From: an uncultured Victivallis sp.
Lineage (GTDB): Bacteria > Verrucomicrobiota > Lentisphaeria > Victivallales > Victivallaceae
Reading direction: 5' to 3'
Length of the DNA: 64,000 bases
NCBI GenBank assembly: GCA_944389895.1
Contig: CALXOA010000118.1
Span: 1 to 64,000 of the forward strand
Shown here: in pieces, positions 1-64,000 of the stretch
Layout of the letters: each line of letters starts with the position of its first letter
Position numbering within the stretch: position 1 is the stretch's first letter
Notes under the pieces: model-generated
The model's input: the letters and a program-made list of their open reading frames with translations, nothing else
What the model was told of the DNA's origin: nothing
Databases searched by the model: none
Position numbers and translations under genes: made by a program

Positions 1-407
1 AAGTTCAATAAAGATAAAACCGTAGCTGAACAGGAGTGTCGGAGGAAAACCTGCGGCGGATCATCGCCCTGCCCTGGTGCATGGCCGGCAGCGATGAAAA
101 TGCGCGACCGGCGGATGATTCGATCGGGCGCAGCCATCCGCGCGCTTTCGGAGCGCTGCCGCGTTTTCTGCGGCTTCGACTGGAGGCAGGCGCTCCGATC
201 GAAGCCGCCGTCCATCAAGTCACAGGAGTGCCTGCGCAGGCCTTCCGGCTCCGCGGCCGGGGTGTTCTCGCGCCCGGCAACGCCGCCGATCTGACCGCAT
301 TCGACCCGGATGAAATCGACGGCACCACCGATTTCACCGCGCCGCATACACCAGCCACCGGAATCCGGCTGGTGGCGGTTGACGGCAAAGTGGTCTACCG
401 GAATTGA
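1..407 (+). pseudogene. Decayed N-acyl-D-amino-acid deacylase (D-aminoacylase), C-terminal remnant
   Basis: From position 36 the frame reads SEENLRRI...GSDENARP, then VTGVPAQAFRLRGRG, PGNAADLTAFDP and VAVDGKVVYRN. This is the usual C-terminal end of the amidohydrolase-superfamily D-aminoacylases, which remove N-acyl groups from D-amino acids. An in-frame TGA at 27-29 closes that frame upstream. Bases 1-35 read in another frame give KFNKDKTVAEQE, which resembles the family's NKGKTIAEIA segment that normally lies about 30 residues before SEEN. I infer a small internal deletion plus frame change near 30-36. The GTG at 36 could start only a fragment lacking the metal-binding barrel. The window edge hides the 5' part, so a full-length gene outside cannot be judged. 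Confidence 0.6.
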
Positions 408-435
408 TTCCGCCGACCGGCACTCGCCATCCGGA

Positions 436-1611
436 TCACCGGCGCGCCAGAGAACGCAACACAGAAGCACAATGGAACAGGCAGCGCGGCAGGTGGAAGA
501 AGGTCTTGGTCGGCATTCCCTTGCCGACTCCGACCGGAACACCGCCGGCGGTGACGCTCGTGAACCACTCCGGATATTCGGGGTCGCGAAAATGCCGCCA
601 TGTCCAGTCGTCAAGTTTCACGAACTCCTCGAGAAACTCCTCGTCCCCGGAAAGCGCAGCAGCATAAGCAAGCGCCAGCAACCCCTCCGTCTGGCTCCAC
701 CAGGATTTGAGTCCGGCTCCCGGCATGATCAACGGCCGGTCGAACGCATCCTGCATTGAGAATACACCGCCCTCCTTCCGGTCGAGAGCGTAACTGCAGA
801 TCTCGCGTGTCCACTCCGGAATCCGCGCCTCCACCTCATGTTTTCCGATCAATTTCGCCCCCTCGGCCATGAACCACATGGCCTCAAAGCCGTGACCGGA
901 TATCACCAGTCTGCCAAGAGGGGACTCAAGCCGGAATCTCCCGTCCAGTCCCATGGTTTCAACCCGGCGGCCGGTTCGTGGTTCGCGAAACTCAGGCACT
1001 CTCCCCAGCGCCTCCTCGAGCAGGCGCCGCACCGATCCATCGCCATCCCCCAATGCCCCCAGTACTTCGGTTGCGACACAGCAGAGATGCATGTAGATGC
1101 CGAACTTGCGGCAACCGGTCCGCATTTCGAAGGCGCGGAAATCGGCGACGAACTGCGCCAGAGCTTCTGCGGCGGCGTTCCGATGCCGCTTCTCCCCGGT
1201 CGCCCGGAACATCTGCGCCGCCGCCATCGCCGCATAACAGGGAATCATCACCCCATAATGGGCTTCACCACGCCTTGGATTCGAACCGTCAGCCTCCGCT
1301 TCAAAATAGTACTCTCCATCCGGCGCCCGTCCGAAACGTTCACAGAAATCAAATCCGGATTCCGCCAGCGGCAACCATTCCGCCCGCCGGCGCTCCGGCG
1401 GAGCGTCGTTGTGGAGTTTCGCGAACATGTAGACATTGCGCCACTGCATCCACAGGTACTTCTCCGTACCGAACAGCGAACCGTCGCGATCAAGCAGATT
1501 GAAGAAACCGCCGTGAACCGGATCCGGGGCATACCTCTCCCAGAAGGGAACGATCGACTCGTAAAGCTCCTCCTCATAACGGTCTGCCATCGCATTCAGA
1601 TCGATTTTCAT
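436..1611 (-). CDS. N-acylglucosamine 2-epimerase (AGE) family sugar epimerase
   Basis: 391 residues, the usual AGE-family length, forming an (alpha/alpha)6 barrel that interconverts sugars at C2 (N-acylglucosamine, mannose or cellobiose type). Family landmarks are visible: HGGFFNLLDRDG near the N-terminus, WMQWRNVYMFA, the ISGHGFEAMWF segment carrying a conserved His, and WWSQTEGLLALAYA. No signal peptide, so cytoplasmic. I start at ATG 1611 (MKIDLNAM) with an AAGGGA stretch upstream; an extra 17 in-frame residues reach 1662 but look atypical for the family. It follows tyrA and an ABC ATPase on the same strand, with 77 bases to the ABC gene. Substrate cannot be told from sequence; a glycan role fits the rest of the window. 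Confidence 0.85.
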   Translation of the reverse strand: MKIDLNAMADRYEEELYESIVPFWERYAPDPVHGGFFNLLDRDGSLFGTEKYLWMQWRNVYMFAKLHNDAPPERRRAEWLPLAESGFDFCERFGRAPDGEYYFEAEADGSNPRRGEAHYGVMIPCYAAMAAAQMFRATGEKRHRNAAAEALAQFVADFRAFEMRTGCRKFGIYMHLCCVATEVLGALGDGDGSVRRLLEEALGRVPEFREPRTGRRVETMGLDGRFRLESPLGRLVISGHGFEAMWFMAEGAKLIGKHEVEARIPEWTREICSYALDRKEGGVFSMQDAFDRPLIMPGAGLKSWWSQTEGLLALAYAAALSGDEEFLEEFVKLDDWTWRHFRDPEYPEWFTSVTAGGVPVGVGKGMPTKTFFHLPRCLFHCASVLRSLARR

Positions 1612-1688
1612 CTTTGAAAATTCCCTTTTCCATCCCGATAAAAAGAGGGCGGCACGCCGCAACGTGCCGCCGGAAGATTTCCGGAACT

Positions 1689-2495
1689 TCAGTCGAGTAC
1701 CGCCCAGAGGCGCCCCGCCTTGTTGCGGATCAGCCGGATCGGCATTCCGAACGCCTGTGAGAGATGAGCTTCGTCGAGGATCGCATCGCGGGGGCCGGAA
1801 CTCACAATACGCCCCTGCGCCAGCACCATTCCTTCGGAAAACACCGGCAGAATATCCTCGATCCGCTGAGTGATGAAAACGATCGTCACATCCGGCAGCG
1901 TATCGGCGATATGCTTGATCTCGGCAAGGAGAAATTCGCGTCCCGCCATATCGAGATAGACGCTCGGCTCATCGAGGATCACCAGTTCCGGTTTCGTCAG
2001 CAGTGCGCGGGCAATCAGAATCTTGACCTGTTCGCCGCTGGACATCGTGAAAATCTGCTGCCCGGCCAGATGCTCGCACCGGAAACGCCGCATCAGAGCG
2101 CGCGCCTGTTCCTCTTCTTCCGGCAGCGGCTTGCGAAAAAGTCCGAGCGTCGCATCAAATCCGGAGAGAACCATCTCCAGCCCGGTCCACTCGGTACTGG
2201 TGAACTGCTGCATGCACGGGCTGACCCAGGCGATCCTCTTGCGCAACTCGACCAGGTTGGTTCGCCCGAAACGATTCCCGAGCACCGTCACCTCGGCTCC
2301 GAATTTCGGCCACGCAAGCCCCATCAGCGTCTTGACCAGCGTCGTCTTGCCCGCACCGTTGGCGCCGAGGATGAAACAGCGGCCGCCGCGCTTCACCTGC
2401 CAGTTCATGTCATGAATGATCTCGCGCCCGCCCAGGTAGACCGACGCATTCCGGATATCGATCGCCAACTCTTCCGACATTTCCAAACCCATCAT
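1689..2495 (-). CDS. ABC transporter-type ATPase (YlmA/ModF-like single domain)
   Basis: 268 residues, a single nucleotide-binding domain. Walker A GANGAGKTT lies at residues 44-52, the signature is MSSGEQ at 151-156 and Walker B LVILDEP at 171-177. The MSSGEQ signature and overall layout resemble the YlmA/ModF group, whose transported substrate is poorly known. The switch His after Walker B is replaced: the strand reads VFITQR with Gln210 where ITHR is expected. No membrane partner gene is adjacent, so it may act with distant permeases or not in transport at all. Its start overlaps the tyrA stop (ATGA type, 2492-2495), so translation is probably coupled to tyrA. Confidence 0.85.
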   Translation of the reverse strand: MMGLEMSEELAIDIRNASVYLGGREIIHDMNWQVKRGGRCFILGANGAGKTTLVKTLMGLAWPKFGAEVTVLGNRFGRTNLVELRKRIAWVSPCMQQFTSTEWTGLEMVLSGFDATLGLFRKPLPEEEEQARALMRRFRCEHLAGQQIFTMSSGEQVKILIARALLTKPELVILDEPSVYLDMAGREFLLAEIKHIADTLPDVTIVFITQRIEDILPVFSEGMVLAQGRIVSSGPRDAILDEAHLSQAFGMPIRLIRNKAGRLWAVLD

Positions 2496-3376
2496 CTGTT
2501 CTTATATTCAATCCAACTGTCACGCAGCAACTTCCCGTGTGCGAACTCACGTTCGAAAGCGTTGAAGTCACCGGTTTCAATCATTTTCTTCATCTTCTCG
2601 TAGCAGAGTTCGAAGTCCCCCATCGCCCGCAACACGGCGGAGCGGTTCGCCTCAATGATCTCCCGCCACATCAATGGATTGCTCGACGCAATCCGGGAAG
2701 TGTCGCGAAAGCCGGTCGCACAACCGGAAAAACGCTCCTGTTTTGTCCGTTCATCCGGAGCATCCAGGATGCTCACCGCGAGCGCCGACGCGAGGATGTG
2801 CAGAACATGGCTTGTGTGGGCAACCAGATCATCGTGACGGTCGGCCGGGATCCGCGTCGTCCGGGTGCCGATCGACCGCCAGAATGCCTCAACCCGCTCC
2901 ACCGCAAACTCCGGCGAGTCCGGAAAAGGACAGACAAAGACATCGGCATTGGCATAGAGCTCCGGAAACGCCGATTCGGGACCGGACTTCTCGGTTCCCG
3001 CCATCGGATGGCCTCCGACAAAATGAACACCGCGGCCCGTAAGACTCTCCCGGGCCGCCGCCATCACCCCGGATTTCACGCTGCCGAGATCGCTGACCAC
3101 CGTTCCCGGCCGCCAGGCACCGGCATGACGGCGGAGGAAGGAGATGATTTCCGGGATCGGCAGCGCAATCAAAGTGAGGTCGGCTTCCTGAAGAACGGTC
3201 TCCACATCATCATCGGTGGCATCGAGCACATCGCAATCAAGCGCCCAGCGACGGATGTTCGCACGCCGGGTCCAGCCGATCCGGCGACAGGCTCCGCCGC
3301 GGAGCGCCATTCCAAGCGAGGCCCCGAGCAGACCGAGACCGATCACCGCAATCGAGGGTTGTTGTGGCTGATTCAT
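2492..3376 (-). CDS. tyrA: Prephenate/arogenate dehydrogenase
   Basis: 294 residues with an N-terminal Rossmann fold (IAVIGLGLLGASLG, the GxGxxG nucleotide site), the LGSVKS segment, and GGHPMAGTEKSG holding the conserved catalytic-region His. The later HDDLVAHTSHVLHILA segment and the all-alpha C-terminal dimerisation domain are also typical. It oxidatively decarboxylates prephenate (or arogenate) in tyrosine synthesis, in the cytoplasm. No ACT domain or chorismate mutase domain is fused, so this is the monofunctional form. An AGGAAAG ribosome site precedes ATG 3376, and a plausible promoter lies at 3400-3428. NAD versus NADP and prephenate versus arogenate preference cannot be settled here. 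Confidence 0.93.
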   Translation of the reverse strand: MNQPQQPSIAVIGLGLLGASLGMALRGGACRRIGWTRRANIRRWALDCDVLDATDDDVETVLQEADLTLIALPIPEIISFLRRHAGAWRPGTVVSDLGSVKSGVMAAARESLTGRGVHFVGGHPMAGTEKSGPESAFPELYANADVFVCPFPDSPEFAVERVEAFWRSIGTRTTRIPADRHDDLVAHTSHVLHILASALAVSILDAPDERTKQERFSGCATGFRDTSRIASSNPLMWREIIEANRSAVLRAMGDFELCYEKMKKMIETGDFNAFEREFAHGKLLRDSWIEYKNR

Positions 3377-3399
3377 GATTCTTCTTTCCTGAATATACT

Positions 3400-3428
3400 A
3401 ACATAGCACCAAAAATACTCCAGCGCAA
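3400..3428 (-). promoter_or_regulatory. Putative sigma-70 type promoter of tyrA group
   Basis: On the minus strand TTGCGC (3428-3423) and TATGTT (3405-3400) are separated by 17 bases, about 25 bases upstream of the tyrA start codon. The match is moderate; TAGTATAT just downstream is an alternative -10. Confidence 0.4.
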
Positions 3429-3726
3429 GAAAGATGAGTGACGGGACTCCTTTTTTTCGCAAAAAACCGCCATCCCACCATACCGTCACCGCGCCCGGCA
3501 AATGCCCCCCCGGGAAGCCCCGCACCTTCAGCCCCAGCCCCCCGCGCACCTCAGACCTCCATCCCGGGAAACAAAACTTAACACAAGTCATAATTTACTG
3601 ATAACAAATATGTTACATTATACAATAAGAAATTTTTCTCACCCCTCCGCACGACAGAAAAAAACTCTCGAAGAGCCGAGCTTTCCCTGAGAAACGCTGA
3701 AACAGGAAAAATTTACTTTTCGCAGC

Positions 3727-3755
3727 TTGATAATCCGTTAAAACCAGCCTATATT
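3727..3755 (+). promoter_or_regulatory. Sigma-70 type promoter of the nusA-infB operon
   Basis: TTGATA (3727-3732) and TATATT (3750-3755) with exactly 17 bases between, in an AT-rich background. Transcription would start near 3762, giving a leader of about 140 bases before nusA. Confidence 0.7.
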
Positions 3756-3794
3756 ACAAATTGTAAATTAATAGGTCGGTACCGTGGCGTGGAA

Positions 3795-3824
3795 GTGGGT
3801 GCGATTTGCCCGCTTTTTTATTTT
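3795..3824 (+). terminator. Terminator-like hairpin in the nusA leader (possible attenuator)
   Basis: GTGGG (3795-3799) can pair with CCCGC (3809-3813) around a 9-base loop, followed at once by TTTTTTATTTT (3814-3824). It lies between the promoter and the nusA start, the right place for an attenuator. The stem is short (5 bp, one G-U), so activity is uncertain. Confidence 0.45.
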
Positions 3825-3903
3825 AGCGACAGACAAGCAGACCGCGGGACGGCAGGAATCAGGCCGGGACGAGGAGTCCGGCGGAACGCAACGGAGGGTT
3901 ATG

Positions 3904-5145
3904 ATGGCAAACGAATTACTTACGATCCTCGAATATATCGAGCAGGAACGCGGCATCAGCCGCGAGAGTCTGATCAAGGCGTTGGAGAGCGCGATTCTGA
4001 CGGCTTCGCGCAAGAGCATTCACCCGGCGAGCGATCTCAAGGTGAAGATCGATCCTGCCACCGGCCAGATTCAGGCCTGGGCAATGCTCGAAGTGGTCGA
4101 GGGAATGCCCAACTGTGATCAGCTGGTCATCGCACGGGCGCGGGAGCGCTTCCCCGACGTCAAGATCGGTGATGTCGTCGAATGGGAGGTCACGCCGCGC
4201 AATTTCGGTCGCATCGCCGCCCAGACCGCCCGGCAGGCGATCATTCAGCAGCTGCGGAAAGCAGAGAAGGAGAACGTGCAGGAGGAGTTCGCCGACCGCG
4301 TCGGCCAGATTCTCAACGGTACGGTCCGCCGCTTCGAAGCCGGCAGCATCATCATCGACTTCCAGAAGGCCGAAGGGATCATGCCGGCCAAGGAAAAAGT
4401 CCACGATGAACAATATATGCCCGGCGACCGGATCAACGCGCTGCTGCTGCGGGTGGACATCAACACTTCGGGACCGAGCCTGATCGTTTCCCGCGCATGC
4501 AAGGAGTTCGTGATGAAACTCTTCGAGCGCGAAGTGGCTGAAATCCATGACGGCGTGGTCAAGATCATGAGCATCGCCCGGGAAGCCGGGAAGCGTACGA
4601 AGGTCGCAGTGATGAGTACCGATCCGCGGGTCGATCCCGTGGGAGCCTGCGTCGGCATGCGCGGCACCCGGGTACGCAACATCACCAACGAACTCGGCGG
4701 AGAGAGGATCGATATCATTCCTTACGATCCTGATATCCGCAAGTATGCGATCAACGCGCTGCTGCCGGCCCGGGTCCAGTCGGTCGAAGTCAATGAGGAA
4801 AAACACGAGCTGACGGTACTGGTGACGGACGAACAGTCGAAACTCGCATTCGGGAAAAAGGCTCAGAATGTCCGCCTCTGCTCCAAATTGATCGGCTGGA
4901 ACATCAGCATCAGGAATGAAGAGGATCATGCGTCAGGAGCAACTCCGATTGCCGAACAACTCAGGAAAGCGGCAGAAGCCCTCGCCGCAGCACTCGGAGT
5001 CTCCGGAAATACCGCAAAGATGCTCATCGACAACGGCTATGTGACCGTTGACGGAGTGCGCGAAGCAGGGCGTGAAGCGTTGCTCGAAATCGCCGGAATC
5101 GATGCGGATGAGATCAACAAGGCATTCGATAATCTGGAAGAGTGA
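3904..5145 (+). CDS. nusA: Transcription termination/antitermination factor NusA
   Basis: 413 residues. The N-terminal RNA-polymerase-binding domain starts ANELLTILEYIEQERGIS. The S1 domain follows (ADRVGQILNGTVRRFEAGSIIIDF), then two KH domains with GMRGTRVRNITNELGGERID and FGKKAQNVRLCSKLIGW. A single C-terminal helix-hairpin-helix-like module ends in IAGIDADEINKAFDNLEE. NusA controls pausing, intrinsic termination and antitermination at RNA polymerase. The frame is open back to 3784, but GGAGGG at 3893-3898 sets the start at 3904 (or the adjacent ATG 3901). It heads an operon with infB, rbfA, nrnA and truB. The upstream leader hairpin could allow NusA-dependent feedback. Confidence 0.96.
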   Translation: MANELLTILEYIEQERGISRESLIKALESAILTASRKSIHPASDLKVKIDPATGQIQAWAMLEVVEGMPNCDQLVIARARERFPDVKIGDVVEWEVTPRNFGRIAAQTARQAIIQQLRKAEKENVQEEFADRVGQILNGTVRRFEAGSIIIDFQKAEGIMPAKEKVHDEQYMPGDRINALLLRVDINTSGPSLIVSRACKEFVMKLFEREVAEIHDGVVKIMSIAREAGKRTKVAVMSTDPRVDPVGACVGMRGTRVRNITNELGGERIDIIPYDPDIRKYAINALLPARVQSVEVNEEKHELTVLVTDEQSKLAFGKKAQNVRLCSKLIGWNISIRNEEDHASGATPIAEQLRKAAEALAAALGVSGNTAKMLIDNGYVTVDGVREAGREALLEIAGIDADEINKAFDNLEE

Positions 5146-5168
5146 GCGGGACGGGGGAGATTTGAGTT

Positions 5169-7265
5169 GTGAGTAAGATATTGAAAGTAAAGGATATCGC
5201 CAAACAGTACGGCGTCCCGGCCAGAACGGTTCTCAAAGAGCTGGTCAGCCAGGGCATCGAAGGCCTTGAGGATGAAAACGGCATCATTCCGGATGATATG
5301 GCCGAACTGGTGGAGTCTTATTTTGCCGATCTCTACGATCAGGAAGCCGAAGCGCCGGTAGACAAGAAGGCGGCCCGGAAGAACGCCCCGAAAAAAGGCG
5401 CCCCGCGTCGCGAGGAAGCAGCGGGGCATGGCGGGGGGAAAAACCGGCAGAGCCAGCCGAAATCCGGCGCTTCCGCCCAGACGGGCGGCAACACCCGCGG
5501 CGGCAAATTGACGCTTCCGGCTCCGATCATCGTCAAGACGCTGGCTGAAGCGGTCGGCAAGAAGCCGAATGAACTCATCACCGACCTGATCAAACTCGGC
5601 GAACTCGCCGGTCTCAATCAGGCCATCAGCGAGGCGAATGCCCGGAAGCTCTGCGCAGGATACGGTATCGAATTGACGATCGGTGCCGCGCCGAAACCGG
5701 CGGCGGCTCCTGCGGCACCGGCAAAACCGAAGCCGGAAGACAATCCGGCCTTTCTGAAGGAGAGACCGCCGGTGGTGACCTTCATGGGCCACGTCGACCA
5801 CGGCAAGACCTCTCTGCAGGATGCGATTCGTCATACCCACGTGACCGACGGAGAAGCGGGTGCGATCACGCAGCACATCGGTGCCTCGACCGTCAACTAC
5901 AAGGGGAAGAGCATCACCTTCATCGACACGCCCGGACACGCGGCCTTCACCAACATGCGCGCCCGCGGCGCCAACGTCACCGATCTGGTGGTGCTGGTGG
6001 TCTCGGCCTCAGAAGGTTTCAAGCCGCAGACCGTCGAAGCGATGAACCATGCTAAAGCGGCCAAGGTTCCGATCATCGTGGCGATCAACAAAATCGACCT
6101 GCCCGATGCCGATCCGGACAAGGTTCTGCTTCACATGCAGCAGAACAATCTCTCCAGCGAAGACTGGGGCGGCGACGTCGGCACGGTGCGTGTTTCGGCG
6201 AAAACCGGGAAAGGGCTTCCAGACCTGCTGGAGCGTATTCTGATTGAAGCGGAAATGCTCGAACTCAAGGCAAATCCGAAACGTCCGGCTTCCGGCGTGG
6301 TGATCGAGGCGCAGCTTGAAAACGGCCTCGGCCCCACCGCAAGTGCACTGATTCAGGACGGTACGCTTCACGTCGGCGATGTGGTGCTCTGCGGAGAAAA
6401 CTACGGGAAAGTCCGGACCCTGATCAACGACAAGGGAGAACGGGTCAAATCCGCCGGGCCGAGCACTCCGGTCAAAATCGTCGGCCTTTCCGGAATCCCG
6501 GAGGCGGGTGATCACCTCGAAATCTACGAATCGGAAAAAGCGGCCCGGGCCGAAGCCGAGCGCAGAATCGCAGATAAGCGCGGTCACATGCTGGCAACCA
6601 GTTCGATCACGACTGTGGAAGACATCTTCAGCAAGCTCAACAGCGAAGGGCGCAACACGCTCAATCTGATCATCAAATCCGACGTGCGCGGTTCCGGAGA
6701 GGCGATCGCCCAGTCGCTCAGCCAGCTTCCTTCGGAGAAAATCAAGGCGGAAGTCATCGCCAACGCGGTCGGGCCGATCAGTGAAAGCGACATCTCCCTG
6801 GCCGCGGCGACCAATTCGATCGTGATCGGTTTTCACGTCAGAGTGAATCCGGGTGTCAACGATCTGGCAAAGAAGCAGAATGTGGAAATCCGTCTCTACA
6901 GCATCATCTACGAGCTGCTCGAAGACATCACCGACGCTCTTGCAGGAAAACTCGAACCGGAAAAACGTGAGAAACTGCTCGGCGAAGCGAAAATTCTGCA
7001 GATTTTTGAACTCTCCAAGGGGCCGAAGATCTGTGGTTGCCGGGTGGACTCCGGAGTGGTCAAAGTCGGGGCCAAGGCGCGTGTCCGCCGTGACAAGGAG
7101 TTGATCTACAACGGCGAAGTCGCCAGCCTCCGTCGCTTCCACGACGATGTCAAGGAGGTGAAAGCCGGCCTCGAATGCGGCATCCGGCTCGACAATTTCG
7201 CGGATTTCGTCGAGGGAGACGAGATCGAAATCTATGAAATCGAACTCAAAAAGGCGACGCTCTGA
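5169..7265 (+). CDS. infB: Translation initiation factor IF-2
   Basis: 698 residues, a compact IF-2. Two IF2_N helical modules are visible ([20 protein letters not shown] near the start and [20 protein letters not shown] around residue 125), joined by a Lys/Ala/Pro-rich linker. The GTPase domain carries [10 protein letters not shown] (G1), DTPGHAAF (G3) and NKIDLPDA (G4). Domains II to IV follow, ending with the initiator-tRNA-binding barrel. IF-2 delivers fMet-tRNA to the 30S subunit and drives subunit joining. Start is GTG 5169 with a GGGGGAG ribosome site. It lies 23 bases after nusA, the classical order. The stop codon sits in the loop of a terminator hairpin (7251-7278). Confidence 0.97.
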
Positions 7266-7278
7266 GTCGCCTTTTTTT
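7251..7278 (+). terminator. Rho-independent terminator overlapping the infB stop codon
   Basis: AAGGCGAC (7251-7258) pairs with GTCGCCTT (7266-7273) around a 7-base loop that contains the infB TGA. T residues continue to 7278. It lies inside the operon, before rbfA (7300), so it probably gives partial termination. Confidence 0.75.
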
Positions 7279-7299
7279 CAGACAGTTAGGAGGTTGATC

Positions 7300-7656
7300 A
7301 TGGCTGAAAAAGTCGATCGCCTTACCCGGGTGAATGAGTTACTGAAGCGCGAAATTGCCAATGCGATCGAACGCGGGCTCATCACCGCCCCCGGCATGCT
7401 TGTATCGGTCACCGAAGTCAGAGCCAGCGTCGATCTGCGGAATGCGACGGTTTATATCAGTTTCTTCGGCGGGACGCCGGCCGACCGGCGTAAAGTCATG
7501 GAGGAACTGGAGGAGCAGCGGACGCATTTTCAGCAGAAACTGGCCAGAGCTCTCGCTTTCAAGCACACACCGGTGCTTCTTTTCAAAACCGATCACCGTA
7601 CAGAACTTGGAGATCGGGTTTTCGAGCTTCTGAACGGGGGTCCGGACCAGGAATGA
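7300..7656 (+). CDS. rbfA: 30S ribosome-binding factor A
   Basis: 118 residues, typical for RbfA, a small KH-fold protein needed for late 30S (16S rRNA 5' end) maturation and cold adaptation. Landmarks: DRLTRVNELLKREIANAIERG at the N-terminus (here split as a helix), SVTEVRASVDLRNATVYISFFG in the KH core, and RTHFQQKLARALAFKHTPVLLF near the end. A strong ribosome site (TAGGAGG, 7287-7293) fixes the start at ATG 7300. It follows infB, as in most bacteria, and its last 4 bases overlap nrnA. Confidence 0.93.
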   Translation: MAEKVDRLTRVNELLKREIANAIERGLITAPGMLVSVTEVRASVDLRNATVYISFFGGTPADRRKVMEELEEQRTHFQQKLARALAFKHTPVLLFKTDHRTELGDRVFELLNGGPDQE

Positions 7657-8651
7657 GCGGCACCGTTTCAGCACAGGAGATCGCGGAACGCCTGCTTCGG
7701 GCAGACCGGATTCTGATCCTGACTCATGAGAAGCCGGATGGAGACGCCTTCGGTTCGGCGCTCGGATTCCAGAGTTTTCTGCGCAGTTGCGGACGGAATG
7801 CCGACGCACTGTTTCCCGCTGCCCTGCCCCGCCGTTTCTCCGGTTTTGCGAGCGACTTTCTGACGACGTTGACTCCTGCCGAAATACGGGCGGCTTATGA
7901 CCTTGTTCTGCTGCTCGACTGCGCAAATCCGGCGCGGATCGGTGCCGGTGCGGAGTTCAACCCGGCGTTTCTGAGTACTTTCGAGTTCCTGAATGTGGAT
8001 CACCACCAGGGCAACTGCATCGAAGGCGCGTTCAATCTCGTGGATCCTTCAGCTGCCGCTGCGAGCCAGCTTGCCGCGGAAATCGCACTTGCCTCAGGGC
8101 GGGAAATCCGACAGGAAGCGGCAACGTTCTGGCTCTTCGGAATCGTAACCGACACCGGCAGTTTCCGATTCTCCAACACCGACGGCCGCGCAATGCGGAT
8201 CGCCGCCGAATTGCTCGACCGGGGAGCGGACCTGGAACGGATCGTCAATGCGGTCTATTTCAGCAAACCGCGGAACCAGCAGGAGTTCGAAGCGGATCTG
8301 CTGCAGAACCATGTGCGCAGTGCGTTCGGAGGAAAATTCGTCTACGCACGGCTGCCCGATGAACTCTTCCGGCGACACGGATTCGACATGCGTGACGGCG
8401 AAGGGATCATCGATTTACTGCGGGAAATCGACGGCTCGGTGATCGCCGCTCTGATCTACAGCTGGAACGGAGTTCAGAAAGTCTCCCTGCGCAGCAAGGA
8501 TGCGGCGTATCCGGTCGGTCCCCTGGCGCGTTCCCTCGGGGGCGGAGGCCATGCGATGGCAGCCGGTATCACCCTGGAATCCGATCCGGAACAGGTTGAG
8601 CGTCTGCTGCTCGAACAGGTAGGAACGCTGCTGAAGAAGCAAATGAATTGA
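7653..8651 (+). CDS. nrnA: DHH-family nanoRNase / pAp phosphatase
   Basis: 332 residues. The DHH domain has THEKPDGDAFGSA (residues 24-36, with metal-binding His25, Asp29 and Asp31), a second Asp in LLLDCANP, and VDHHQG (Asp116-His117-His118). The C-terminal DHHA1 domain ends in SLGGGGHAMAAG, the RNA/substrate-binding motif. Family members degrade 2-5 nt RNAs and hydrolyse 3'-phosphoadenosine 5'-phosphate. It overlaps rbfA by 4 bases and precedes truB, a common nrnA position. Which of the two activities dominates cannot be read from sequence. Confidence 0.92.
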   Translation: MSGTVSAQEIAERLLRADRILILTHEKPDGDAFGSALGFQSFLRSCGRNADALFPAALPRRFSGFASDFLTTLTPAEIRAAYDLVLLLDCANPARIGAGAEFNPAFLSTFEFLNVDHHQGNCIEGAFNLVDPSAAAASQLAAEIALASGREIRQEAATFWLFGIVTDTGSFRFSNTDGRAMRIAAELLDRGADLERIVNAVYFSKPRNQQEFEADLLQNHVRSAFGGKFVYARLPDELFRRHGFDMRDGEGIIDLLREIDGSVIAALIYSWNGVQKVSLRSKDAAYPVGPLARSLGGGGHAMAAGITLESDPEQVERLLLEQVGTLLKKQMN

Positions 8652-8672
8652 AGTAATTTTCAGGAAGATTCA

Positions 8673-9437
8673 ATGCGATACAATCCCAGAAAACATCGCC
8701 TGCCCCCGTTCCAGAGTTCGGGAGTGTTGTTGATCGACAAGCCGCGGGAGTGGACCAGTTTTGATGTGGTCAATTTCATCCGCTGCCGTTTCAACGTGCC
8801 GAAGATCGGCCACTGCGGGACTCTCGATCCCGCGGCGACCGGGCTGCTGGTGCTGGTGCTCGGGAAATTCACCCGGCTGAGCTCCAAGTTCAGCGGAGAG
8901 GATAAAACCTATGAGGCGACACTCCAGCTCGGAATCGAAACGGATTCCTACGACCTCGACGGGACGGTGACGGCAACACACGATTTTTCCGGCATCACGG
9001 AAACGGCACTGCGTGAAACCCTCGCCGGTTTTGTCGGGGAGCAGGAGCAGCTTCCGCCGATGGTTTCCGCGGTCAAGAAGGACGGCCGAAAGCTCTATGA
9101 GCTTGCACGCGAGGGCATCGAGGTGGAGCGGGAGAGCAAGCCCATCACCATCTTCAGCATCGATGTGACCCGTTGTGAAATTCCCTTCTGCGACTTCACA
9201 ATCCACTGTACGAAGGGGACCTATGTCAGAACGCTCTGCCACGATGCGGGCCGGAGGCTCGGCTGCTGCGGCACCCTGGCGGCGCTGCGCCGTACCCAGA
9301 GCGGACAATTCCGACTGGAGGACGCGCTCACCCTGGATCAGCTCAAGGAGTTTGAACAGGCGGATCTCGAACTGCATGTCCGCCGCTTTCTCTATGAGAA
9401 ACTCTCCAGAATCGCGGGGGTGAACCATGGCGTCTGA
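8673..9437 (+). CDS. truB: tRNA pseudouridine(55) synthase
   Basis: 254 residues. Core motifs: GVLLIDKPREWTSFDVVN, GHCGTLDPAATGLLVL with catalytic Asp52, YEATLQLGIETDSYDLDG, and CTKGTYVRTLCHDAGRRLGC. The enzyme isomerises U55 in the T loop of tRNAs. The C-terminal PUA-like extension of longer TruBs is short. Ribosome site AGGAAG precedes ATG 8673. Its 3' end overlaps the next gene by 11 bases, so the two are translationally linked. Confidence 0.95.
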   Translation: MRYNPRKHRLPPFQSSGVLLIDKPREWTSFDVVNFIRCRFNVPKIGHCGTLDPAATGLLVLVLGKFTRLSSKFSGEDKTYEATLQLGIETDSYDLDGTVTATHDFSGITETALRETLAGFVGEQEQLPPMVSAVKKDGRKLYELAREGIEVERESKPITIFSIDVTRCEIPFCDFTIHCTKGTYVRTLCHDAGRRLGCCGTLAALRRTQSGQFRLEDALTLDQLKEFEQADLELHVRRFLYEKLSRIAGVNHGV

Positions 9438-10971
9438 GAAATCGGAAATTCCCTTTCGCGCCATCGATGCGGCGGTGGAAAAACTCCTTGCAAGTTCTCC
9501 GGACGGGACCTTGACTACAGCGGCGGTCGGGAAGGCGATCAATGCCGGGCGTTCCCGGGCACAGGCGGCGAGAATCGAGCAACTGCTCGAGGGAGATGGC
9601 CGGTTCTTCAGCGACGGCAAAGGTCATTTTCAACTGCGCAGCGCTTTTTTCCGGAACTACGAATTTCTGATCACTCCAGACGCGTGGGAGATCGAAAACG
9701 GCATCCTGCTGCCGGGACACCGATTCGCACCCTACGTTTCCGAAAATGTGTTTCCATCTGATGTGAAGTTTTCAGATGAGACGGGAGAGCCGGTTCGGCG
9801 CAGTGAAATCACCGCGCCGCTGTCACAGGTGTTTCACTATCACTTTCTGCTCGGTTCCGAACAGGTGTTCGATTTCTTCCTCGCCGACTCTCCGGCCAAC
9901 GCACGGATCCGGAACTCGGCGCAACCGACGGATCCGGTGACGCTCAATGTGTTTCAGCTGGATGAGTTTTACCGTAAAAATCATTTCAGTTCCGGTGATG
10001 CGCTGCTCTGTCGCGTATCGGATTATGACACCGGCGCGGTTGCATTCCGAATGCTGCCGGGCGAACGGCGGCAACAATCTGACCTCAACCGGTGGATTGA
10101 ATCATTCGAGTCAGCTCTGGACACGGTCATTGACCGTTTTGAAACCTATCCGGAAATTCCGGAACAGCTCAGCTGGGCCTGTTATTGCGGTGCGGGAACA
10201 CTCCCGGAGGTGGAAAAATCCGCTTCCTGCGACGAATTCATCCGCCGTGCCGGGCGCATCGAAATCAGCTATGATCCGGGCCACTCCGTACTGGCACGGC
10301 GCGACGAAGGAAACGAAGGAGGCGACACTCCGGAACTTCCCGCCGGAGTGCGCGTCTCCCGGGGGGAAACCGGGGAAATCGCCGCCCTGCTCCGCGAAAT
10401 CGGGTCCCCGCTCTCACCGGTGGAGGTCGACAGTTTCATCATCGACAACTGTTACGCACGGGAACTTGAATTTGAAGACTTCTTCGCACGCGCCTTCGGC
10501 CGTGAAAAACTGAACTTCGCTGACGAGGCGCAACAGGCGGTTTTCTACAATTACATCGAAGAACGGTTCGAGGAGCTGACCGGCAATTACAATCGTTATG
10601 ACGACGAACCCAAGGCTCCGTTGCGTTCAACGATCATGGAACTGGTCGAGGATCGGCTCGGATTCTTCGATTTTCTCAATTCCGTCGAGGAGCAGCTCGA
10701 CGACCTGCCCGGGGAAGATGTCCACCGTCTCGCAGAGATTTCGCTGCAGCTGGCGGAAATTCTGAAGATGCTCAACAATCCGGGATTCACCCCGGACGCC
10801 GGGGAACTCGATCGCCTCACCGAAACCGTCGAGGCTCGCGCCGATGACCAGGATGCCCTGATCGGTCGGTTGACGGATCGTTTCGCCGACAGAGAAGCCG
10901 GTCGTCTCCCGAAAAAAGACGGCGACGACCGGGATGGCTGCGGTGACCAGTCGCATTGTCACTGCCACTGA
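9427..10971 (+). CDS. Unrecognised 514-residue protein with Cys/His-rich tail, in the nusA-truB operon
   Basis: I do not recognise this protein. Residues 1-75 look like a winged-helix-like module (SPDGTLTTAAVGKAINAGRS...GDGRFFSDGKGHFQLR). The middle, about 75-330, is a mixed fold rich in aromatic residues (VFHYHFLLGSEQVFDFFLAD, LSWACYCGAGTLPEVEKSASC). About 330-480 is mostly helical and acidic. The end is CGDQSHCHCH, a likely metal-binding tail. There is no signal peptide or membrane segment. It overlaps truB by 11 bases and 43 bases separate it from iorA, so it probably belongs to the nusA-truB transcript. A role in RNA or ribosome biology is only a guess from context. Confidence 0.8.
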   Translation: MASEKSEIPFRAIDAAVEKLLASSPDGTLTTAAVGKAINAGRSRAQAARIEQLLEGDGRFFSDGKGHFQLRSAFFRNYEFLITPDAWEIENGILLPGHRFAPYVSENVFPSDVKFSDETGEPVRRSEITAPLSQVFHYHFLLGSEQVFDFFLADSPANARIRNSAQPTDPVTLNVFQLDEFYRKNHFSSGDALLCRVSDYDTGAVAFRMLPGERRQQSDLNRWIESFESALDTVIDRFETYPEIPEQLSWACYCGAGTLPEVEKSASCDEFIRRAGRIEISYDPGHSVLARRDEGNEGGDTPELPAGVRVSRGETGEIAALLREIGSPLSPVEVDSFIIDNCYARELEFEDFFARAFGREKLNFADEAQQAVFYNYIEERFEELTGNYNRYDDEPKAPLRSTIMELVEDRLGFFDFLNSVEEQLDDLPGEDVHRLAEISLQLAEILKMLNNPGFTPDAGELDRLTETVEARADDQDALIGRLTDRFADREAGRLPKKDGDDRDGCGDQSHCHCH

Positions 10972-11014
10972 ACCAGATTTTTGAAAAACCAAAACCAATG
11001 GAGAGTGATGAAAT

Positions 11015-12598
11015 ATGAACCACAGAATGCTTGCCAGCGGCAATGAAGCCATTGCGATGGGCGCAAAAGCGTGCGGAGTGAACATCGGCGTCGGTTATCC
11101 CGGCACCCCCTCCTCCGAAATTCTGGACGTCTTCAGCCGCCTGGGCGGTGTCGCACAATGGGCTCCGAATGAGAAAACCGCACTGGAAGTCGGCATCGGT
11201 GCCGCGTTTGCCAACGGCCGTTCCCTGATCACCATGAAGCATGTCGGACTCAACGTCGCCGCCGATCCGCTCTTCACAATCGCCTACTCCGGCACTCCGG
11301 GAGGACTGGTGATCGTCAGCGCCGACGATCCCGGCATGGCGTCGAGCCAGAATGAACAGGATAACCGTCGCTATGCAGTCGCCGCCGGGGTGCCGATGCT
11401 CGAACCGGCCGACTCGCAGGAGTGTTACGATTTCACCATCCGGGCCTTTGAACTCTCCGAACAGTTCCGCTGTCCGGTGCTGTTGCGGGTGACCACCCGT
11501 GTCTGTCACTCAAAATGTATCCTCGAGAAACGCGACCTGGAAACAACGCCGCGTACCGGGAAATTCGATCGCGATCCCAAAAGCAACGTGATGATCCCGG
11601 CCTACGCCCGGATCGCCCACCGCAAACTACGGGCAAAACTTCACGAACTGGAAGAGCTCAACGAAAAGGGAGAGTTCACCCGTTGGATCCGCAAAGGGGA
11701 TGAACTCGGGGTGATTGCCACCGGCATCAGCTTTCAGCATGTCCGCGACGCCGCGCCGGAGGCCTCCCTCCTCAAACCGGGGCTGACCTACCCGCTGCCG
11801 CTGGAAACCATCCGCCGTTTCGCCGCATCGGTCAAACGCTGCGTTGTGGTCGAGGAGGGGGATCCGATTGTGACCGAGGCAATCAGGGCTGCCGGGATTC
11901 CGGTGGAAGGAAAGGCGGAAATGTTCCGCTTCGGGGAACTCAACGTAAACCGGGTCAGGCGACTCCTTGCCGGAGATCTGACGCCGGAAACGCCTCCCCC
12001 GGCCGGCAAGCCGCCGCAGCTCTGTCTCGGCTGCCCGCACCGGAAATCCTATGAGGCGCTGCGGGATCTCGGGTGCATCGTCTCCGGCGACATCGGCTGC
12101 TACACGCTTGGAGTGCTGCCTCCCTTTGAAGCGGTCGACACCTGTGTCTGCATGGGAGCTTCCGTCACGGTCGGTCTCGGTATGCGCAAAGTGCTCCCGG
12201 AAGCCGAAGCACGTCGAGTGGTCAGCGTAATCGGCGATTCGACCTTCCTGCATACCGGCATCAACGGCATCGTGGAAATGGTCTACAACCGCCCGGCAAC
12301 CGGGCACGTGGTGATCGTGCTGGACAACAGCACGACCGCGATGACCGGACTTCAGGAACATCCCGGCACAGGCCGTAAACTCGATCATACGCCGGCTCCG
12401 CGTGTCTCCATCGAAGAGGTTGTTCGCGGCATCGGCGTGGACAACGTCGACGTGATCGACAGTACCGCGGATCCTGCGGGTTTCCGGGAACTGGTCAGCA
12501 GGCGGCTCTCCTCCAACGACACCAGCGTGATCATCGTCCGCCGTCCCTGCATCCTCGCGCTCGCCAAGGCAAAGTCTTACGAAGGGAAAAACAAATAA
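11015..12598 (+). CDS. iorA: Indolepyruvate ferredoxin oxidoreductase alpha subunit, ferredoxin domain missing
   Basis: 527 residues. The N-terminal pyrimidine-binding domain (GNEAIAMGAKACGVNIGVGYPGTPSSE), the middle domain, and the TPP-binding region (LCLGCPHRKSYEAL, SGDIGCYTLGVLPPFEAVDTCVCMG, TTAMTGLQEHPGTG) all match IorA. IorAB decarboxylates aryl pyruvates (indolepyruvate, phenylpyruvate) to aryl-acetyl-CoA, passing electrons to ferredoxin. Family members usually run past 600 residues with a C-terminal 2[4Fe-4S] ferredoxin domain. Here the protein stops just after RRPCILALAKAKSYEGKNK, with no CxxCxxC motif. iorB begins 2 bases after the stop. Together with paaK downstream this suggests arylacetate-CoA metabolism during amino-acid fermentation. 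Confidence 0.9.
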   Translation: MNHRMLASGNEAIAMGAKACGVNIGVGYPGTPSSEILDVFSRLGGVAQWAPNEKTALEVGIGAAFANGRSLITMKHVGLNVAADPLFTIAYSGTPGGLVIVSADDPGMASSQNEQDNRRYAVAAGVPMLEPADSQECYDFTIRAFELSEQFRCPVLLRVTTRVCHSKCILEKRDLETTPRTGKFDRDPKSNVMIPAYARIAHRKLRAKLHELEELNEKGEFTRWIRKGDELGVIATGISFQHVRDAAPEASLLKPGLTYPLPLETIRRFAASVKRCVVVEEGDPIVTEAIRAAGIPVEGKAEMFRFGELNVNRVRRLLAGDLTPETPPPAGKPPQLCLGCPHRKSYEALRDLGCIVSGDIGCYTLGVLPPFEAVDTCVCMGASVTVGLGMRKVLPEAEARRVVSVIGDSTFLHTGINGIVEMVYNRPATGHVVIVLDNSTTAMTGLQEHPGTGRKLDHTPAPRVSIEEVVRGIGVDNVDVIDSTADPAGFRELVSRRLSSNDTSVIIVRRPCILALAKAKSYEGKNK

Positions 12599-12599
12599 G

Positions 12600-13076
12600 A
12601 TGGAAAAGACCACCAACATCACCGTCGCCGGTCTCGGCGGTCAGGGCGTTCTCACGGTAACCGACATTCTCGCCGAAGTACTCTTCCGTGCCGGATACGA
12701 TGTCAAGAAAAGTGAAGTGCACGGCATGAGTCAGCGCGGAGGATCGGTCTCGAGCGAGGTACGGTTCGGCAAAGAGGTCGCAAGTCCGATGGTGCCGGAG
12801 GGGGAGAGCGACTTTCTGATCGTCATGGAACCGACTCAGGTGGAGGTCAATCGCCATAAACTCCGTGCCGGCGGCGTTTTGATCACCACCGACGACGTTC
12901 CGATGGAACGCCTCTCCAACCCGAAGGCGCTCAATACGATGATGCTCGGCGCGCTGTCGAAGCATTTTGAGCTGTCCGAAGAGAGCTGGCTCACGGTGAT
13001 CAAGGAGTTTCTGCCGGAAAAACTGCACGCCTTGAATGTCGAGATGTTTGAACTCGGCCGCCAGGGCGCCAGATAA
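12600..13076 (+). CDS. iorB: Indolepyruvate ferredoxin oxidoreductase beta subunit
   Basis: 158 residues of the gamma-domain type found in pyruvate-ferredoxin oxidoreductases. ITVAGLGGQGVLTVTDILAE is the conserved N-terminal Gly-rich motif, followed by VKKSEVHGMSQRGGSVSSEVRFG. It is the second subunit of the IorAB complex. Slightly shorter than many IorB proteins (about 190). It starts directly after iorA and has no Fe-S cluster motif, so it does not supply the ferredoxin domain missing from IorA. Confidence 0.92.
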   Translation: MEKTTNITVAGLGGQGVLTVTDILAEVLFRAGYDVKKSEVHGMSQRGGSVSSEVRFGKEVASPMVPEGESDFLIVMEPTQVEVNRHKLRAGGVLITTDDVPMERLSNPKALNTMMLGALSKHFELSEESWLTVIKEFLPEKLHALNVEMFELGRQGAR

Positions 13077-13109
13077 CAGAATTATCTCAACGGAAGGGAG
13101 AACAGAAAA

Positions 13110-13538
13110 ATGCCGATCAAACAGTTGTCACTTTTTGTGGAGAATCGTCCCGGCAGCCTCAGCGCGGTCTGCAAGGTGCTCAAGGAACACAATTTCAATA
13201 TCCGGACGCTGTCGCTGGCCGACACACAGCAGTTCGGCATCCTGCGGCTGCTCATCAAGGAGTACGAAGGAGCCAAGCAGGCGCTCGAATCGGCCGGTTT
13301 CATCGTCAAGGTGACCGACGTTCTCGCACTGACGGTACCGGATTACCCGGGCGGCCTGGCCGACATCCTCGCGATTCTCGACAAACATAATCTGTCGGTG
13401 GAATACATGTACGCCTTCACGTTCGGCCGCGAAGATCGGGCGGTGATCGTCTTCCGTTTTGAAGACCCCGAGCATGCCATCGCCGAACTCAGAGACGAAC
13501 CGATTGAAATGGTCCGCTCCGAAGAGCTGTTCAGCTGA
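13110..13538 (+). CDS. Tandem ACT-domain protein
   Basis: 142 residues made of two ACT modules: IKQLSLFVENRPGSLSAVCKVLKEHNFNIR (1-70) and LALTVPDYPGGLADILAILDKHNLSVEYMY (75-140). ACT domains bind small ligands, usually amino acids, to control metabolism. Proteins of this build are often encoded beside paaK and ior genes, as here, and probably sense an aromatic or branched amino acid. Ribosome site GGAAGGGAG precedes ATG 13110. No enzyme domain is attached, so it may regulate a partner by direct contact. Confidence 0.87.
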   Translation: MPIKQLSLFVENRPGSLSAVCKVLKEHNFNIRTLSLADTQQFGILRLLIKEYEGAKQALESAGFIVKVTDVLALTVPDYPGGLADILAILDKHNLSVEYMYAFTFGREDRAVIVFRFEDPEHAIAELRDEPIEMVRSEELFS

Positions 13539-13623
13539 AGAAAACGATACGCCGCGTGCCGGAACCAGCGGTTCCGACGGCGCGGATCACCCCAACGATA
13601 CCAAAACACAGAAGTCAGAAGAA

Positions 13624-14949
13624 ATGTCTCAGTTCGTCATTCCCAACCGGATCTTCGACCCGGCCGCCGAGTGCATGCCGTGCGCTGACCGGGCCGGACT
13701 TCAAGCCACCCATCTGCGCCGTACCGTGGAACAGGCGCAGAAAATTCCGTTCTACCGCCGGAAATTCGCAGAGAAAAACATCTCGCCGGATTCCATCAGA
13801 ACCGTGGCCGACCTGCAGCGTCTCCCCCTCACCACCAAGCAGGACCTGCGTGAATACTACCCCTTCGGCTTCTTTGCGGTTCCACAGGCGCAACTCGCCC
13901 GGATCCACGCCTCAAGCGGCACAACGGGGAAACCGACCTTCGTCGGTTACACCCAAAACGATCTCAAACTCTGGGCCAATCTCTGCGCCCGCTTTCTGGT
14001 TGCGGGCGGACTGACCAGCGACCAGCTGGTACAGGTCTCCTTCGGCTACGGCCTCTTCACCGGCGGTTTCGGGCTGCACGGCGGAATTGAACGGGTCGGA
14101 GCAGCGGTACTGCCGGCCTCCAGCGGAAACACGCAGCGGCAGATCCTGCTGTTGCGCGACGCAGGAATCAATACGCTGATCTGCACCCCATCCTATGCGC
14201 TGAACCTGGCCGAAACCATTCAGGCGATGGGAATCCGGCGCGGCGAACTTGCCCTGCGTTTCGCCCACTTCGGCGGCGAACCCTGGACCGAAGAGATGCG
14301 TCGCACAATCGAGGAGGAGCTGGGAATCCACGCATTCAACAATTACGGGCTCTCGGAAATCATCGGCCCAGGAGTCGCCGGTGAGTGCGCAGCCCGGACC
14401 GGAATGCACATCCAGGAGGATCATTTCCTCGTCGAATGTCTGAATCCGGAAACGCTTGAACCGGTTGCCGATGGCGAAGAGGGCGAGCTGGTGATCACCT
14501 CCCTGACCAAAGAGGCATGCCCGATCATCCGTTACCGTACCCGCGACCTTGCACGGCTCTACCGTGACAGCTGCCCCTGCGGCCGTACCACAATGCGTAT
14601 GAGCTGGGTCAAGGGGCGCTCCGATGATATGATGATCATCCGCGGAGTTAACGTATTCCCGACCCAGATTGAAGAAGCACTGTTGAAAGTCGACGGAACG
14701 GCCCCGCACTTCATGATTGAGCTGACCCGTCCCGGCAATCTCGATGAGGCGGTGGTCAAGGTCGAAATGCGCCAGCAGGAGTTCTCCGACAAGATGGAGG
14801 AGATGCACCGGCTGCGAGACCGGATCGGCCGCGAAATCACCGCGATCACCGGACTGCATTTCAATGTCGAACTGGTCGCGCCCAACACGCTCGAACGCTT
14901 CACCGGCAAGGCGAAGCGGGTCAATGATCTGCGCAACCTCAAACCCTGA
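13624..14949 (+). CDS. paaK: Phenylacetate-CoA ligase
   Basis: 441 residues of the adenylate-forming superfamily. Motifs: IHASSGTTGKPTFVGYT (phosphate loop), NNYGLSEIIGPGVAGEC, YRTRDLARLY, and GRSDDMMIIRGVNVFPTQIEEAL with the C-terminal domain ending LERFTGKAKRV. It activates phenylacetate or related arylacetates to CoA thioesters with ATP. The frame is open from 13459, but family alignment puts the start at MSQFVIPN (ATG 13624). With IorAB it can interconvert aryl pyruvate, aryl-acetyl-CoA and aryl acetate, possibly conserving ATP. Confidence 0.93.
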   Translation: MSQFVIPNRIFDPAAECMPCADRAGLQATHLRRTVEQAQKIPFYRRKFAEKNISPDSIRTVADLQRLPLTTKQDLREYYPFGFFAVPQAQLARIHASSGTTGKPTFVGYTQNDLKLWANLCARFLVAGGLTSDQLVQVSFGYGLFTGGFGLHGGIERVGAAVLPASSGNTQRQILLLRDAGINTLICTPSYALNLAETIQAMGIRRGELALRFAHFGGEPWTEEMRRTIEEELGIHAFNNYGLSEIIGPGVAGECAARTGMHIQEDHFLVECLNPETLEPVADGEEGELVITSLTKEACPIIRYRTRDLARLYRDSCPCGRTTMRMSWVKGRSDDMMIIRGVNVFPTQIEEALLKVDGTAPHFMIELTRPGNLDEAVVKVEMRQQEFSDKMEEMHRLRDRIGREITAITGLHFNVELVAPNTLERFTGKAKRVNDLRNLKP

Positions 14950-14965
14950 GGAGAAATCATCGATC

Positions 14966-15760
14966 ATGGCGAAGCGATCAAAACTCCTGATGCTGCCGGG
15001 TGCGCTGGCGGTGGTATTTCTCTTCGCCGGCTGCGCCTCGGTGCCGTACACCGGGCGCAGCCAGATGATCTTCTACAGTGAATCCAGCGACATTGAACTG
15101 GGAGCAGAGGCGTGGAAGGAGACGCTCGCAAAGGAGAAGAAATCCACCGACAGCACCAGCATCCAGGCATTGAATCGCGTCGGCGCCCATCTGGCCGCAG
15201 CGGCAAACCGGCCGGACTACCAGTGGGAGTTCGTCGTCCTGGAATCCACCGAACCGAATGCGTTCGCCCTGCCCGGCGGCAAGGTCGCGGTCTACTCCGC
15301 GCTTTTCACACTGGTCGATAACGACGCGGAACTCGCCACCGTGGTCGGCCACGAAGTCAGCCACGCCCTCGCCCGTCACGGCGTCGAGCGCATGAGCCAG
15401 AACATCTTCCGGAACTGCGGGGGGATTCTGGTTGAGCAATTATTCGGTTCCCAGTGGAACGAGGTCTACAACGGCGGCACCGACCTGATCGCGATGCTGC
15501 CCTACAGCCGTACGCAGGAATATGAAGCGGATCATCTGGGACTGATCCTGATGGCACGCGCCGGTTACGATCCGGCTGCTGCACTGACCTTCTGGGAGAA
15601 ATTCCGCAAGCTCAGCCAGACCGGGACGGTGCTGGAGTTTCTCTCCACCCATCCCGACGGAGACAAGCGGCTGGAAGAGTTGAAGAAGCAGCTTCCGGAA
15701 GCTCAGAAATACTACGATGAAGCCCCGGAAAAATACGGTAACGGCAACCGTTATCGCTGA
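14966..15760 (+). CDS. M48-family metalloprotease lipoprotein
   Basis: 264 residues. A signal peptide with lipobox LFAGC (Cys about residue 21) indicates a lipoprotein. The zinc motif is HEVSHALARH with a third ligand in EYEADHLGL, the M48 pattern, and the STHPDGDKRLEELKK end is shared with LoiP/YcaL/BepA-like periplasmic proteases. It probably degrades misfolded envelope proteins. GAGGAGA precedes ATG 14966; the open frame extends back to 14744 but overlaps paaK and lacks a signal sequence. No transmembrane segments follow, so it is the small soluble type. Outer versus inner membrane anchoring is not certain. Confidence 0.9.
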   Translation: MAKRSKLLMLPGALAVVFLFAGCASVPYTGRSQMIFYSESSDIELGAEAWKETLAKEKKSTDSTSIQALNRVGAHLAAAANRPDYQWEFVVLESTEPNAFALPGGKVAVYSALFTLVDNDAELATVVGHEVSHALARHGVERMSQNIFRNCGGILVEQLFGSQWNEVYNGGTDLIAMLPYSRTQEYEADHLGLILMARAGYDPAAALTFWEKFRKLSQTGTVLEFLSTHPDGDKRLEELKKQLPEAQKYYDEAPEKYGNGNRYR

Positions 15761-15792
15761 AAGGTATTCTCCGAAGCAGCCGGGGCAAGGCG

Positions 15793-16413
15793 TTATTTCT
15801 TAAACTCCAGACCGGATTGCTGGCGCAGTTTGACCAGTGCCATCCGTAAGGAAGTGAGTGTGTCAAAATACTGGGCCACCAGGCGTTCAAACTCCCGTTC
15901 CTGAACCGCGCTGACTGACCGACGAGAACTGAACTTGTCGAGGTTGTCGGTACACACCTCATGGAGCCAGTTTTCATAATCATCGATCGGAGCCGTCGCC
16001 AGCGTCGGCAACGCCCTGTCGCGTTTCCCTTCACGCGATAAACTCCTGCGATATTCCCGCTGAAATTCGCGCATCGAAGTTTTTTCGAACCGGAAACGAT
16101 AGCTGGCAGCGACCTGCCGGTCAACGTCGGAAAAAACCCGTTCGAGAGCCACCGCTAGAGTGGAGAGGTTGCCTGCGTCACGATAACGGGCATGCGAAAG
16201 AATCGTCTGAATATCCCGCGCTTCCGCAACCATGCTGAAGAGCAACGACTCCGTCTCCCGGTTGTAGGCGCTCGAAGCGGCCATCCCGAGCGCCACCCAG
16301 AATCGTGTTTCCAGCCGATCCAGTTTCGCTTCAAGGTCATCAAGCCGATCGGCGCGCAACACCGTCGGCACAGCAAGAACTGCAATCAACCCGATCAGGA
16401 AAATTTTCCGCAT
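15793..16413 (-). CDS. Secreted protein of unknown function with coiled-coil start
   Basis: 206 residues, not recognised. MRKIFLIGLIAVLAVPTVLRA is a signal peptide, probably cut after LRA. A short coiled-coil heptad stretch follows (DRLDDLEAKLDRLETRF), then a mostly helical, charged domain. AGGAGG six bases before ATG 16413 supports this start over the in-frame codon at 16440. It is the last gene of the minus-strand run and sits convergently, 32 bases from the M48 lipoprotein gene. Confidence 0.75.
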   Translation of the reverse strand: MRKIFLIGLIAVLAVPTVLRADRLDDLEAKLDRLETRFWVALGMAASSAYNRETESLLFSMVAEARDIQTILSHARYRDAGNLSTLAVALERVFSDVDRQVAASYRFRFEKTSMREFQREYRRSLSREGKRDRALPTLATAPIDDYENWLHEVCTDNLDKFSSRRSVSAVQEREFERLVAQYFDTLTSLRMALVKLRQQSGLEFKK

Positions 16414-16455
16414 CGCAGGCCTCCTCCGTCCTTCCGCCAACGCAGCAGCGGCATT

Positions 16456-16881
16456 TCAGTTCAAATCTGCGGCGACCCGCATGGAGAGTTCCCGGGCGAT
16501 TTCGGCCGCCTTACCCTCCTCGTATCGCAGCTGCCGCCAGTTCCAGTGAAACCCATCCTCGACCCCGCGCGGGATCACATGCAGATGTGCGTGCATCACC
16601 ACCTGCCCGGCCGCCGTTCCGTCAGCCAGATGAAGGTTGAAAGCATCCCACTCAAACTTTCGCTTCAAGGCGATACCGATCCGCGCCCCGACACGAAACA
16701 TCCGCCCCGCCGTCGTCTCGGGGATCGTGGCGCTGGACTCGTGGTGTTCCTTCGGAATCACCAGCGTATGCCCGAAATTGATCGGCCCGATGTCGAGGAA
16801 GGCAAACACCAGCTCATCCTCATAAACTTTGGCGGCCGGGATCTCCCCGGCGATGATCTTGCAGAAAATACAATCGGCCAT
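16456..16881 (-). CDS. HIT-family nucleotide hydrolase/transferase
   Basis: 141 residues. CIFCKIIAGEIPA with its two Cys and FAFLDIGPINFGHTLVIPK are typical of HinT/Fhit-like proteins. The histidine triad is HAHLHVIPR (His97, His99, His101). Members hydrolyse AMP conjugates or dinucleoside polyphosphates in the cytoplasm. GGAGGAAGG precedes ATG 16881. It follows ktrA by 47 bases on the same strand. Substrate is unknown. Confidence 0.92.
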   Translation of the reverse strand: MADCIFCKIIAGEIPAAKVYEDELVFAFLDIGPINFGHTLVIPKEHHESSATIPETTAGRMFRVGARIGIALKRKFEWDAFNLHLADGTAAGQVVMHAHLHVIPRGVEDGFHWNWRQLRYEEGKAAEIARELSMRVAADLN

Positions 16882-16928
16882 TTTCCTTCCTCCTTCTTTA
16901 TCGATTTCCCCGGGACACGGGAGAAACG

Positions 16929-17585
16929 TTATTCTCCACGAAACACTTCCATGATCGAATTCTGACTGCCGAATACAGTCAGCTGATCCCCTTTTTCCAA
17001 CACGGTATCCGGATTCATGATCGTCTCAGAGCCGCAACCGGATTTCTTGATCAGCAGAACCGTCACATTGAAACGGTTCCGCAGATCAAGCTGACGCAAC
17101 GAACGACCGGCCAGAGATTCCGGCACAATTACCTCGGCAATCGCCGACCCCTTGAATTCGAACAAATCGGCGAAGTTGGGCAACGACAGCCGGCGCGACA
17201 ACCGTTCAGCGACATCCTGCTCCGGCTGGATCACCTCATCGGCGCCGAGCCGGAACAGAATCCGCTCCTGAATCGCATTGTTCGCCTTGGCCAGAACCTT
17301 GCGCACCCCTTCCTGTTTGAGCAAGGTCAGAGCGAGAATCTGATCTTCGAAGTGAGAACTCATGCCGAGAATCACCGCGTCGAATTTACGTACATTCAAC
17401 TCCCGCACAACCTCCTCATTGCTGACGTCGGCAATCACCGCCTCTGTCACTTTGTCACGGAGGTCATCAACCCGCTCCCGATCAATATCGACAATCAGAA
17501 CCGTGTTTCCGGCCCGGCTCAACTCAATCGCCAGCTTCGAGCCGAACGATCCCATGCCGAACACCGCGTAATGATTTCTCGCCAT
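16929..17585 (-). CDS. ktrA: Potassium uptake regulatory subunit, TrkA/KtrA type
   Basis: 218 residues. RCK_N Rossmann domain: YAVFGMGSFGSKLAIELSRAGNTVLIVDID with GxGxxG and the acidic end of strand 2. The RCK_C domain covers about residues 140-218 (SAIAEVIVPESLAGRSLRQLDLRNRF...DQLTVFGS). It forms a cytoplasmic ring that gates the KtrB channel in response to ATP/ADP or NAD(H). It lies 17 bases after ktrB, so they are surely co-transcribed. Confidence 0.94.
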   Translation of the reverse strand: MARNHYAVFGMGSFGSKLAIELSRAGNTVLIVDIDRERVDDLRDKVTEAVIADVSNEEVVRELNVRKFDAVILGMSSHFEDQILALTLLKQEGVRKVLAKANNAIQERILFRLGADEVIQPEQDVAERLSRRLSLPNFADLFEFKGSAIAEVIVPESLAGRSLRQLDLRNRFNVTVLLIKKSGCGSETIMNPDTVLEKGDQLTVFGSQNSIMEVFRGE

Positions 17586-17602
17586 TTTCTACTCCCAACG
17601 CA

Positions 17603-18904
17603 TTAACTGATGATAATCCGCTCTTCCGGATACCGTAGCCGCCCCTGCTTCTCGCGCGCAAGCAAAAACAGCATGATCGTAAAGGGCCCGAGACGGCCGC
17701 AGAACATGAAGAACGACAGAACCAGCTTGCCCGCATCGGTCAGTTTCGCAGTGCCGCCGATCGTCAACCCGGTCGTGCTGAGAGCCGAAGCCGATTCGAA
17801 AAACGCCTCCATCATCTCCGCACCGGGCATCAACAACTGAATGGAAACCGCACCACAGCAGGTCAGAAGAAGAAACAGAACAATAATCGTGAAGGCACGC
17901 ATCACATTTCCGGTCGGAACCTTCCGCCGGAACAGCAACACTTCCGCATTTCCCTTGAGCGTATTCAGAATCGCCGCCGCAGCCACCGCAACCGTGCTGG
18001 TCTTCATGCCGCCGCCGGTTGACCCCGGGGAGGCACCGATCAGCATCAGAACAATCAGCAACGTCACGCTGCCGGCGGGCAACCCGGTCACATCGAAAGT
18101 TGTAAATCCGGCCGTCCGCGCCGAAATCGACAGAAAAAAAGCGTCGAACCACGGCAGGGAACCCCGATTCACCAGCGCCAGGATCCACAACAGAACCGCA
18201 CCGGCGACAATCAGAATCGTATTGGTGAACAATACCACCTTGGAGTGCAGGCGCAACGAAGTACTCCGGCGACGCACCACCTGAAACAGATCGTAAATCA
18301 CGTACACGCCGAGGCCGCCCAGCACAATCATCGCAGCAACACCGAACTGAGTCAGGCGCGTCTGCCCCGCCAGACTCTCTGAAAAAGGAGACAAGCCTGC
18401 ATTGCAGAAACCGGTAATCGCATGAAAAAAAGAATACCAGAGTGATTCTCCGAACGGATATTTCACCAGAAATCCGGGCAGCATGATCAACATGCCGATC
18501 GCCTCACAGACCAGCGTGTAATTGACAACGGTCCGGGTCAACCCCTCCGTCCCCCGCAATGAAAAATTATCACTCAGATTGGAAATCAACAACGTGTCGC
18601 TGAACGACAGACCGCGCCCGAGCATCAGCAGAATCGAAGCACTCAAAGTCATGATGCCGATGCCTCCCACCTGCACCATCGCAAGGATCATCAACTGCCC
18701 GAAGATCGTGAAATCATGAATCGGCACCACCGTCAGGCCGTTGATGCAGACCGCACTGGTCGCCATGAATACCGCGTCAGGCCAGGAAAGCACTCCGGCC
18801 CGGTAGCACCACGGAAGCTTCAGGATCAGCACCCCCGCCAGAACCAGCACCGTAAAGGAGAGGATGAACAATGATTGCCCTTTCTTGACAAAACTGAGCA
18901 GCAT
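17603..18904 (-). CDS. ktrB: Potassium transporter subunit KtrB (TrkH/KtrB family)
   Basis: 433 residues, highly hydrophobic, about eight membrane helices plus four pore loops. Four selectivity-filter segments can be seen: TSAVCINGLT, ITGFCNAGLS, SARTAGFTT and ASALSTTGLT, each with the conserved Gly. It is the K+ (Na+-linked in some species) translocating subunit in the inner membrane, controlled by KtrA encoded directly downstream. GGAGGAAAACG precedes ATG 18904. Confidence 0.94.
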   Translation of the reverse strand: MLLSFVKKGQSLFILSFTVLVLAGVLILKLPWCYRAGVLSWPDAVFMATSAVCINGLTVVPIHDFTIFGQLMILAMVQVGGIGIMTLSASILLMLGRGLSFSDTLLISNLSDNFSLRGTEGLTRTVVNYTLVCEAIGMLIMLPGFLVKYPFGESLWYSFFHAITGFCNAGLSPFSESLAGQTRLTQFGVAAMIVLGGLGVYVIYDLFQVVRRRSTSLRLHSKVVLFTNTILIVAGAVLLWILALVNRGSLPWFDAFFLSISARTAGFTTFDVTGLPAGSVTLLIVLMLIGASPGSTGGGMKTSTVAVAAAAILNTLKGNAEVLLFRRKVPTGNVMRAFTIIVLFLLLTCCGAVSIQLLMPGAEMMEAFFESASALSTTGLTIGGTAKLTDAGKLVLSFFMFCGRLGPFTIMLFLLAREKQGRLRYPEERIIIS

Positions 18905-18943
18905 CGTTTTCCTCCCCGCCCCGGTTTGAAAAATCCCGGAAAA

Positions 18944-19459
18944 CTACCACGCCTCGGTGACGCCGGAAACCACGTTCTTGGCCGCCATGTATGCCGCCTG
19001 CCGGATTCCATTCAGGCGACCGATCTCGAGATCGGCTCCCCCCTCAAAAATCACGCTTCCGGTCGCCGTCCGCGCCGACACCAGCGGCGCTGCCCTGCCT
19101 GGAATGATCACCGTATACTCGATGGTCAGATTACAGTTCCACTCATTCGGTGTAAAAAGATCATCATCGTCGTCCGTACTCGACCACGAGGACTCCGAAA
19201 AGGTGATCTGAGTCACCCGCGCATAGACGATGCAATCCGCACTTTTCTCATCGACCAGTTTCAACGAACCGTCGACCATGAACGCCTCGCACAACAATCC
19301 ACGAACCTGCGAGGCGACATTGTACGCCAGAGTCTCATTGGTGACCGGCGCCACCGCCACGGTCTGAATCTGCGGATGCATCAGGCTGCCCACGCGATAG
19401 CCGCAGCCACCAGACAGAACCGGCAGTGCAGCAAGGCACAACAACAGGAATCGTTTCAT
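18944..19459 (-). CDS. LptE-like outer-membrane LPS-assembly lipoprotein
   Basis: 171 residues. Signal peptide with lipobox LSGGC (Cys about residue 19), directly followed by GYRVGSLMHPQIQTVAVAPVTNET, the usual start of LptE-family proteins. The rest has the alpha/beta pattern of the family (TIEYTVIIPGRA, ending AAKNVVSGVTEAW). LptE plugs the LptD barrel and helps insert LPS. Its start overlaps the end of the upstream TPR gene by 4 bases. The nearby kdsD supports an LPS theme. An odd acidic run (DDDDD) is present. Confidence 0.82.
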   Translation of the reverse strand: MKRFLLLCLAALPVLSGGCGYRVGSLMHPQIQTVAVAPVTNETLAYNVASQVRGLLCEAFMVDGSLKLVDEKSADCIVYARVTQITFSESSWSSTDDDDDLFTPNEWNCNLTIEYTVIIPGRAAPLVSARTATGSVIFEGGADLEIGRLNGIRQAAYMAAKNVVSGVTEAW

Positions 19460-20562
19460 TTCTTTTCGCCCTCCTCGACCGAAACCGGCTCCGGTGCCTT
19501 CTCCCCCGGTTCCCCGTCGGGACCATCAAGACTGTAGACCGGCTGCAGGAAATTGTTGTTGCGCCCGGGAATGATCAGAAGCCGCGACGCCTCGACCGGA
19601 ATCGGATATGCCTGATAACGGGGCAACCGGGAAGGCAACTCCTCCCGGAAATCATCCGGAACGAAACTCCGGTCAAGTTCAACCAGCATCTCCTCGGAGG
19701 CATTCGCGGAAGTGGTGTCCGGATAATCCCTGAGCACCTGAGCAAGATAACGCTCCGACGCCTCCCTGCGGCCGGCGTGTTCGTAGTAGGAGGCGATGTC
19801 GTAGAGCCGTCTGGCCTGAATGTCGCGCGCCTCTGCCAGATGCCGCTTGACCCAGCCGGTTTCACTTGCATCGGGGTACTTCTTGAGAAACTCCTGAAAC
19901 ACCTCAAACGACTCACGGTTGTAACGCCCGTCGCCGTCACCGACTTTCGACAGCTCAAAGAGCCCGGTGCCAAGCGCCAGATAGGCGTATTTGCACTCGC
20001 TGCTGTCGGGAAATTCACGGATGATGATCCGCAGCTCATCGAGAGACTTGTTCACCAGCCCTTCGCGGTCATAGAGATAAGCCAGCCGGAGCCGCGCTCC
20101 CGGTGCGTTGTCGGCAAACGGAGCCCGCTCCAGCGCCTTCTGAAAGATCTCCACGGTCCTGTCGCGATCCACCAGCCAGGGGATCCAGCGCAACGCCCAG
20201 TAGACCGGTTCCCTTTTTCCCTGATAGAATGCCTCGCCAAGTTCATATTCCCGCTTGACCTCAGCGACGAAATCGGCATACTCCGGGTAACCGGTCAACA
20301 GCTTTTCAATCGCCTGAAATTCGCGGTACGGCAGATCGCACATCCTCCAGGCGGAAATCTGTGCCCGAACCGAGTTCGCCTTGATGACAGGCGACTCCGC
20401 CTCAGTCTCCGCCGCCTCGAAATGTTTCGCCGCCGTGTAATAATCGCCGGCATCATATGCGGCGCGCCCCTGTTCATAGTAGTGCGTCGCGCCGGCATCA
20501 TCCGCCGGAAGCGTCGAAACCGCCAGCAACGCGGCAAAGCAGAAAATCAGTTTTCTCGCCAT
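19456..20562 (-). CDS. Exported TPR protein (BamD/YbgF-like)
   Basis: 368 residues. A signal peptide (MARKLIFCFAALLAVSTLPA) without a lipobox Cys is followed by tetratricopeptide units such as YYEQGRAAYDAGDYYTAAKHFEAAE, NKSLDELRIIIREFPDSSE and SFEVFQEFLKKYPDASET. BamD-like spacing (FPDS, YPDA, YPDT motifs) suggests a periplasmic scaffold for outer-membrane assembly. The absence of a lipid anchor argues against a true BamD. I start at ATG 20562; a TTG 15 bases upstream is possible since the GAGGGA stretch sits very close to the ATG. It overlaps the lptE-like gene. Confidence 0.8.
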   Translation of the reverse strand: MARKLIFCFAALLAVSTLPADDAGATHYYEQGRAAYDAGDYYTAAKHFEAAETEAESPVIKANSVRAQISAWRMCDLPYREFQAIEKLLTGYPEYADFVAEVKREYELGEAFYQGKREPVYWALRWIPWLVDRDRTVEIFQKALERAPFADNAPGARLRLAYLYDREGLVNKSLDELRIIIREFPDSSECKYAYLALGTGLFELSKVGDGDGRYNRESFEVFQEFLKKYPDASETGWVKRHLAEARDIQARRLYDIASYYEHAGRREASERYLAQVLRDYPDTTSANASEEMLVELDRSFVPDDFREELPSRLPRYQAYPIPVEASRLLIIPGRNNNFLQPVYSLDGPDGEPGEKAPEPVSVEEGEKK

Positions 20563-20610
20563 TCCCTCTTTTTCCAAGTCGGCGGCGCCGATCCCGCACG
20601 GCGCCGGTAG

Positions 20611-21588
20611 TTACATGATCTTCAAGCCGGGAAGATCCTGCACATCGATGAAACCGACAACCATATCGTTTTCATCGACGACCACGATATCATCGACATG
20701 ACGCTTTTCCAGCACCTTGAGCACTTCAACCGCCAACGCATCCTGCCGGATTGCGATCGGCCGCGGAGTCATCACCTCGCTCATCGTGCGCTCCAGTACC
20801 GACATGTCCTTCTCGGCCCATCGCCGGAAATCACCATCGGTGAAAATCCCGAGCAGCTTCCGCTTCGGATCGGTGATGATCGCCGACCCGCACCGGAAAT
20901 GGCTCATCCGGATCAGCGCGTCACGCACTTTTTCCCCGGGATCAACGATCGCGGAGTGCTCCAGATCACGCATGATGTCACAGGCGCGGGTCGTCACCAT
21001 CCGCCCGATCGCCCCGCCCGGATGCAACCGGCCGTAATCGGACTTGGTGAATCCCTGTTCATCGAGCAACACCAGAGCCAGCGCGTCACCAAGCGCCAGC
21101 AGCGCGGTCGTCGTCGTCGTCGGAGCAAGATTGAAGGGGCAAGCCTCACGAGGTACCGGCATTTCTACAACCAGATCGCTCATTTTACCGAGCGTCGACG
21201 ATGCGGAGGCCGTAATTGCAACCAGTTCCACACCAAGCCGCTTGGCGGGAGTCAGAACCACCAGCAACTCCTCTGTTTCTCCGCTGTAGGAGAGCGCGAC
21301 CAGCAGATCGTGTTTCTGAATGATGCCGAGATCACCGTGACGTGCCTCCACCGGATGCATGAAAACCGACGGAGAACCGACACTCGACAGGGTCGCCGCA
21401 ATCTTCTTGCCGATATATCCGCTCTTTCCGATACCGGTCCACACCAGTTTACCGCCACTGGAAATGGTTTCCATACAGCGCTGGACCAGGTTTTCAAAGC
21501 TCTCGCCCAGATTGTCGCGTACGACCGCAAGTCCCTCTATTTCAACATTGAATACTTCACGGGCCCGTTCCAGAATTGCCTTTTTCAT
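20611..21588 (-). CDS. kdsD: D-arabinose 5-phosphate isomerase (KdsD/KpsF/GutQ)
   Basis: 325 residues. N-terminal SIS domain (GGKLVWTGIGKSGYIGKKIAATLSSVG, split here for length; MHPVEARHGDLG; LSYSGETEELL; PTTTTTALLALGDALA) and two C-terminal CBS domains (ACDIMRDLE..., SEVMTPRPIAIRQD...). It converts ribulose 5-phosphate to arabinose 5-phosphate, the first step to KDO for LPS. AGGAAGGG precedes ATG 21588. It sits between hisG and the outer-membrane assembly genes on the same strand. Confidence 0.94.
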   Translation of the reverse strand: MKKAILERAREVFNVEIEGLAVVRDNLGESFENLVQRCMETISSGGKLVWTGIGKSGYIGKKIAATLSSVGSPSVFMHPVEARHGDLGIIQKHDLLVALSYSGETEELLVVLTPAKRLGVELVAITASASSTLGKMSDLVVEMPVPREACPFNLAPTTTTTALLALGDALALVLLDEQGFTKSDYGRLHPGGAIGRMVTTRACDIMRDLEHSAIVDPGEKVRDALIRMSHFRCGSAIITDPKRKLLGIFTDGDFRRWAEKDMSVLERTMSEVMTPRPIAIRQDALAVEVLKVLEKRHVDDIVVVDENDMVVGFIDVQDLPGLKIM

Positions 21589-21631
21589 CTTTCCCTTCCT
21601 CAAAATATTATCACAAAACTACCGGAACCTT

Positions 21632-22480
21632 CTAGAGCCGGCAGGAACGGATATCGGTCACAATGATTCCACGTGCTCCGATTCCATAGAGTTCATCCAT
21701 GATCCGATTACACTCCCTGCGCATCACCATCGCCTTGACGGCCACCCAGTCGGGATTCGCCAGCGGAGAAACCGTCGGAGCCTCGATCCCGGGAGTGATC
21801 CGGCACCCAGCCTCGAGTCGGGCACGTGGAATATCATACTCAATCATCGCATAGGCGCCGGCAACCAGAATCCCCTTGAGCCGCGCAATCAATTTTTTGA
21901 CATCAGGGTGTTCCGCCAGCTCCGGCTTACGCCCGATCAGAACCGCCTCGGAAAACAACATCGGTTCGCCGATCACCTCGAGCCCCGCCTCGCGCAGCGT
22001 CGCACCGGACTCCACCACATCGGCAATCGCATCGGCGACACCGAGCCGGATGGAAATTTCGACCGCACCGTCGAGTTTGACGATCCGGCAGTTCAAATTG
22101 CGTTTCTCCAGATTCTGCCGGAGCAACTCCGGGTAGGAGGTGGCAATCCGCAGTCCGTCGAGCTTTTCAACAGTCATGCCGGACTCCTTCGGCGCAGCGA
22201 AGCAGAAACGCGAACGACCAAATTCAAGACTCATCAGTTCGACCACATCCGCACAACTGTCCGCCTTCAAATCGCGCCCGGTGATGCCGAGGTCAATGAT
22301 TCCGTTTCCGACATAGAGCGCGATGTCACGCGGCCGGAGAAAGACAAAATCAATTTCATTTTCCCGGTCGGAAACCATCAGTTCGCGCCCGTAACGGGTA
22401 CAGCGGTACCCCGCTTCCCGCAGCAACCGCACGGAATCTTCGGAAAGAGCCCCCTTATTGGGAATTGCCATTTGCAGCAT
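21632..22480 (-). CDS. hisG: ATP phosphoribosyltransferase, long form
   Basis: 282 residues. LQMAIPNKGALSEDSVRLL is the family start; GNGIIDLGITGRDL and the PRPP-loop region DGAVEISIRLGVADAIADVVESG are clear. The C-terminal about 75 residues (PTVSPLANPDWVAVKAMV) form the regulatory HisG_C domain that binds histidine, so this is the hexameric long form not needing HisZ. It catalyses the first step of histidine synthesis. It follows hisE after 52 bases. No other his genes are in the window. Confidence 0.95.
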   Translation of the reverse strand: MLQMAIPNKGALSEDSVRLLREAGYRCTRYGRELMVSDRENEIDFVFLRPRDIALYVGNGIIDLGITGRDLKADSCADVVELMSLEFGRSRFCFAAPKESGMTVEKLDGLRIATSYPELLRQNLEKRNLNCRIVKLDGAVEISIRLGVADAIADVVESGATLREAGLEVIGEPMLFSEAVLIGRKPELAEHPDVKKLIARLKGILVAGAYAMIEYDIPRARLEAGCRITPGIEAPTVSPLANPDWVAVKAMVMRRECNRIMDELYGIGARGIIVTDIRSCRL

Positions 22481-22532
22481 GATGAATCACAGATCCTGTT
22501 GTAATGAATTAAAGAGAATTGCGGAAACGACA

Positions 22533-22796
22533 TCACAAATATTTGTAGACGTCTTCAAGCTCCAGATCATTGGCAATCATCATCACCTGAAGATGGTAGA
22601 GAAGCTGTGAAATCTCCTCTGCGGTTTTCTCACGACCTTCATATTCCGCGGCCATCCAGACCTCGCCGGCCTCTTCCACCACCTTCTTGCCGATGAAATG
22701 CTTGCCTCTGGCAAGTTCCTTGACCGTCCCCGACGCCGGATCGCAAGAAGCGGCTTTTACCTTGAGTTCCTGGAACAACCCGTCAAAAGTTTTCAT
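22533..22796 (-). CDS. hisE: Phosphoribosyl-ATP pyrophosphatase
   Basis: 87 residues, all-alpha MazG-like fold, not fused to HisI. Key segment: [22 protein letters not shown] with the conserved metal-binding Glu residues (EEAGE), then [23 protein letters not shown]. It removes pyrophosphate from PR-ATP, the second step of histidine synthesis. It is the promoter-proximal gene before hisG and kdsD. Confidence 0.94.
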
Positions 22797-22852
22797 ATCT
22801 CTTTCTCAAATATTGTTTCACTGGAGTATCCGACCACAAGATTACAATGGTT

Positions 22853-22880
22853 AATATAGCCCCGATCGTCGAAAAACCAA
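22853..22880 (-). promoter_or_regulatory. Putative promoter of the hisE-hisG-kdsD run
   Basis: Minus strand TTGGTT (22880-22875) and TATATT (22858-22853) spaced by 16 bases, about 57 bases upstream of hisE. The -35 element is imperfect. Confidence 0.45.
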
Positions 22881-22951
22881 GTCCCTGTGTCCCGATAATC
22901 GAAATTACCCTCAAATTTCTACAATAATTCGGATTTTTTCCGCAACCGGGC

Positions 22952-22981
22952 TTGCTTTTTCCAAAAATCGTGGCATTTTAA
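22952..22981 (+). promoter_or_regulatory. Putative promoter of the tRNA-Lys pair
   Basis: TTGCTT (22952-22957) and TTTTAA (22976-22981) spaced by 18 bases, ending 11 bases before the first tRNA. The position fits; the sequence match is weak. Confidence 0.35.
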
Positions 22982-22992
22982 AAAGCGTTGAG

Positions 22993-23068
22993 GCGCTCAT
23001 AGCTCAGTTGGTAGAGCAAGTGACTCTTAATCACTGGGTCCTGGGTTCGAGTCCCCGTGAGCGCACCA
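22993..23068 (+). tRNA. tRNA-Lys (anticodon CTT), copy 1
   Basis: 76 bases. The acceptor stem GCGCTCA pairs with TGAGCGC, then A and an encoded CCA. The D arm carries AGCTCAGTTGGTAGAGC, the anticodon loop CTCTTAA gives CTT, and the T arm contains GGTTCGAGTCC. It reads AAG lysine codons. A second, identical gene follows 50 bases downstream. Confidence 0.96.
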
Positions 23069-23086
23069 TTTTTTTGAGAATGAAGC

Positions 23087-23114
23087 CGGCCGCATAAGCG
23101 CGGCCGATTTTATT
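23087..23114 (+). terminator. Hairpin between the two tRNA-Lys genes
   Basis: CGGCCGC (23087-23093) pairs with GCGGCCG (23100-23106) around a 6-base loop, followed by ATTTTATT. It could end the first tRNA transcript or act as a processing signal. Confidence 0.6.
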
Positions 23115-23118
23115 ACAG

Positions 23119-23194
23119 GCGCTCATAGCTCAGTTGGTAGAGCAAGTGACTCTTAATCACTGGGTCCTGGGTTCGAGTCCCCGTGAGCGCACCA
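23119..23194 (+). tRNA. tRNA-Lys (anticodon CTT), copy 2
   Basis: Base-for-base identical to the copy at 22993-23068, including the encoded CCA, while the flanking bases differ. This is a tandem duplication of the gene. Transcription is probably from the same promoter, with the terminator at 23210-23237 ending the unit. Confidence 0.96.
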
Positions 23195-23209
23195 TTTTCC
23201 GAACTGTTC

Positions 23210-23237
23210 GCCGATCCATTTTCCGGATCGGCTTTTT
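23210..23237 (+). terminator. Rho-independent terminator of the tRNA-Lys pair
   Basis: GCCGATCC (23210-23217) pairs with GGATCGGC (23225-23232), then TTTTT. Bases 23221-23240 are identical to 54941-54960 in the asd terminator. The remaining 274 bases to the MATE gene show no gene or clear promoter. Confidence 0.85.
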
Positions 23238-23514
23238 CATATCCCCAGACTGTCGTCGTTCTGCTCCTTCCCGGGGGCCGCTGATCCGATACGGGGGAAA
23301 TACTCGATTTCCCGCATGAAAAGCCACCGTCAGACTTGACGGAACAGCGTTGAAGATGTATTTTCAAAGGTGTTTTTCTGCCGTAAAAAACCTTTGCGCG
23401 CTACAGGAGCGCAGACGGCAGAGCTCTTTTGCCCCATTGATGCGCCGGAGCATTTTCCGGAAAACAGAACTGAAATTCCAAATCCAGTCCTTCACCATTT
23501 TCAGGCTGCAAGAT

Positions 23515-24873
23515 ATGAATCTCCGTAATGTTCTAAACGACCGTACCTTCAACAGAAAACTGCTGTCACTGACCTTTCCGATCTCCCTCCAGAACCTGAT
23601 GCTCGCACTGGTCGCGGCGGCGGATGCGGTAATGCTGGGCAAAGTCAGCCAGAACGCCATGGCGGCGGTCTCGCTGGCGACCCAGATCCAGTTCGTCCAG
23701 AATATGCTCCTCGGCGCGATCGTCTGCGGCGTCGGGATCCTCGGGGCGCAGTACTGGGGCAAAAAGGATATCAAGGCTCTCGGTGATATTTTCGGTCTGA
23801 GCATTCATGAATCCATGCTGGTTTCCATTGCATTCTTCATCGGGTGCCGCTGTTTTCCGGAAAAACTCATGCTTCTTTTCGCCCACGATCCGGAACTGGT
23901 CGCGATTGGAGCGGAATATCTGAAAATCGCCAGCTGGTCCTATCTTCTGACCGGAGTTTCCCAATGTTATCTCGCCATCATGCGCGTCAGCGAGCACGCT
24001 TCCCGCTCCGCATGGATCAGTTCCGGTGCAGTACTCCTGAACATCGTCCTGAACTCCATATTCATCTTCGGGTTGTGCGGAGCGCCGGCGATGGGAGTCA
24101 GGGGCGCCGCATTGGCCACACTCCTCGCACGGATCATTGAACTGCTCTGGTGTATCTTCTCCAGTTATGAGAAAAGTTTCATCCGACTGAAGTTCAAAGC
24201 GGTATTTTCCTTCAACCGTTTGCTTTTCCTGGACTTCTGGCACTACACGCTCCCGGTTCTCGGGAGCTTTCTGCTCTGGGGAATCGGTTTCACCTCGTAT
24301 ACGGCAATCATGGGCCACATGGGGCCGGACGCCGCAGCCGCCAATGCCGTCGCCGCGGTGGTGCGCGACATCATGTGCTGCCTCTGCAACGGAATCGCCG
24401 TCGGTGCGGGAATCCTGATCGGCAATGAACTCGGCGCGGGAAATCTCCTCTGCGGCAGAGAGTACGGAGACCGCGCAATGATCCTCTCATTCCTGATCGG
24501 CTTTCTCTCCACGCTGGTGATTCTCGGCGTGATCCCCCTGGTATCGCATTACCTGAAACTGACCGAACAGGCTCATCACTACATGGTTGGAATGTTCGTC
24601 ATCCTCTCCGTCTATATGATCGGCCGCTGTGTCTGCACGGTTGTGATCAACGGGATCTTCTCCTCCGGCGGGGACACCCTTTTCGACGTCTACAGTCTGG
24701 CGGTCTGCATGTGGGGAATCGCGCTGCCCTGCGCCTTTCTCGGCGCATTTTGCTTTCATCTTCCGGTACTGGTGGTCTACGCCTGCACCTGTGTGGATGA
24801 GGTGGGGAAAGTCCCCTGGGTCATGCTCCACTACCGAAAATACAAGTGGGTGAAAAATATCACACGGACCTGA
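23515..24873 (+). CDS. MATE-family multidrug/metabolite exporter
   Basis: 452 residues with about 12 membrane helices in two MatE halves. The first half begins LLSLTFPISLQNLMLALVAAADAVMLG and contains GAQYWGKKD; the second contains LGSFLLWGIGFTSYTAIMGHMG and IAVGAGILIGNELGAG. MATE proteins export cationic drugs or metabolites in exchange for Na+ or H+. The frame is open from 23350, but the family start fits MNLRNVLNDRTF (ATG 23515). The C-terminus ends just after the last helix (YRKYKWVKNITRT). It stands alone between the tRNA pair and minus-strand genes. Confidence 0.9.
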   Translation: MNLRNVLNDRTFNRKLLSLTFPISLQNLMLALVAAADAVMLGKVSQNAMAAVSLATQIQFVQNMLLGAIVCGVGILGAQYWGKKDIKALGDIFGLSIHESMLVSIAFFIGCRCFPEKLMLLFAHDPELVAIGAEYLKIASWSYLLTGVSQCYLAIMRVSEHASRSAWISSGAVLLNIVLNSIFIFGLCGAPAMGVRGAALATLLARIIELLWCIFSSYEKSFIRLKFKAVFSFNRLLFLDFWHYTLPVLGSFLLWGIGFTSYTAIMGHMGPDAAAANAVAAVVRDIMCCLCNGIAVGAGILIGNELGAGNLLCGREYGDRAMILSFLIGFLSTLVILGVIPLVSHYLKLTEQAHHYMVGMFVILSVYMIGRCVCTVVINGIFSSGGDTLFDVYSLAVCMWGIALPCAFLGAFCFHLPVLVVYACTCVDEVGKVPWVMLHYRKYKWVKNITRT

Positions 24874-24983
24874 CGCCGTACTCCCTTCCGGGACTCCGCC
24901 TCCGGCGGCTTCACGGAGAAAACGGCAGCCCCCTGTCCCCGGCAATCATCCGACGCCGGAAACGGCACCTCCGCGGAATCTCC

Positions 24984-25619
24984 TCACTCTGCCTGACGCA
25001 ACGGTTCCCGACACCTGACAACGGAATAGATCGTTTGATCCAGCAGATATTCTCTTCTCTTCAGAAGCTCCTGCAGTTCCGCGGTGGAGTTTAGCACCAG
25101 ATTGTCCTTCAGCTTCACGGTCGTGCCGACAGGAGTCCAGCCGCCGCCGTTTTCCGGAGCGGTTCCAAAGGTGACGAAACGCAACTTGAAGCCATCGCCG
25201 TCCGGAGTCAGCTGCAGGAGAAAGAAGAAACGACCGAGCATCCAGACCGCGGCACTGTTGCGCTCCGCCTCAAGGAGCATATCCTCCACCGCAACCGCAA
25301 CGGAGAGAAAGTATTCGTCTCCGATCCGGGTGAACATCCCGTCCAAGGGAACCCATTGACCATGGAAACTGCGGTCCGGATTCTTCGAAGTCTGAATGAT
25401 CTCGATCCGTACCGCCATCCCGGATCTGCTGTTCCCGGAAATTTTGATCCGGTAACTATCCGATCCGGTTGTGCAACTCCAGTCACCGATGAACTCCCGG
25501 GGCGAAATCGCCGCCGCCTCCTCCCAGTACGGAGCCAGGGACGCCGTCACGGAACAGCCAGTCAGAACTACCGCCGTCGCAACGGCGCAGAACAGAAGAA
25601 CAAGTCGCCTGCTATCCAT
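24984..25619 (-). CDS. Lipoprotein of unknown function
   Basis: 211 residues, not recognised. Signal peptide LVLLFCAVATAVVLTGC carries a lipobox (LTGC), so it is a predicted lipoprotein. The mature part is beta-rich (FIGDWSCTTGSDSYRIKISGN, GQWVPLDGMFTRIGDEYFLSVAVAVEDM), suggesting a lipocalin-like or small barrel domain. GGGAGG precedes ATG 25619, preferred over an in-frame codon 36 bases upstream. The next upstream gene, 25703-26329, also encodes a lipoprotein, on the same strand. Confidence 0.78.
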   Translation of the reverse strand: MDSRRLVLLFCAVATAVVLTGCSVTASLAPYWEEAAAISPREFIGDWSCTTGSDSYRIKISGNSRSGMAVRIEIIQTSKNPDRSFHGQWVPLDGMFTRIGDEYFLSVAVAVEDMLLEAERNSAAVWMLGRFFFLLQLTPDGDGFKLRFVTFGTAPENGGGWTPVGTTVKLKDNLVLNSTAELQELLKRREYLLDQTIYSVVRCREPLRQAE

Positions 25620-25702
25620 GTGATGCACCTCCCATCCATTCACTCCCAATACCATGATCCGGAAACGGCAGACTGTTCACAGATACCCGGGCAGTCGCGC
25701 AT

Positions 25703-26329
25703 TCAATATACTTTCCCCCCGAGCTCCCTGTACAATGCGAACGGGCGACATGCCTCCTCCCGGAGGATGGGACCGGTCACCCGGATGCCGCGTTTCTCCA
25801 GATTCCGCACCCAGTCCGCACCTTTATCCCCCTCATCAAAACCGATCGACTCCGCATCCTCCCGGGAAGCGCCGTAAATCACCCCTTCCACGCCGCTCCA
25901 CGGAGTGGCACCGTAACACATCGCACAGGGTTCGCAACTGGTGACCAGAATACACCCCTTGAGTTCATAGGTGTTCCGGAGATGTTGCGCGTGGGAAAAC
26001 GCCGTCATCTCCGCATGAGCCCACGACTGATTGGCCGGGACCACGCAATTGACTCCGACCGCCACGAGCCGGTCAGTCGCAGCATCGAAAATCGCCGCGC
26101 CGAAGGGGCCTCCGGTTCCGTTGCTCACATTCCGACAGGCCAGCGCAATCACAAAGCGGATCTTCGCCTCGTCCCCCGGGTAAGTCTGGTTCCGATTCCG
26201 CCGTTCGATCTGCCGCAGCCACGCCGGCAGTTCGATCGAGGGAGTCAAAGTCTCAGAAGAGCAGCAGCCTCCGGAAAAAAACATCATTCCCAGAAGAGGA
26301 AGCACCGTCTGCAATACGACTTTCTTCAT
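25703..26329 (-). CDS. Predicted lipoprotein nucleoside/guanine-deaminase-like enzyme
   Basis: 208 residues. The catalytic domain is of the cytidine/deoxycytidylate deaminase superfamily, closest in look to guanine deaminase and TadA: GGPFGAAIFDAATDRLVAVGVN, HAEMTA (zinc ligand His105, proton-shuttle Glu107) and CEPCAMCYGA (zinc ligands Cys135 and Cys138). The odd part is the N-terminus: MKKVVLQTVLPLLGMMFFSGGCC is a lipoprotein signal with Cys22 as the lipidation site, placing the enzyme outside the cytoplasm. GGAGG six bases upstream supports ATG 26329. It could salvage nucleobases in the periplasm or act on a non-nucleotide amine. Confidence 0.85.
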   Translation of the reverse strand: MKKVVLQTVLPLLGMMFFSGGCCSSETLTPSIELPAWLRQIERRNRNQTYPGDEAKIRFVIALACRNVSNGTGGPFGAAIFDAATDRLVAVGVNCVVPANQSWAHAEMTAFSHAQHLRNTYELKGCILVTSCEPCAMCYGATPWSGVEGVIYGASREDAESIGFDEGDKGADWVRNLEKRGIRVTGPILREEACRPFALYRELGGKVY

Positions 26330-26405
26330 CCCAATCCTCCTTTCCGCCCTTTCAGGACATCGTAACACCGAAACGGCGGAACTGCCGCCGGACGATTCCA
26401 TTTTC

Positions 26406-27659
26406 TCATTTCACATTCAACAGTTCTCCCCAGTTCGTCGTGTACCCCGGAGAGAGCAGCTCGCGTCTCATCCGCCAGGGTTTCCGGATCCCCTCCCCCA
26501 TAAGGAAAATGGTACCGCGCCCGAACTTCGCATTCAGAAGATCAACGACCCGGTACAATTCGGACGCCTCCCCCTGCTGTGACGCAGAAAAGAGATCCTG
26601 CTGTCGATCCAGCGACGATTCCAGCCCGAAGAAGACAACTCCGGACTTCTTGTAGCGCCGCCCTGCAATGAACATTTTCCTGAGTTCCGGCTTGACGGCG
26701 GTCATCATCTTTCCGGTATCGTCTGTCGGCTCAGGAAAAACGATCGTGCCGCAACTCATTCCGCCCTCCCGCCTGACCGGACCATATTCCGGATACATCT
26801 GAAAATAGACATTGACGCCGGCCGCCAGCAGCCTTTCCCGACGCAGTTTTTCGGCAGCTCCGGCAGTGTAGGCGGCAATCGATTCACAAAGCTCGTCGAA
26901 ATCCACCACCGGATATCCGAAGGATCGGGAGCACGAGATGCTCCTGGAGGGCTCCTCCGCCGGATTTCCCTCGATGCAGGAAATCCCCCGCAACTCCAGA
27001 ATGGTCCGTCCGAGGCTGACGCTGAACTTCTTCTGCATTGCGGAAACATCCCGGCACGAAAGCTGCCAGGCGGTACGGATGCCGAGGCGTTCCAGCTTCG
27101 GTGCAAGCCGATGCCCGATCCCCCACACCTCCGATACCGGAAGTTGATCCAGTACCGGATGCGGATCTTCCGGCATGACGAAGACGCCGTCCGGCTCTTT
27201 CTTGCCGATATGATTGGCGATTTTTGCCAGAGTCCTGGTCGCCGCGAAACCGATACCGCAGGGAATCCCGATCTGTTTCAGGAGCGTTCGGCGGATTTTC
27301 CGCCCGAACTCAAAATAGTCCGCTCCGGCGGGAAGCTCCACTCGAATGAAGGCCTCATCGATGGAATACTGCTCCACGTCGGGCGTGAAATCCCGGAGGA
27401 TGGCGATCACCCGCCGGGAAATGTCACCATACAGCGCATAGTTGCTGGATTTCAGAATCAACCCACGGTCGGCCATCAGCGGTTTCAGCTGAAAAAATGG
27501 CGTTCCCATCGGAATGCCGAGCGCCTTGAACTCGGCGGAACGACTGATCACGCAACCGTCGTTGTTGGAGAGAACGGCAACCGGCTTCCCTTCGAGTGTC
27601 GGATCGAAAATCCGTTCGCACGACACATAGAAGTTGTTACCGTCCACCAATCCGATCAT
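26406..27659 (-). CDS. umuC: Y-family translesion DNA polymerase (Pol V catalytic subunit UmuC)
   Basis: 417 residues. Family start IGLVDGNNFYVSCERIFDP holds the first catalytic Asp. NNDGCVISRSAEFKALGI, YSIDEAFIRVE (catalytic Asp-Glu) and IGFAATRTLAKIANHIGKK follow, then the little-finger domain and a DUF4113-like C-terminus (GMSCGTIVFPEPTD... ending LSPGYTTNWGELL), which is characteristic of UmuC over DinB. It copies damaged DNA with UmuD'. Its start overlaps the flavin-reductase gene by 4 bases, and umuD is the first gene of the group. Confidence 0.94.
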   Translation of the reverse strand: MIGLVDGNNFYVSCERIFDPTLEGKPVAVLSNNDGCVISRSAEFKALGIPMGTPFFQLKPLMADRGLILKSSNYALYGDISRRVIAILRDFTPDVEQYSIDEAFIRVELPAGADYFEFGRKIRRTLLKQIGIPCGIGFAATRTLAKIANHIGKKEPDGVFVMPEDPHPVLDQLPVSEVWGIGHRLAPKLERLGIRTAWQLSCRDVSAMQKKFSVSLGRTILELRGISCIEGNPAEEPSRSISCSRSFGYPVVDFDELCESIAAYTAGAAEKLRRERLLAAGVNVYFQMYPEYGPVRREGGMSCGTIVFPEPTDDTGKMMTAVKPELRKMFIAGRRYKKSGVVFFGLESSLDRQQDLFSASQQGEASELYRVVDLLNAKFGRGTIFLMGEGIRKPWRMRRELLSPGYTTNWGELLNVK

Positions 27660-28216
27660 ATGCGTTTTTTTCCATCCTGGAATGCAGTACCGACGACTTC
27701 GCCGAGCTTCAGGTACCGGTGGTTGACCGGATCGAACGTGATCGCCTCAACCCGGGCCGGATCGATCTTCCCATCCGGAGTCAGAACCCGCTCTGCGGCG
27801 CTGACATTGACGATCTCTCCAACGGTACAGCCGGTGGAGGAATCGTAACTGACCAACCGGCACTCCAGAGTCACAGGCAGCTCCTCGATGACCGGCGCAT
27901 CGACAAATTCAGCCCGGCCGGCATGAAACCCCGCCTTCTCCAGTTTTCCGGGCTCCCGCCGCCCGGAAACAATGCCGACATAGTCGCAGGCGACGACGTG
28001 GGAGGCGTCTCCGACACTGACGGTAAAACACTTTCTGGCAAGCAGATTTTCCGCAGTTTTATGACCGGGATCGATACAGACGCCGATCTGGCCGGTATCG
28101 TGAATCCCGCCCCAGGCGGCATTCATTGCATTGGGAGATCCATCCTCATTGTACGTACCGATGATCAATACCGGCATCGGATAGAGCCAGGTCTGTGCAC
28201 CGAAATTCTTACGCAT
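27656..28216 (-). CDS. Flavin reductase-like (flavoredoxin-type) FMN-binding protein
   Basis: 186 residues of the split-barrel flavin reductase family. WLYPMPVLIIGTYNEDGSPNAMNAAW is the flavin-binding start; later DYVGIVSGRREPGKLEKAGF and EELPVTLECRLVSY match flavoredoxins. Such proteins bind FMN and carry or transfer electrons in anaerobes. Unusually it lies between umuD and umuC, overlapping both (8 and 4 bases), so all three are one translation-coupled operon. Its partner in DNA-damage tolerance, if any, is unknown. Confidence 0.88.
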   Translation of the reverse strand: MRKNFGAQTWLYPMPVLIIGTYNEDGSPNAMNAAWGGIHDTGQIGVCIDPGHKTAENLLARKCFTVSVGDASHVVACDYVGIVSGRREPGKLEKAGFHAGRAEFVDAPVIEELPVTLECRLVSYDSSTGCTVGEIVNVSAAERVLTPDGKIDPARVEAITFDPVNHRYLKLGEVVGTAFQDGKKRI

Positions 28217-28685
28217 TTGATCGTCCTTTCCCGATGTTGTATTCCACGAACCGGTGGATGACCGCCGTCACCACACCGAAAATTTTGAGTTCCATCCCCT
28301 CCGAGAACCTGATCGACCGGTAATTCGGGTTGGCGGCCTCGAGGAAATACGTCTCACCATCCGAACGCAGATATTTGACGGTAAATTCATTGTCCACACA
28401 GGCGATGACAATTGCGCCCGGCAATGCTTCAAGACTGCGGTCAACGACAAGAATATCCCCCGGCCGGATTCCGGCACCGAGCATGGAATCTCCCGCCGCC
28501 CGGACAAAAAAAGTCGCAGCCGGCTTCCGGACCAGAAGCTCATTCAGATCCAGAGGAGACTCCGTATACTGCTCGGCCGGAGAGGGAAATCCACAGACGG
28601 CCGGCGACGACATCAGAGGCGGCCTTTCGTCTGCGCCCCGCCGTCGAATCCCGTGTTTTTCCGCGTCGTTCAGATCAGGTGACAT
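28209..28685 (-). CDS. umuD: UmuD-like self-cleaving Pol V subunit
   Basis: 158 residues of the S24 LexA/UmuD family without a DNA-binding helix-turn-helix. The cleavage site is AVCGFPSPAE, a Cys31-Gly32 bond as in E. coli UmuD. The catalytic Ser67 is in GDSMLGAGIRPGD and Lys104 in FTVKYL; their 37-residue spacing equals that of the E. coli protein. RecA-stimulated cleavage would give UmuD', the active Pol V partner. The N-terminal arm is about 7 residues longer than E. coli's. No E. coli-type LexA box is visible upstream, but LexA motifs differ between phyla. Confidence 0.93.
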   Translation of the reverse strand: MSPDLNDAEKHGIRRRGADERPPLMSSPAVCGFPSPAEQYTESPLDLNELLVRKPAATFFVRAAGDSMLGAGIRPGDILVVDRSLEALPGAIVIACVDNEFTVKYLRSDGETYFLEAANPNYRSIRFSEGMELKIFGVVTAVIHRFVEYNIGKGRSNA

Positions 28686-28928
28686 GGTTTCTTTCCTTCT
28701 CCCGCGACACCGGGAATGTCGGAACCGACCCGCCGTTTTCCAGTTCAGGCGGGGAACCCGCCCGCGCCTCCCGGCTCCGCCAGCTCCCGGTCACGGAAGA
28801 AGAATACATCTGCAACGCTCTTCCGTCAAGTTCGAAACCGCTTCCCGATGCAGGAATCTAAAAAAACCTGCGCCCCATCCTCCTCCGTGGAGCGCATGAA
28901 ACTCTCCGGCGGGGACCTCCTGCGGAAA

Positions 28929-29843
28929 TCACGCCCGCTCCGGAAGCGGATGCTCCAGCAGGCTTTCCAGCTGCTGTCTCATGAACTCGGCAAGCAGCGT
29001 GGTTTCACGAGTCACCGGCTCCCAGTGGTCCGCCGCGATTCCCTGATAAGCCCGGCCGGCCATTCTCAGCAGCGACGCAAATTCCGGCGGCAACTTCGGT
29101 ACGACCCATTCAGCGGCAACATCCTTGGGGCAGATCTCGTGTTTTTCCAGAGTAAACCACATGCGCCCGAGCGTCAGAAGAACATTCCTTTCATCCCCTT
29201 TCAGAGATGCAAGCAGTCCGGGCAGAGAGTGCCGTATCGCACTTCGTATTTCCCGGAACGGAACGGCAGGAATCAGTTTCACGGCGGCTTCTCCCGCCAG
29301 AGCAAGACCGTGCACCCTCGCCTGCCGGAGAAGGAGAACCAGATCGGGATCGAAGCACGGTTCCGGCCAAATTCCCGCTTCCAATCTGTTCCGGAGCCAC
29401 TCACCGTACAGAAATTCACGTCGCGGCGGGAAACGCCATGGTGTGATCTGCTCCAGAGACACAACGACCAACTCAAGAGGTCGTTTCCCGGCATGGCCCG
29501 GCGGAGCGGAGAGATCCAGCAGAAGGTTGGTCAACGTTTTCCGTTCGTCACACGACATGCCGCCGCGTATAAGAATCAGAAGATCAATATCACTTTCCGG
29601 GCGCAAACCGCCCAGCGTTGCCGATCCATACAGAAAAATTCCCGCAATCCGGTTCCCGAACAGCTCTTCCGCCGCCGGAACCACCTGAATCGCCTGTTCC
29701 GGAACTTTCCCGCTGCTGGAGTGCAAGTTCAGCAACCCCAATTTCTCACCATCTTTTCGACTCGTTTTTTCGAACCGGCGGAACTTTTCCGCCGCATACC
29801 GGACGGCAACCGGACCCTTTTCCCGGCGATTCCCTCGCTTCAT
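28929..29843 (-). CDS. AadA-like aminoglycoside 3''-nucleotidyltransferase family protein
   Basis: 304 residues. The nucleotidyltransferase core is FLYGSATLGGLRPESDIDLLIL (shown in two halves by GSATLGG and Asp85-x-Asp87). The similarity to ANT(3'')/AadA continues through ITPWRFPPRREFLYGEWLR, GDERNVLLTLGRMWFT and PKDVAAEWV, including the C-terminal DUF4111 helices. AadA enzymes adenylylate streptomycin and spectinomycin. About 45 extra N-terminal residues precede the family start, with no good ribosome site at ATG 29843; TTG codons near residues 35-40 are alternatives. No integron or transposon signs surround it, so it looks chromosomal. Resistance function is inferred, not shown. Confidence 0.85.
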   Translation of the reverse strand: MKRGNRREKGPVAVRYAAEKFRRFEKTSRKDGEKLGLLNLHSSSGKVPEQAIQVVPAAEELFGNRIAGIFLYGSATLGGLRPESDIDLLILIRGGMSCDERKTLTNLLLDLSAPPGHAGKRPLELVVVSLEQITPWRFPPRREFLYGEWLRNRLEAGIWPEPCFDPDLVLLLRQARVHGLALAGEAAVKLIPAVPFREIRSAIRHSLPGLLASLKGDERNVLLTLGRMWFTLEKHEICPKDVAAEWVVPKLPPEFASLLRMAGRAYQGIAADHWEPVTRETTLLAEFMRQQLESLLEHPLPERA

Positions 29844-29996
29844 GAGAGAGAACGATACCGGAAAGGTGTTGCAAACCGACTCGGGAAAACGCCGGCAAAC
29901 GCCGATTCCGGAAGCCCCCTCTCCGTACCTTCCCGCCCGAAGTTCTCCCCATCAGCCCGCCCCGGTCCGCAATGCGTTTTCTCCGCAACGGGGCAA

Positions 29997-30764
29997 TCAG
30001 TCGTTGAAGGTTCCCCAGAAATAACCGGTATCGGTGGTCGTGTTGCTCGCAGGGATGGCGGAATTGGAACGATATTCGACATGGCCGTCGGCAAACACAC
30101 AATTTGCCCCCTGCCGGTTACCGTGCCGCCACTCCCCCTTGCCGACGGTCACCATGCCGTCCCGGCTGCCGATACCGGGGTCCGGATAATTTCCCCAGAC
30201 ATCGACGTCGGTCGCCATCAGACGCATCGAAGCGCGCCGGATCCGGCTCAACATCACCGCGGTACCGCCCCCGCCGACTGATGCGAACCCCTTGTTGTTG
30301 ATCGCGTAATGGCGGCACGACTCGGCAGGTTTGTAAGCCATGGAACTCGGGCAGCCGAAGGGACCGCGCGGGATCAATGTGCCATCAGGAAGTCCCCGCA
30401 GGAAGCAATAATCGTAAATGGAGGCACCCGGCGCATAGAGAGAGTACAGCATATCCTGCCATTTGCCCGCCCAGTCTGAACTGATGTTGCGGTTTTCCGC
30501 GGGTGTCCGGCCGCCGTTCTGCTCCACATAGAGCTGCATATAGGTGCCGATCTGTTTCAGATTGCTGGTACACTGAATATCTTTTGCCTTGGCACGTGCC
30601 TGATTCAATGCCGGCAGCAGCATCGCAGCCAGAATTGCGATGATCGCAATTACTACCAATAATTCGATCAATGTGAATTTGGAATACCCGATCCGGCGTT
30701 TCGGAAGAGTACCTGAAAGGGATCGGCTGCCGACTCCACCAGGAATAATTTTTCGATTCCGCAT
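29997..30764 (-). CDS. Prepilin-like protein (type II secretion/DUF1559-like pseudopilin)
   Basis: 255 residues. A basic leader of about 29 residues precedes [20 protein letters not shown], the prepilin peptidase site and hydrophobic alpha1 helix, with the conserved Glu five residues after the cut. The globular part ends with [18 protein letters not shown], the DGHV motif common to these proteins in planctomycete-like bacteria. It would be assembled or displayed at the cell surface. AGGAGG six bases upstream fixes ATG 30764; the leader is longer than in the two other prepilins here. It is divergent from the sialidase-like gene at 31078. Confidence 0.88.
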
Positions 30765-30995
30765 ATCACACCTCCTTTTCCTGATAATATCAAAACGGGG
30801 ACTATTGGTAATAATGGAAGTTTTCGTGCAAAAATCAAGTGGCAATGAAACTAAAATTTCAAGTTAACTTTTACATTTTGTTAACTTCACGCTGTGTTCC
30901 CGCTCCATTTTCTTCACACTCCTGCTCGAAAAGGGTGTTTCAGACAGCAAAATTCATGGTTACGGGGGTTTTCCTGAAAAAAAATTTTTCTCCTC

Positions 30996-31024
30996 TTGAC
31001 AAACTGATTGGTATTTGGTATAAT
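30996..31024 (+). promoter_or_regulatory. Consensus sigma-70 promoter of the sialidase/GntR operon with repeat operator
   Basis: TTGACA (30996-31001) and TATAAT (31019-31024), a perfect consensus with 17-base spacing. TTGGTAT occurs twice in tandem (31008-31021) across the spacer, and GGTAT again near 31028-31032. A related TTGGTAATAATGG lies at 30805-30817 before the divergent prepilin. These repeats are likely operators, perhaps for the GntR-type regulator at 32868. The perfect promoter would need repression. Confidence 0.75.
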
Positions 31025-31077
31025 TATGGTATGACTTAAGAAATTGAACTATTTCCATCGTTTCCATGTGAGAAAAA

Positions 31078-32871
31078 ATGAACAATTCGAGAATTACAGA
31101 ACTCTTCCGCCGGGTTCACGCCCCGGTCGTCACCGGTCGCACCGGAATTTACGCGGGGCGTGACCTGATGATGCTTCCCGATGGAGAAATCCGCCATTAC
31201 GGGGCACATTTCTGCCGTGATGGAATGGGAAGAAATACGGCATTGCCGGTAGTTCGTCGCAGTTTCGATTATGGAATCAGCTGGATCGAGGAACCCGTGA
31301 CCGGCCGGACTCCCGGAGCTTCGGTGAGAAGCCCCTATTCGGGAGATTATCTGACGCTCCGTCGGAAAATGAAGCAGCCTGAAAACTGGCATGAGTTCTG
31401 GGCCCACGGTTTGTTTCCGCTGCCCGGCGATGTTCCGGAAGGAGTCTATGTCTTCCGGTCGACTCATCCGGACAGCGGCTGGGAAATGGAACAAATCTCG
31501 GCGGATCCCATTCACATTCAACGTCAGCCGCTGCCGCTCCGGAACCGGCGGAGATGGCTCCTCGGTTCCGAGCAATGGATCGGGAAAACCCTGCACCCGG
31601 TGGTTCTTCTCTCCGATGACGACGGCCGCAGCTGGCGGAAAATCGTACTTCCGCCGCCGCCGGTTCACACAGTCGCATGGCCGCACAAGGGGCCGCGCTG
31701 GCTCCAGTGCGGCTGCGAACCGGTGATCGCCGAATATCCGAATGGGCGCCTCCACATGTTGTTGCGCACCTCGACCGATCGCCACTGGCAATGCTTCTCA
31801 GACGACGGCGGAGAAACCTGGAGCGCTCAGGAACCCTCTCCGTTCTACGCGGTCGCGACAATGCCGAATCTGCTGACGCTCTCCGACGGTCGGCTGCTGG
31901 CAATCTGGAACAATACCACGCCGTTGCCGGAACTCGATCATGACCTTCAGCCGGAATTGGACGAGGATGCCCGCAACGGAGTGTGGGAGGATGTGTTCAC
32001 CAACCGCGATGCGCTGCACGCCGCAATCTCCGAAGATCTCGGGAAAAGCTGGATCGGCTTCCGGGAACTTCTGCTTAATCCCGTCCGGAACAACAACGAT
32101 TTCCGGACGATCGGCGGATCCTGGGCGTTGAAAGACAAGAGCATCCACCAGAATCAGGCGCTGGAGTTGCCGGAGAACAAGGTGCTGGTCGCCCTGGGGC
32201 AGCATCCGTGCTGCGAAGCGCTGCTCCTGTTCGATCTCGATTTTCTTTATGAAACGGAACGACGGGAGGATTTCAGAAGCGGTCTCACCAACTGGTCGGT
32301 GCACCAGTACCTGCGGAGCCTCTCCGGCGGTTTCCGTTACGCCGGGCACTGCGCCTGGAACCGGCGTCCCGGCGCCTCGCTGGTCCCGGCACCGGATGGT
32401 TCCCCGCGGGAGATGTTGCAGATCGCACGCCATCCGGATCCCCGACTCCTCTATGAAAAGGAGGGGGCCGTCTGGAATTTCCCCGCAAGTCGCCGGGGTC
32501 GGCTGAACTTGCGGCTGATTCTGATGCCCGGATCCAGCGGAATGCGTATTACCCTGACCGACCGCTGGTTCAATCCGGTCGATCCGGTGGTACACGAACT
32601 CTCTCCCTTTGCCCTCGAACTGGATTCCGCAGGACGGCTCGAGTGCATTCCGCTGGTGACGCCCGGAGTCGAAAGCGAAGTCGAAATCTCATACGATCAG
32701 GATGCCGGGATTCTGCGCTTCCGATCGGGAGAACGAGCCGGCGAAGTCCCCCTGCGGCACCCCGTAGAAGGCGCGATCAGTTATCTGCATCTGCAAAGCC
32801 TGGCCGAAGGAAGCGACCCCTTCGGCGTACTGATCGCTGCAGTCGAACTGCATCACGAAACGAAACCATGA
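31078..32871 (+). CDS. Sialidase-like (BNR/Asp-box) protein, cytoplasmic
   Basis: 597 residues. Four Asp-box motifs (S-x-D-x-G-x-S/T-W) are visible at residues 62-69, 179-186, 241-248 and 318-325, as in six-bladed sialidase propellers. The C-terminal about 200 residues form a beta-sandwich-like region (MPGSSGMRITLTDRW...). There is no signal peptide, so it should act inside the cell on imported sugars. The full set of sialidase catalytic residues is not obvious, so it may act on another glycan. A perfect promoter lies upstream, and its stop overlaps the start of the regulator gene. Confidence 0.78.
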   Translation: MNNSRITELFRRVHAPVVTGRTGIYAGRDLMMLPDGEIRHYGAHFCRDGMGRNTALPVVRRSFDYGISWIEEPVTGRTPGASVRSPYSGDYLTLRRKMKQPENWHEFWAHGLFPLPGDVPEGVYVFRSTHPDSGWEMEQISADPIHIQRQPLPLRNRRRWLLGSEQWIGKTLHPVVLLSDDDGRSWRKIVLPPPPVHTVAWPHKGPRWLQCGCEPVIAEYPNGRLHMLLRTSTDRHWQCFSDDGGETWSAQEPSPFYAVATMPNLLTLSDGRLLAIWNNTTPLPELDHDLQPELDEDARNGVWEDVFTNRDALHAAISEDLGKSWIGFRELLLNPVRNNNDFRTIGGSWALKDKSIHQNQALELPENKVLVALGQHPCCEALLLFDLDFLYETERREDFRSGLTNWSVHQYLRSLSGGFRYAGHCAWNRRPGASLVPAPDGSPREMLQIARHPDPRLLYEKEGAVWNFPASRRGRLNLRLILMPGSSGMRITLTDRWFNPVDPVVHELSPFALELDSAGRLECIPLVTPGVESEVEISYDQDAGILRFRSGERAGEVPLRHPVEGAISYLHLQSLAEGSDPFGVLIAAVELHHETKP

Positions 32872-33932
32872 GGATCCGTTCCATGGAAGAAAAACTGGTC
32901 AGGGAACCTCTCTACGAAAAATTGAAGAAGCGCCTGCTCGTAACCATCGAAACCGAGAACCTGCGCATGCTCCCCAACGAACGGGAACTCATGGCCCGGT
33001 TCGGCGTTTCCCGCAATACCCTGCGGCGGTCGATTTTCGAACTGACCAAGGAGAACATCCTCCAACCGGTCCAGGGGATCGGTACGATCGTCTATCCGGT
33101 GCCGGAGATCGTGGAGAACAGTCGGATTCTGATCGTCTGCGACCGGGAGATGACGTCGTTTCAGCAGGAAGTGTTCAATCTGCTGCTCTTCATGCTCAAC
33201 AACAGCCGCCTCAACACCATCGTGCTGATGCTGGACAAGGAGAATGTCGATGTCAACCGGTTTGACGCCATGCTCAAAAGCTGTGATGGGGTGGTAATCG
33301 ACCAGCTCTGCAGCTACTCTCCGGTCATTCTCGAACGGATCCGGAAAACCGGGAAGAAGATGGTCTGCCTGCGCTGGCGGCCCGATCCTCCCGGAATCCC
33401 GTTCGTCGCCGAAAATGTCTGTGAGGGATTCTACCGGCTGGCCCGCCACCTGATCGAACTCGGCCACACCCGGATCGCCTACATCGGCAACTCCGAGGAT
33501 CGCCGGCGGATGCCGGGGTTGAAAAAGGCGTTTCAGGAAAACGGGCTGGAACTTGATCCCTGCTTGACGTTCCATCTGGAGAAAGGCTATCGCGAGGAGG
33601 GGTATCAAGCCACCGACGCCCTGTTGAAAACCGGTCGCCGCTTTACCGCCGTCATTGCCCACAGCGACATCTGCGCACTCGGAGTCGAAGAGCGATTGCT
33701 GATTGCCGGATACAGGATTCCGGAGGAAATTTCCGTTACCGGCTTCGACAACCTGCAGGAGAGTGCAAGTTATCCCATCCCCCTGACCACCTGCTGCGGA
33801 GATCCCGAACAGATGATCCACGAGGCCATCGCCTATCTTTTCAGTACCCGCAATTCCGGAATGACGCTGGAAAAGGTGGTCGATCCACGCCTGATCATTC
33901 GAAAATCGACGGCACAAGTCCCGGAACGATAA
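32868..33932 (+). CDS. GntR-type winged-helix regulator with LacI-like sugar-binding domain
   Basis: 354 residues. The GntR winged helix covers about residues 10-80: LYEKLKKRLLVTIETENLRM, LPNERELMARFGVSRNTLRRS, GIGTIVYP. The rest is a periplasmic-binding-protein-like effector domain: CDGVVIDQLC, ARHLIELGHTRIAYIGNSEDRRR, IAHSDICALGVEERLLIAGYRIPEEISVTGFDN. That architecture is typical of sugar-sensing repressors. The start ATG 32868 overlaps the sialidase-like stop (ATGA); ATG 32883 is an alternative. It is followed by a prepilin gene after 27 bases and then a giant glycosidase gene. Confidence 0.9.
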   Translation: MRIRSMEEKLVREPLYEKLKKRLLVTIETENLRMLPNERELMARFGVSRNTLRRSIFELTKENILQPVQGIGTIVYPVPEIVENSRILIVCDREMTSFQQEVFNLLLFMLNNSRLNTIVLMLDKENVDVNRFDAMLKSCDGVVIDQLCSYSPVILERIRKTGKKMVCLRWRPDPPGIPFVAENVCEGFYRLARHLIELGHTRIAYIGNSEDRRRMPGLKKAFQENGLELDPCLTFHLEKGYREEGYQATDALLKTGRRFTAVIAHSDICALGVEERLLIAGYRIPEEISVTGFDNLQESASYPIPLTTCCGDPEQMIHEAIAYLFSTRNSGMTLEKVVDPRLIIRKSTAQVPER

Positions 33933-33959
33933 CAACAGAGTTACAGAAAGGAAGAGAAC

Positions 33960-34598
33960 ATGAGAAGGAACAGGGCTTTTACATTGATCGAATTGCTCGT
34001 TGTTATTGCGATCATCGCCATTCTGGCGGCAATGTTGCTGCCGGCACTGAACAAGGCACGTGAAAAAGGCAGGGAAGTCGCCTGCGCCAGCAACCTCAGA
34101 CAGATCGGAACAGGATATCAGCTCTATCTCGATACCCACGACGGTTTCTTTTACAAGGGAAGCAGTTCCGATGGTGATGAGACCTGGATGAAACCGTTGT
34201 GGGGCTACAAAATCGGTACCAACGAAAAAAACGGTACGATTTACGTAGACCGCAAACTCATGCTGAATCCATCCGCAGGCAGCGGCGCGATCGGCTGTGC
34301 CTCCCAGGCTCCTTACGGCATCTCCTGGGCATATGCTCTGAACTACTACGTTTTTGCAGAAGTGTCCCCCCGGATGGTTCATTCCCGGATTCCGCAAGCC
34401 TCCCAGACCCTCTGGATCGCGGAAAACGGTTTCTGGATCGTCAATTCCGACGGAGCCGGCTGGTCACAGGAGAGCCGACACCGGCTTATTCATTCCGGGC
34501 GCAGCAACTTTCTGTATGTCGATGGACACGTCGGCTCCCGCCCCGGGGGAGAATATCGCGGTTACGCCATTCCATTCTGGCGCCCCAAACAGATCTGA
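33960..34598 (+). CDS. Prepilin-like protein with DGHV motif
   Basis: 212 residues. A very short leader (MRRNRA) precedes [20 protein letters not shown] and [11 protein letters not shown]. The C-terminal [15 protein letters not shown] matches the H-x9-DG motif of planctomycete-like pseudopilins. It would be processed by a prepilin peptidase and placed in the envelope. AAGGAAG precedes ATG 33960. It lies between a sugar-type regulator and a secreted glycosidase, the same order as at 43017-44754, suggesting a role in handling the same glycan. Confidence 0.88.
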
Positions 34599-34639
34599 CC
34601 GGTATTCTGACCACTTAAATCTCTGGAGAAAAGATTGAA

Positions 34640-36142
34640 ATGAGACTAATTTCAGCCCTGTGTGCGGTACTGGCCGCGTTCTCTGTATCGGCAGATTACA
34701 GGTATGAATTTTCAAATGAAAAAAATCCGCTTGAGAAACTGGTGGCGGCCCCTTTCTGTCTCAGGCAGATCGGTGACAAGATCACCTGGGCGAACGGTGT
34801 CTTGAAGAGTTCCTCCACCAACCTGCTTCTGTATGCCCCGGAAGAGGTCACCGACGGCCGCGTCACCCTCAGGGCGCGTGACTGTTATCAAAGTACTATT
34901 ACCCTTGTCGCCCGGGCAAACAAGGAGTTCAACTCCTATTACGCACTGGAAGTTTCATCCTCGCAAAAGAAGGCGTTTTTCTATCGCACCATCTACGGGG
35001 AACCCACCAAGAAGCAGGAGATCCCGTACGGCGGCGAACGGGAGTTCACTCTGATGCTCGACTTCGACGGGAAAACCGTCACCGGCTGGATCAACGGCAG
35101 CAAAGCGGGGGAGATGCCCGATGACGGCAGACTGAAATCCGGGATGGCCGGCATTCGCGGCGGCTTCTGGACCAATGCCGAACTCAAAAGCCTCGAATAC
35201 TCCGCCGCAATCGCGAAGGCGGAGACGGTCGCGGAGCAGAAAACGCCCGGGAAAACGACAGCGGATGCTTCCGACACCGGTTTCCGTTATGAGTTCACGA
35301 CCGAAGTCAATCCGCTCCGGGAACTTTCCATTGCGTCCACCTCTCTCCCATTGGTCGGCAGCAAAATCAACTGGGCGGATGGCGTGCTGAAAAGTTCCGA
35401 CTGTCACCTGATTCTGTATGCGCCGAAAGAGTTCTCCCGCGGTCGGGTCAGCCTCAAGGCACGTGACCGTTACGAAAGTACCATCGCCCTGATCGCCCGG
35501 GCGAACAAGGACTTCAGCGCCTTCTATGCGCTGGAGGTCTGCCCCTCGCTGAAGAAAGCCTCCTTCTACCGTTTCATCTACGGGGAACCCACGAAGCGGC
35601 AGGAACTCCCTTACGGCGGGGGACGGGAGTTCACCCTGACGCTCGATTTCGACGGAAAAACCATCGTCGCAAGGATCAACGGCAGGAAGGTGCATGAAAT
35701 TCCCGATGACGGCAGACTGAAATCCGGGATGGCCGGCATTCGCGGCGGCTTCTGGACCAATGCCGAACTCAAGAACTTTGAATATTCCGCCGCAATTCCC
35801 GAGGAAGAGACACAGGCGTTGAATCAACCGCCCATGAAACCGGCGGCGAACGTCAAAAAACTCGACCTGAAAAAGATCCGCGACTGGGATCTGGCGAAAG
35901 CATATCGCACTGCGAACGGCACCCGGCTCACCGTAAGCCTGAATCAAGTCTGGAGGTTCCGCCCGGTTTCCGATCAGCGGATTCCCGCCCTCGCCCCGGA
36001 ATCGGAATGGGGGTATTTCGTCGTACCCGGTTACTGGGCAAAGGGAGCCATCAACAACTACATGCGAACGGACGACGGCACCGCAGTGACCGAATGGCGC
36101 GGAATCCCGTTCACAAAAAAGTGGTGTAACATCATGGTATAA
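34640..36142 (+). CDS. Giant GH2-like secreted protein, N-terminal part (frameshifted gene)
   Basis: 500 residues ending at a frameshift. A signal peptide (MRLISALCAVLAAFSVSA) is followed by two tandem modules (residues 20-191 and 215-386), beta-sandwich-like, possibly carbohydrate-binding. Both contain KSGMAGIRGGFWTNAELK. The start of a GH2 sugar-binding domain comes next (LNQVWRFRPV...VVPGYW). The frame stops at 36140, but the expected SWYKRSCNIPEEWRNSRVEL continues in the next frame from about 36120. Dropping one A from the A6 run at 36115-36120 joins both parts into one protein of about 1779 residues (34640-39980). As written, the gene is broken. Confidence 0.85.
   Translation: MRLISALCAVLAAFSVSADYRYEFSNEKNPLEKLVAAPFCLRQIGDKITWANGVLKSSSTNLLLYAPEEVTDGRVTLRARDCYQSTITLVARANKEFNSYYALEVSSSQKKAFFYRTIYGEPTKKQEIPYGGEREFTLMLDFDGKTVTGWINGSKAGEMPDDGRLKSGMAGIRGGFWTNAELKSLEYSAAIAKAETVAEQKTPGKTTADASDTGFRYEFTTEVNPLRELSIASTSLPLVGSKINWADGVLKSSDCHLILYAPKEFSRGRVSLKARDRYESTIALIARANKDFSAFYALEVCPSLKKASFYRFIYGEPTKRQELPYGGGREFTLTLDFDGKTIVARINGRKVHEIPDDGRLKSGMAGIRGGFWTNAELKNFEYSAAIPEEETQALNQPPMKPAANVKKLDLKKIRDWDLAKAYRTANGTRLTVSLNQVWRFRPVSDQRIPALAPESEWGYFVVPGYWAKGAINNYMRTDDGTAVTEWRGIPFTKKWCNIMV
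35117..35187 (+). repeat. 71-base perfect direct repeat, copy 1
   Basis: Identical to 35702-35772, offset 585 bases (195 codons), within the two tandem modules of the GH2-like gene. It encodes the PDDGRLKSGMAG to WTNAEL stretch. Confidence 0.95.
35702..35772 (+). repeat. 71-base perfect direct repeat, copy 2
   Basis: Second copy of 35117-35187. Neighbouring parts of the two modules differ at many positions, so this block has probably been homogenised by recombination. Confidence 0.95.
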
Positions 36143-36182
36143 AAGAAGTTGCAATATTCCGGAAGAGTGGCGTAACAGCAGA

Positions 36183-39100
36183 GTGGAACTGATTATCGAA
36201 GATCTCTGTGGAACGGCGGAGATCTACCTTGGTAAAAAAAAAATTGCCGAAAAGCGTGATCCCGCCATCGGCGTAGCCCGGATCGACGTCTCCGGAGAGT
36301 TGCGGTACGGCGAAGAGAATCTGCTGCTGATCCGCAACACCGGGGAGCTCAATTCGCCTGCCGGACTCGGCAACACCCGGCTGGAGGTTTCCCCCGGTAC
36401 GAATTTCGGCGATGTCGGTATCGCAACGAGCGTCTCCGACAAGACGTTTACTCTCTCCTTTAACGGCGGCTCGGCCCCCTCCGGCAGTATGATCGACATC
36501 GTAATCAAGGATCGGAAAGGCGGAGAGCTGTTCCGGGAACGGCACCCCTTTGCCGAACGGATCACCTGCAGATGGACGGCGCCGGTTCTCTGGTCGCCGG
36601 AGACACCGGAACTCTATTCCCTGGAACTGGCGCTCTCCACGCCGGACGGAAAAATCGCGGACCGCTCCGTCACCCGATTCGGCTTCCGCGAATTTGCCGC
36701 CCGCGACGGTCAATTCTTTCTGAATGGCAAACCGATCATTCTGAAGGCCGAAACCTCCATTCCCAACAAAGGCAACTGGTGGGGACTCGACTATCTGGTC
36801 GACCGCAGGTTTATTGAACCTCTTTTCACAACCTACAAAAAATTAAACCTGAACTGCACGGTTCTCAGCGGACCGCCTTCGGAAGAAACCCTTTCCCTGG
36901 CCGATGAAATGGGCCTCATGTTGCTGGTTAACGGCAGAATGCTCACCCACACGGAACTCGACAGGGACACAGAAAACGCGTTGAAGAAGCTGGAATCCTC
37001 GCTGCGGGAGATGGCGGGGAATCCGGTCTATTTCCGACACCCTTCCCTGATCGGCTTCCGGATCGACGTCTGGTATGGCTACAACGCCGGCTGTACCAAC
37101 CCGAATTACGTCGGCTTGAAACAGGGAGATCCGAATCAGAACGGGATTCCGGCCCTGCGCAGTGAACGCCTCAACCGGATGGCAGCCCTCTATCGGAAAT
37201 ACCTCCCCGGGCTGGAGTGTTTCACCGGCGGTTCCGGAGCGGTCGGCAACGTCTACGGGACCCATATCTACCACACCTGGGGCGCACCATCCACCGAGCT
37301 GCGCGCTTTCTTCGAGGAGTGGAACCGGAAACGGGAGCTGCCCATCTTCGCCGGAGAGACCTATCTTCCTTACATCGGCAGCTTCTTCGACCTTGAGAAC
37401 TTCCACGGCGGCGGCGTTCCGTACATCACCGAAAACGCCGCACGCATCCTCGGCGATGCCGCCTACAACTACCGTACCACGATGAGTCCGCGCCCGTTCC
37501 ACGAACGCGGACGCGCCGGCTGGTTCTGGAGCACGATCGAGAAAAAGGAAGCCGGCACATACGGTTTCTCCGTCGATGCCCCCGCCGCGGTGACGGCGAA
37601 ATACATCGATGAGATCATGACCGGATGGCGTTTTCACCGCCTGACCGGTTACGGCAATTTCGATTACACTGAAAGCTCGTTCGCCATGCAGCGGATCGCC
37701 CCCGAAACGCTGCCCGTCTCAAGCGACTACAGCGACTTCAGTTTCAAGCCGGAAGGTTTTGACAACGGCAATGCCCGCCGTTCCTGCTTCGATCCGCGTG
37801 TACCGGGCTACGATCTGCGTCCGACGCTGCTTCAGGCCCCCTTCGCACATGCGATGGCCGACGTGAGCGCCGCCATTCTGGACAGAGAGGAGGACCCTCT
37901 TCTGCAGAATCACTCCGGTTACAGCGGTGAAACGCTGAAAAAGAGCGTGATGCTTTTCAACGATTCCCCGAAACAGGTCCGATTCCAACTTATGGCCACG
38001 CTTTGCGATACCCAGGGGCGTGTCCTCCCGCTCGGCGAGAGAAGCGTCGAAGCGGCTCCATTTGAACACAAACTCATTCCCGTCTCCATTCCGCTGCCCG
38101 CCACCGGCGACCGTTCGGAGTGGGTATTCCGTGCTCTGCTGAAGGGGGAGGAAAAGATCTTCCGGCTGGAATTTCCGATCCAGGTGTTCGCACGGCCCGT
38201 TGAACTAAAACTCACCTCTCCGGTTCACATCTGGGACCCCGAAGGAACAGTGACGACCCGTCTGATGAAACGTCTGCCTCTGAAACGGCTTGAAAACCTG
38301 GATGCGTTACCCTCCTCGGGAATCCTGATCGTCGGTCGCGGCGCGTTGTCCCGACTCACCCGTATGCCGGACTGGAATGCGGCGGCGGCAAACGGCCTGA
38401 ACATCCTCTTTCTGGAGCAGCATCCGACCGCCTCGCCGGAGCTGATGAAAACCCGGACCCGCCGAACCTACATCAATGCGCCGGCTCATCCGGTGTTCGA
38501 GGGGCTCGGAGACGCCGACTTCGCTTTCTGGCAGGACAGCTTCTCCATCGCCCCCGCAAAAGTCAGGGATGGAGCTGGGATCAACTGGTCCGACTGGGGG
38601 AACCGCAACATGGTGGCAGCCTATGCTTTCCGGCGTCCGCAGCACGGCGGGTATCTCAGCCTTCTGGTCAGCGGGTTCGACCTTTTTCAAACACCGCTGC
38701 TGGAGCACCGTACCGGGAAAGGAGGCTGGATCGCGTCGCAGCTGGAAATCACCGATCGGCTCGGCAGCGATCCGGCGGCAACCCGGTTGTTCGACAATCT
38801 GCTCCGGTATCTGGATCGGCCGGCACGGCCGGCGAAAGTGCTGTTCTTCGGCAGTGAGAACGGGAAAAAGCTGGTCGACCGTTTCGGACTTGACTGTACG
38901 GCGGAAAACGATCTCTCCGGCAACCGTCTGAAACAGGCGGACCTTCTGCTCGTCGCCGATCCGGATTGGGAGGAATTGAAGCGTTACCGCATGGAACTCA
39001 ATGACTTCGTCTATTTCGGAGGCCGGGTGCTCTACTGGCATACCGGGAAAACGTTCGATCCGGGCTGGCTGCCGTTCACGATGGAACTCGCCGAAACCAC

Positions 39101-39980
39101 AGCCTCCCGCGCGGCAATCGCCGGGAAGGCGGACGGCGTCTGGCGCAACGGATTCGGCAACAGCGAACTCTACTGGCGTGAAAAACGGAACGTTCCCGCT
39201 TTCCAGAATGTTCCGCCGCACTTCGATGCAACGGCTCCGGCGGTTCTGGTACGCGGGCGGTTCGGTTCCGGGGAGTGGATTTTCACGACTTTATCACCGG
39301 ATCTTTTCGGTGCGACCGCCGCAACCGGCAAAACGGTCCGGCTGCTGTCGGCCCTGTTTGCCTCGCTCGGGGTGGAAATTGCCGATGCGGCATCCCCGTT
39401 TGTGTCGACAGCCGATATTGCGGAACTGGATCTGAGTGAACAGAAGTGGGAGTTCGCCATCGACGAGAAAGATCTCGGAGTGAAGGAAGAGTGGCAATCC
39501 GGCAAGGGGAACGCCCGCTGGCTGAAGGGGCTGATCGCCGACGGGATCGAAGTCCGCGTCGGGCAATCTTTTGAATCCTTCCTGCGTTACGACTACAACG
39601 GCTATGCATGGTACCGCCTGACATTCGACGTTCCGGAGAATCTCTCTGCCGCACCTCAGCTCTATTTCACGGCGGGCGCGATCGACGATACCGACGAAGT
39701 CTGGCTCAACGGCGTCAAAATCGGTTCCACCGGTAAGGACGTGCCGAACTACTGGGAGGCGAAACGGAATTACCCGATTCCACAGGGGCTGCTTAAGAAG
39801 AGCGGCAACCTGCTCGTAGTCCGGGTGTTCGACGAGAAGGGGAACGGTGGAATCGTCCAGGGACCGGTGGCGCTCTCCGAGCGGAAGCTGGAAGGCTCCC
39901 CACGCTTGTGGCAGACGCCATGGCCCGAGGGTGCTCGACACGATTATGAATACAAAGCCGATCTGGTCCGTATGTATTGA
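36183..39980 (+). CDS. Giant GH2-like secreted protein, C-terminal part (frameshifted gene)
   Basis: 1265 residues from GTG 36183; the homologous frame is open back to about 36120 and belongs to the gene starting at 34640. Domains in order: a GH2-type jelly roll (VELIIEDLCGTAEIYLGKKKI), an immunoglobulin-like sandwich, and a TIM barrel (DGQFFLNGKPIILKAE onward). A Rossmann-like region near residue 690 follows (ILIVGRGALSRL), then a final jelly roll (YAWYRLTFDVPEN...DDTDEVWLNGVKIGS). At the usual GH2 acid/base site the sequence reads RHPSLIGFRIDVWYGYNAG without the NE pair, while ELPIFAGETYLP may hold the nucleophile Glu. Activity is therefore uncertain. The M14 peptidase gene follows after 16 bases. 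Confidence 0.85.
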   Translation: MELIIEDLCGTAEIYLGKKKIAEKRDPAIGVARIDVSGELRYGEENLLLIRNTGELNSPAGLGNTRLEVSPGTNFGDVGIATSVSDKTFTLSFNGGSAPSGSMIDIVIKDRKGGELFRERHPFAERITCRWTAPVLWSPETPELYSLELALSTPDGKIADRSVTRFGFREFAARDGQFFLNGKPIILKAETSIPNKGNWWGLDYLVDRRFIEPLFTTYKKLNLNCTVLSGPPSEETLSLADEMGLMLLVNGRMLTHTELDRDTENALKKLESSLREMAGNPVYFRHPSLIGFRIDVWYGYNAGCTNPNYVGLKQGDPNQNGIPALRSERLNRMAALYRKYLPGLECFTGGSGAVGNVYGTHIYHTWGAPSTELRAFFEEWNRKRELPIFAGETYLPYIGSFFDLENFHGGGVPYITENAARILGDAAYNYRTTMSPRPFHERGRAGWFWSTIEKKEAGTYGFSVDAPAAVTAKYIDEIMTGWRFHRLTGYGNFDYTESSFAMQRIAPETLPVSSDYSDFSFKPEGFDNGNARRSCFDPRVPGYDLRPTLLQAPFAHAMADVSAAILDREEDPLLQNHSGYSGETLKKSVMLFNDSPKQVRFQLMATLCDTQGRVLPLGERSVEAAPFEHKLIPVSIPLPATGDRSEWVFRALLKGEEKIFRLEFPIQVFARPVELKLTSPVHIWDPEGTVTTRLMKRLPLKRLENLDALPSSGILIVGRGALSRLTRMPDWNAAAANGLNILFLEQHPTASPELMKTRTRRTYINAPAHPVFEGLGDADFAFWQDSFSIAPAKVRDGAGINWSDWGNRNMVAAYAFRRPQHGGYLSLLVSGFDLFQTPLLEHRTGKGGWIASQLEITDRLGSDPAATRLFDNLLRYLDRPARPAKVLFFGSENGKKLVDRFGLDCTAENDLSGNRLKQADLLLVADPDWEELKRYRMELNDFVYFGGRVLYWHTGKTFDPGWLPFTMELAETTASRAAIAGKADGVWRNGFGNSELYWREKRNVPAFQNVPPHFDATAPAVLVRGRFGSGEWIFTTLSPDLFGATAATGKTVRLLSALFASLGVEIADAASPFVSTADIAELDLSEQKWEFAIDEKDLGVKEEWQSGKGNARWLKGLIADGIEVRVGQSFESFLRYDYNGYAWYRLTFDVPENLSAAPQLYFTAGAIDDTDEVWLNGVKIGSTGKDVPNYWEAKRNYPIPQGLLKKSGNLLVVRVFDEKGNGGIVQGPVALSERKLEGSPRLWQTPWPEGARHDYEYKADLVRMY

Positions 39981-39996
39981 ATGGAAGGAGAAAAAA

Positions 39997-41646
39997 ATGT
40001 TGCTCAAAAACCTGCCGCCGATCCCGGACGCCTTTCTGCCCTATGAAGAACTTGAAGCTTATGTGGAAAAGCTCGCAGCCGCGGCTCCGGAACTGGTGCA
40101 GGTCAGTGACATCGGGCTCTCCCGGGGGAAACGGCGGATCCTGCTGCTTTCCGTCACGAACTTCGCAACCGGAGCACCGGAACGGAAACCGGCATTCCTG
40201 ATTCAGGCGCATATCCATTGTCACGAACTCGGAGGCACCATCGCCGCTCTCTACACGGTGCGGCAGCTGATTCTCGACCATGTCGATGGAGGGATTCTCG
40301 ACCGGGTGGTATTCCAGATTCTACCGCGTCTCAATCCGGATGGTGCGGAAGAGGTGATTCGCCACTCCGGCTACATCCGCAGTCGCTGGGACCAGACCGG
40401 AGAACTGCCGAATACGCTTGTTCAGGAGGATGTCGACGGCGACGGGCTGATCCTCTCCATGCGGATCGAGACCCCCGACGGCGACATGGTACGTGATTCG
40501 CGCGACCCGCGCTGTCTGGTTCCGCGTCGCGCCGACTCCACCGGTCCTTTCTACCGGATGCTGCCGGAGGGAACCATTCACAACTGGGATGGCGTCACCC
40601 GGGAGGGATTCCGATTCCACGGGCGGATGCTGGACTGGAATCGAAACTGGGGCGCCTTCTGGTCCCCCTTCGAAGCCGGAGCGGGCGACTATCCCATGAG
40701 TGAACCGGAAATACGGTACCACGCCGATTTCCTCGTCAACAACCCCAATTTTTTCGGCGGCATCGCCTATCATAACGGCTGGGGAGCGATTCTGCGCGCA
40801 CCCGACCAGCCCGGAGACGACTCGTTCTCCGCAGCGGATCTGCGCTGCTACCGGAAACTTGCGGAGATGGGGGAACAACTGACCGGATACCCGGCATTTG
40901 CCGGCTGCAAATTCCACTCCCGGTCGGAACTTGATACACACCGCGCCGGAAACTTCACAGACTGGCTGTTCTTCCATCTCGGATTGTTCGGCTTCGTCAT
41001 CGAACTCGGTACCGTCGAAACATCATCCGGGCTCGATACCCGGACAATCCTCAACGACTCCCTCAGAAGTGAAGAGGAGTACTGTGCGCCGCGCGAGGTC
41101 CTTGCCGATGACGACCGTCATCCGGAACGGCGGCGCGCCTACCACCCGTGGCGTCCCTTCCTGCACCCGCAACTCGGTCCGGTAGAAATCGGCGGGGTCG
41201 ATATTCCCGTTTTCGCAGTCCCTGCACCCGACTATCTGCGCAAGGTATGCGAGCGTGTCCACGCATTCACACTCCACCTCGCCTCCAAGTGCCCTCGCCT
41301 GGTGGTTTCCGCACTGGAAGTCGTCGAGATCGGCGACCTGAAGCGGGTCAGGCTTCGGCTCCACAACCGCGGGGAATTTCCGACCAACATCAGCGAAGCC
41401 GGCGCCCGGCTTCCGGCACGCCGGAAACCGTTGATCCGCATCCATCCACAACCCGGCGTGGAAATCATCTCCCTGGAAAAGGACCGCGAACTCAACCACT
41501 TCGCCCCCTGGGAATCCCGCACGCTCGAATGGTTCCTCGCCGGAACTCCGAACACCGGAACCCGGCTCGCGGAGATCGAACTGGAAGCCTTCTCCGCCGG
41601 AAGCCTGACCCTCCCGGTGACGGTTTCTCCGGAAAAGAGGCCGTAA
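39997..41646 (+). CDS. M14-family zinc carboxypeptidase, no signal peptide
   Basis: 549 residues. Zinc ligands are His74 and Glu77 (AHIHCHELGG) and His259 (YHNGWGAI); the catalytic Glu336 is in FVIELGT. The substrate-binding motifs NPDG (residues 113-116) and DWNRNWG (213-219) are intact, so an active peptidase or amidase is likely. Roughly the last 130 residues form a beta-sandwich-like extension (LEVVEIGDLKRVRLRLHNRGEFPTN). It lacks a signal peptide, so it probably trims imported peptides or glycopeptides in the cytoplasm. AAGGAG precedes ATG 39997. It follows the GH2-like gene closely, suggesting a shared glycoprotein-type substrate. Confidence 0.88.
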   Translation: MLLKNLPPIPDAFLPYEELEAYVEKLAAAAPELVQVSDIGLSRGKRRILLLSVTNFATGAPERKPAFLIQAHIHCHELGGTIAALYTVRQLILDHVDGGILDRVVFQILPRLNPDGAEEVIRHSGYIRSRWDQTGELPNTLVQEDVDGDGLILSMRIETPDGDMVRDSRDPRCLVPRRADSTGPFYRMLPEGTIHNWDGVTREGFRFHGRMLDWNRNWGAFWSPFEAGAGDYPMSEPEIRYHADFLVNNPNFFGGIAYHNGWGAILRAPDQPGDDSFSAADLRCYRKLAEMGEQLTGYPAFAGCKFHSRSELDTHRAGNFTDWLFFHLGLFGFVIELGTVETSSGLDTRTILNDSLRSEEEYCAPREVLADDDRHPERRRAYHPWRPFLHPQLGPVEIGGVDIPVFAVPAPDYLRKVCERVHAFTLHLASKCPRLVVSALEVVEIGDLKRVRLRLHNRGEFPTNISEAGARLPARRKPLIRIHPQPGVEIISLEKDRELNHFAPWESRTLEWFLAGTPNTGTRLAEIELEAFSAGSLTLPVTVSPEKRP

Positions 41647-41754
41647 ATTCTCCGTACGGAATGAGCAGACTCTCCGACAGAAAACCTCTCCGGGATTCCG
41701 ATCGGAGCTCTTCCGGTCTGCTCGTTCCGTTACGCCGCGCGGAAAAGTGTTTTT

Positions 41755-42597
41755 TCAGAGCCCGGCGGCGAGGAACGCCACCCGGCAGGCCCGTTTGTAT
41801 GCTTCGGCAAGATATTCCGCCGTCGAGAGCTTCCCGTAACAGTCATTCTCGTGACGTCCCGGTTTGCTGAAACGGTTCAACTCAAACGTGAGCGGTCCCT
41901 CATAACCGCTTCGTCTGAGCCGGGAAGCGATTTTTCCCCAGTCGGCAACTCCATCGAAAGGCAGCAGATGGAGGTCGTCATACCAGGTAATCCTGCCGTC
42001 GAAATCCCGGATTCCGAGATTGTCGTTGAGATGGGTTCCGACCAGATGCTTCCCGTACGATGCGAGCATGTCCCGGTTCTGGTTGTAACACATCTCATGA
42101 CCGGAATCCCAGCAGAAGCCGACCGAGCGGTAACTTTCAGCAAGCTGCATCAGCATTGCCAGATACTCTTCGCCCTCGGTGTTTTCGAACGCCACCGTCA
42201 CCCCGAGCCGCTCCGCTTCCCGGACCACCTTCTCGAAATTTCCGACGCCCCGGCTGTTCGGCGAGTGCTCGTTGAAGCCGATAACGGCATGCGTCACCAT
42301 GATCGGCACCTCATGCTCGGAACAGCTGCGCAGACAGTTCATCAGCTCCTCAACCGCGGCCGCGGCAGCATCCTCATCCTCCTTCCACAGGGCGGCGGCA
42401 TGACCGAACGGCGCATGGATCGATTGATAAAGCAGATGGTACTCTCCGGCAAGTTGCCGCCACTTCCCGATCGGAGCTTCGGGAAACCACCCGGTGAAAA
42501 AGCCGTCGAATCCGGTTTCCCCGATCCATTTGATCTGCTCTTCCGGAGTTCCGCCGAACTCCCCGCACAACCCGAGACAAAGTCTTCTCCGATACAT
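41755..42597 (-). CDS. Sugar phosphate isomerase/epimerase family (xylose isomerase-like TIM barrel)
   Basis: 280 residues. AP-endonuclease-2/xylose-isomerase-like barrel with metal-site residues in VAFENTEGEE, CWDSGHEMCY, VGTHLNDNLG and LTFELNRF. Such proteins isomerise or epimerise keto sugars or inositols, usually with Mn2+, in the cytoplasm. GGAGGAAACG precedes ATG 42597, preferred over the in-frame codon 18 bases upstream. It is convergent with the M14 gene and divergent from the second GntR-type regulator, so it may be a target of that regulator. Confidence 0.85.
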   Translation of the reverse strand: MYRRRLCLGLCGEFGGTPEEQIKWIGETGFDGFFTGWFPEAPIGKWRQLAGEYHLLYQSIHAPFGHAAALWKEDEDAAAAAVEELMNCLRSCSEHEVPIMVTHAVIGFNEHSPNSRGVGNFEKVVREAERLGVTVAFENTEGEEYLAMLMQLAESYRSVGFCWDSGHEMCYNQNRDMLASYGKHLVGTHLNDNLGIRDFDGRITWYDDLHLLPFDGVADWGKIASRLRRSGYEGPLTFELNRFSKPGRHENDCYGKLSTAEYLAEAYKRACRVAFLAAGL

Positions 42598-43016
42598 CGT
42601 TTCCTCCGATACCACTCAACGATCCCACGCCTGTCACAGGGGGATTTCACCCGGTGCCGGCCGCCATCCGCTGCAGACAACCGGGGCTGCCCTCCCCTTC
42701 CGGGAAACGTTCTCCCCGCCTCCCGGAAGGATTGTTCCGGAAAATTGCTCCGTTCCGGCACTCGACCGGAGCCCTGCCCCGGCCGGACCGGATCTTTTCC
42801 GGCCTCCGACTTTTCCCTGCTGTGTCAATATAATATGATTTTCAAACAAATCCACCCGGTATTCCAGATACTTTCGCGGGAATCCCGGCCGGCCGTCAAC
42901 TTGAACTCCGGCCCTGCGGATTAATTTCTCAAAAAAAATCAGTTCGGCTATTGATTTTTGAAAAAGTATCCTTATACTAATATAAGAAGATAAAAACTAA
43001 ACCAAGAAGAAAAATC
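42598..43016. other. Divergent intergenic region upstream of the second GntR-type regulator
   Basis: About 420 bases. The left part (42600-42830) is GC-rich with no gene I can support. The right part is AT-rich and carries the promoter and palindrome at 42951-42978. Confidence 0.6.
42951..42978 (+). promoter_or_regulatory. Promoter of the second GntR-type regulator with overlapping palindrome
   Basis: TTGATT (42951-42956) and TATACT (42973-42978) with 16-base spacing. AGTAT (42965-42969) and ATACT (42974-42978) form a palindrome around CCTT that overlaps the -10 box. This is a likely operator for self-repression by the regulator beginning at 43017. Confidence 0.55.
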
Positions 43017-44051
43017 ATGATTGTCGCATCGGATATCGTGAAACAACTCCGGCTGGACATTATCAATCAGGAGTTCGGGCTCAACGGGAAACTGCCGACC
43101 CGGGAAGAGTTCAGCCGGCAATACGGCGCCAGCAAGGCGACCGTTCAGAAGGCGCTGGCGGAACTGGAGGCGGAGGGGTTCATCATTTCCCGCGGGACAC
43201 TCGGCACGTTCGTCAACCCGAACTCCCCAAACCACACGGACATTGCGCTGCTGCTGCCGGTTCGTGAGGAACAGTTGACCGTCAGGGATGAACTTTTCAA
43301 CCTGGTCAATCAGGAACATCGCAATCTGGAGAAACATACCGGCAAGAATCTGCGGTACTTTTACATCGATCGCGAACAACGGATCCAGGACGATTTCGAG
43401 AAAGTGGCTGAAGAGGCAAACCGCACACGTCTCAGTGGAGTCATCCTGCCGTTTCCTCCGCAGAGCTGGATGCTCGAGCCGTTTATCCGCAACAACATCC
43501 CGGTGGCGGTTCTGACCGATGAAAATATCAGCGGAGCCTCCACGGTCTGGGTGGATTACTCCGATTTCTTCAAAAAAGCCCTGCTTTACTGCCGTAGACA
43601 GAACTGCAGACGCCCGGCATTGCTCGCAAATTTCACATTGCCGTATCACCACATCGAAGACTATTTCAGACTCGGGAAGGAAGCCGGTTTTGAGCTTGAA
43701 TCCCGACTTGTGCAGGGCCAGTCCGAGGTGTTCGGACTGCCGTGGCTCCGGCATACTCTCGACTCCTTTTTCTACGGGCCGGAACCGGCCGACACGGTCA
43801 TTATCGGCGACGAGGCATTCCTGCCGGACACCCTCAAATATCTGTTCGAACACGACAGGATTCCGGGGAAAGACATTCAGCTGATCTGCGAACGGACGTT
43901 TCCTCACGATACCTGTACCGGATTCCCGGTCAAATTCATCGGATTCGACCTGTATGAGATCATCGATACCTGCCTGCGGGCGCTGGAGGCGCTGCGAGCG
44001 GGCGGGAAACCGATGAAGGATTTTGCACTGATCGCCGCAATCGAAAGTTGA
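43017..44051 (+). CDS. GntR-type winged-helix regulator with LacI-like sugar-binding domain
   Basis: 344 residues. N-terminal winged helix: [51 protein letters not shown]. The C-terminal effector domain of the LacI/PBP1 fold is more diverged ([49 protein letters not shown]). It probably represses its own operon until a sugar binds. It is followed after 20 bases by a prepilin gene, then a DUF4838 gene, repeating the 32868-39980 order. Confidence 0.88.
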
Positions 44052-44071
44052 AACATGGAGGGAGGACAAAC

Positions 44072-44749
44072 ATGAAATCCGGCAGAAAAACGTTTACATT
44101 GATCGAATTATTAATTGTAATAGCGATCATCGCGATACTGGCTGCAATGTTACTGCCGGCATTGAACAAGGCACGGGAAAAAGCCAAAGCGGCCGCATGC
44201 ATGAACAATCTGAAACAGATCGGGACGAGTATCTTCCTCTATGCACATGACTACGATCAATTTTATCTCTTCGCCAGTCTGGACAATAACGCAACCATAA
44301 CCAACGACCACTCGAAGTCCTGGTATGCCCTGCTGAACAGAAACAACTATCTTCCCGGCGATTACAAAGATGCCTGGGGCAATACCGACTCCAGGGTTTT
44401 CATCTGCCCGAGCGAATCCGGGGTGGAACTCACTGTCGCCTCGGGGACACGTCACTACGGATTGAACTGGCGGACTTACGGTTATGATCCGACAACAGCC
44501 CGGAAAATCGGCATGGTCCGGAATGCCGCCACACTGATCTACATCGCCGATTCGACGCCGCGCAAATACGTACCGACCAGCTATCCCTATCTGATCCAAC
44601 ACTATGGAGGAGTCTATCCGATTCTCTACACCACCAGTTATCCGGTTTTTCTGCGTCACTCGAACACCGCAGCGACCATGCTGGGAGACGGCCATGTAAA
44701 AATGATGAACTACAATGAGTTGCGCGATGTCAACAACTGGGAGAACTGA
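44072..44749 (+). CDS. Prepilin-like protein with DGHV motif
   Basis: 225 residues. The leader MKSGRKT precedes [20 protein letters not shown] and [12 protein letters not shown]. The C-terminal [17 protein letters not shown] fits the H-x9-DG pattern. GGGAGG precedes ATG 44072. The mature domain differs from the other two prepilins beyond the N-terminal about 60 residues, apart from the NLKQIGT segment and DGHV end. The next gene starts 4 bases after its stop, implying tight co-expression with the DUF4838 protein. Confidence 0.88.
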
Positions 44750-44753
44750 ACCG

Positions 44754-46892
44754 ATGAAAAAAATCCTCGTTTTGTGTTTCTCCGCATTTCTTCTTCTGCC
44801 GTCATTCACCGGCACGCTCGACCTGAGCCGGGTCACCATCGTCTGCCCGGAATCCGCCACACCGGCCGAAGAGAAAGCCGCAGCAGAGCTCAAACAGCAT
44901 CTCGGTTTGGTCGCACAGGCCCGGAACGGAGAACAGACCATCCGTCTGATCACCGATCCGGAACTTCCGCCCGACGGTTATCGCATCAGCTTCCACAACA
45001 ACGATCTGGAAATCCGCGGCGGAACCAACTTCGGGTTGCTGTACGGCGTCTATGCACTGCTCGAAGAGGACATCGGTTATCGCTGGTATGAACCGGAAAT
45101 CACCGTGATTCCCAAACTCGACGAGTCGAAAATTACGGTTCGCGAACGCTCGGAATCCCCGGCATTCTCCGTGGTGCGCGATCCGTTTTCCTTTGCGGAA
45201 AGCGATCCGGACTGGGCGTTGCGCAATCGGGTGATCCGCATGATGCACAATTCTCTGCCCCCGGAATTGGGGAAAAAAATTCTCTTTCCAAGACCGAAGG
45301 GCGAATTCTGGATGTGTCATACCACACAATACTTCTGCCCCCCTTCGTTGTTCCCGTCACATCCGGAATACTTCATGATTGACGTCAACGGAAAACGTTC
45401 AAAGCAGCAGATTTGTCCGAGCAATCCGGAAGTGGAAAAAATGGCCGTGCGGAAACTCACCTCGACACTGGATCACGCACCGGAGGCAAACTACATCGCA
45501 CTTTCCCTCGAAGACAACGAAAATTGGTGCCATTGTCCGGAATGTACGCGGATCAACCAACGGGAGGGAAGCAATGGTGCGGCATTCTTTGCGTTGGTGA
45601 ATCGTGTTGCGCATGAAATCTCCGAAAAGCATCCTGGAGTAAAACTGCTGGTTACGGCGTATTATTCCACCCTGGTTCCACCGGAACACATGCAGATGGC
45701 GGATAATGTTTCCATTCTTTATGCCGATATCAACCGCCGTCGGTCGGATCCGGTTACCAGAGGCGCCAATCTGAACCATCTGAAGAACTGGTGTAAAATC
45801 GCCGGAGAAATCATCATCTGGGATTATCAGGCCGATTTCAGCAATTACTACCGTTATGTTCCATCGTTGTACGCTGTTGCGCAGAATCTCTCCTTTTACC
45901 GTACCCTGCCGGTAATCAAAGGGGTGGCCATTCAAGGCGCATACCAGGGGCCGGGAGGAGAACGCCAGGGTTTGAGAGCATGGGTCGAAGCCAAACTGCT
46001 GTGGAATCCGGAACGTGACTACCGGAAATTGATCCGGGATTACGTCCGGGGAGTCTACGGCCCGGCGGCCCCGCCGATCGAAAAATTCTATCTCTATCTC
46101 GACGATCTGGAGCGCCAGGGGGGGGCATTCGAGGCAAAATATGCTGAAATAGCAGCCCGGGGCAGAGCGTGTTTCGAGCAGGCGGAGAAACTTGCGGAGG
46201 GAAATACCGAGTTGCAGAAACGGGTTCAAGCCGCAGAACTGCCGGTGCTTTTTCATGAATTTGACCAGCTGTATGCCCTGCGGTACCGCAGCAACGTCTC
46301 CCCGGAAAAAATGCGGCAGGCACGGGAACTGCTCGATCAGATTATCGCGATCATGAAAGTAAACAACTATCAACGTCTCGGAGAAGGAACCGGCCGGCGG
46401 CTCTCCGATCTGGTGAAGAACCGCGACGTACTGAACCGGACAATTCCGGAAATCCCCGGCGTAACCGGCGCAGAAAGTATCGTCATTCCCGCGGTGGACG
46501 GCATGAGTTGCCTCGGAACCAAAAAGATTTCGGATGAAAAGGCTTCCGATGGAACTGCGGTGCGCCAGCAGCCCGTCAACTCCTGGAGCTGGCAGCTCTC
46601 CTTCGTGGGGAAAAACATCCCGCAGGGAAAATACCGCATCCGTATCCGTAACCGGATTGAAAAGACCGGGGAAAAGGTCACATGCATCTATTACGGAGTT
46701 TACGACAGCGCCTCAGGAACGAGCCCGAGATTCCGACTCACGCCCGACCTTCTGGATCACCCGGACTACCGCTGGCATGACCTGAAAACCTTCACGATCT
46801 CTCCGGGGTCGGTTCTCTGGATGATGATTCCGACCCGGGATAATGACCTCATCCATTACATCGACTGTGTCGAACTGGTCCCCGAACCCTGA
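44754..46892 (+). CDS. Secreted DUF4838 / alpha-glucuronidase-like protein
   Basis: 712 residues. Signal peptide MKKILVLCFSAFLLLPSFTG. The N-terminal alpha/beta domain (TIVCPESATPAEEKAAAELKQHLG, GTNFGLLYGVYALLEEDIGYRWY) resembles that of GH67/GH20-type enzymes. The DUF4838 core follows, with SLEDNENWCHCPECTRINQ, a Cys-rich motif typical of the family, and a barrel-like region up to about residue 450. The C-terminal about 130 residues look like a carbohydrate-binding sandwich. The catalytic reaction is not established for the family; degradation of an acidic or host-type glycan is inferred. It starts 4 bases after the prepilin gene. Confidence 0.85.
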   Translation: MKKILVLCFSAFLLLPSFTGTLDLSRVTIVCPESATPAEEKAAAELKQHLGLVAQARNGEQTIRLITDPELPPDGYRISFHNNDLEIRGGTNFGLLYGVYALLEEDIGYRWYEPEITVIPKLDESKITVRERSESPAFSVVRDPFSFAESDPDWALRNRVIRMMHNSLPPELGKKILFPRPKGEFWMCHTTQYFCPPSLFPSHPEYFMIDVNGKRSKQQICPSNPEVEKMAVRKLTSTLDHAPEANYIALSLEDNENWCHCPECTRINQREGSNGAAFFALVNRVAHEISEKHPGVKLLVTAYYSTLVPPEHMQMADNVSILYADINRRRSDPVTRGANLNHLKNWCKIAGEIIIWDYQADFSNYYRYVPSLYAVAQNLSFYRTLPVIKGVAIQGAYQGPGGERQGLRAWVEAKLLWNPERDYRKLIRDYVRGVYGPAAPPIEKFYLYLDDLERQGGAFEAKYAEIAARGRACFEQAEKLAEGNTELQKRVQAAELPVLFHEFDQLYALRYRSNVSPEKMRQARELLDQIIAIMKVNNYQRLGEGTGRRLSDLVKNRDVLNRTIPEIPGVTGAESIVIPAVDGMSCLGTKKISDEKASDGTAVRQQPVNSWSWQLSFVGKNIPQGKYRIRIRNRIEKTGEKVTCIYYGVYDSASGTSPRFRLTPDLLDHPDYRWHDLKTFTISPGSVLWMMIPTRDNDLIHYIDCVELVPEP

Positions 46893-46945
46893 ACCGACGC
46901 CCTCCCCTCCCGTACTCCGCAGAGACGGTCGGGGAAACGGAAGGA

Positions 46946-46986
46946 GAAAATCAAAACCATCTGCCCCGCCGGTGGTTTTGATTTTC
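46946..46986 (+). terminator. 14-bp inverted repeat after the DUF4838 gene, probable terminator
   Basis: GAAAATCAAAACCA (46946-46959) pairs exactly with 46973-46986 around a 13-base GC-rich loop. The T-rich 3' arm (TTTTGATTTTC) makes a terminator plausible on either strand. The rest of the gap to 47184 has only a weak promoter-like TTGACT at 47100. Confidence 0.55.
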
Positions 46987-47183
46987 AAGTTTCCGTTCCG
47001 GAACGGCTTCCGCGCCTTTTTCATCGGACACTCCCCCGTCACCCGCTCGCACGCTCCGGATCATCGGCATTTTTTTCATCTTCTTTCGAAGTCAGACCGT
47101 TGACTTTACCTGCCGTCGGAAGTACTGTTATCTGATTTCCGCAACAGTTACTCAATCAGGATGCAAAAAACAGAAAAAGCACG

Positions 47184-48587
47184 ATGAGATTTTTCAGACG
47201 AATCCTGGCGGCGGCACTTCTGACGCTTCCCGTGTCATCTCTGCCGGCGGCACGGGCGGTTCCGGACCGGGAAAACGCAATCTACGCCCCCGGGGAGGAG
47301 ATTCGGTTCCAGTTGCAGGAACTGCCGCCGGAGACCGCCCGTCTCTCCTACCGCGTACTCGACCTCGAACGCAGGGTGCTCCGATCGGGAGGGATCGCCC
47401 CGGAGCAGACGATTCGATTGAAGGAACTGCCTCCCGGCTACTATGATTTCCAATTCGATATTTTCGATGCTGCAGGACAGAATGCGGCAACCGGGAAATA
47501 CCCGTTCGCAGTGATTCCGGTCGTGGATCGGAACCGCCCCGACTGGAACCTCAACCAATTCGGCGCAATGGTGATGCCGCATACCGCCTATCCGCTGGCC
47601 GACCGGAGACGCGATGCCGAACTGATGAGCCGGATCGGCATCCGTTTCGTGCGGACACAGCGGCTCAACTGGGTACAGATCCAGCCCGATCTGAACCGTC
47701 CTCCGGATTGGGAAACCGCCGACCGCGAGGTGGCGATCTACCGGGCCAACGGTCTCGATATTGTCGCAAACACCGCATGGCCCCTGCCGCGCGAAGCTTC
47801 GGAGGGATTCGGAAGATCGACGCGGGCGGTGGACAAGATGTACCCCGCCGCCGACCGGCTGGAAGCCATCCGCGCCTTCTATACCGGGCTCAGCAGCCGC
47901 TATCGGGGAAAGATCGCCTTCTGGGAGGTCGGAAACGAGGTTGATGCCGCGCTTTTCTGGCTGGGACGGCTCGAACATGTCGAATCCGGAGACAAGGATG
48001 CGATCATCCGGGATTTCTGCGATTACTTCGTACTGATCGCCCGGGCATTGAAGGCCGGTGATCCCGGTGCCAGGGTCGGGCCGAGTACCACCGGCTGTGC
48101 GCCGGACGGGCAGACTTACCGTAACTGGTTGCGAAAATTCCTCGCGGATCCGGAAGCGAAACAGGAGATGAACTTCTTTTCCACCCACTATCGCGCCGAT
48201 TTTGAAGGCATCGCACGGGTGTTCCGGGAAAACGGCATCCCGTCGAACACCCCGGTCATCGTCACGGAAATCGGCGGAATGGGGTCAAAAACCGACAGAA
48301 CGCGCACCGAATGGGAACAACTCAGGGACAACATCCGCATCACTTATGTGCAATGCGCCGCCGCGCTGACCGCCGGAGCCGGAGCGCTCTGCAAATTTCT
48401 GCTCCGGGATATTCCGAATGTCCACCTCAACGAGATCGCCCGGAATGCTCGAAGCGGATTTCCGGCTCCGTCCGGAATTTGTCGCCTATGCGACGATGAT
48501 CCGCGAAATCGGATTCTCGACCCCTGCCGGAGAATGGAATGTGGTCCATCGGGCGGACAACGGCTGGTTGAACTGCTGGGCATTTGA
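47184..48587 (+). CDS. Secreted clan GH-A glycoside hydrolase, N-terminal part (frameshifted gene)
   Basis: 467 residues; the real homology ends near residue 418. A signal peptide (FRRILAAALLTLPVSSLPAARA) and a beta-sandwich (residues 28-112) precede a TIM barrel with WEVGNE (acid/base Glu252) and VTEIGG (nucleophile Glu362), the two-Glu pattern of retaining GH-A enzymes such as GH39. Residues after about 418 (RNARSGFPAPSG...) are out-of-frame noise. The expected continuation, GMLEADFRLRPEFVAYATM, lies in the next frame from about 48442. Removing one C at 48439-48441 gives one protein of about 734 residues (47184-49389). The exact family and substrate are unknown. Confidence 0.82.
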   Translation: MRFFRRILAAALLTLPVSSLPAARAVPDRENAIYAPGEEIRFQLQELPPETARLSYRVLDLERRVLRSGGIAPEQTIRLKELPPGYYDFQFDIFDAAGQNAATGKYPFAVIPVVDRNRPDWNLNQFGAMVMPHTAYPLADRRRDAELMSRIGIRFVRTQRLNWVQIQPDLNRPPDWETADREVAIYRANGLDIVANTAWPLPREASEGFGRSTRAVDKMYPAADRLEAIRAFYTGLSSRYRGKIAFWEVGNEVDAALFWLGRLEHVESGDKDAIIRDFCDYFVLIARALKAGDPGARVGPSTTGCAPDGQTYRNWLRKFLADPEAKQEMNFFSTHYRADFEGIARVFRENGIPSNTPVIVTEIGGMGSKTDRTRTEWEQLRDNIRITYVQCAAALTAGAGALCKFLLRDIPNVHLNEIARNARSGFPAPSGICRLCDDDPRNRILDPCRRMECGPSGGQRLVELLGI

Positions 48588-49389
48588 TGCCGCCGACCGA
48601 CGCATCAATCTTGTGGTGTTGAACGACGCAGACAAAGCGGAAGTGGTATTCGACACCCCCGATCCAGAACTGCGGCTGATCGACCCGATGGGGCGCGAGC
48701 GCACAATCGCGGCCCGGGCCGGAAAAGTGAAATTTCCGCTGGAACGCAGCTTGCCGCTCTTCGTGGAGGGTCGCGTCACTCCGGATCCCGGACCGCCTGA
48801 ATACCCGGAACCGGTTGCGGTTCAAACCCTGAACCTCACGGTCAACGGCGGTTTTGAAGCCCCCGCCGCAGTCAACCGGATTCCAGGCTGGAAAGTGATC
48901 GCCGACGAAACCCGGGGAAAAAGCGGTGCAACCGGGGGCTTCTGCGTCACCGCCGACGCGGGAGAAAGTGCCACCGGCAGGCAGTCGTTGAAAATGAGCG
49001 CCACCCGGAAAACCGGCTGGTATGGTGTCATGCTGGACATTCCGGCGGAGAAGCTGCCGAAACCGGGTTTCGGCGAAAGCCTTGAACTGACGGTCCGTTA
49101 CCGGGTCAGGACAGCCGACGTACAGGGCACCGGCACCGCCGTCACCATCTCGCAGCGCGAAAGAAACGGTCGCCGGATCGCCTGGCATGATTCCGCCTTC
49201 GAATGGGGCTCCTTCGGCTGGGAAACGAGATCGCACCATGTGGCCTTCGATCGCTTTCCGCCGGAACTCGGCAGCGTGTCTGTGGAGTTCTATCTGGGGC
49301 GGGCCACCGGAACCGTCTGGATCGACGACGTAGAGGTGACCGCAACCCTGTGGAGGCTCCCGGGGGCCGACACACGCAGAGTCAACTGA
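48418..49389 (+). CDS. Secreted clan GH-A glycoside hydrolase, C-terminal part (frameshifted gene)
   Basis: Open frame of 323 residues from ATG 48418; genuine homology begins at MLEADFRLRPEF (48445). It supplies the end of the barrel, a beta-sandwich (LVVLNDADKAEVVFDTPDPELRL), and a C-terminal carbohydrate-binding-like jelly roll (LTVNGGFEAPAAVNRIPGWKV...GTVWIDDVEVTATLW) of the CBM4/9 look. On its own it has no signal peptide or catalytic residues, so it would not function if translated separately. Confidence 0.8.
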   Translation: MSTSTRSPGMLEADFRLRPEFVAYATMIREIGFSTPAGEWNVVHRADNGWLNCWAFDAADRRINLVVLNDADKAEVVFDTPDPELRLIDPMGRERTIAARAGKVKFPLERSLPLFVEGRVTPDPGPPEYPEPVAVQTLNLTVNGGFEAPAAVNRIPGWKVIADETRGKSGATGGFCVTADAGESATGRQSLKMSATRKTGWYGVMLDIPAEKLPKPGFGESLELTVRYRVRTADVQGTGTAVTISQRERNGRRIAWHDSAFEWGSFGWETRSHHVAFDRFPPELGSVSVEFYLGRATGTVWIDDVEVTATLWRLPGADTRRVN

Positions 49390-49534
49390 ACGGAAGAGAA
49401 ATCACCGCACTGTTCCATTTCCACGCCTTCCGACATCCGCGTGGAAGAGTTTTGCCGCAAAAAAGGCCGCAGGAACTGGAAAAGCCTCCGCCGCAACGCT
49501 ATATTATCGGGTCTGAAATCAACCTTCGAAACGG

Positions 49535-50452
49535 ATGGGACCTGATCTGATGATGTATTTCGCCGATACCACACGAGGCAGAAACTATGCCAAAGATCCG
49601 GCGGTCGTTTTCTTCGGCGGCCGTTATCTGATGTACTATTCGGTGCCGCCCTACCGGGATGAGCGCCCCCATGACGGCTGGGAGATCGGCGTCGCGGAAA
49701 GCGGCGACCTCGACCACTGGACCAAACTCCGTGATCTGCCGCGTTTCACCGAACTCGAGCAAAACGGCTTCTGCGCACCCGGTGCGATTGTGCTGAACGG
49801 CACGGTTCATCTCTTCTACCAGACCTACGGCAATGGAGCCGGAGACGCGATCTGTCACGCCACCAGCCGCGACGGAGTGGAGTTCACGCCCGATCCGACC
49901 AATCCGATCTTCCATCCCGTCGGCGACTGGACCTGCGGGCGGGCGATAGACGCGGATGTGATCCCTTTCGGGGACGAACTTTTCCTCTACGTCGCCACCC
50001 GGGATCCGGAGATGAAAATTCAGCAGCTGGCCGTCGCCTCGGCGCCGCTCGACGGGAATTTTCACAGAAAGGAGTGGCGCCAGCGCTGCGACAATACCAT
50101 TCTGAAACCGGAACTTCCCTGGGAGGGAGAGTGCATCGAAGCACCCGCCCTCTGCGAACACAACGGTCGTCTCTACTGTTTCTACGGCGGCGCCTACAAC
50201 AACTCCCCGCAACAGATCGGCTGCGCGGTCAGCGATGACGCAATCCATTTCCGCCGGATCTCCGACCAGCCGGTGCTGCCATGTGGAGAACCCGGCAGCT
50301 GGAACAGTTCAGAATCCGGGCATCCCTTCGTTTTCACCGCGCCGGACGGTTCGCAGCACCTCTTCTACCAGGGGAACAACGACAACGGCCGGAGCTGGTA
50401 TCTCTCGCGCAAAACAATCCGCTGGAACGGCGACGTTCCGGTTCTGGATTAA
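49535..50452 (+). CDS. Five-bladed propeller glycosidase (GH43/GH32/GH117-like)
   Basis: 305 residues. NYAKDPAVVFFGGRYLMYYS is a typical first blade with the base Asp, GFCAPGAIVLNGTVHLFYQ the second, AIDADVIPFGDELFLYVAT the third, and CIEAPALCEHNGRLYCFYGG the likely acid-Glu blade. The repeat layout fits the furanosidase superfamily. No signal peptide, so it should act on intracellular oligosaccharides. ATG 49535 or 49550 could start it. It lies 22 bases before the NSS transporter gene, suggesting uptake and hydrolysis by one unit. Linkage specificity is not readable. Confidence 0.78.
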   Translation: MGPDLMMYFADTTRGRNYAKDPAVVFFGGRYLMYYSVPPYRDERPHDGWEIGVAESGDLDHWTKLRDLPRFTELEQNGFCAPGAIVLNGTVHLFYQTYGNGAGDAICHATSRDGVEFTPDPTNPIFHPVGDWTCGRAIDADVIPFGDELFLYVATRDPEMKIQQLAVASAPLDGNFHRKEWRQRCDNTILKPELPWEGECIEAPALCEHNGRLYCFYGGAYNNSPQQIGCAVSDDAIHFRRISDQPVLPCGEPGSWNSSESGHPFVFTAPDGSQHLFYQGNNDNGRSWYLSRKTIRWNGDVPVLD

Positions 50453-50473
50453 TTTTCACCGGAGGAAACGGAC

Positions 50474-51859
50474 ATGAACGATGCAACACCGGTACGCGAG
50501 AGTCTCGGATCGCGACTCGGTTTCATTCTGCTCACTGCGGGCTGTGCAATCGGCCTGGGCAACATCTGGCGTTTTCCCTTCATCACCGGGCAGAACGGAG
50601 GGGCGATCTTCGTGCTGATCTATCTGGCCTTTCTGCTGCTGCTCGGTTTCCCGGTGATGGTGATGGAACTGGCGATCGGCCGGGCCGGGCAACGTAATCT
50701 CTACGGAGCTTACCGGACACTGCCTGTCGGTTCGTTCCGCTGGCACCGGCCGGGAGCGCTGTTTTTCTCGGGCAACGTGATCCTGATGATCTTCTACACC
50801 ACGGTGACCGGCTGGATGATCGCATACGCCTTCAAATATCTTCACGGTCCGGTTGCCACGCTGAACGAACAACAGGTCGGAACGGCATTCAACAACTTCA
50901 TCACCTCTCCCGGAGAATCTGCCGGTTACATGCTCGGAACGGTCGCCGTCAGCTCATTGATCTGCGGTCTTGGCCTCCGGCACGGGGTGGAACGGATCAC
51001 GAAACTGCTGATGGCCGGTCTGTTTCTTCTGCTCTTCGCCCTGTGCATCCGCGCACTGTTTCTGCCGGGAGCCGCCGCCGGCTTGAACTTCTATCTCCGG
51101 CCGAATCTGGAATCCATTGAGAAAATCGGCTGGTTCAACGTGATCGCCGCCGCTCTGGGACAGGCGTTCTTCACGCTCAGCATCGGCATCGGCAGCATCG
51201 CCATCTTCGGCAGCTACATCGATCGGAGCCACTCTCTCGCCAAGGAATCATTGGTGATCATCACGCTCGACACGCTCGTCGCGCTGCTGGCCGGGATCAT
51301 CATCTTTCCGGCCTGCTTCAGTTACGGAGTCGACGTCGGATCCGGTCCGGGACTGGTATTCGTATCGCTGCCGAATGTGTTCAACCACATGGCGGGGGGG
51401 CGCTGGTGGGGAGCGGCATTCTTCCTCTTCATGAGCGCCGCCGCCCTGACCACGGTGATCGCCGTCTTTGAAAACCTGATCGCCCTGATGATCGACGAAT
51501 GGAAATTCAGCCGCCGCAAGGCAGCGCTCGTCAACGGTGTCGTGATCGCGCTCCTGTCGCTGCCGTGCGCGCTGGGGTACAGCTGGCTGAGCGACATTCA
51601 GCCGCTCGGCAAAGGGTCGACGATTCTCGACTTCGAGGATTACATCGTCAGCGACAACCTGTTGCCGCTCGGAGGTCTTTTCATCGTCGCCTTCTGCAGC
51701 CTGAAATGCGGCTGGGGCTGGAAGAACTTCCTCGCCGAAGCCAACAGCGGGCATGGTCTCAAATACCCGGCCGGAGCGAAATTCTACACCTGCGTGGTGC
51801 TGCCGCTGCTGATTCTGCTCGTGTTTGCGATCGGGTTCTACCGGCGCTGGATCGGTTGA
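50474..51859 (+). CDS. NSS (SLC6-type) sodium-dependent symporter
   Basis: 461 residues with 11-12 membrane helices. The family start is LGFILLTAGCAIGLGNIWRF (helix 1 with the unwound substrate site), followed by PFITGQNGGAIFVLIYLAFL. Later helices include FFTLSIGIGSIAIFGSYI and FMSAAALTTVIAVFENLIAL. NSS proteins use Na+ to import amino acids or related amines, as in LeuT, MhsT and TnaT. Coupling to a glycosidase cluster is uncommon; an amino-acid or amino-containing product of the glycan, or a peptide breakdown product, could be the cargo. GGAGG precedes ATG 50474. Confidence 0.92.
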   Translation: MNDATPVRESLGSRLGFILLTAGCAIGLGNIWRFPFITGQNGGAIFVLIYLAFLLLLGFPVMVMELAIGRAGQRNLYGAYRTLPVGSFRWHRPGALFFSGNVILMIFYTTVTGWMIAYAFKYLHGPVATLNEQQVGTAFNNFITSPGESAGYMLGTVAVSSLICGLGLRHGVERITKLLMAGLFLLLFALCIRALFLPGAAAGLNFYLRPNLESIEKIGWFNVIAAALGQAFFTLSIGIGSIAIFGSYIDRSHSLAKESLVIITLDTLVALLAGIIIFPACFSYGVDVGSGPGLVFVSLPNVFNHMAGGRWWGAAFFLFMSAAALTTVIAVFENLIALMIDEWKFSRRKAALVNGVVIALLSLPCALGYSWLSDIQPLGKGSTILDFEDYIVSDNLLPLGGLFIVAFCSLKCGWGWKNFLAEANSGHGLKYPAGAKFYTCVVLPLLILLVFAIGFYRRWIG

Positions 51860-51871
51860 CGCCCCGGAGTT

Positions 51872-53749
51872 TCAAAAGAGAGTCAGCTGCCCGTCCCCGG
51901 ATTCCGGCTCCGGAGTATCTCCCCCGAGTTCCTTCAGGAACTCATCGAGTGCGACAATCCGGATTCCATGCTTGCGGGCGTTTCTGAGCTTGCCGCTCGA
52001 TTCATTGACATCGGCAGCCACCAGTACACTCAGGTTCGCAGTCACATCGTCGACCGGCTGATAGCCACCGGCAGCCGCAAGCTTCTGGTAATAGGAACGT
52101 TTCTCCGGCATTTTCCCGGTGAAACAGACGGTGGGTTTCCCCGTCGCAACATCCCCGGAGTGGATCAGCGTCACCGCCCCGAGCAGTTCATCGAGATAGT
52201 CCGACTGCGCGGCGAGTTCAGCGACAAGCGCTCCGGCGCGTTCCGGCCCGATGCCGGGAATCGCGGCCAGTTCGTCGGCGCTCATCCTCCGCAATCCGGC
52301 AAAATCGGTGTGCTCGAAAATCACCTTTGCCACGTTGACGCCGACATTCGGAATGTTCAACGCCGCCAGCATCTGGTAGTCGTTGACGACCCTGGCCTTG
52401 CCGATCTCCTCAATCAGGTTCGCGGCGGACTTCGCGGCGAAACCCTCGAGTTTCAGTATATCCATCACCTTGAGCTCAAAGATGTCGCAGAGGTGGCGTA
52501 CGCCGGACTTCTCCATCAGTTTGCGCAGCGTGGGTTCCCCGAGCCGCTCGATGCCGAGGCTCCGGACCGCGGCGGCAAGGCGCTGCAGCTCGGTTTCCGG
52601 ACACTCCGGATTCGGGCAGCAGAGCTCCGGGCCGCGACGAACCAGTTTCGCGCCGCAGGAAGGGCAGTTCTCGATCAACGGAGAACGACGCGCGCTTCCC
52701 GGAATCGACGAAACAATGCAGGGAATCACATCCCCTGCCCGTTCGACAATCACGGTGTCGCCGATCTCAACGCCGAGTTCGAGAATATTCTGCACATTGT
52801 GCAGCGTCGCCCGGCGGATTGTCGTACCGGAGATCTCGACCGGCTCCAGCTCCGCCACCGGCGTCAGGCAGTTCTTGCCGAAACTCCATTCGACGCCGAT
52901 CAGTTTCGTCTCTTTCCGGATGTTGGTGAATTTGAAGGCGATCTCTCCCCGCGGATGATGGGCGGTATTCCCCAGAGAAGCGGAATAGGCGGAATCGGCA
53001 AGTTTAACCACGATTCCATCCTGCGGATAAGGCAGAGCGCCCAGTTCAGCCCGAAGTTCCTCCCAGCGGGCGGAGAGCTCCCGGAGCCGGACCCGGTACG
53101 AGACAAGGTTGTAGTCGACCAGAGTGATCTTCGCGCCCTGCACCACCATTTCGCCGATCTCCTTGAGCCCCATGATTCCGGCGACGGCATTGCGGGAGTT
53201 CTTGTAAAAACCGCCGCCTTTGCGCCGGATGTGCGAATAGAGAGTTCTGAAATCATCCTCCCGGATCACCAGTTCGCCCCGCACCGGCCGATCGACCGGC
53301 CCGGTGTACCCGATGCTCTCCAACTCGATCAGCGGCAGTTTGTCGGTAACGTTCTCACCAAACTCACCATCCCCGCGGGTCGACAGGATCCGGCCGTCGA
53401 AATTCGCGGAGATCCCGTCGTACTTGGGTTCGACCAGAAACTCCTCATCTCCGCCGCGGGCGAACTTCTCCGCCCATTCGAGTACCTCCTTGAGAGAATA
53501 CGCCTTGTCGAGCGAAAGCATGGGCGTTTTGTGCCGTACCTTGCCGCTGCCGGCGACCTGCGGTGTGTAAACCCGGCTGAGCAACTCGTTTCCGGGATCA
53601 ATCCTCTGCAGCGCCCGGAGCAGTTCATCGTAGCGGACGTCCGGAATCTCCGGATCGCCCTCCTCCCAGTAACGGCGGTTGTGGTATTCGATCAGGGCGA
53701 CCAGTTCATCACGGTTCAGCCGGTCGGCGATGAAGTTTTTCGTATCCAT
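51872..53749 (-). CDS. ligA: NAD+-dependent DNA ligase
   Basis: 625 residues. Domain Ia (YHNRRYWEEGDPEIPDVRYDELL), adenylation domain with active-site Lys109 in VEPKYDG, OB fold, zinc finger (CPSCGAKL...CCPNPEC), helix-hairpin-helix repeats (LAAIPGIGPERAGALVAE) and a C-terminal BRCT domain (GKPTVCFTGKMPEKRSYYQKL). It seals nicks in replication and repair. Somewhat shorter than the usual 670 residues. AAGGAG eight bases upstream sets ATG 53749. It is convergent with the NSS gene and divergent from asd. Confidence 0.95.
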   Translation of the reverse strand: MDTKNFIADRLNRDELVALIEYHNRRYWEEGDPEIPDVRYDELLRALQRIDPGNELLSRVYTPQVAGSGKVRHKTPMLSLDKAYSLKEVLEWAEKFARGGDEEFLVEPKYDGISANFDGRILSTRGDGEFGENVTDKLPLIELESIGYTGPVDRPVRGELVIREDDFRTLYSHIRRKGGGFYKNSRNAVAGIMGLKEIGEMVVQGAKITLVDYNLVSYRVRLRELSARWEELRAELGALPYPQDGIVVKLADSAYSASLGNTAHHPRGEIAFKFTNIRKETKLIGVEWSFGKNCLTPVAELEPVEISGTTIRRATLHNVQNILELGVEIGDTVIVERAGDVIPCIVSSIPGSARRSPLIENCPSCGAKLVRRGPELCCPNPECPETELQRLAAAVRSLGIERLGEPTLRKLMEKSGVRHLCDIFELKVMDILKLEGFAAKSAANLIEEIGKARVVNDYQMLAALNIPNVGVNVAKVIFEHTDFAGLRRMSADELAAIPGIGPERAGALVAELAAQSDYLDELLGAVTLIHSGDVATGKPTVCFTGKMPEKRSYYQKLAAAGGYQPVDDVTANLSVLVAADVNESSGKLRNARKHGIRIVALDEFLKELGGDTPEPESGDGQLTLF

Positions 53750-53818
53750 AGCATGACTCCTTGGAGGGCACTGCACAGTAAAAGCAAAGTTTCATGAAGG
53801 AAAAAATATAACAGTCCA

Positions 53819-53846
53819 TTGTAATTTTTCAAGGCTGTTGTATATT
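53819..53846 (+). promoter_or_regulatory. Putative promoter of asd
   Basis: TTGTAA (53819-53824) and TATATT (53841-53846) with 16-base spacing in an AT-rich stretch, about 50 bases before the asd start. The short leader leaves no room for a lysine riboswitch. Confidence 0.6.
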
Positions 53847-53898
53847 ATTTGGATATGCATTTCTCTTCCAGAGAGTTTAAATAAGGAAACACAGACAG

Positions 53899-54903
53899 AT
53901 GGCAAACGGTTTCAATGTCGCAGTGGCAGGAGCCACCGGCGCAGTCGGCGTCGAGATGATCAAGACGCTCGAAAAGCGCAATTTCCCGGTCAGAAATCTG
54001 AAGCTCCTGGCTTCATCGCGGTCGGCGGGCAAGACCGCCAGGTTCAAAGGCGAGGATATCGTGATCGAGGAGATGACCGAGAAATCATTCCAGGGAGTCG
54101 ATATCGCACTGTTCAGCGCCGGTGGTGACATCTCGAAACAATTCCGCAAAGCCGTCGTAGACGCCGGAGCGGTGATGATCGACAACTCCAGCGCCTTCCG
54201 TATGGAGCCCGATGTGCCGCTGATCGTGCCCGAGGTCAATCCCGAGGATATCAAGCTTCACAAGGGGGTGATCGCCAACCCCAACTGCACCACGGCAATC
54301 ATGCTGGTTGCGGTTGCGCCGCTGCACCGCGCGAAGGGGCTCAAGCGGATCGTCGCGGCGACCTATCAGGCTGCCAGCGGCGCAGGGGCCAAGGGAATGG
54401 ATGAACTGCTCGTTCAGACGCGGCAGGTGCTCGACAACCAGCCGGTCGCCCCGAAAGCGTTCGCCCACCGTCTCGCTTTCAATCTGATTCCGCACATCGA
54501 TGTGTTCAACGACAACGGTTATACCAAGGAAGAGCTGAAAATGCTCAACGAGTCGCGCAAGATGCTCCATCTGCCGGACTTGCTGGTCTCCTGCACCTGC
54601 GTGCGGATTCCGGTGCTGCGCGCCCACTCCGAAGCGTTGAACCTCGAGTTCGAGAATGACATCACCCCGGAAGAGGCGCGGAAAATCCTCTCCACCGCTC
54701 CGGGAGTTCGTCTCGTGGATGACCCGGCGGCCAAGCGCTATCCGATGCCGCTGGACGCGACCGAAGAGTACGATGTTCTCGTCGGCCGCATCCGGCAGGA
54801 TATTTCGCGCCGCGACAAGCGTGGTCTGGACATCTTCGTCTCGGGCGACCAGGTGCTCAAGGGCGCCGCGCTCAATGCGGTTCAGATTGCTGAACTTCTG
54901 TAA
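53899..54903 (+). CDS. asd: Aspartate-semialdehyde dehydrogenase
   Basis: 334 residues. NADP-binding start VAVAGATGAVGVEMIKTLEKRNFP; catalytic Cys in IANPNCTTAIM; TYQAASGAGAKGMDELL; SCTCVRIPVLRAHSEAL with the conserved His. It reduces aspartyl phosphate to aspartate semialdehyde, the branch point to lysine, diaminopimelate, threonine and methionine. It has its own promoter (53819-53846) and terminator (54921-54957), so it is a single-gene unit. Confidence 0.96.
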   Translation: MANGFNVAVAGATGAVGVEMIKTLEKRNFPVRNLKLLASSRSAGKTARFKGEDIVIEEMTEKSFQGVDIALFSAGGDISKQFRKAVVDAGAVMIDNSSAFRMEPDVPLIVPEVNPEDIKLHKGVIANPNCTTAIMLVAVAPLHRAKGLKRIVAATYQAASGAGAKGMDELLVQTRQVLDNQPVAPKAFAHRLAFNLIPHIDVFNDNGYTKEELKMLNESRKMLHLPDLLVSCTCVRIPVLRAHSEALNLEFENDITPEEARKILSTAPGVRLVDDPAAKRYPMPLDATEEYDVLVGRIRQDISRRDKRGLDIFVSGDQVLKGAALNAVQIAELL

Positions 54904-54920
54904 AAAATACCGATATTCAA

Positions 54921-54957
54921 GCCGATCCGGAACAGAAACTTTCCGGATCGGCTTTTT
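54921..54957 (+). terminator. Rho-independent terminator of asd
   Basis: GCCGATCCGG (54921-54930) pairs with CCGGATCGGC (54943-54952), followed by TTTTT. Its 3' arm matches the tRNA-Lys terminator over 20 bases. Confidence 0.9.
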
Positions 54958-54977
54958 CATTTATCGGACTGAGCGGT

Positions 54978-55024
54978 AAAAAATCACACGGCGGCCCGGT
55001 TCATGAAAGGAAACCGGGCCGCCG
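54978..55024 (-). terminator. Probable terminator of the glnK-amtB operon
   Basis: A 13-bp perfect GC-rich stem (54989-55001 with 55012-55024) lies 21 bases after the amtB stop. On the minus strand a run of six T follows after five bases. It faces the asd terminator, so the two operons are separated from both sides. Confidence 0.7.
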
Positions 55025-55044
55025 GGGGATCTCATGAGGGAAAC

Positions 55045-56427
55045 TCACTGATTGGTGAAGAACTGAAATCCGGGGTAAGCCTCCATGCCGTGTTCACCGA
55101 GATCAAGCCCGCGGAGTTCCTCCTCTTCGCTGACCCGGATTCCCATCGTCAATTTCAGGACGTAGAAGATCAGAAAAGCACTTGGGAAAGCCACCGCCCC
55201 GCACGCCACGACGCCGGTCAGCTGGGTCAGGAAGGAGTACCCCAGTTCCGGGAAGGCGAACAAGCCGACCGCAAGAGTTCCCCAGACACCGTTGACCAGA
55301 TGGACCGACAGCGCGCCGACCGGATCATCAAGCTGCAGCCGATCGAAAATCAATACCGACGGCACCACGATGAAGCCGCCGATCAGGCCGATTGCGATCG
55401 AGGCGAGCGGGCTCACGCAATCTGCGCCGGCGGTGATCGCCACCAACCCGGCCAGACACCCGTTGAGCGTCATCGAGAGATCAGGCTTCTTCAGCAGGAT
55501 CATACTCATGATCATAGCACCGGTCACACCGGCACTGGCACCGAACATCGTCGTACAGAGGACGTAGGAAATTTTAGTCGGATCAGCATTCAGAACCGAT
55601 CCGCCGTTGAATCCGAACCAGCCTAGCCACAGGCAGAATACACCGATCGTGGCCAGCGGCATACTGTGCCCCATGATGGGCATCGCACGGCCACCGACAT
55701 ATTTTCCGATCCGGGGACCGAGCAGAATCACCCCCGCCAGAGCACCCCATCCACCGACGCTGTGGACAAAGGTCGAACCGGCGAAATCATGGAAGTTCAT
55801 TCCGGCCAGCCATCCGCCGCCCCACCCCCACGAACCGATCAAAGGATAGACGAACATCACATAAATCAGGGTAAACACCATGAAACTGGTCACCTTGACC
55901 CGTTCCGCGACTGCGCCGGAAACGATCGTCGCCGCCGTCGCGGCAAACATCCCCTGGAAAAAGAAGTCGCTCCAGTAAGTAAAGTCGCCACCGTTGTAGC
56001 CATATGCTTCCGCGGCAAGCGTAGCCGCCTCGTGCCCTTCGGCACCGGCCAGCAGCCGCATGGTACCGTCCCCCATGCCGAAGCCGGCGAACCCCAGCAC
56101 CCGGCCGAGAATCCAGTTCGCCTCACCCGGGTACATCAGAGAGAAACCGATCACCGCGTAAGAGAGGAAGCCGATCGCAGGAACCAGCGTATTCTTGAAC
56201 AGGATGTTCGTACAGTTCTTGGCCCGGCAGAGTCCGGATTCCACCGTCGCGAATCCGAGATGCATCAGGAAAACCAGCATCCCGCCGATCAGAATCCAGA
56301 TGTTGCTGATGGTGAAGAGCGCCTCCTTCGCGACAGCGGCGGCATCCGGAGTCGCCGGTTCGGCCGCCTGCAGCACCGGCAGGAACGCGGCACCTGCCAG
56401 AAAAATGAAAAAACAGTTTTTCTTCAT
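55045..56427 (-). CDS. amtB: Ammonium transporter AmtB
   Basis: 460 residues: a signal-like first segment (MKKNCFFIFLAGAAFLPVLQA), then 11 membrane helices. The twin His are in NFHDFAGSTFVHSVGG and ALSVHLVNGVWG. Other landmarks are LVFLMHLGFATVESGLCRAKNC and GGWGALAGVILLGPRIG. AmtB is a trimeric inner-membrane ammonium channel, blocked by GlnK when nitrogen is plentiful. It begins 56 bases after the PII gene, the standard glnK-amtB order. An in-frame codon at 56469 would add 14 unlikely residues; GGAGG lies before 56427. Confidence 0.95.
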   Translation of the reverse strand: MKKNCFFIFLAGAAFLPVLQAAEPATPDAAAVAKEALFTISNIWILIGGMLVFLMHLGFATVESGLCRAKNCTNILFKNTLVPAIGFLSYAVIGFSLMYPGEANWILGRVLGFAGFGMGDGTMRLLAGAEGHEAATLAAEAYGYNGGDFTYWSDFFFQGMFAATAATIVSGAVAERVKVTSFMVFTLIYVMFVYPLIGSWGWGGGWLAGMNFHDFAGSTFVHSVGGWGALAGVILLGPRIGKYVGGRAMPIMGHSMPLATIGVFCLWLGWFGFNGGSVLNADPTKISYVLCTTMFGASAGVTGAMIMSMILLKKPDLSMTLNGCLAGLVAITAGADCVSPLASIAIGLIGGFIVVPSVLIFDRLQLDDPVGALSVHLVNGVWGTLAVGLFAFPELGYSFLTQLTGVVACGAVAFPSAFLIFYVLKLTMGIRVSEEEELRGLDLGEHGMEAYPGFQFFTNQ

Positions 56428-56483
56428 GATGGAACAACCTCCGTTCCGTTGAGAGTTTTTTTCAGTCATATGGATTGTTTCTT

Positions 56484-56825
56484 CTAACCGATCGCATCCA
56501 TTCCGGTCTCACCGGTACGGATCCGGATGCACTGCTCCATCGGCAGCACGAAAATCTTACCGTCGCCGATGCGGCCGGTTCTGGCTCCGGCAATGATACC
56601 GTCGATCGTCGGCTGAACGTATTCATCATTGACCCCGATGGCAATGCGCACTTTCTTCAGCAGATTCACCTCACAGATCGCGCCGCGGTAGGCGGAAACG
56701 TACCCCTTCTGCTGTCCGCACCCCAGTGCATTGCTGATGGAGAGCTTGAAGATGTTGCGTTTGTAAAGTTCCTGTTTCACCGCATTGAGTCTTTCCGGCT
56801 TGATGTAGGCGATGACGAGTTTCAT
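56484..56825 (-). CDS. glnK: PII nitrogen-regulatory protein (GlnK type) lacking Tyr51
   Basis: 113 residues. LVIAYIKPERLNAVKQEL, the T-loop LGCGQQKGYVSAYRGAICEVNLLKK (residues 34-58, quoted by parts), and the C-terminal GRIGDGKIFVLPMEQCIRIRTGE with ATP-binding residues. PII proteins bind ATP/ADP and 2-oxoglutarate and plug AmtB. At residue 51, where enterobacterial proteins carry the uridylylated Tyr (RGAEYMV), this one has Cys51 (RGAICEV), so classical uridylylation is not possible. It is promoter-proximal to amtB, with a sigma-54 type promoter upstream. Confidence 0.94.
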   Translation of the reverse strand: MKLVIAYIKPERLNAVKQELYKRNIFKLSISNALGCGQQKGYVSAYRGAICEVNLLKKVRIAIGVNDEYVQPTIDGIIAGARTGRIGDGKIFVLPMEQCIRIRTGETGMDAIG

Positions 56826-56872
56826 GTTGCACCTGTCTTTCTTGAATGTTTACGGGGTACGACAAGAGATAA

Positions 56873-56887
56873 GCAAACCGCATGCCA
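56873..56887 (-). promoter_or_regulatory. Sigma-54 type (-24/-12) promoter of glnK-amtB
   Basis: On the minus strand TGGCAT, five bases, then TTGC (followed by T): a clear match to the TGGCAc-N5-TTGC pattern. The start would be near 56861, about 36 bases before the glnK start codon. Nitrogen control by an NtrC-type activator is implied. Confidence 0.75.
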
Positions 56888-56934
56888 GTTTCAGAAAATA
56901 AACTTTAAGATATTTGAAATAAGAATCTTACAGC

Positions 56935-56956
56935 AAATCAACATCAGAGTTGATTT
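56935..56956. promoter_or_regulatory. 22-base palindrome upstream of the sigma-54 promoter (candidate enhancer site)
   Basis: AAATCAAC (56935-56942) and GTTGATTT (56949-56956) are perfect inverted copies around ATCAGA. The centre is about 85 bases upstream of the predicted glnK start, the usual distance for an enhancer-binding protein. The gap 56826-57162 holds otherwise only the promoter at 57024-57051. Confidence 0.6.
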
Positions 56957-57023
56957 TACAAAATTTTCCAAACTCCCGCCTGCCGGCGACGGAAATTGTA
57001 AAGAAAAACCCCGGAGTGACCGT

Positions 57024-57051
57024 TTGACAACCGCCGTTTCCATGATATTTT
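57024..57051 (+). promoter_or_regulatory. Putative sigma-70 promoter of the 57163 gene
   Basis: TTGACA (57024-57029) and TATTTT (57046-57051) with 16-base spacing, about 110 bases before the start codon. Confidence 0.55.
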
Positions 57052-57162
57052 AACCGGAGTGGTGAAACGACATTCGTTTCCCAATCAACGAAATCGCGGC
57101 CAAGCTCCCCGGGCTCCCCGGAACGGCTGCGGATTCAGGGACAATATGGGAGGGTCGGAATC

Positions 57163-57690
57163 ATGAAAATTGAAATCGGGCTGCTGCTGACGGCGATGTT
57201 GTGCGCAGTACAGCTTCAGGGCGTTTCTCTGCGCAACGGCGACATGGAGACTCAGGGGCACTGGGCCAGCTGGGTACCGACCGGCAGCAAAAGTGTGATC
57301 TCCTACGTCACCGAAGGAGTGCACGGTGGCAAAATGGCGATGAAACTCGATGCAACCGCCGCACAGCGTACCAACATCTTCCAGTCGAACCTCGCAAGTT
57401 TCGAGATCGGAAAAAGTTACCGGATCAGCGGTTACATCAAGGCCGACAAGGCGGAAAAGGTCAAGGTTCAGATCCGCCGCATCGCGCCGCCTTATCTCTA
57501 TTTCGCCTCTGAAACCTTCGAAGTCGGGCCGGAATGGAAACCATTTGCGATTGAATGCACGATCGGTGAAAAATTCGTTGCAAAGGAGTTCTGCTTCATG
57601 ATCGATCTCAACGGGGGCACGAACTACTATTTCGATGATTTCACGGTCGAAGAAATCGAAAAACCGGCCACCGGTGGGGAAGCCGAATAA
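57163..57690 (+). CDS. Small secreted carbohydrate-binding-like protein (CBM4/9 look)
   Basis: 175 residues. Signal peptide MKIEIGLLLTAMLCAVQLQG, then one jelly-roll domain: SLRNGDMETQGHWASWVPTG, VHGGKMAMKLDATA, GKSYRISGYIKADKAEKVKVQI, and an aromatic-rich end NYYFDDFTVEEI. This order of motifs is that of CBM4/9 and related modules, but no enzyme is attached. It may bind polysaccharide or be a surface protein. A glycosyltransferase gene starts 10 bases after it. Confidence 0.75.
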   Translation: MKIEIGLLLTAMLCAVQLQGVSLRNGDMETQGHWASWVPTGSKSVISYVTEGVHGGKMAMKLDATAAQRTNIFQSNLASFEIGKSYRISGYIKADKAEKVKVQIRRIAPPYLYFASETFEVGPEWKPFAIECTIGEKFVAKEFCFMIDLNGGTNYYFDDFTVEEIEKPATGGEAE

Positions 57691-57700
57691 CGTCTTTTCC

Positions 57701-58744
57701 ATGAGTCCGCAACTCGGCATCTACACCCGTTACAACGAACTGGGCGCTTCCAGCCGGTTGCGGTACTATCTGTTTCGCAGGGCATTTGAAAAGGCGCATT
57801 TTGAAGTTGCCTTTCATCCGTTTTTTTCTTCGGAATATCTGCGAAAACTCTATGCGACCGGTCGGCGGCCGCGGCTGTCGGCGGCCACGGCTCTGCTCCG
57901 ACGCCTCACGTTGCTGCCGCGCCTCGAAGAGAATCTGCTGATCGAATATGAACTGTTGCCGGAACTCCCGGCTACCTGGGAGTTGCGGATGCTCCGCAAT
58001 CACCGGTACGTACTCAATTTTGACGACAACGTCTGGGAGAAATACGCCGCGCGCCCCCATCTTGCCGGAAAATATGACGAACTGGTCCGCCACGCCGCCG
58101 GCGTGATCGTCGCCAACGATTTTCTGGCCGATCGGATCGCCTCTCTCAATACGAACCGGATCAAGATTCCAACCGTCGTCGACCTGGACCGCTACCACGC
58201 AACGGAGAACGGCAAATTCGAACGCTTCACCGTTGCCTGGATCGGCACCCCGGTAACTTACGCCTATCTCGAAGCCCATGCCGCACATCTGGCGGCGATG
58301 GCGGCGGCCGTCGACTTTGAACTGCTGGTGATCGCACGCCGCGAACTTTCCAGACGGCGCCTGCCCGGCGTCAGAATGCGTTTCGCCGACTGGTCGATCG
58401 AAACGGAAACGGAACTTCTGGCCCGCAGTCATGTCGGCATCATGCCGCTCTCCGACGATCCATTCTCCCGGGGGAAATCGGCATTCAAACTGATCCAATA
58501 CCTTGCGGCAGGCATACCGGCAATCGCCAGCAGAATCGGTGAAAATCGTCAGGTGCTCCGCGACGGCGAAACCGGCTTCTTCGCCGATACGCCGCGGGAG
58601 TGGGCCGACGCACTGCTCCGGCTGGCCGGAGATTCCCGGCTGCGCGAAGAGATGGCGAAACAATCACGCCGGGTCGCCTTCGATTATTCGCTGCAGAAAT
58701 ACGGACCGATCGAAGCGGAATTTCTCTCCGCGTCCTTCCGTTGA
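57701..58744 (+). CDS. GT4-type glycosyltransferase
   Basis: 347 residues, GT-B fold. N-terminal acceptor domain: GIYTRYNELGASSRLRYYLF and RNHRYVLNFDDNVWEKYA. The C-terminal donor domain has FTVAWIGTPVTYAYL, SHVGIMPLSDDPFSRGKSAFKLIQYLAAG and SRIGENRQVLRDGETGFFAD, the last two carrying the EX7E-type nucleotide-sugar region in modified form. It probably transfers a sugar in LPS or exopolysaccharide synthesis at the inner membrane. ATG 57701 lacks a strong ribosome site, so coupling to the upstream gene is likely. Donor and acceptor are unknown. Confidence 0.85.
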   Translation: MSPQLGIYTRYNELGASSRLRYYLFRRAFEKAHFEVAFHPFFSSEYLRKLYATGRRPRLSAATALLRRLTLLPRLEENLLIEYELLPELPATWELRMLRNHRYVLNFDDNVWEKYAARPHLAGKYDELVRHAAGVIVANDFLADRIASLNTNRIKIPTVVDLDRYHATENGKFERFTVAWIGTPVTYAYLEAHAAHLAAMAAAVDFELLVIARRELSRRRLPGVRMRFADWSIETETELLARSHVGIMPLSDDPFSRGKSAFKLIQYLAAGIPAIASRIGENRQVLRDGETGFFADTPREWADALLRLAGDSRLREEMAKQSRRVAFDYSLQKYGPIEAEFLSASFR

Positions 58745-59662
58745 TCAGACCAGAATGCGCATCAAAAGCGGAATGGTCAACAGAGACAGAAGAGTCGTCA
58801 TCACGATCGCCTGGCCGGCAAATTCATAGTCTCCGCCATACCGTTTTGCGACCAGAACCGAACTCGACGCGGCCGGCATCAGCGCCACCACCGCGCTGGT
58901 CTGATAGACGTCGACCGGAAGTGGAAGCAGTTTCAATAACAGGACAATCACCACCGGAATCGCCAATAACCGCACTGCGGCAATGTAGAACATGTCGTGC
59001 CAGTGGCGCAACATCCCCCGGAAGCAGCCCACCAGCGCGACACCGATGATCACCAGCATGAAGGGAACCGTTACATCGCCGAGGTACTTGAAGGTATAGG
59101 CCAGCGGTTCCGGAATCGGAATGTGCAGAAAACAGACCAGCAGCGCAGCAACCACCGCCGCAACATTGATCGACAGAATGCTTCGAAGCGCTCCGCCCCA
59201 AGAACCGTTCCCGGACAATGTCATCACGCCGACGGTCCAGAAGCCGATGGTCGAACCGACATTCATCAACAGAAGCAGTGCGACATGGCGTTCTCCCCAG
59301 AGGTTTTCCAGGATGATGATCGGCAGAAAAACGTAATTGTTGATCGCACAGATATGGTGGAAAGTACCTTCCCGTTCCGGTGTCCGCAAACGCATCCAGC
59401 GTTTCAGCCACCAGCCTGCGGCAGCTCCCAGCAGCATGATCGTCAACCCGAGCAGCGGCATCACCCAGAGTTCGGAAAGATTGTCCGGATTGAAATTGCG
59501 GGTGATCGTCGAAAACGTCAGCATCGGAAAGAACAGGTCCAGCGTCAGGCGGGACAACCGCCCGAGATCGTTGGACTTGATCATCCGGAGCCGCCACGCC
59601 AGCGCACCGACACCGAACACGAGAAACGTCTCGAGAATGGAGACGAAAACTTGATACATCAT
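58745..59662 (-). CDS. AEC-family (auxin efflux carrier-like) transporter
   Basis: 305 residues with about 10 membrane helices. LETFLVFGVGALAWRLRMI starts it; NNYVFLPIIILENLWG in helix 4 and VDVYQTSAVVALMPAASSSVLVAKRYGG with AGQAIVMTTLLSLLTIPLL at the end are typical of the family. Bacterial members move malate, malonate or similar acids. It ends exactly where the convergent glycosyltransferase gene ends. The rpsT terminator separates it from rpsT. Confidence 0.88.
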   Translation of the reverse strand: MMYQVFVSILETFLVFGVGALAWRLRMIKSNDLGRLSRLTLDLFFPMLTFSTITRNFNPDNLSELWVMPLLGLTIMLLGAAAGWWLKRWMRLRTPEREGTFHHICAINNYVFLPIIILENLWGERHVALLLLMNVGSTIGFWTVGVMTLSGNGSWGGALRSILSINVAAVVAALLVCFLHIPIPEPLAYTFKYLGDVTVPFMLVIIGVALVGCFRGMLRHWHDMFYIAAVRLLAIPVVIVLLLKLLPLPVDVYQTSAVVALMPAASSSVLVAKRYGGDYEFAGQAIVMTTLLSLLTIPLLMRILV

Positions 59663-59680
59663 GGCAGATCAGAAAAATGG

Positions 59681-59738
59681 AAAACAAAAACGGCGTTCCT
59701 TTGTCCCGCGTGATTCCGGGCGAGGAGGAACGCCGTTT
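59681..59738 (-). terminator. Rho-independent terminator of rpsT
   Basis: A 13-bp perfect stem (59726-59738 with 59688-59700 on the minus strand) encloses a 25-base loop that can form a small inner hairpin (CCCG/CGGG). A T-rich TTTTTGTTTT follows on the minus strand. Confidence 0.85.
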
Positions 59739-59758
59739 CGGACTCCAATCGACAACAG

Positions 59759-60025
59759 TTACTTGGCGAGGGAGTTCAACAGCTTGTCAACCTGAGATTT
59801 CTTGTTGGCAACGCGGTTCGCATGAATGGTGCCGACCTTGGCGGCCTTGTCGAGACGACTGCTGAACCGTTTGGCCAGCTCGGCGGCGCCGGCGGCTTCT
59901 CCGGCGGCCACGGCGGCACGCAGCTTCTTCTCGAGGGTCTTGAGTTCGCTGGTGCGGATACGGTTGCGAAGGTTGGCCTGCTGACTGGTGCGCAGACGCT
60001 TGAGAGCGGATTTGGTGTGAGCCAT
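59759..60025 (-). CDS. rpsT: 30S ribosomal protein S20
   Basis: 88 residues, highly basic and helical: MAHTKSALKRLRTSQQANLR, NRIRTSELKTLEKKLRAAV, and RLDKAAKVGTIHANRVANKKSQVDKLL. S20 binds 16S rRNA early in 30S assembly. It is a single-gene unit with its own promoter (60096-60123) and a strong terminator (59681-59738). Confidence 0.96.
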   Translation of the reverse strand: MAHTKSALKRLRTSQQANLRNRIRTSELKTLEKKLRAAVAAGEAAGAAELAKRFSSRLDKAAKVGTIHANRVANKKSQVDKLLNSLAK

Positions 60026-60095
60026 TTTCTTCTTTTTTCCTTAACAGTTTTCGCGCTATCAAAAACGTTTCAAACATAATCAATACGAGTATCAG

Positions 60096-60123
60096 AAGAT
60101 ACCACATTTTTGCCGTTTTTCAA
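60096..60123 (-). promoter_or_regulatory. Putative promoter of rpsT
   Basis: Minus strand TTGAAA (60123-60118) and TATCTT (60101-60096) with 16-base spacing, about 70 bases upstream of the rpsT start. Confidence 0.55.
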
Positions 60124-60183
60124 GGGGAAACGGAGAAAAAAAAGCGATTTTGACGGATGATCACAGGATTTTCGGCGACGGAA

Positions 60184-60212
60184 TTGAAAAAAACGATCCG
60201 AAGTTGTATTTT
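60184..60212 (+). promoter_or_regulatory. Putative promoter of galE
   Basis: TTGAAA (60184-60189) and TATTTT (60207-60212) with 17-base spacing, about 57 bases before the galE start. Confidence 0.55.
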
Positions 60213-60269
60213 AAATAGAAAATCCGTAAAATTTGTTTTCCACCCCAAGCCTGAAGGAGAAGTTCAGAA

Positions 60270-61244
60270 ATGAAAAAAGTTCTGGTCACCGGCGGAGCCG
60301 GCTACATCGGCAGCGCCTGCTCCGAATATCTGCTCAATCTCGGTTATGACGTCACCATTTTCGACGGACTGCTGACCGGCCACCGCCAGGCGGTCGATCC
60401 CCGGGCGAAATTCATCCTCGGCAATCTGGCGGACCGCGAAAAAATCAAGAGCGTCTGTCGCGAGGGGAAATTCGATGCCGTGATGCATTTCGCGGCGTTC
60501 TCCCTGGTCGGCGAATCGATGAAGGATCCTTCGAAATATTTCCGCAACAACCTGGCCAACGGCATCAATCTCGCCGACGCCGCGGTGGAAAGCGGAGTGA
60601 AGATGTTCGTATTCTCCAGCACCGCAGCAACCTTCGGGCAGCCGGAGTCGATTCCGATCCGCGAATTTGACCGGCAGGTTCCGATCAATCCCTACGGGGA
60701 GTCCAAGCTCTGCTTCGAAAAAGTGCTCAAGTGGTACCATGAGATCTACGGCATGAACTACGCCGCACTGCGTTACTTCAATGCCGCAGGCGCAACCGAA
60801 AACTTCGGTGAGGACCATCGTCCCGAGACCCATCTGATTCCGCTGATCCTGCAGACAGCCCGGGGCAAGCGCGAAAAGCTGATGCTTTACGGCGATGATT
60901 ACGATACGCCGGACGGGACCTGCATCCGCGACTACATTCACATTCTCGACCTGGCCCAGGCGCACGAACTGGCGCTGTCGGCCCCGGAGAGCGGCCACTA
61001 CAATCTCGGAACCGGCAACGGCCTGTCGGTCAAGGAGATCATCACCGCCGCAGAAGAGGTCACCGGGTTGAAGATCAAATACGACATCGCGCCGCGCCGC
61101 CCGGGCGATCCGGCCCGCCTGATCGCCTGCAGCGATCGTGCACGCCAGATGCTGAAGTGGGAACCGAAATTCGAATCGGCGCACAAAATCATCGAGTCGG
61201 CATGGAAATGGCAGCTCAAGCACCCGGACGGGTACGCGAATTGA
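60270..61244 (+). CDS. galE: UDP-glucose 4-epimerase
   Basis: 324 residues of the short-chain dehydrogenase superfamily. KVLVTGGAGYIGSACSEYLL (NAD site), MHFAAFSLVGES, FSSTAATFG (catalytic Ser region), INPYGESKLCFEK (catalytic Tyr-x3-Lys) and RYFNAAGA. It interconverts UDP-glucose and UDP-galactose (possibly the N-acetylated forms) for LPS and exopolysaccharide. AAGGAGAAG precedes ATG 60270. A DnaQ-type gene follows after 4 bases. Confidence 0.95.
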   Translation: MKKVLVTGGAGYIGSACSEYLLNLGYDVTIFDGLLTGHRQAVDPRAKFILGNLADREKIKSVCREGKFDAVMHFAAFSLVGESMKDPSKYFRNNLANGINLADAAVESGVKMFVFSSTAATFGQPESIPIREFDRQVPINPYGESKLCFEKVLKWYHEIYGMNYAALRYFNAAGATENFGEDHRPETHLIPLILQTARGKREKLMLYGDDYDTPDGTCIRDYIHILDLAQAHELALSAPESGHYNLGTGNGLSVKEIITAAEEVTGLKIKYDIAPRRPGDPARLIACSDRARQMLKWEPKFESAHKIIESAWKWQLKHPDGYAN

Positions 61245-61248
61245 TCCG

Positions 61249-61806
61249 ATGAACTGGTCTGAACTCGGTCCATTCACGATCTTCGATCTTGAAACGACCG
61301 GCTTTGCACCGACGCGCGACCGGATCGTCGAACTTGCGGCGCTCCGGATCGATCGCGACGGCGCCATCAGTCGTTACCAGTCGCTGGTGAATCCGGGCTG
61401 CCGGATTCCGGCCAGGGCCTCTGCGGTTCATCACATCACCGATGAGATGGTCGCGGATGCGCCGCATTTTGCGGCAGTGGCAAAGGCGTTTCTCGATTTT
61501 GCCGATCAAAGTACCCTGGTCGCCCACAACGCTTATTTCGATCTCGGATTTCTGCAGGAGAGCCTCGCCCGGACCGGGCTGCCGCTCTGGAAAGGAAAAA
61601 CCCTCGACTCCTGCCGGCTGCTCAAGAGGACCCATCCCGGCCTCGCCAGCTACAGCCTGCAGAGTCTGAGAGGGTATTTCCGACTGGAAACTGCCGCGGG
61701 GATGTGTGCGCACCGTGCCGCCGCCGACGTGGAATGGACCTGTCAGGTACTGGAGATCGCCCTGACGGAAGCACTGCGCCTCTCCGGCGGCGGAACATCA
61801 TCCTGA
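61249..61806 (+). CDS. DEDDh 3'-5' exonuclease (DnaQ/Pol III epsilon-like)
   Basis: 185 residues. Exo I IFDLETTGF (Asp13, Glu15), Exo II VAHNAYFDLGFL, Exo III HRAAADVEW with the conserved His and Asp. It is a free-standing exonuclease domain without the polymerase-binding tail of the replicative epsilon subunit, so it may act in proofreading, repair or RNA trimming. It sits between galE (4 bases) and the ABC-F gene (17 bases), all on one strand. Confidence 0.9.
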   Translation: MNWSELGPFTIFDLETTGFAPTRDRIVELAALRIDRDGAISRYQSLVNPGCRIPARASAVHHITDEMVADAPHFAAVAKAFLDFADQSTLVAHNAYFDLGFLQESLARTGLPLWKGKTLDSCRLLKRTHPGLASYSLQSLRGYFRLETAAGMCAHRAAADVEWTCQVLEIALTEALRLSGGGTSS

Positions 61807-61823
61807 GGAGAGAACGAAACACC

Positions 61824-63722
61824 ATGGCTGAAACCCTGCTCTGGGCCGCCGAAGAACTCCGGCTCTCCATCGGACGGCAGACGCTCTACGACAATGCTGA
61901 GTTCGCAATCAATGCCGGAGAAAGAATCGGTCTGATCGGCCGGAACGGCTCCGGGAAATCGACGTTGCTGCGCCTGATTGCCGGCCAGGAACAGCCGGGT
62001 TCCGGCAATCTCACGAGGGCACGCGATCTGCGGGTGGCGATGCTGCCGCAGGAGTTCGAAATCGACAACCATCGCACAATCAGTGAAAACGTCCGCGACG
62101 GTTTGGCGTGGTTCCTGGAACTGCAGCGGAAATTTGAAAGCGCTCCGGTCACCTCCCCCGAGCACGCCGAGGCGGATCACCTGCTGATGCTCCACGACGG
62201 ATGGAATCTCGAAAACAAAATTGACCTGGTTCTGGAAAAACTCGGGTTGACCGGGCGCGATCAGCCGTGCGACAAACTCTCCGGCGGGGAAAAACGCAGG
62301 GTCGCCCTCGCACGGGCGATCATTTCGGAACCAGATCTGCTGCTTCTCGATGAACCGACCAACCATCTTGATGTCGCCGCAGTCGAATGGATTGAGAAGT
62401 TTCTCGCCGACTATCGCGGGAGCTGCCTTTTTGTGACCCACGACCGTTATTTTCTAGACCGGATCGCCACCCGGATCGTCGAACTGGACCACGGAAAATT
62501 CTACAGCTACGAAGGCAGCTACTCCGATTTTCTCGCCGCCAAGGCGGAACGGGAAGCAAACGAGGACGCCCTCGAAGCCAGACGCCGCAGTTTTCTGCGC
62601 AATGAAATCGAGTGGGTTCGCCGTTCCCCGAAGGCGCGGCTGAAGCGCAACCTCGGGCGCATGAAGCGATTCGAGGAGATCGCATCCCGGAGCGGCCCGA
62701 TCCGGGATGGAGAGATGGAACTTCTGATTCCCCCCGCCGGTCGGCTCGGCAACCGGACGGTGGAACTCAGGCAGGTGCGGCAGTGTTTCGGAGACCGCGC
62801 GGTGATTGACGGATTCGATTTCGAGTTTGAGCCCGGCAGCCGGATCGGCATCGTAGGCCCGAACGGAGCCGGGAAATCAACATTGCTGAAAATCATTACC
62901 GGAGAACTGATTCCGACCTCAGGCGAAGTCATCGTTGCTCCGACGGTGGACTTCAACTATATCGATCAGTCCCGCGTAGTTCTGGATCCCGAAAAGAGCG
63001 TCGCCGAAGAGATCGGAGAAGGTCATGACACCGTCTACCTCGGTACCGAAAAAATTTCAATCTGGGGTTACCTGAAACGTTTTCTCTTTGAGGACGAAAG
63101 AATCAACACGAAAATCCGGTACCTCTCCGGCGGAGAAAAAGCCCGCCTGACGCTGGCCAAGGTTCTGAAACGCGGCGGGAACTTCCTGATCCTCGACGAG
63201 CCGACCAACGATCTGGACCTCTCCAGCCTGCGCCTGCTGGAGGAGGCATTGGCAGGATATGCCGGATGCGTGATCGTAGTCAGTCACGACCGCTATTTCC
63301 TGAACCGGATCTGTACCGGTATCCTCTCCTTTGAATCCGACGGCAAGATCGTCTATACGCCGGGCGACTACGATTACGCACTCGAAAAGCGCCGTGAACG
63401 CGAGGCCGCCGCTTCCCGTCACGAAACACCCCGTCCGGAAAAAACGACGTCCTCCCCTGTCCCGCCCCCCCGGCCGCAACCACGCAAACTCTCCTACCGG
63501 GAAAGTCGTGAACTCGAAGGTATGGAGGAGGCAATCGCCGCGGTGGAAGCGAAAATCGCGGAATATGAAGCCTGTTTCGGTGATCCGGATTTCTTTGCCA
63601 AATACGGCAGCCGCAGTGCCGAACTTCAGGATGGCCTCGAAGCCGCACGTGCCGAAGCTGCGCGGCTCTACGAACGCTGGGACGAACTGGAGAACAAACG
63701 TGCCAGTCTGGAGGCGAAATGA
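61824..63722 (+). CDS. uup: ABC-F family ATPase (Uup-like)
   Basis: 632 residues, two ABC domains with no membrane part. Walker A GRNGSGKST (39-47) and GPNGAGKST; signatures LSGGEKRRVALA and LSGGEKARLTLA; Walker B LLLLDEPTNHLD and FLILDEPTNDLD; switch His in VTHDRYFLD and VSHDRYFLN. A linker rich in Arg and Lys (RRSPKARLKRNLGRMKRF) lies between them, and the C-terminal coiled coil (EGMEEAIAAVEAKIAEYEAC onward) is the Uup mark. ABC-F proteins act at the ribosome or on branched DNA. ATG 61824 has GAGGAGAG upstream. Confidence 0.9.
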   Translation: MAETLLWAAEELRLSIGRQTLYDNAEFAINAGERIGLIGRNGSGKSTLLRLIAGQEQPGSGNLTRARDLRVAMLPQEFEIDNHRTISENVRDGLAWFLELQRKFESAPVTSPEHAEADHLLMLHDGWNLENKIDLVLEKLGLTGRDQPCDKLSGGEKRRVALARAIISEPDLLLLDEPTNHLDVAAVEWIEKFLADYRGSCLFVTHDRYFLDRIATRIVELDHGKFYSYEGSYSDFLAAKAEREANEDALEARRRSFLRNEIEWVRRSPKARLKRNLGRMKRFEEIASRSGPIRDGEMELLIPPAGRLGNRTVELRQVRQCFGDRAVIDGFDFEFEPGSRIGIVGPNGAGKSTLLKIITGELIPTSGEVIVAPTVDFNYIDQSRVVLDPEKSVAEEIGEGHDTVYLGTEKISIWGYLKRFLFEDERINTKIRYLSGGEKARLTLAKVLKRGGNFLILDEPTNDLDLSSLRLLEEALAGYAGCVIVVSHDRYFLNRICTGILSFESDGKIVYTPGDYDYALEKRREREAAASRHETPRPEKTTSSPVPPPRPQPRKLSYRESRELEGMEEAIAAVEAKIAEYEACFGDPDFFAKYGSRSAELQDGLEAARAEAARLYERWDELENKRASLEAK

Positions 63723-64000
63723 GACCTGTTCCGGCAGACTACCGTCGTAAACTGCTCTGGCCCGGCAGCACCCAGCTCGCGCCGGTTCCGGCGGTCCTCG
63801 CCGGTTGCGGAGACGGTACGCCGGAATCCCCGTTCAACCTGATCACCATCGCGTGGACCGGGATCGTCTGCAGCACTCCGCCGATGATCTCGATCTCAGT
63901 GCGGCCGGAACGCCGTTCCTGCGAATTGATCCGTTCGACCGGTTGCTTCACGATCAACCTGCCTCCGGCTTCGCTCGCAGCGACGGTCGACTGGTGCGGC
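63719..64000 (+). CDS. Flavin reductase-like FMN-binding protein, cut by window end
   Basis: The first 94 residues only: MRPVPADYRRKLLWPGSTQ, then VPAVLAGCGDGTPESPFNLI and TIAWTGIVCSTPPMISISVR. This is the flavin-binding start of the split-barrel flavin reductase/flavoredoxin family, related to but distinct from the protein at 27656-28216. Its ATG overlaps the uup stop (ATGA). The frame stays open to position 64000. Confidence 0.8.
   Translation, partial: MRPVPADYRRKLLWPGSTQLAPVPAVLAGCGDGTPESPFNLITIAWTGIVCSTPPMISISVRPERRSCELIRSTGCFTINLPPASLAATVDWCG

Follow-up and report, generated by a model that had tools for sequence, protein, structure and literature searches.

What raises a question at this locus is a nucleoside deaminase homologue that begins like a lipoprotein, in a superfamily whose members normally work in the cytoplasm: is it exported, and what would it act upon? 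The gene lies in the window, i.e., the whole stretch of DNA that was analyzed (64,000 nucleotides from an uncultured Victivallis sp.; Table 1). The initial annotation had described a leader with the lipobox FSGGC ahead of a complete zinc site, HAE ... CEPCAMC, and the current analysis confirms the frame, the start, and both motifs. The favored answer, with a probability of roughly 0.58, is that the gene codes for a lipid-anchored, extracytoplasmic guanine deaminase of the type represented by NE0047 from Nitrosomonas europaea; its export, lipidation, location, and substrate are predictions from sequence and model.

Table 1. Features of the deaminase locus and the adjoining genes, in window coordinates
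Feature	Position	Strand	Remarks
Coding sequence, leadered deaminase	25703..26329	minus	208 aa plus stop; ATG at 26329
Shine-Dalgarno site AAAGGAGGA	26335..26343	minus	5' of the deaminase ATG
Lipoprotein-type leader, residues 1-22	26264..26329	minus	MKK n-region, hydrophobic core, lipobox SGG/C22
Guanine-deaminase-like domain, residues 32-208	25706..26236	minus	phmmer, alignment, model, structure comparison
HAE, residues 105-107 (zinc ligand His, proton-shuttle Glu)	26009..26017	minus	Invariant in 35/35 rows
CEPCAMC, residues 132-138 (zinc ligands Cys135, Cys138)	25916..25936	minus	Both Cys invariant in 35/35 rows
FDEG, residues 164-167	25829..25840	minus	Glu166, equivalent of NE0047 Glu143, invariant in 35/35 rows
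umuD-like and umuC-like genes, flavin-reductase gene between them	26406-28685	minus	Overlaps of 8 and 4 bases
Second lipoprotein-type gene LLFCAVATAVVLTGC	24984-25655	minus	223 aa from the listed start

The start of the leadered form can be read directly from the sequence. The longest mechanical ORF of this frame starts at 26401 and comprises 232 aa; when all in-frame starts as far as the domain are compared, the ATG at 26329 is the only one with a Shine-Dalgarno match. It is preceded by AAAGGAGGATTGGG and reads gcggAAAGGAGGattggg-ATG, with 7 of 8 bases matching AAGGAGGT, which makes it, in a tie with the homologue L040, the best ribosome site among the ten genes compared. Translation from downstream of the leader, for example near residue 33, had been named initially as the case that would speak against export. 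A scan of the in-frame codons found no start codon at or near this residue; past the leader, the TTG at residue 28 is without a ribosome site, and the GTG at residue 60 has just a 4-base ribosome match and lies within helix 53-69 of the predicted model. The same region holds an inverted repeat on the minus strand (26342-26381, with 12-base arms, 92% complementary, and 16 bases between them), placed between the umuC stop and the deaminase ribosome site; the folding z for the 80-base stretch around it is -2.09.

Residues 1-22 (MKKVVLQTVLPLLGMMFFSGGC) follow the plan of a lipoprotein signal, with FSGGC at residues 18-22 and Cys22 as the lipobox cysteine. Leaders were called by pattern rules, a strict one modeled on the PROSITE PS51257 pattern and a relaxed one; both match this leader at Cys22. 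The usual lipobox is L-[AS]-[GA]-C, so that S-G-G-C, weak at position -3, falls short of the ideal, yet it fits the strict pattern. The +2 residue after the cut is Cys, not Asp, and signal peptidase II (LspA) is encoded in the same genome (PF01252, E 9.3e-40). The domain is preceded by 31 residues, including the lipobox and the linker CCSSETLTPS of about ten residues. The leader exceeds chance: among 20,000 dinucleotide-preserving shuffles of the 183 bases preceding the domain, 25 gave a lipobox leader and 2 gave a lipobox leader with a ribosome site, and the corresponding counts for 20,000 random window sites, real genes included, were 60 and 32.

The remainder of the protein matches the Pfam domain dCMP_cyt_deam_1 (E 3.6e-17, 62.6 bits), and phmmer aligns residues 32-208 with the NE0047 structure 2g84 (E 4.6e-37). 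NE0047 (PDB entries 2g84, 4hrw, 7c3s, and others) shares the whole catalytic domain and the zinc site, with 41 to 42% identity in the structural alignment and a Z of about 29. The predicted model has a mean pLDDT of 89.8, with blocks of residues 1-30 at 51 to 61, includes an NE0047-like N-terminal helix and C-terminal tail, and fits the NE0047 chains with Z of 29.0 to 29.2 and an rmsd of 1.4 to 1.6 Å over 175 to 177 residues. These chains, from their residue 1 or 2, align with the window protein from residue 26 or 27 on, i.e., NE0047 has no leader; the usual, although not strictly defining, state of such enzymes is leaderless and cytoplasmic, in contrast to the lipobox leader found here. The zinc ligands and Glu107 are invariant in the 35 aligned rows, as are Asn94 and Glu166, the equivalents of NE0047 Asn66 and Glu143 (printed alignment numbering +2, fixed via the E143D chain 7c3s), and the final Tyr208 is nearly so.

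Other characterized deaminases are more distant. The Bacillus subtilis GuaD (1wkq, 1tiy), a 164-residue chain described in the entry title as domain-swapped, has the deaminase domain in common (E 7e-26 by sequence), and VIA-align covers merely 120 to 121 residues of it. Arabidopsis GSDA (7dbf, 7dc9) shows the same fold and zinc-deaminase domain, with 32 to 33% identity, Z of 22.1 to 22.6, and an alignment that begins only at residue 52. The report on the plant guanosine deaminase describes an enzyme that acts on the nucleoside, in which the water is deprotonated by the catalytic Glu and the C-terminal loop forms a cap over the site (PMC9739398). Because NE0047 is the nearest solved relative, the model fits it, and the catalytic residues are invariant, and given the guanosine deaminase paper, a working guanine deaminase is our best guess for the window protein, and guanine, one of the compounds named for activity tests in the initial annotation, is its likely base. 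TadA has the deaminase fold and the zinc site in common; TadA and its engineered forms reach Z of 20.5 or less against the predicted model, and assignment to TadA was rejected on score (40.5 bits versus the NCBIfam equivalog cut-off of 150), as was assignment to RibD. The separate TadA-like protein of the same genome, at 131.9 bits, is likewise below that cut-off.

A protein search detected one copy of the deaminase in the source genome (94% complete), and the distribution of the gene is patchy: matches were found in 10 of the 78 genomes from the family (E ≤ 1e-25), in 15 of 137 genomes of the order at 1e-40, and in 91 of 387 genomes of the phylum sample at 1e-15. The leader survey covered 117 loci and considered every in-frame start that precedes the domain. 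Sixteen of these form the clade of close relatives (≥55% identity to the query core, a boundary drawn after most leaders were known) and 101 are outside it, representing 98 distinct rows, with identical cores in the pairs L008/L064, L044/L068, and L045/L101. The survey excluded the loci L010-L012 (33 to 38% identical) and the weaker, largely TadA-like L013-L030.

The lipobox leader recurs in the clade. By the relaxed rule it is present in 7 of the 16 members, and by the strict rule in 6 (L001, L003, L006, L039, L040, and L141); L002 is recognized by the relaxed rule alone, which was written after it missed the strict one. None of the 101 outside homologues has such a leader by either rule, in line with the initial view that members of the superfamily are normally cytoplasmic; the Fisher value for this comparison, which ignores relatedness, is 2.3e-7. 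Of three further members, L042 carries the near-lipobox LQSGC, which fails both rules and is excluded from the seven, L043 has an N-terminal hydrophobic anchor, and L004 has a hydrophobic start without a lipobox. The remaining six (L005, L041, L061, L062, L063, and L142) lack a hydrophobic leader according to both rules and to visual inspection, so that orthologues without the signal, named initially as a case that would speak against export, do exist in part of the clade. The leaders of the clade diverge in sequence while their kind is kept, and the lipobox carriers span several genera and families: those in the genomes G412, G012, and G202 belong to other genera, G202 being kin by phylum only and encoding a second, more distant copy (42%). 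The domains of leadered and leaderless sisters are 55 to 72% identical to that of the window. In 6 of the 16, therefore, the same deaminase domain also serves without export, which speaks against the lipoprotein reading. One additional match, G183:C10:31799-32050, with 58% identity over residues 125-208 and two in-frame TGA codons, looks like a remnant of a broken gene.

In the clade tree, which was built without the leaderless L007-L009 (counted as outside), the 16 members are separated as a single group from the 13 outside rows, with support of 100/100. The pair L001-L141, both of them lipoproteins, splits off first within it, but the support is weak (81/53 for this pair and 86/81 for the other members). 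On the best clade tree the lipobox state changes five times, with at least two changes forced by well-supported branches; the 37-row tree, which places L007-L009 unresolved within or next to the clade, likewise gives five changes, at least three of them forced. A single origin of the lipoprotein form, with the seven lipoproteins held together, was rejected at p-AU of 3.2e-7 under the model used, the group and an earlier tree having been known beforehand and most backbone branches being weak. The lipobox label is hardly clustered in either tree, as shuffled labels gave counts as low in 58 of 500 cases on the clade tree and in 32 of 500 on the 37-row tree. Since the lipoproteins are not one clade and six members are leaderless, the leader has arrived or vanished repeatedly; the counts do not separate gain from loss, and an ancestral leader followed by losses is a guess.

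The umuD-like, flavin-reductase-like, and umuC-like genes lie upstream on the same strand, and the second lipoprotein-type gene, which has no Pfam or NCBIfam match, begins 47 bases downstream. The ORFs of 19 loci were clustered, several of the relatives' flanks being short (contigs of 6 to 10 kb). Some true genes were masked by the filter for the longest ORFs, namely the umuD and flavin reductase of the window and the deaminase itself in four loci; therefore, the four window proteins were searched directly against the flanking loci of 18 relatives. None of the four had a match there at E 1e-3, whereas the deaminase was recovered in 18 of 18. Besides the deaminase and its antisense frame, the only family present in more than two loci is pilin-like (by eye); it occurs in four, each of which has a leadered deaminase. 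Neighbors are shared between the leaderless sisters L061 and L062, and a few other pairs have one gene in common. No neighbor tying the deaminase to purine uptake was found in the clustered loci. Elsewhere in the window, on the plus strand, there are two tandem tRNA-Lys(CTT) genes with equal Rfam scores (22993-23194), and the genes scanned at 31078-46892 include carbohydrate-type ones, with BNR repeats, a 3-keto-disaccharide hydrolase, a GH2-like protein of 1265 aa, and DUF4838.

Extracellular salvage, as proposed in the initial annotation, is possible on these data, but the few families searched do not reveal a full salvage chain on the outside: the genome search found one nucleobase permease (PF00860), one nucleoside hydrolase (PF01156), leaderless and adjoining a ribokinase-like gene, and no member of PF02872, the nucleotidase family covered. 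Four further PF00383 matches in the genome are ComEB-like, TadA-like, RibD-like (by eye), and cytidine-deaminase-like (below the cut-off). Because separate TadA-like, ComEB-like, and RibD-like proteins are thus predicted, the window gene is evidently not the sole deaminase of the genome. A mobile origin of the gene was rejected, as the 142 matching plasmid records and the 10 matching phage records are all below 60% identity (47.8% and 36.3%, respectively, for the best ranked).

According to the favored interpretation, the Sec machinery would export the NE0047-type enzyme from the cytoplasm, and Lgt and LspA would convert it to a lipoprotein cleaved before Cys22, leaving it tethered by the short linker at the outer face of the inner or the outer membrane. 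There it would bind zinc via His105, Cys135, and Cys138, and Glu107 and Glu166 would drive the hydrolytic loss of the 2-amino group from guanine, or a near analogue, that reaches the envelope, yielding xanthine and ammonia. The benefit could be nitrogen or purine scavenging. A literature search at the level of titles and abstracts, mostly outside subscription journals, found neither a guanine deaminase described as a lipoprotein or as periplasmic nor an extracytoplasmic guanine-to-xanthine step.

One rival interpretation concerns the substrate. Substrates differ across the deaminase superfamily, the NE0047 structures hold several ligands (including cytidine, 2'-deoxyguanosine, and 8-azaguanine, according to PDB entry titles), and no further extracytoplasmic purine step was seen among the few families searched, all of which would suit an anchored enzyme acting on another guanine-like base, a nucleoside, a pterin, a triazine, or some other aminated heterocycle. 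Given the invariance of the Asn66 and Glu143 equivalents, the near invariance of the final Tyr, and the clear margin by which a guanine deaminase is the nearest solved relative, we regard such a substrate as rather unlikely. Still less can be said for a secreted or surface effector of the kind seen in the MafB19-type polymorphic toxins, an effector-like role having been one of the initial suggestions. The MafB19-deam match of 36.7 bits does exceed its gathering cut-off of 27 bits, and another lipoprotein gene follows directly; however, the match overlaps the better-scoring dCMP_cyt_deam_1, residues 32-208 are NE0047-like, and the downstream lipoprotein has no match in the 18 flanking loci of relatives. 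The protein is one small stand-alone enzyme domain, with just the leader, a short linker, and an N-terminal helix that belongs to the domain itself ahead of it, and residues 1-56 have no Pfam match at E 0.001, with no delivery or pre-toxin domain. An effector is therefore scarcely credible. An anti-phage role was likewise rejected, as PADLOC gave no match for the window protein at E 0.01; its "anti-phage dCTP deaminase" model matches 8 of 32 aligned proteins weakly (best 1.4e-5), which is taken as reflecting the shared fold.

The remaining doubts concern the compartment. The leaderless members of the clade and the repeated changes of lipobox state could mean that the window protein is an ordinary cytoplasmic guanine deaminase whose leader is unused or decaying, or is bypassed by a downstream start. 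Such starts may exist in relatives: between the hydrophobic leader and the domain, L042 has an ATG at residue 46 with AGGAGG (a 6-base ribosome match) and L043 an ATG at residue 40 with GGAGG (5 bases), whereas the leader starts of both have just 4-base matches; L006 has GTGs at residues 35 and 37 with 5-base matches. In the window gene, however, the leader start has the best ribosome site of the ten compared (tied with L040) and the internal starts up to the domain are without a ribosome site, and decay would hardly preserve an n-region, a core, and a lipobox in seven diverged genes, so that a cytoplasmic enzyme appears distinctly unlikely. The internal sites of L042 and L043, as candidate second ribosome sites, suggest that an exported and a cytoplasmic form may both be made by some members. 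Dual localization in part of the clade, with the window gene exported only, is compatible with the lipid-anchored enzyme favored here; as the weak leader starts of L042 and L043 may mean that those leaders are unused, it too seems quite improbable. For the Victivallales-type and related clade as a whole, we tentatively suggest, at somewhat less than even odds, a group of extracytoplasmic lipoprotein guanine deaminases in which the leader behaves like a switch and some members produce both forms from two starts.

An envelope form of the deaminase is likely. If active there, it could convert guanine to xanthine and ammonia before uptake, which would shift both what the cell takes up and what it releases to its neighbors or host, xanthine being a precursor of urate. 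The scatter of the leader among sister proteins is the most interesting part: if true, it would represent a natural case of one enzyme that has switched compartment more than once, in which sisters with and without the leader are similar enough for direct comparison.

What the first reader, a model, noticed from the sequence alone, without database searches (positions are those of the whole stretch)
36115..36120. Single-base frameshift splits a giant GH2-like gene at an A6 run
The frame from 34640 ends at 36140, while the next frame reads TSWYKRSCNIPEEWRNSRVELIIE from about 36129, the exact GH2 continuation. Removing one A at 36115-36120 restores about 1779 residues. Either an authentic mutation, phase variation at the A run, or an assembly error.
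Basis: seen in the sequence. Interest (0 to 1): 0.6.

Follow-up and report, generated by a model that had tools for sequence, protein, structure and literature searches.

The report
One-base frameshift breaks a sugar-enzyme gene
In an uncultured bacterium related to Victivallis, one extra base splits the gene for a large, probably secreted sugar-cutting enzyme into two pieces; this looks like an ordinary recent gene-breaking mutation or an assembly mistake, not a new way of reading genes.

Summary
ORF 34640-36142 (500 aa, signal-peptide-like start) and the frame open from 36129 to 39980 are two parts of one gene for a GH2-like enzyme. The only close orthologue found (Lentisphaeria MAG, 58% identity over the long part) is a single 1779-residue frame: FTK-GGV-SAWYKR, where the window, less one base at the A6 run (36115-36120) or adjacent G, reads FTK-SGV-TSWYKR. 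All eight other long homologues compared, one a paralogue in the same genome, are single frames. Neither part is accelerated relative to the intact orthologue, so the break is very recent or not in the organism. Programmed recoding is unlikely: the site is not conserved, no RNA structure follows, and the coincidental A_AAA_AAG heptamer shifts into the wrong frame. Phase variation at A6 is unsupported. A second gene in the window (47184-49389) is also split by one extra base (CC to CCC at 48439-48441) relative to three intact orthologues. Best reading: recent loss-of-function insertion (about 55%) or consensus error (about 38%). Reads or a second strain would decide. Ordinary; low interest.

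The parts
34640..36142 (+). N-terminal piece of the broken gene: signal-peptide-like start, two tandem related domains (the second matches PF06439), start of the GH2 sugar-binding domain; ends at TAA 36140-36142 after seven codons in the wrong frame
36115..36120 (+). A6 run; by comparison with the orthologue one base of AAAAAAG (36115-36121) is extra
36129..39980 (+). C-terminal piece of the broken gene: rest of the GH2-like enzyme, open to the stop at 39978-39980; first start codon in this frame is GTG 36183, without a signal peptide
36234..36243 (+). A10 tract, in frame, inside the C-terminal piece; Gly-Lys here where the other aligned homologues have Asn-Gly
47184..49389 (+). Second broken gene in the window (glycosidase-like), split by one extra C in CCC 48439-48441; frame A runs to 48587, frame B is open from 48370

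Best explanation
The gene is a recently broken copy of a large, probably secreted GH2-like glycosidase. One base was added in AAAAAAG at 36115-36121, most simply by replication slippage. Ribosomes then read seven codons in the wrong frame and stop at TAA 36140. What is left is a fragment with a signal peptide but no catalytic barrel, and a barrel part with no signal peptide and only a weak internal GTG start, so the enzyme is probably not made. Shown: the frame break, its position, and the single-frame state in relatives. Inferred: that the extra base is really in the organism, that slippage made it, and that function is lost.
For: Orthologue and eight other long homologues are single frames. 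The alignment places one extra base in AAAAAAG. No acceleration and no further stop: changes at conserved columns 36 in this copy against 47 in the intact orthologue, 11 against 14 at invariant columns, as expected for a very recent break. The rest of the sampled genome shows no convincing internal frameshift (552 kb outside the window; method finds 68 of 150 simulated insertions), which speaks against a high error rate. The second break is an extra C in a run of only two or three, not a typical homopolymer error.
Against: Two one-base insertions about 12 kb apart in conserved, non-decaying genes could equally be a poorly polished stretch of contig. No reads and no second strain were available. 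A lack of decay fits an assembly error just as well.
Confidence: 0.55

Rival explanations
1. Consensus or assembly error: the organism carries an intact gene and the extra base exists only in the draft assembly.
For: The draft has 131 contigs. Both broken genes look fully constrained. A run of six A is a plausible place for an indel error. Two insertions in one 64-kb window against none convincing in 552 kb elsewhere may mean a locally poor consensus.
Against: The sampled genome is otherwise clean, within the 45% sensitivity of the scan. An extra C in CC is not a typical homopolymer error.
Confidence: 0.38
2. Phase variation: the A6 run changes length in the population and switches the enzyme on and off.
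For: The break lies at a homopolymer in a gene for a probably surface-exposed or secreted protein.
Against: Six A is below the 7-nt minimum used in a genome-wide survey of such sites (PMC3711429). The orthologue has no run there. The site lies about 490 codons into the gene, and a longer A10 tract 113 bases downstream is in frame.
Confidence: 0.04
3. Programmed ribosomal frameshifting or transcriptional slippage at A6 restores the full protein in a share of products.
For: AAAAAAG reads A_AAA_AAG in the zero frame, the classic -1 slippery heptamer (sequence; heptamer rule from memory).
Against: The needed shift is +1 (or loss of one A, or gain of two, in the transcript). A -1 shift runs at once into TAA at 36127-36129. 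There is no stop codon at the slip site and no stimulatory RNA structure (z = 0.75). Relatives lack both the break and the run. Selection against slippage-prone A runs is evident in many genomes at nine (PMC1088944), and the described tssM cases have 11 and 9 A (PMC4256274).
Confidence: 0.02
4. Two separate, translationally coupled genes, with the second starting at GTG 36183.
For: GTG 36183 lies 40 bases after the first stop.
Against: Every homologue found is one frame, and coding similarity begins at 36129, before any start codon in that frame.
Confidence: 0.01

Closest known systems
Frameshifted genes and pseudogenes of prokaryotes, as catalogued by GeneTack (PMC3711429)
   Same: Two adjacent frames on one strand that together match one intact homologue; indel of one base.
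   Different: No difference in kind; only a single member is known here, with no cluster of relatives broken at the same site.
Genes rescued by transcriptional slippage, e.g. Citrobacter rodentium tssM1 (PMC4256274)
   Same: A-run shortly before a premature stop in an otherwise intact gene.
   Different: Six A instead of eleven (nine in the Yersinia case), no evidence of rescue, and not shared with relatives.
GH2 beta-galactosidases and related enzymes (for example 3gm8, 6b6l, LacZ)
   Same: Sugar-binding and immunoglobulin-like domains and the start of the barrel match (best profile E 2.7e-23; PF00703 and PF22666).
   Different: The profile match to solved GH2 structures ends near position 308. 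After HPS this family reads xxxFxIDVWY-like sequence, without Asn-Glu (alignment; GH2 motif from memory). It has a long extra C-terminal part, and this gene has duplicated N-terminal domains.

Membership tests
Frameshifted (broken) gene | Two frames on one strand together match one uninterrupted homologue | tested here: met
Frameshifted (broken) gene | The indel is present in the organism's DNA and not only in the assembly | not testable with these tools
   No reads and no second strain of the species found
Phase-variable gene | Homopolymer or repeat of 7 or more nt at the frameshift (survey criterion of PMC3711429) | tested here: not met
   A6 only; criterion
Phase-variable gene | Alleles of different repeat length in one population | not testable with these tools
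   Single assembly only
Programmed -1 ribosomal frameshift | Slippery heptamer whose -1 frame continues the protein | tested here: not met
   A_AAA_AAG is present but the -1 frame meets TAA at 36127-36129; the continuation lies in the +1 frame
Programmed ribosomal frameshift (any direction) | Frame break conserved among homologues | tested here: not met
   All homologues found are single frames
GH2 glycoside hydrolase | GH2 sugar-binding and immunoglobulin-like domains before the barrel | tested here: met
   PF22666 and PF00703 above their cut-offs; GH2 structures by profile
GH2 glycoside hydrolase | Catalytic acid/base Glu in Asn-Glu after the HPS motif | tested here: inconclusive
   The alignment shows no Asn-Glu there in any homologue, while a conserved Glu follows in PIFxGE-like sequence; the catalytic residues were not assigned by structure

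The most novel reading that the evidence does not exclude
The enzyme is still made from the split gene by a non-standard +1 recoding or slippage event at A6, or is switched on and off in the population by the length of the A run, giving a carbohydrate-degrading bacterium a tunable secreted enzyme.
Probability: 0.04. Interest if true: 0.5.

Novelty: new member of a known kind. Interest (0 to 1): 0.12.

Why it matters
Mostly for annotation: the two ORFs should be recorded as one broken gene, not as two genes. If the break is real it marks the recent loss of a carbohydrate enzyme in one strain; if not, it flags a stretch of contig for re-polishing, since a second conserved gene about 12 kb away has the same kind of defect.

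Tried and rejected
Same species in genome contigs: none found with the single protein; the alignment scan gave eight relatives, the best being the same 58% orthologue already in hand. A first codon-frame scan listed 39 places; fourteen were read as translations and judged by eye; they look like ordinary gene boundaries (signal-peptide, prepilin and transporter starts), with one overlap (L067 near 14740) less clear. A stricter rule left nine places: the two breaks, one other in the window and six outside; five of those six had been read, the others were not. Programmed -1 frameshift was considered because of A_AAA_AAG and rejected by frame. Rescue by slippage at A10 (36234-36243) was rejected because ribosomes in the first frame stop before it. 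Two literature searches on Victivallis listed nothing on this gene.

Full report
Observation. The window lies on contig 118 (101,540 bases) of a 3.76-Mb, 131-contig draft genome of 94% estimated completeness. Its relatives in the public collections are titled Lentisphaeria, Victivallales, Victivallaceae or Victivallis MAGs. The frame from ATG 34640 ends at TAA 36140-36142 (500 aa). A second frame, shifted by +1, is open from before 36129 to the stop at 39978-39980. A6 is at 36115-36120.

One gene in relatives. The first piece matches up to FTK, and the second from SAWYKR onward, of one uninterrupted frame of 1779 residues in a genome of the same genus (L003; 44% and 58% identity). Between the two matches the orthologue has GGV; the window with one base fewer in AAAAAAG has SGV and then TSWYKR, so the lengths agree exactly. 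Eight further long homologues, one of them a paralogue in the same genome, are single frames of 1436-1665 aa. In 78 genomes of the family no homologue matched at E 1e-20 is broken at this site. The orthologue also has a gene related to one of the window's pseudopilin-like reading frames directly upstream; in the window a pseudopilin-like gene (N-methylation motif, DUF1559) precedes the broken gene.

What the protein is. The N-terminal piece has a signal-peptide-like start (from the sequence) and two tandem related domains, the second of which matches PF06439 (the duplication is seen directly in the translation). The long piece has GH2 sugar-binding and immunoglobulin-like domains, the start of a barrel related to GH2 structures, and a C-terminal sugar-binding-like domain. 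The family lacks the usual Asn-Glu after HPS, so its exact chemistry is uncertain.

Is it decaying? At columns where at least 75% of the distant homologues agree, 36 changes are unique to the window copy and 47 to the intact orthologue; at invariant columns the numbers are 11 and 14. There is no acceleration and no second stop. The break is therefore very recent, or an error. One local oddity is the A10 tract at 36234-36243, where Asn-Gly of the other homologues is replaced in frame by Gly-Lys.

A second break. The gene at 47184-49389 is also split: frame A continues to 48587 and frame B is open from 48370. Three relatives hold it as a single frame of 739-812 aa, at 58-73% identity over the whole gene. 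The closest reads GAA ATC GCC GGC ATG CTG GAA where the window reads GAG ATC GCC C GGA ATG CTC GAA: one extra C in 48439-48441. This copy shows no acceleration either: 14 changes of its own against 33 in the closest orthologue.

Frequency elsewhere. A codon-usage frame model over 616 kb of this genome, 552 kb of it outside the window, flagged nine places with a strict rule: the two breaks, one other place in the window and six outside. Five of the six outside were read as translations and look like ordinary gene boundaries, one of them (L067) less clearly. The rule finds only 68 of 150 simulated insertions, so this excludes a high error rate but not a low one.

Mechanism. A real insertion by slippage and a consensus error are the two live explanations, and nothing here separates them firmly. 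Real mutation is put slightly ahead because the rest of the sampled genome looks clean and because the second break is not at a long homopolymer. Programmed frameshifting fails on frame (the -1 frame reads into TAA at 36127-36129), on conservation and on structure. Transcriptional slippage at only six A would be unusual. Phase variation has no second allele in its support, and A6 is below the length used in a genome-wide survey.

Verdict. It is ordinary in kind.

Noticed in passing
window 48439-48441, gene 47184-49389 (+): Second one-base frameshift (CC to CCC) splits a glycosidase-like gene that is a single frame of 739-812 aa in three relatives at 58-73% identity.
   Followed up: yes
window 36234-36243: A10 tract in frame inside the GH2-like gene, where the other aligned homologues have Asn-Gly; one of only four A/T runs of ten in 616 kb of this genome.
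   Followed up: partly
window 36129-39980 and homologues L003-L010: GH2-like family of Victivallales without the usual Asn-Glu acid/base motif after HPS but with a conserved Glu in PIFxGE-like sequence; possibly a distinct subfamily.
   Followed up: no
window 22993-23068 and 23119-23194: Two tRNA-Lys genes with the same anticodon (CTT) in tandem, 50 bases apart.
   Followed up: no
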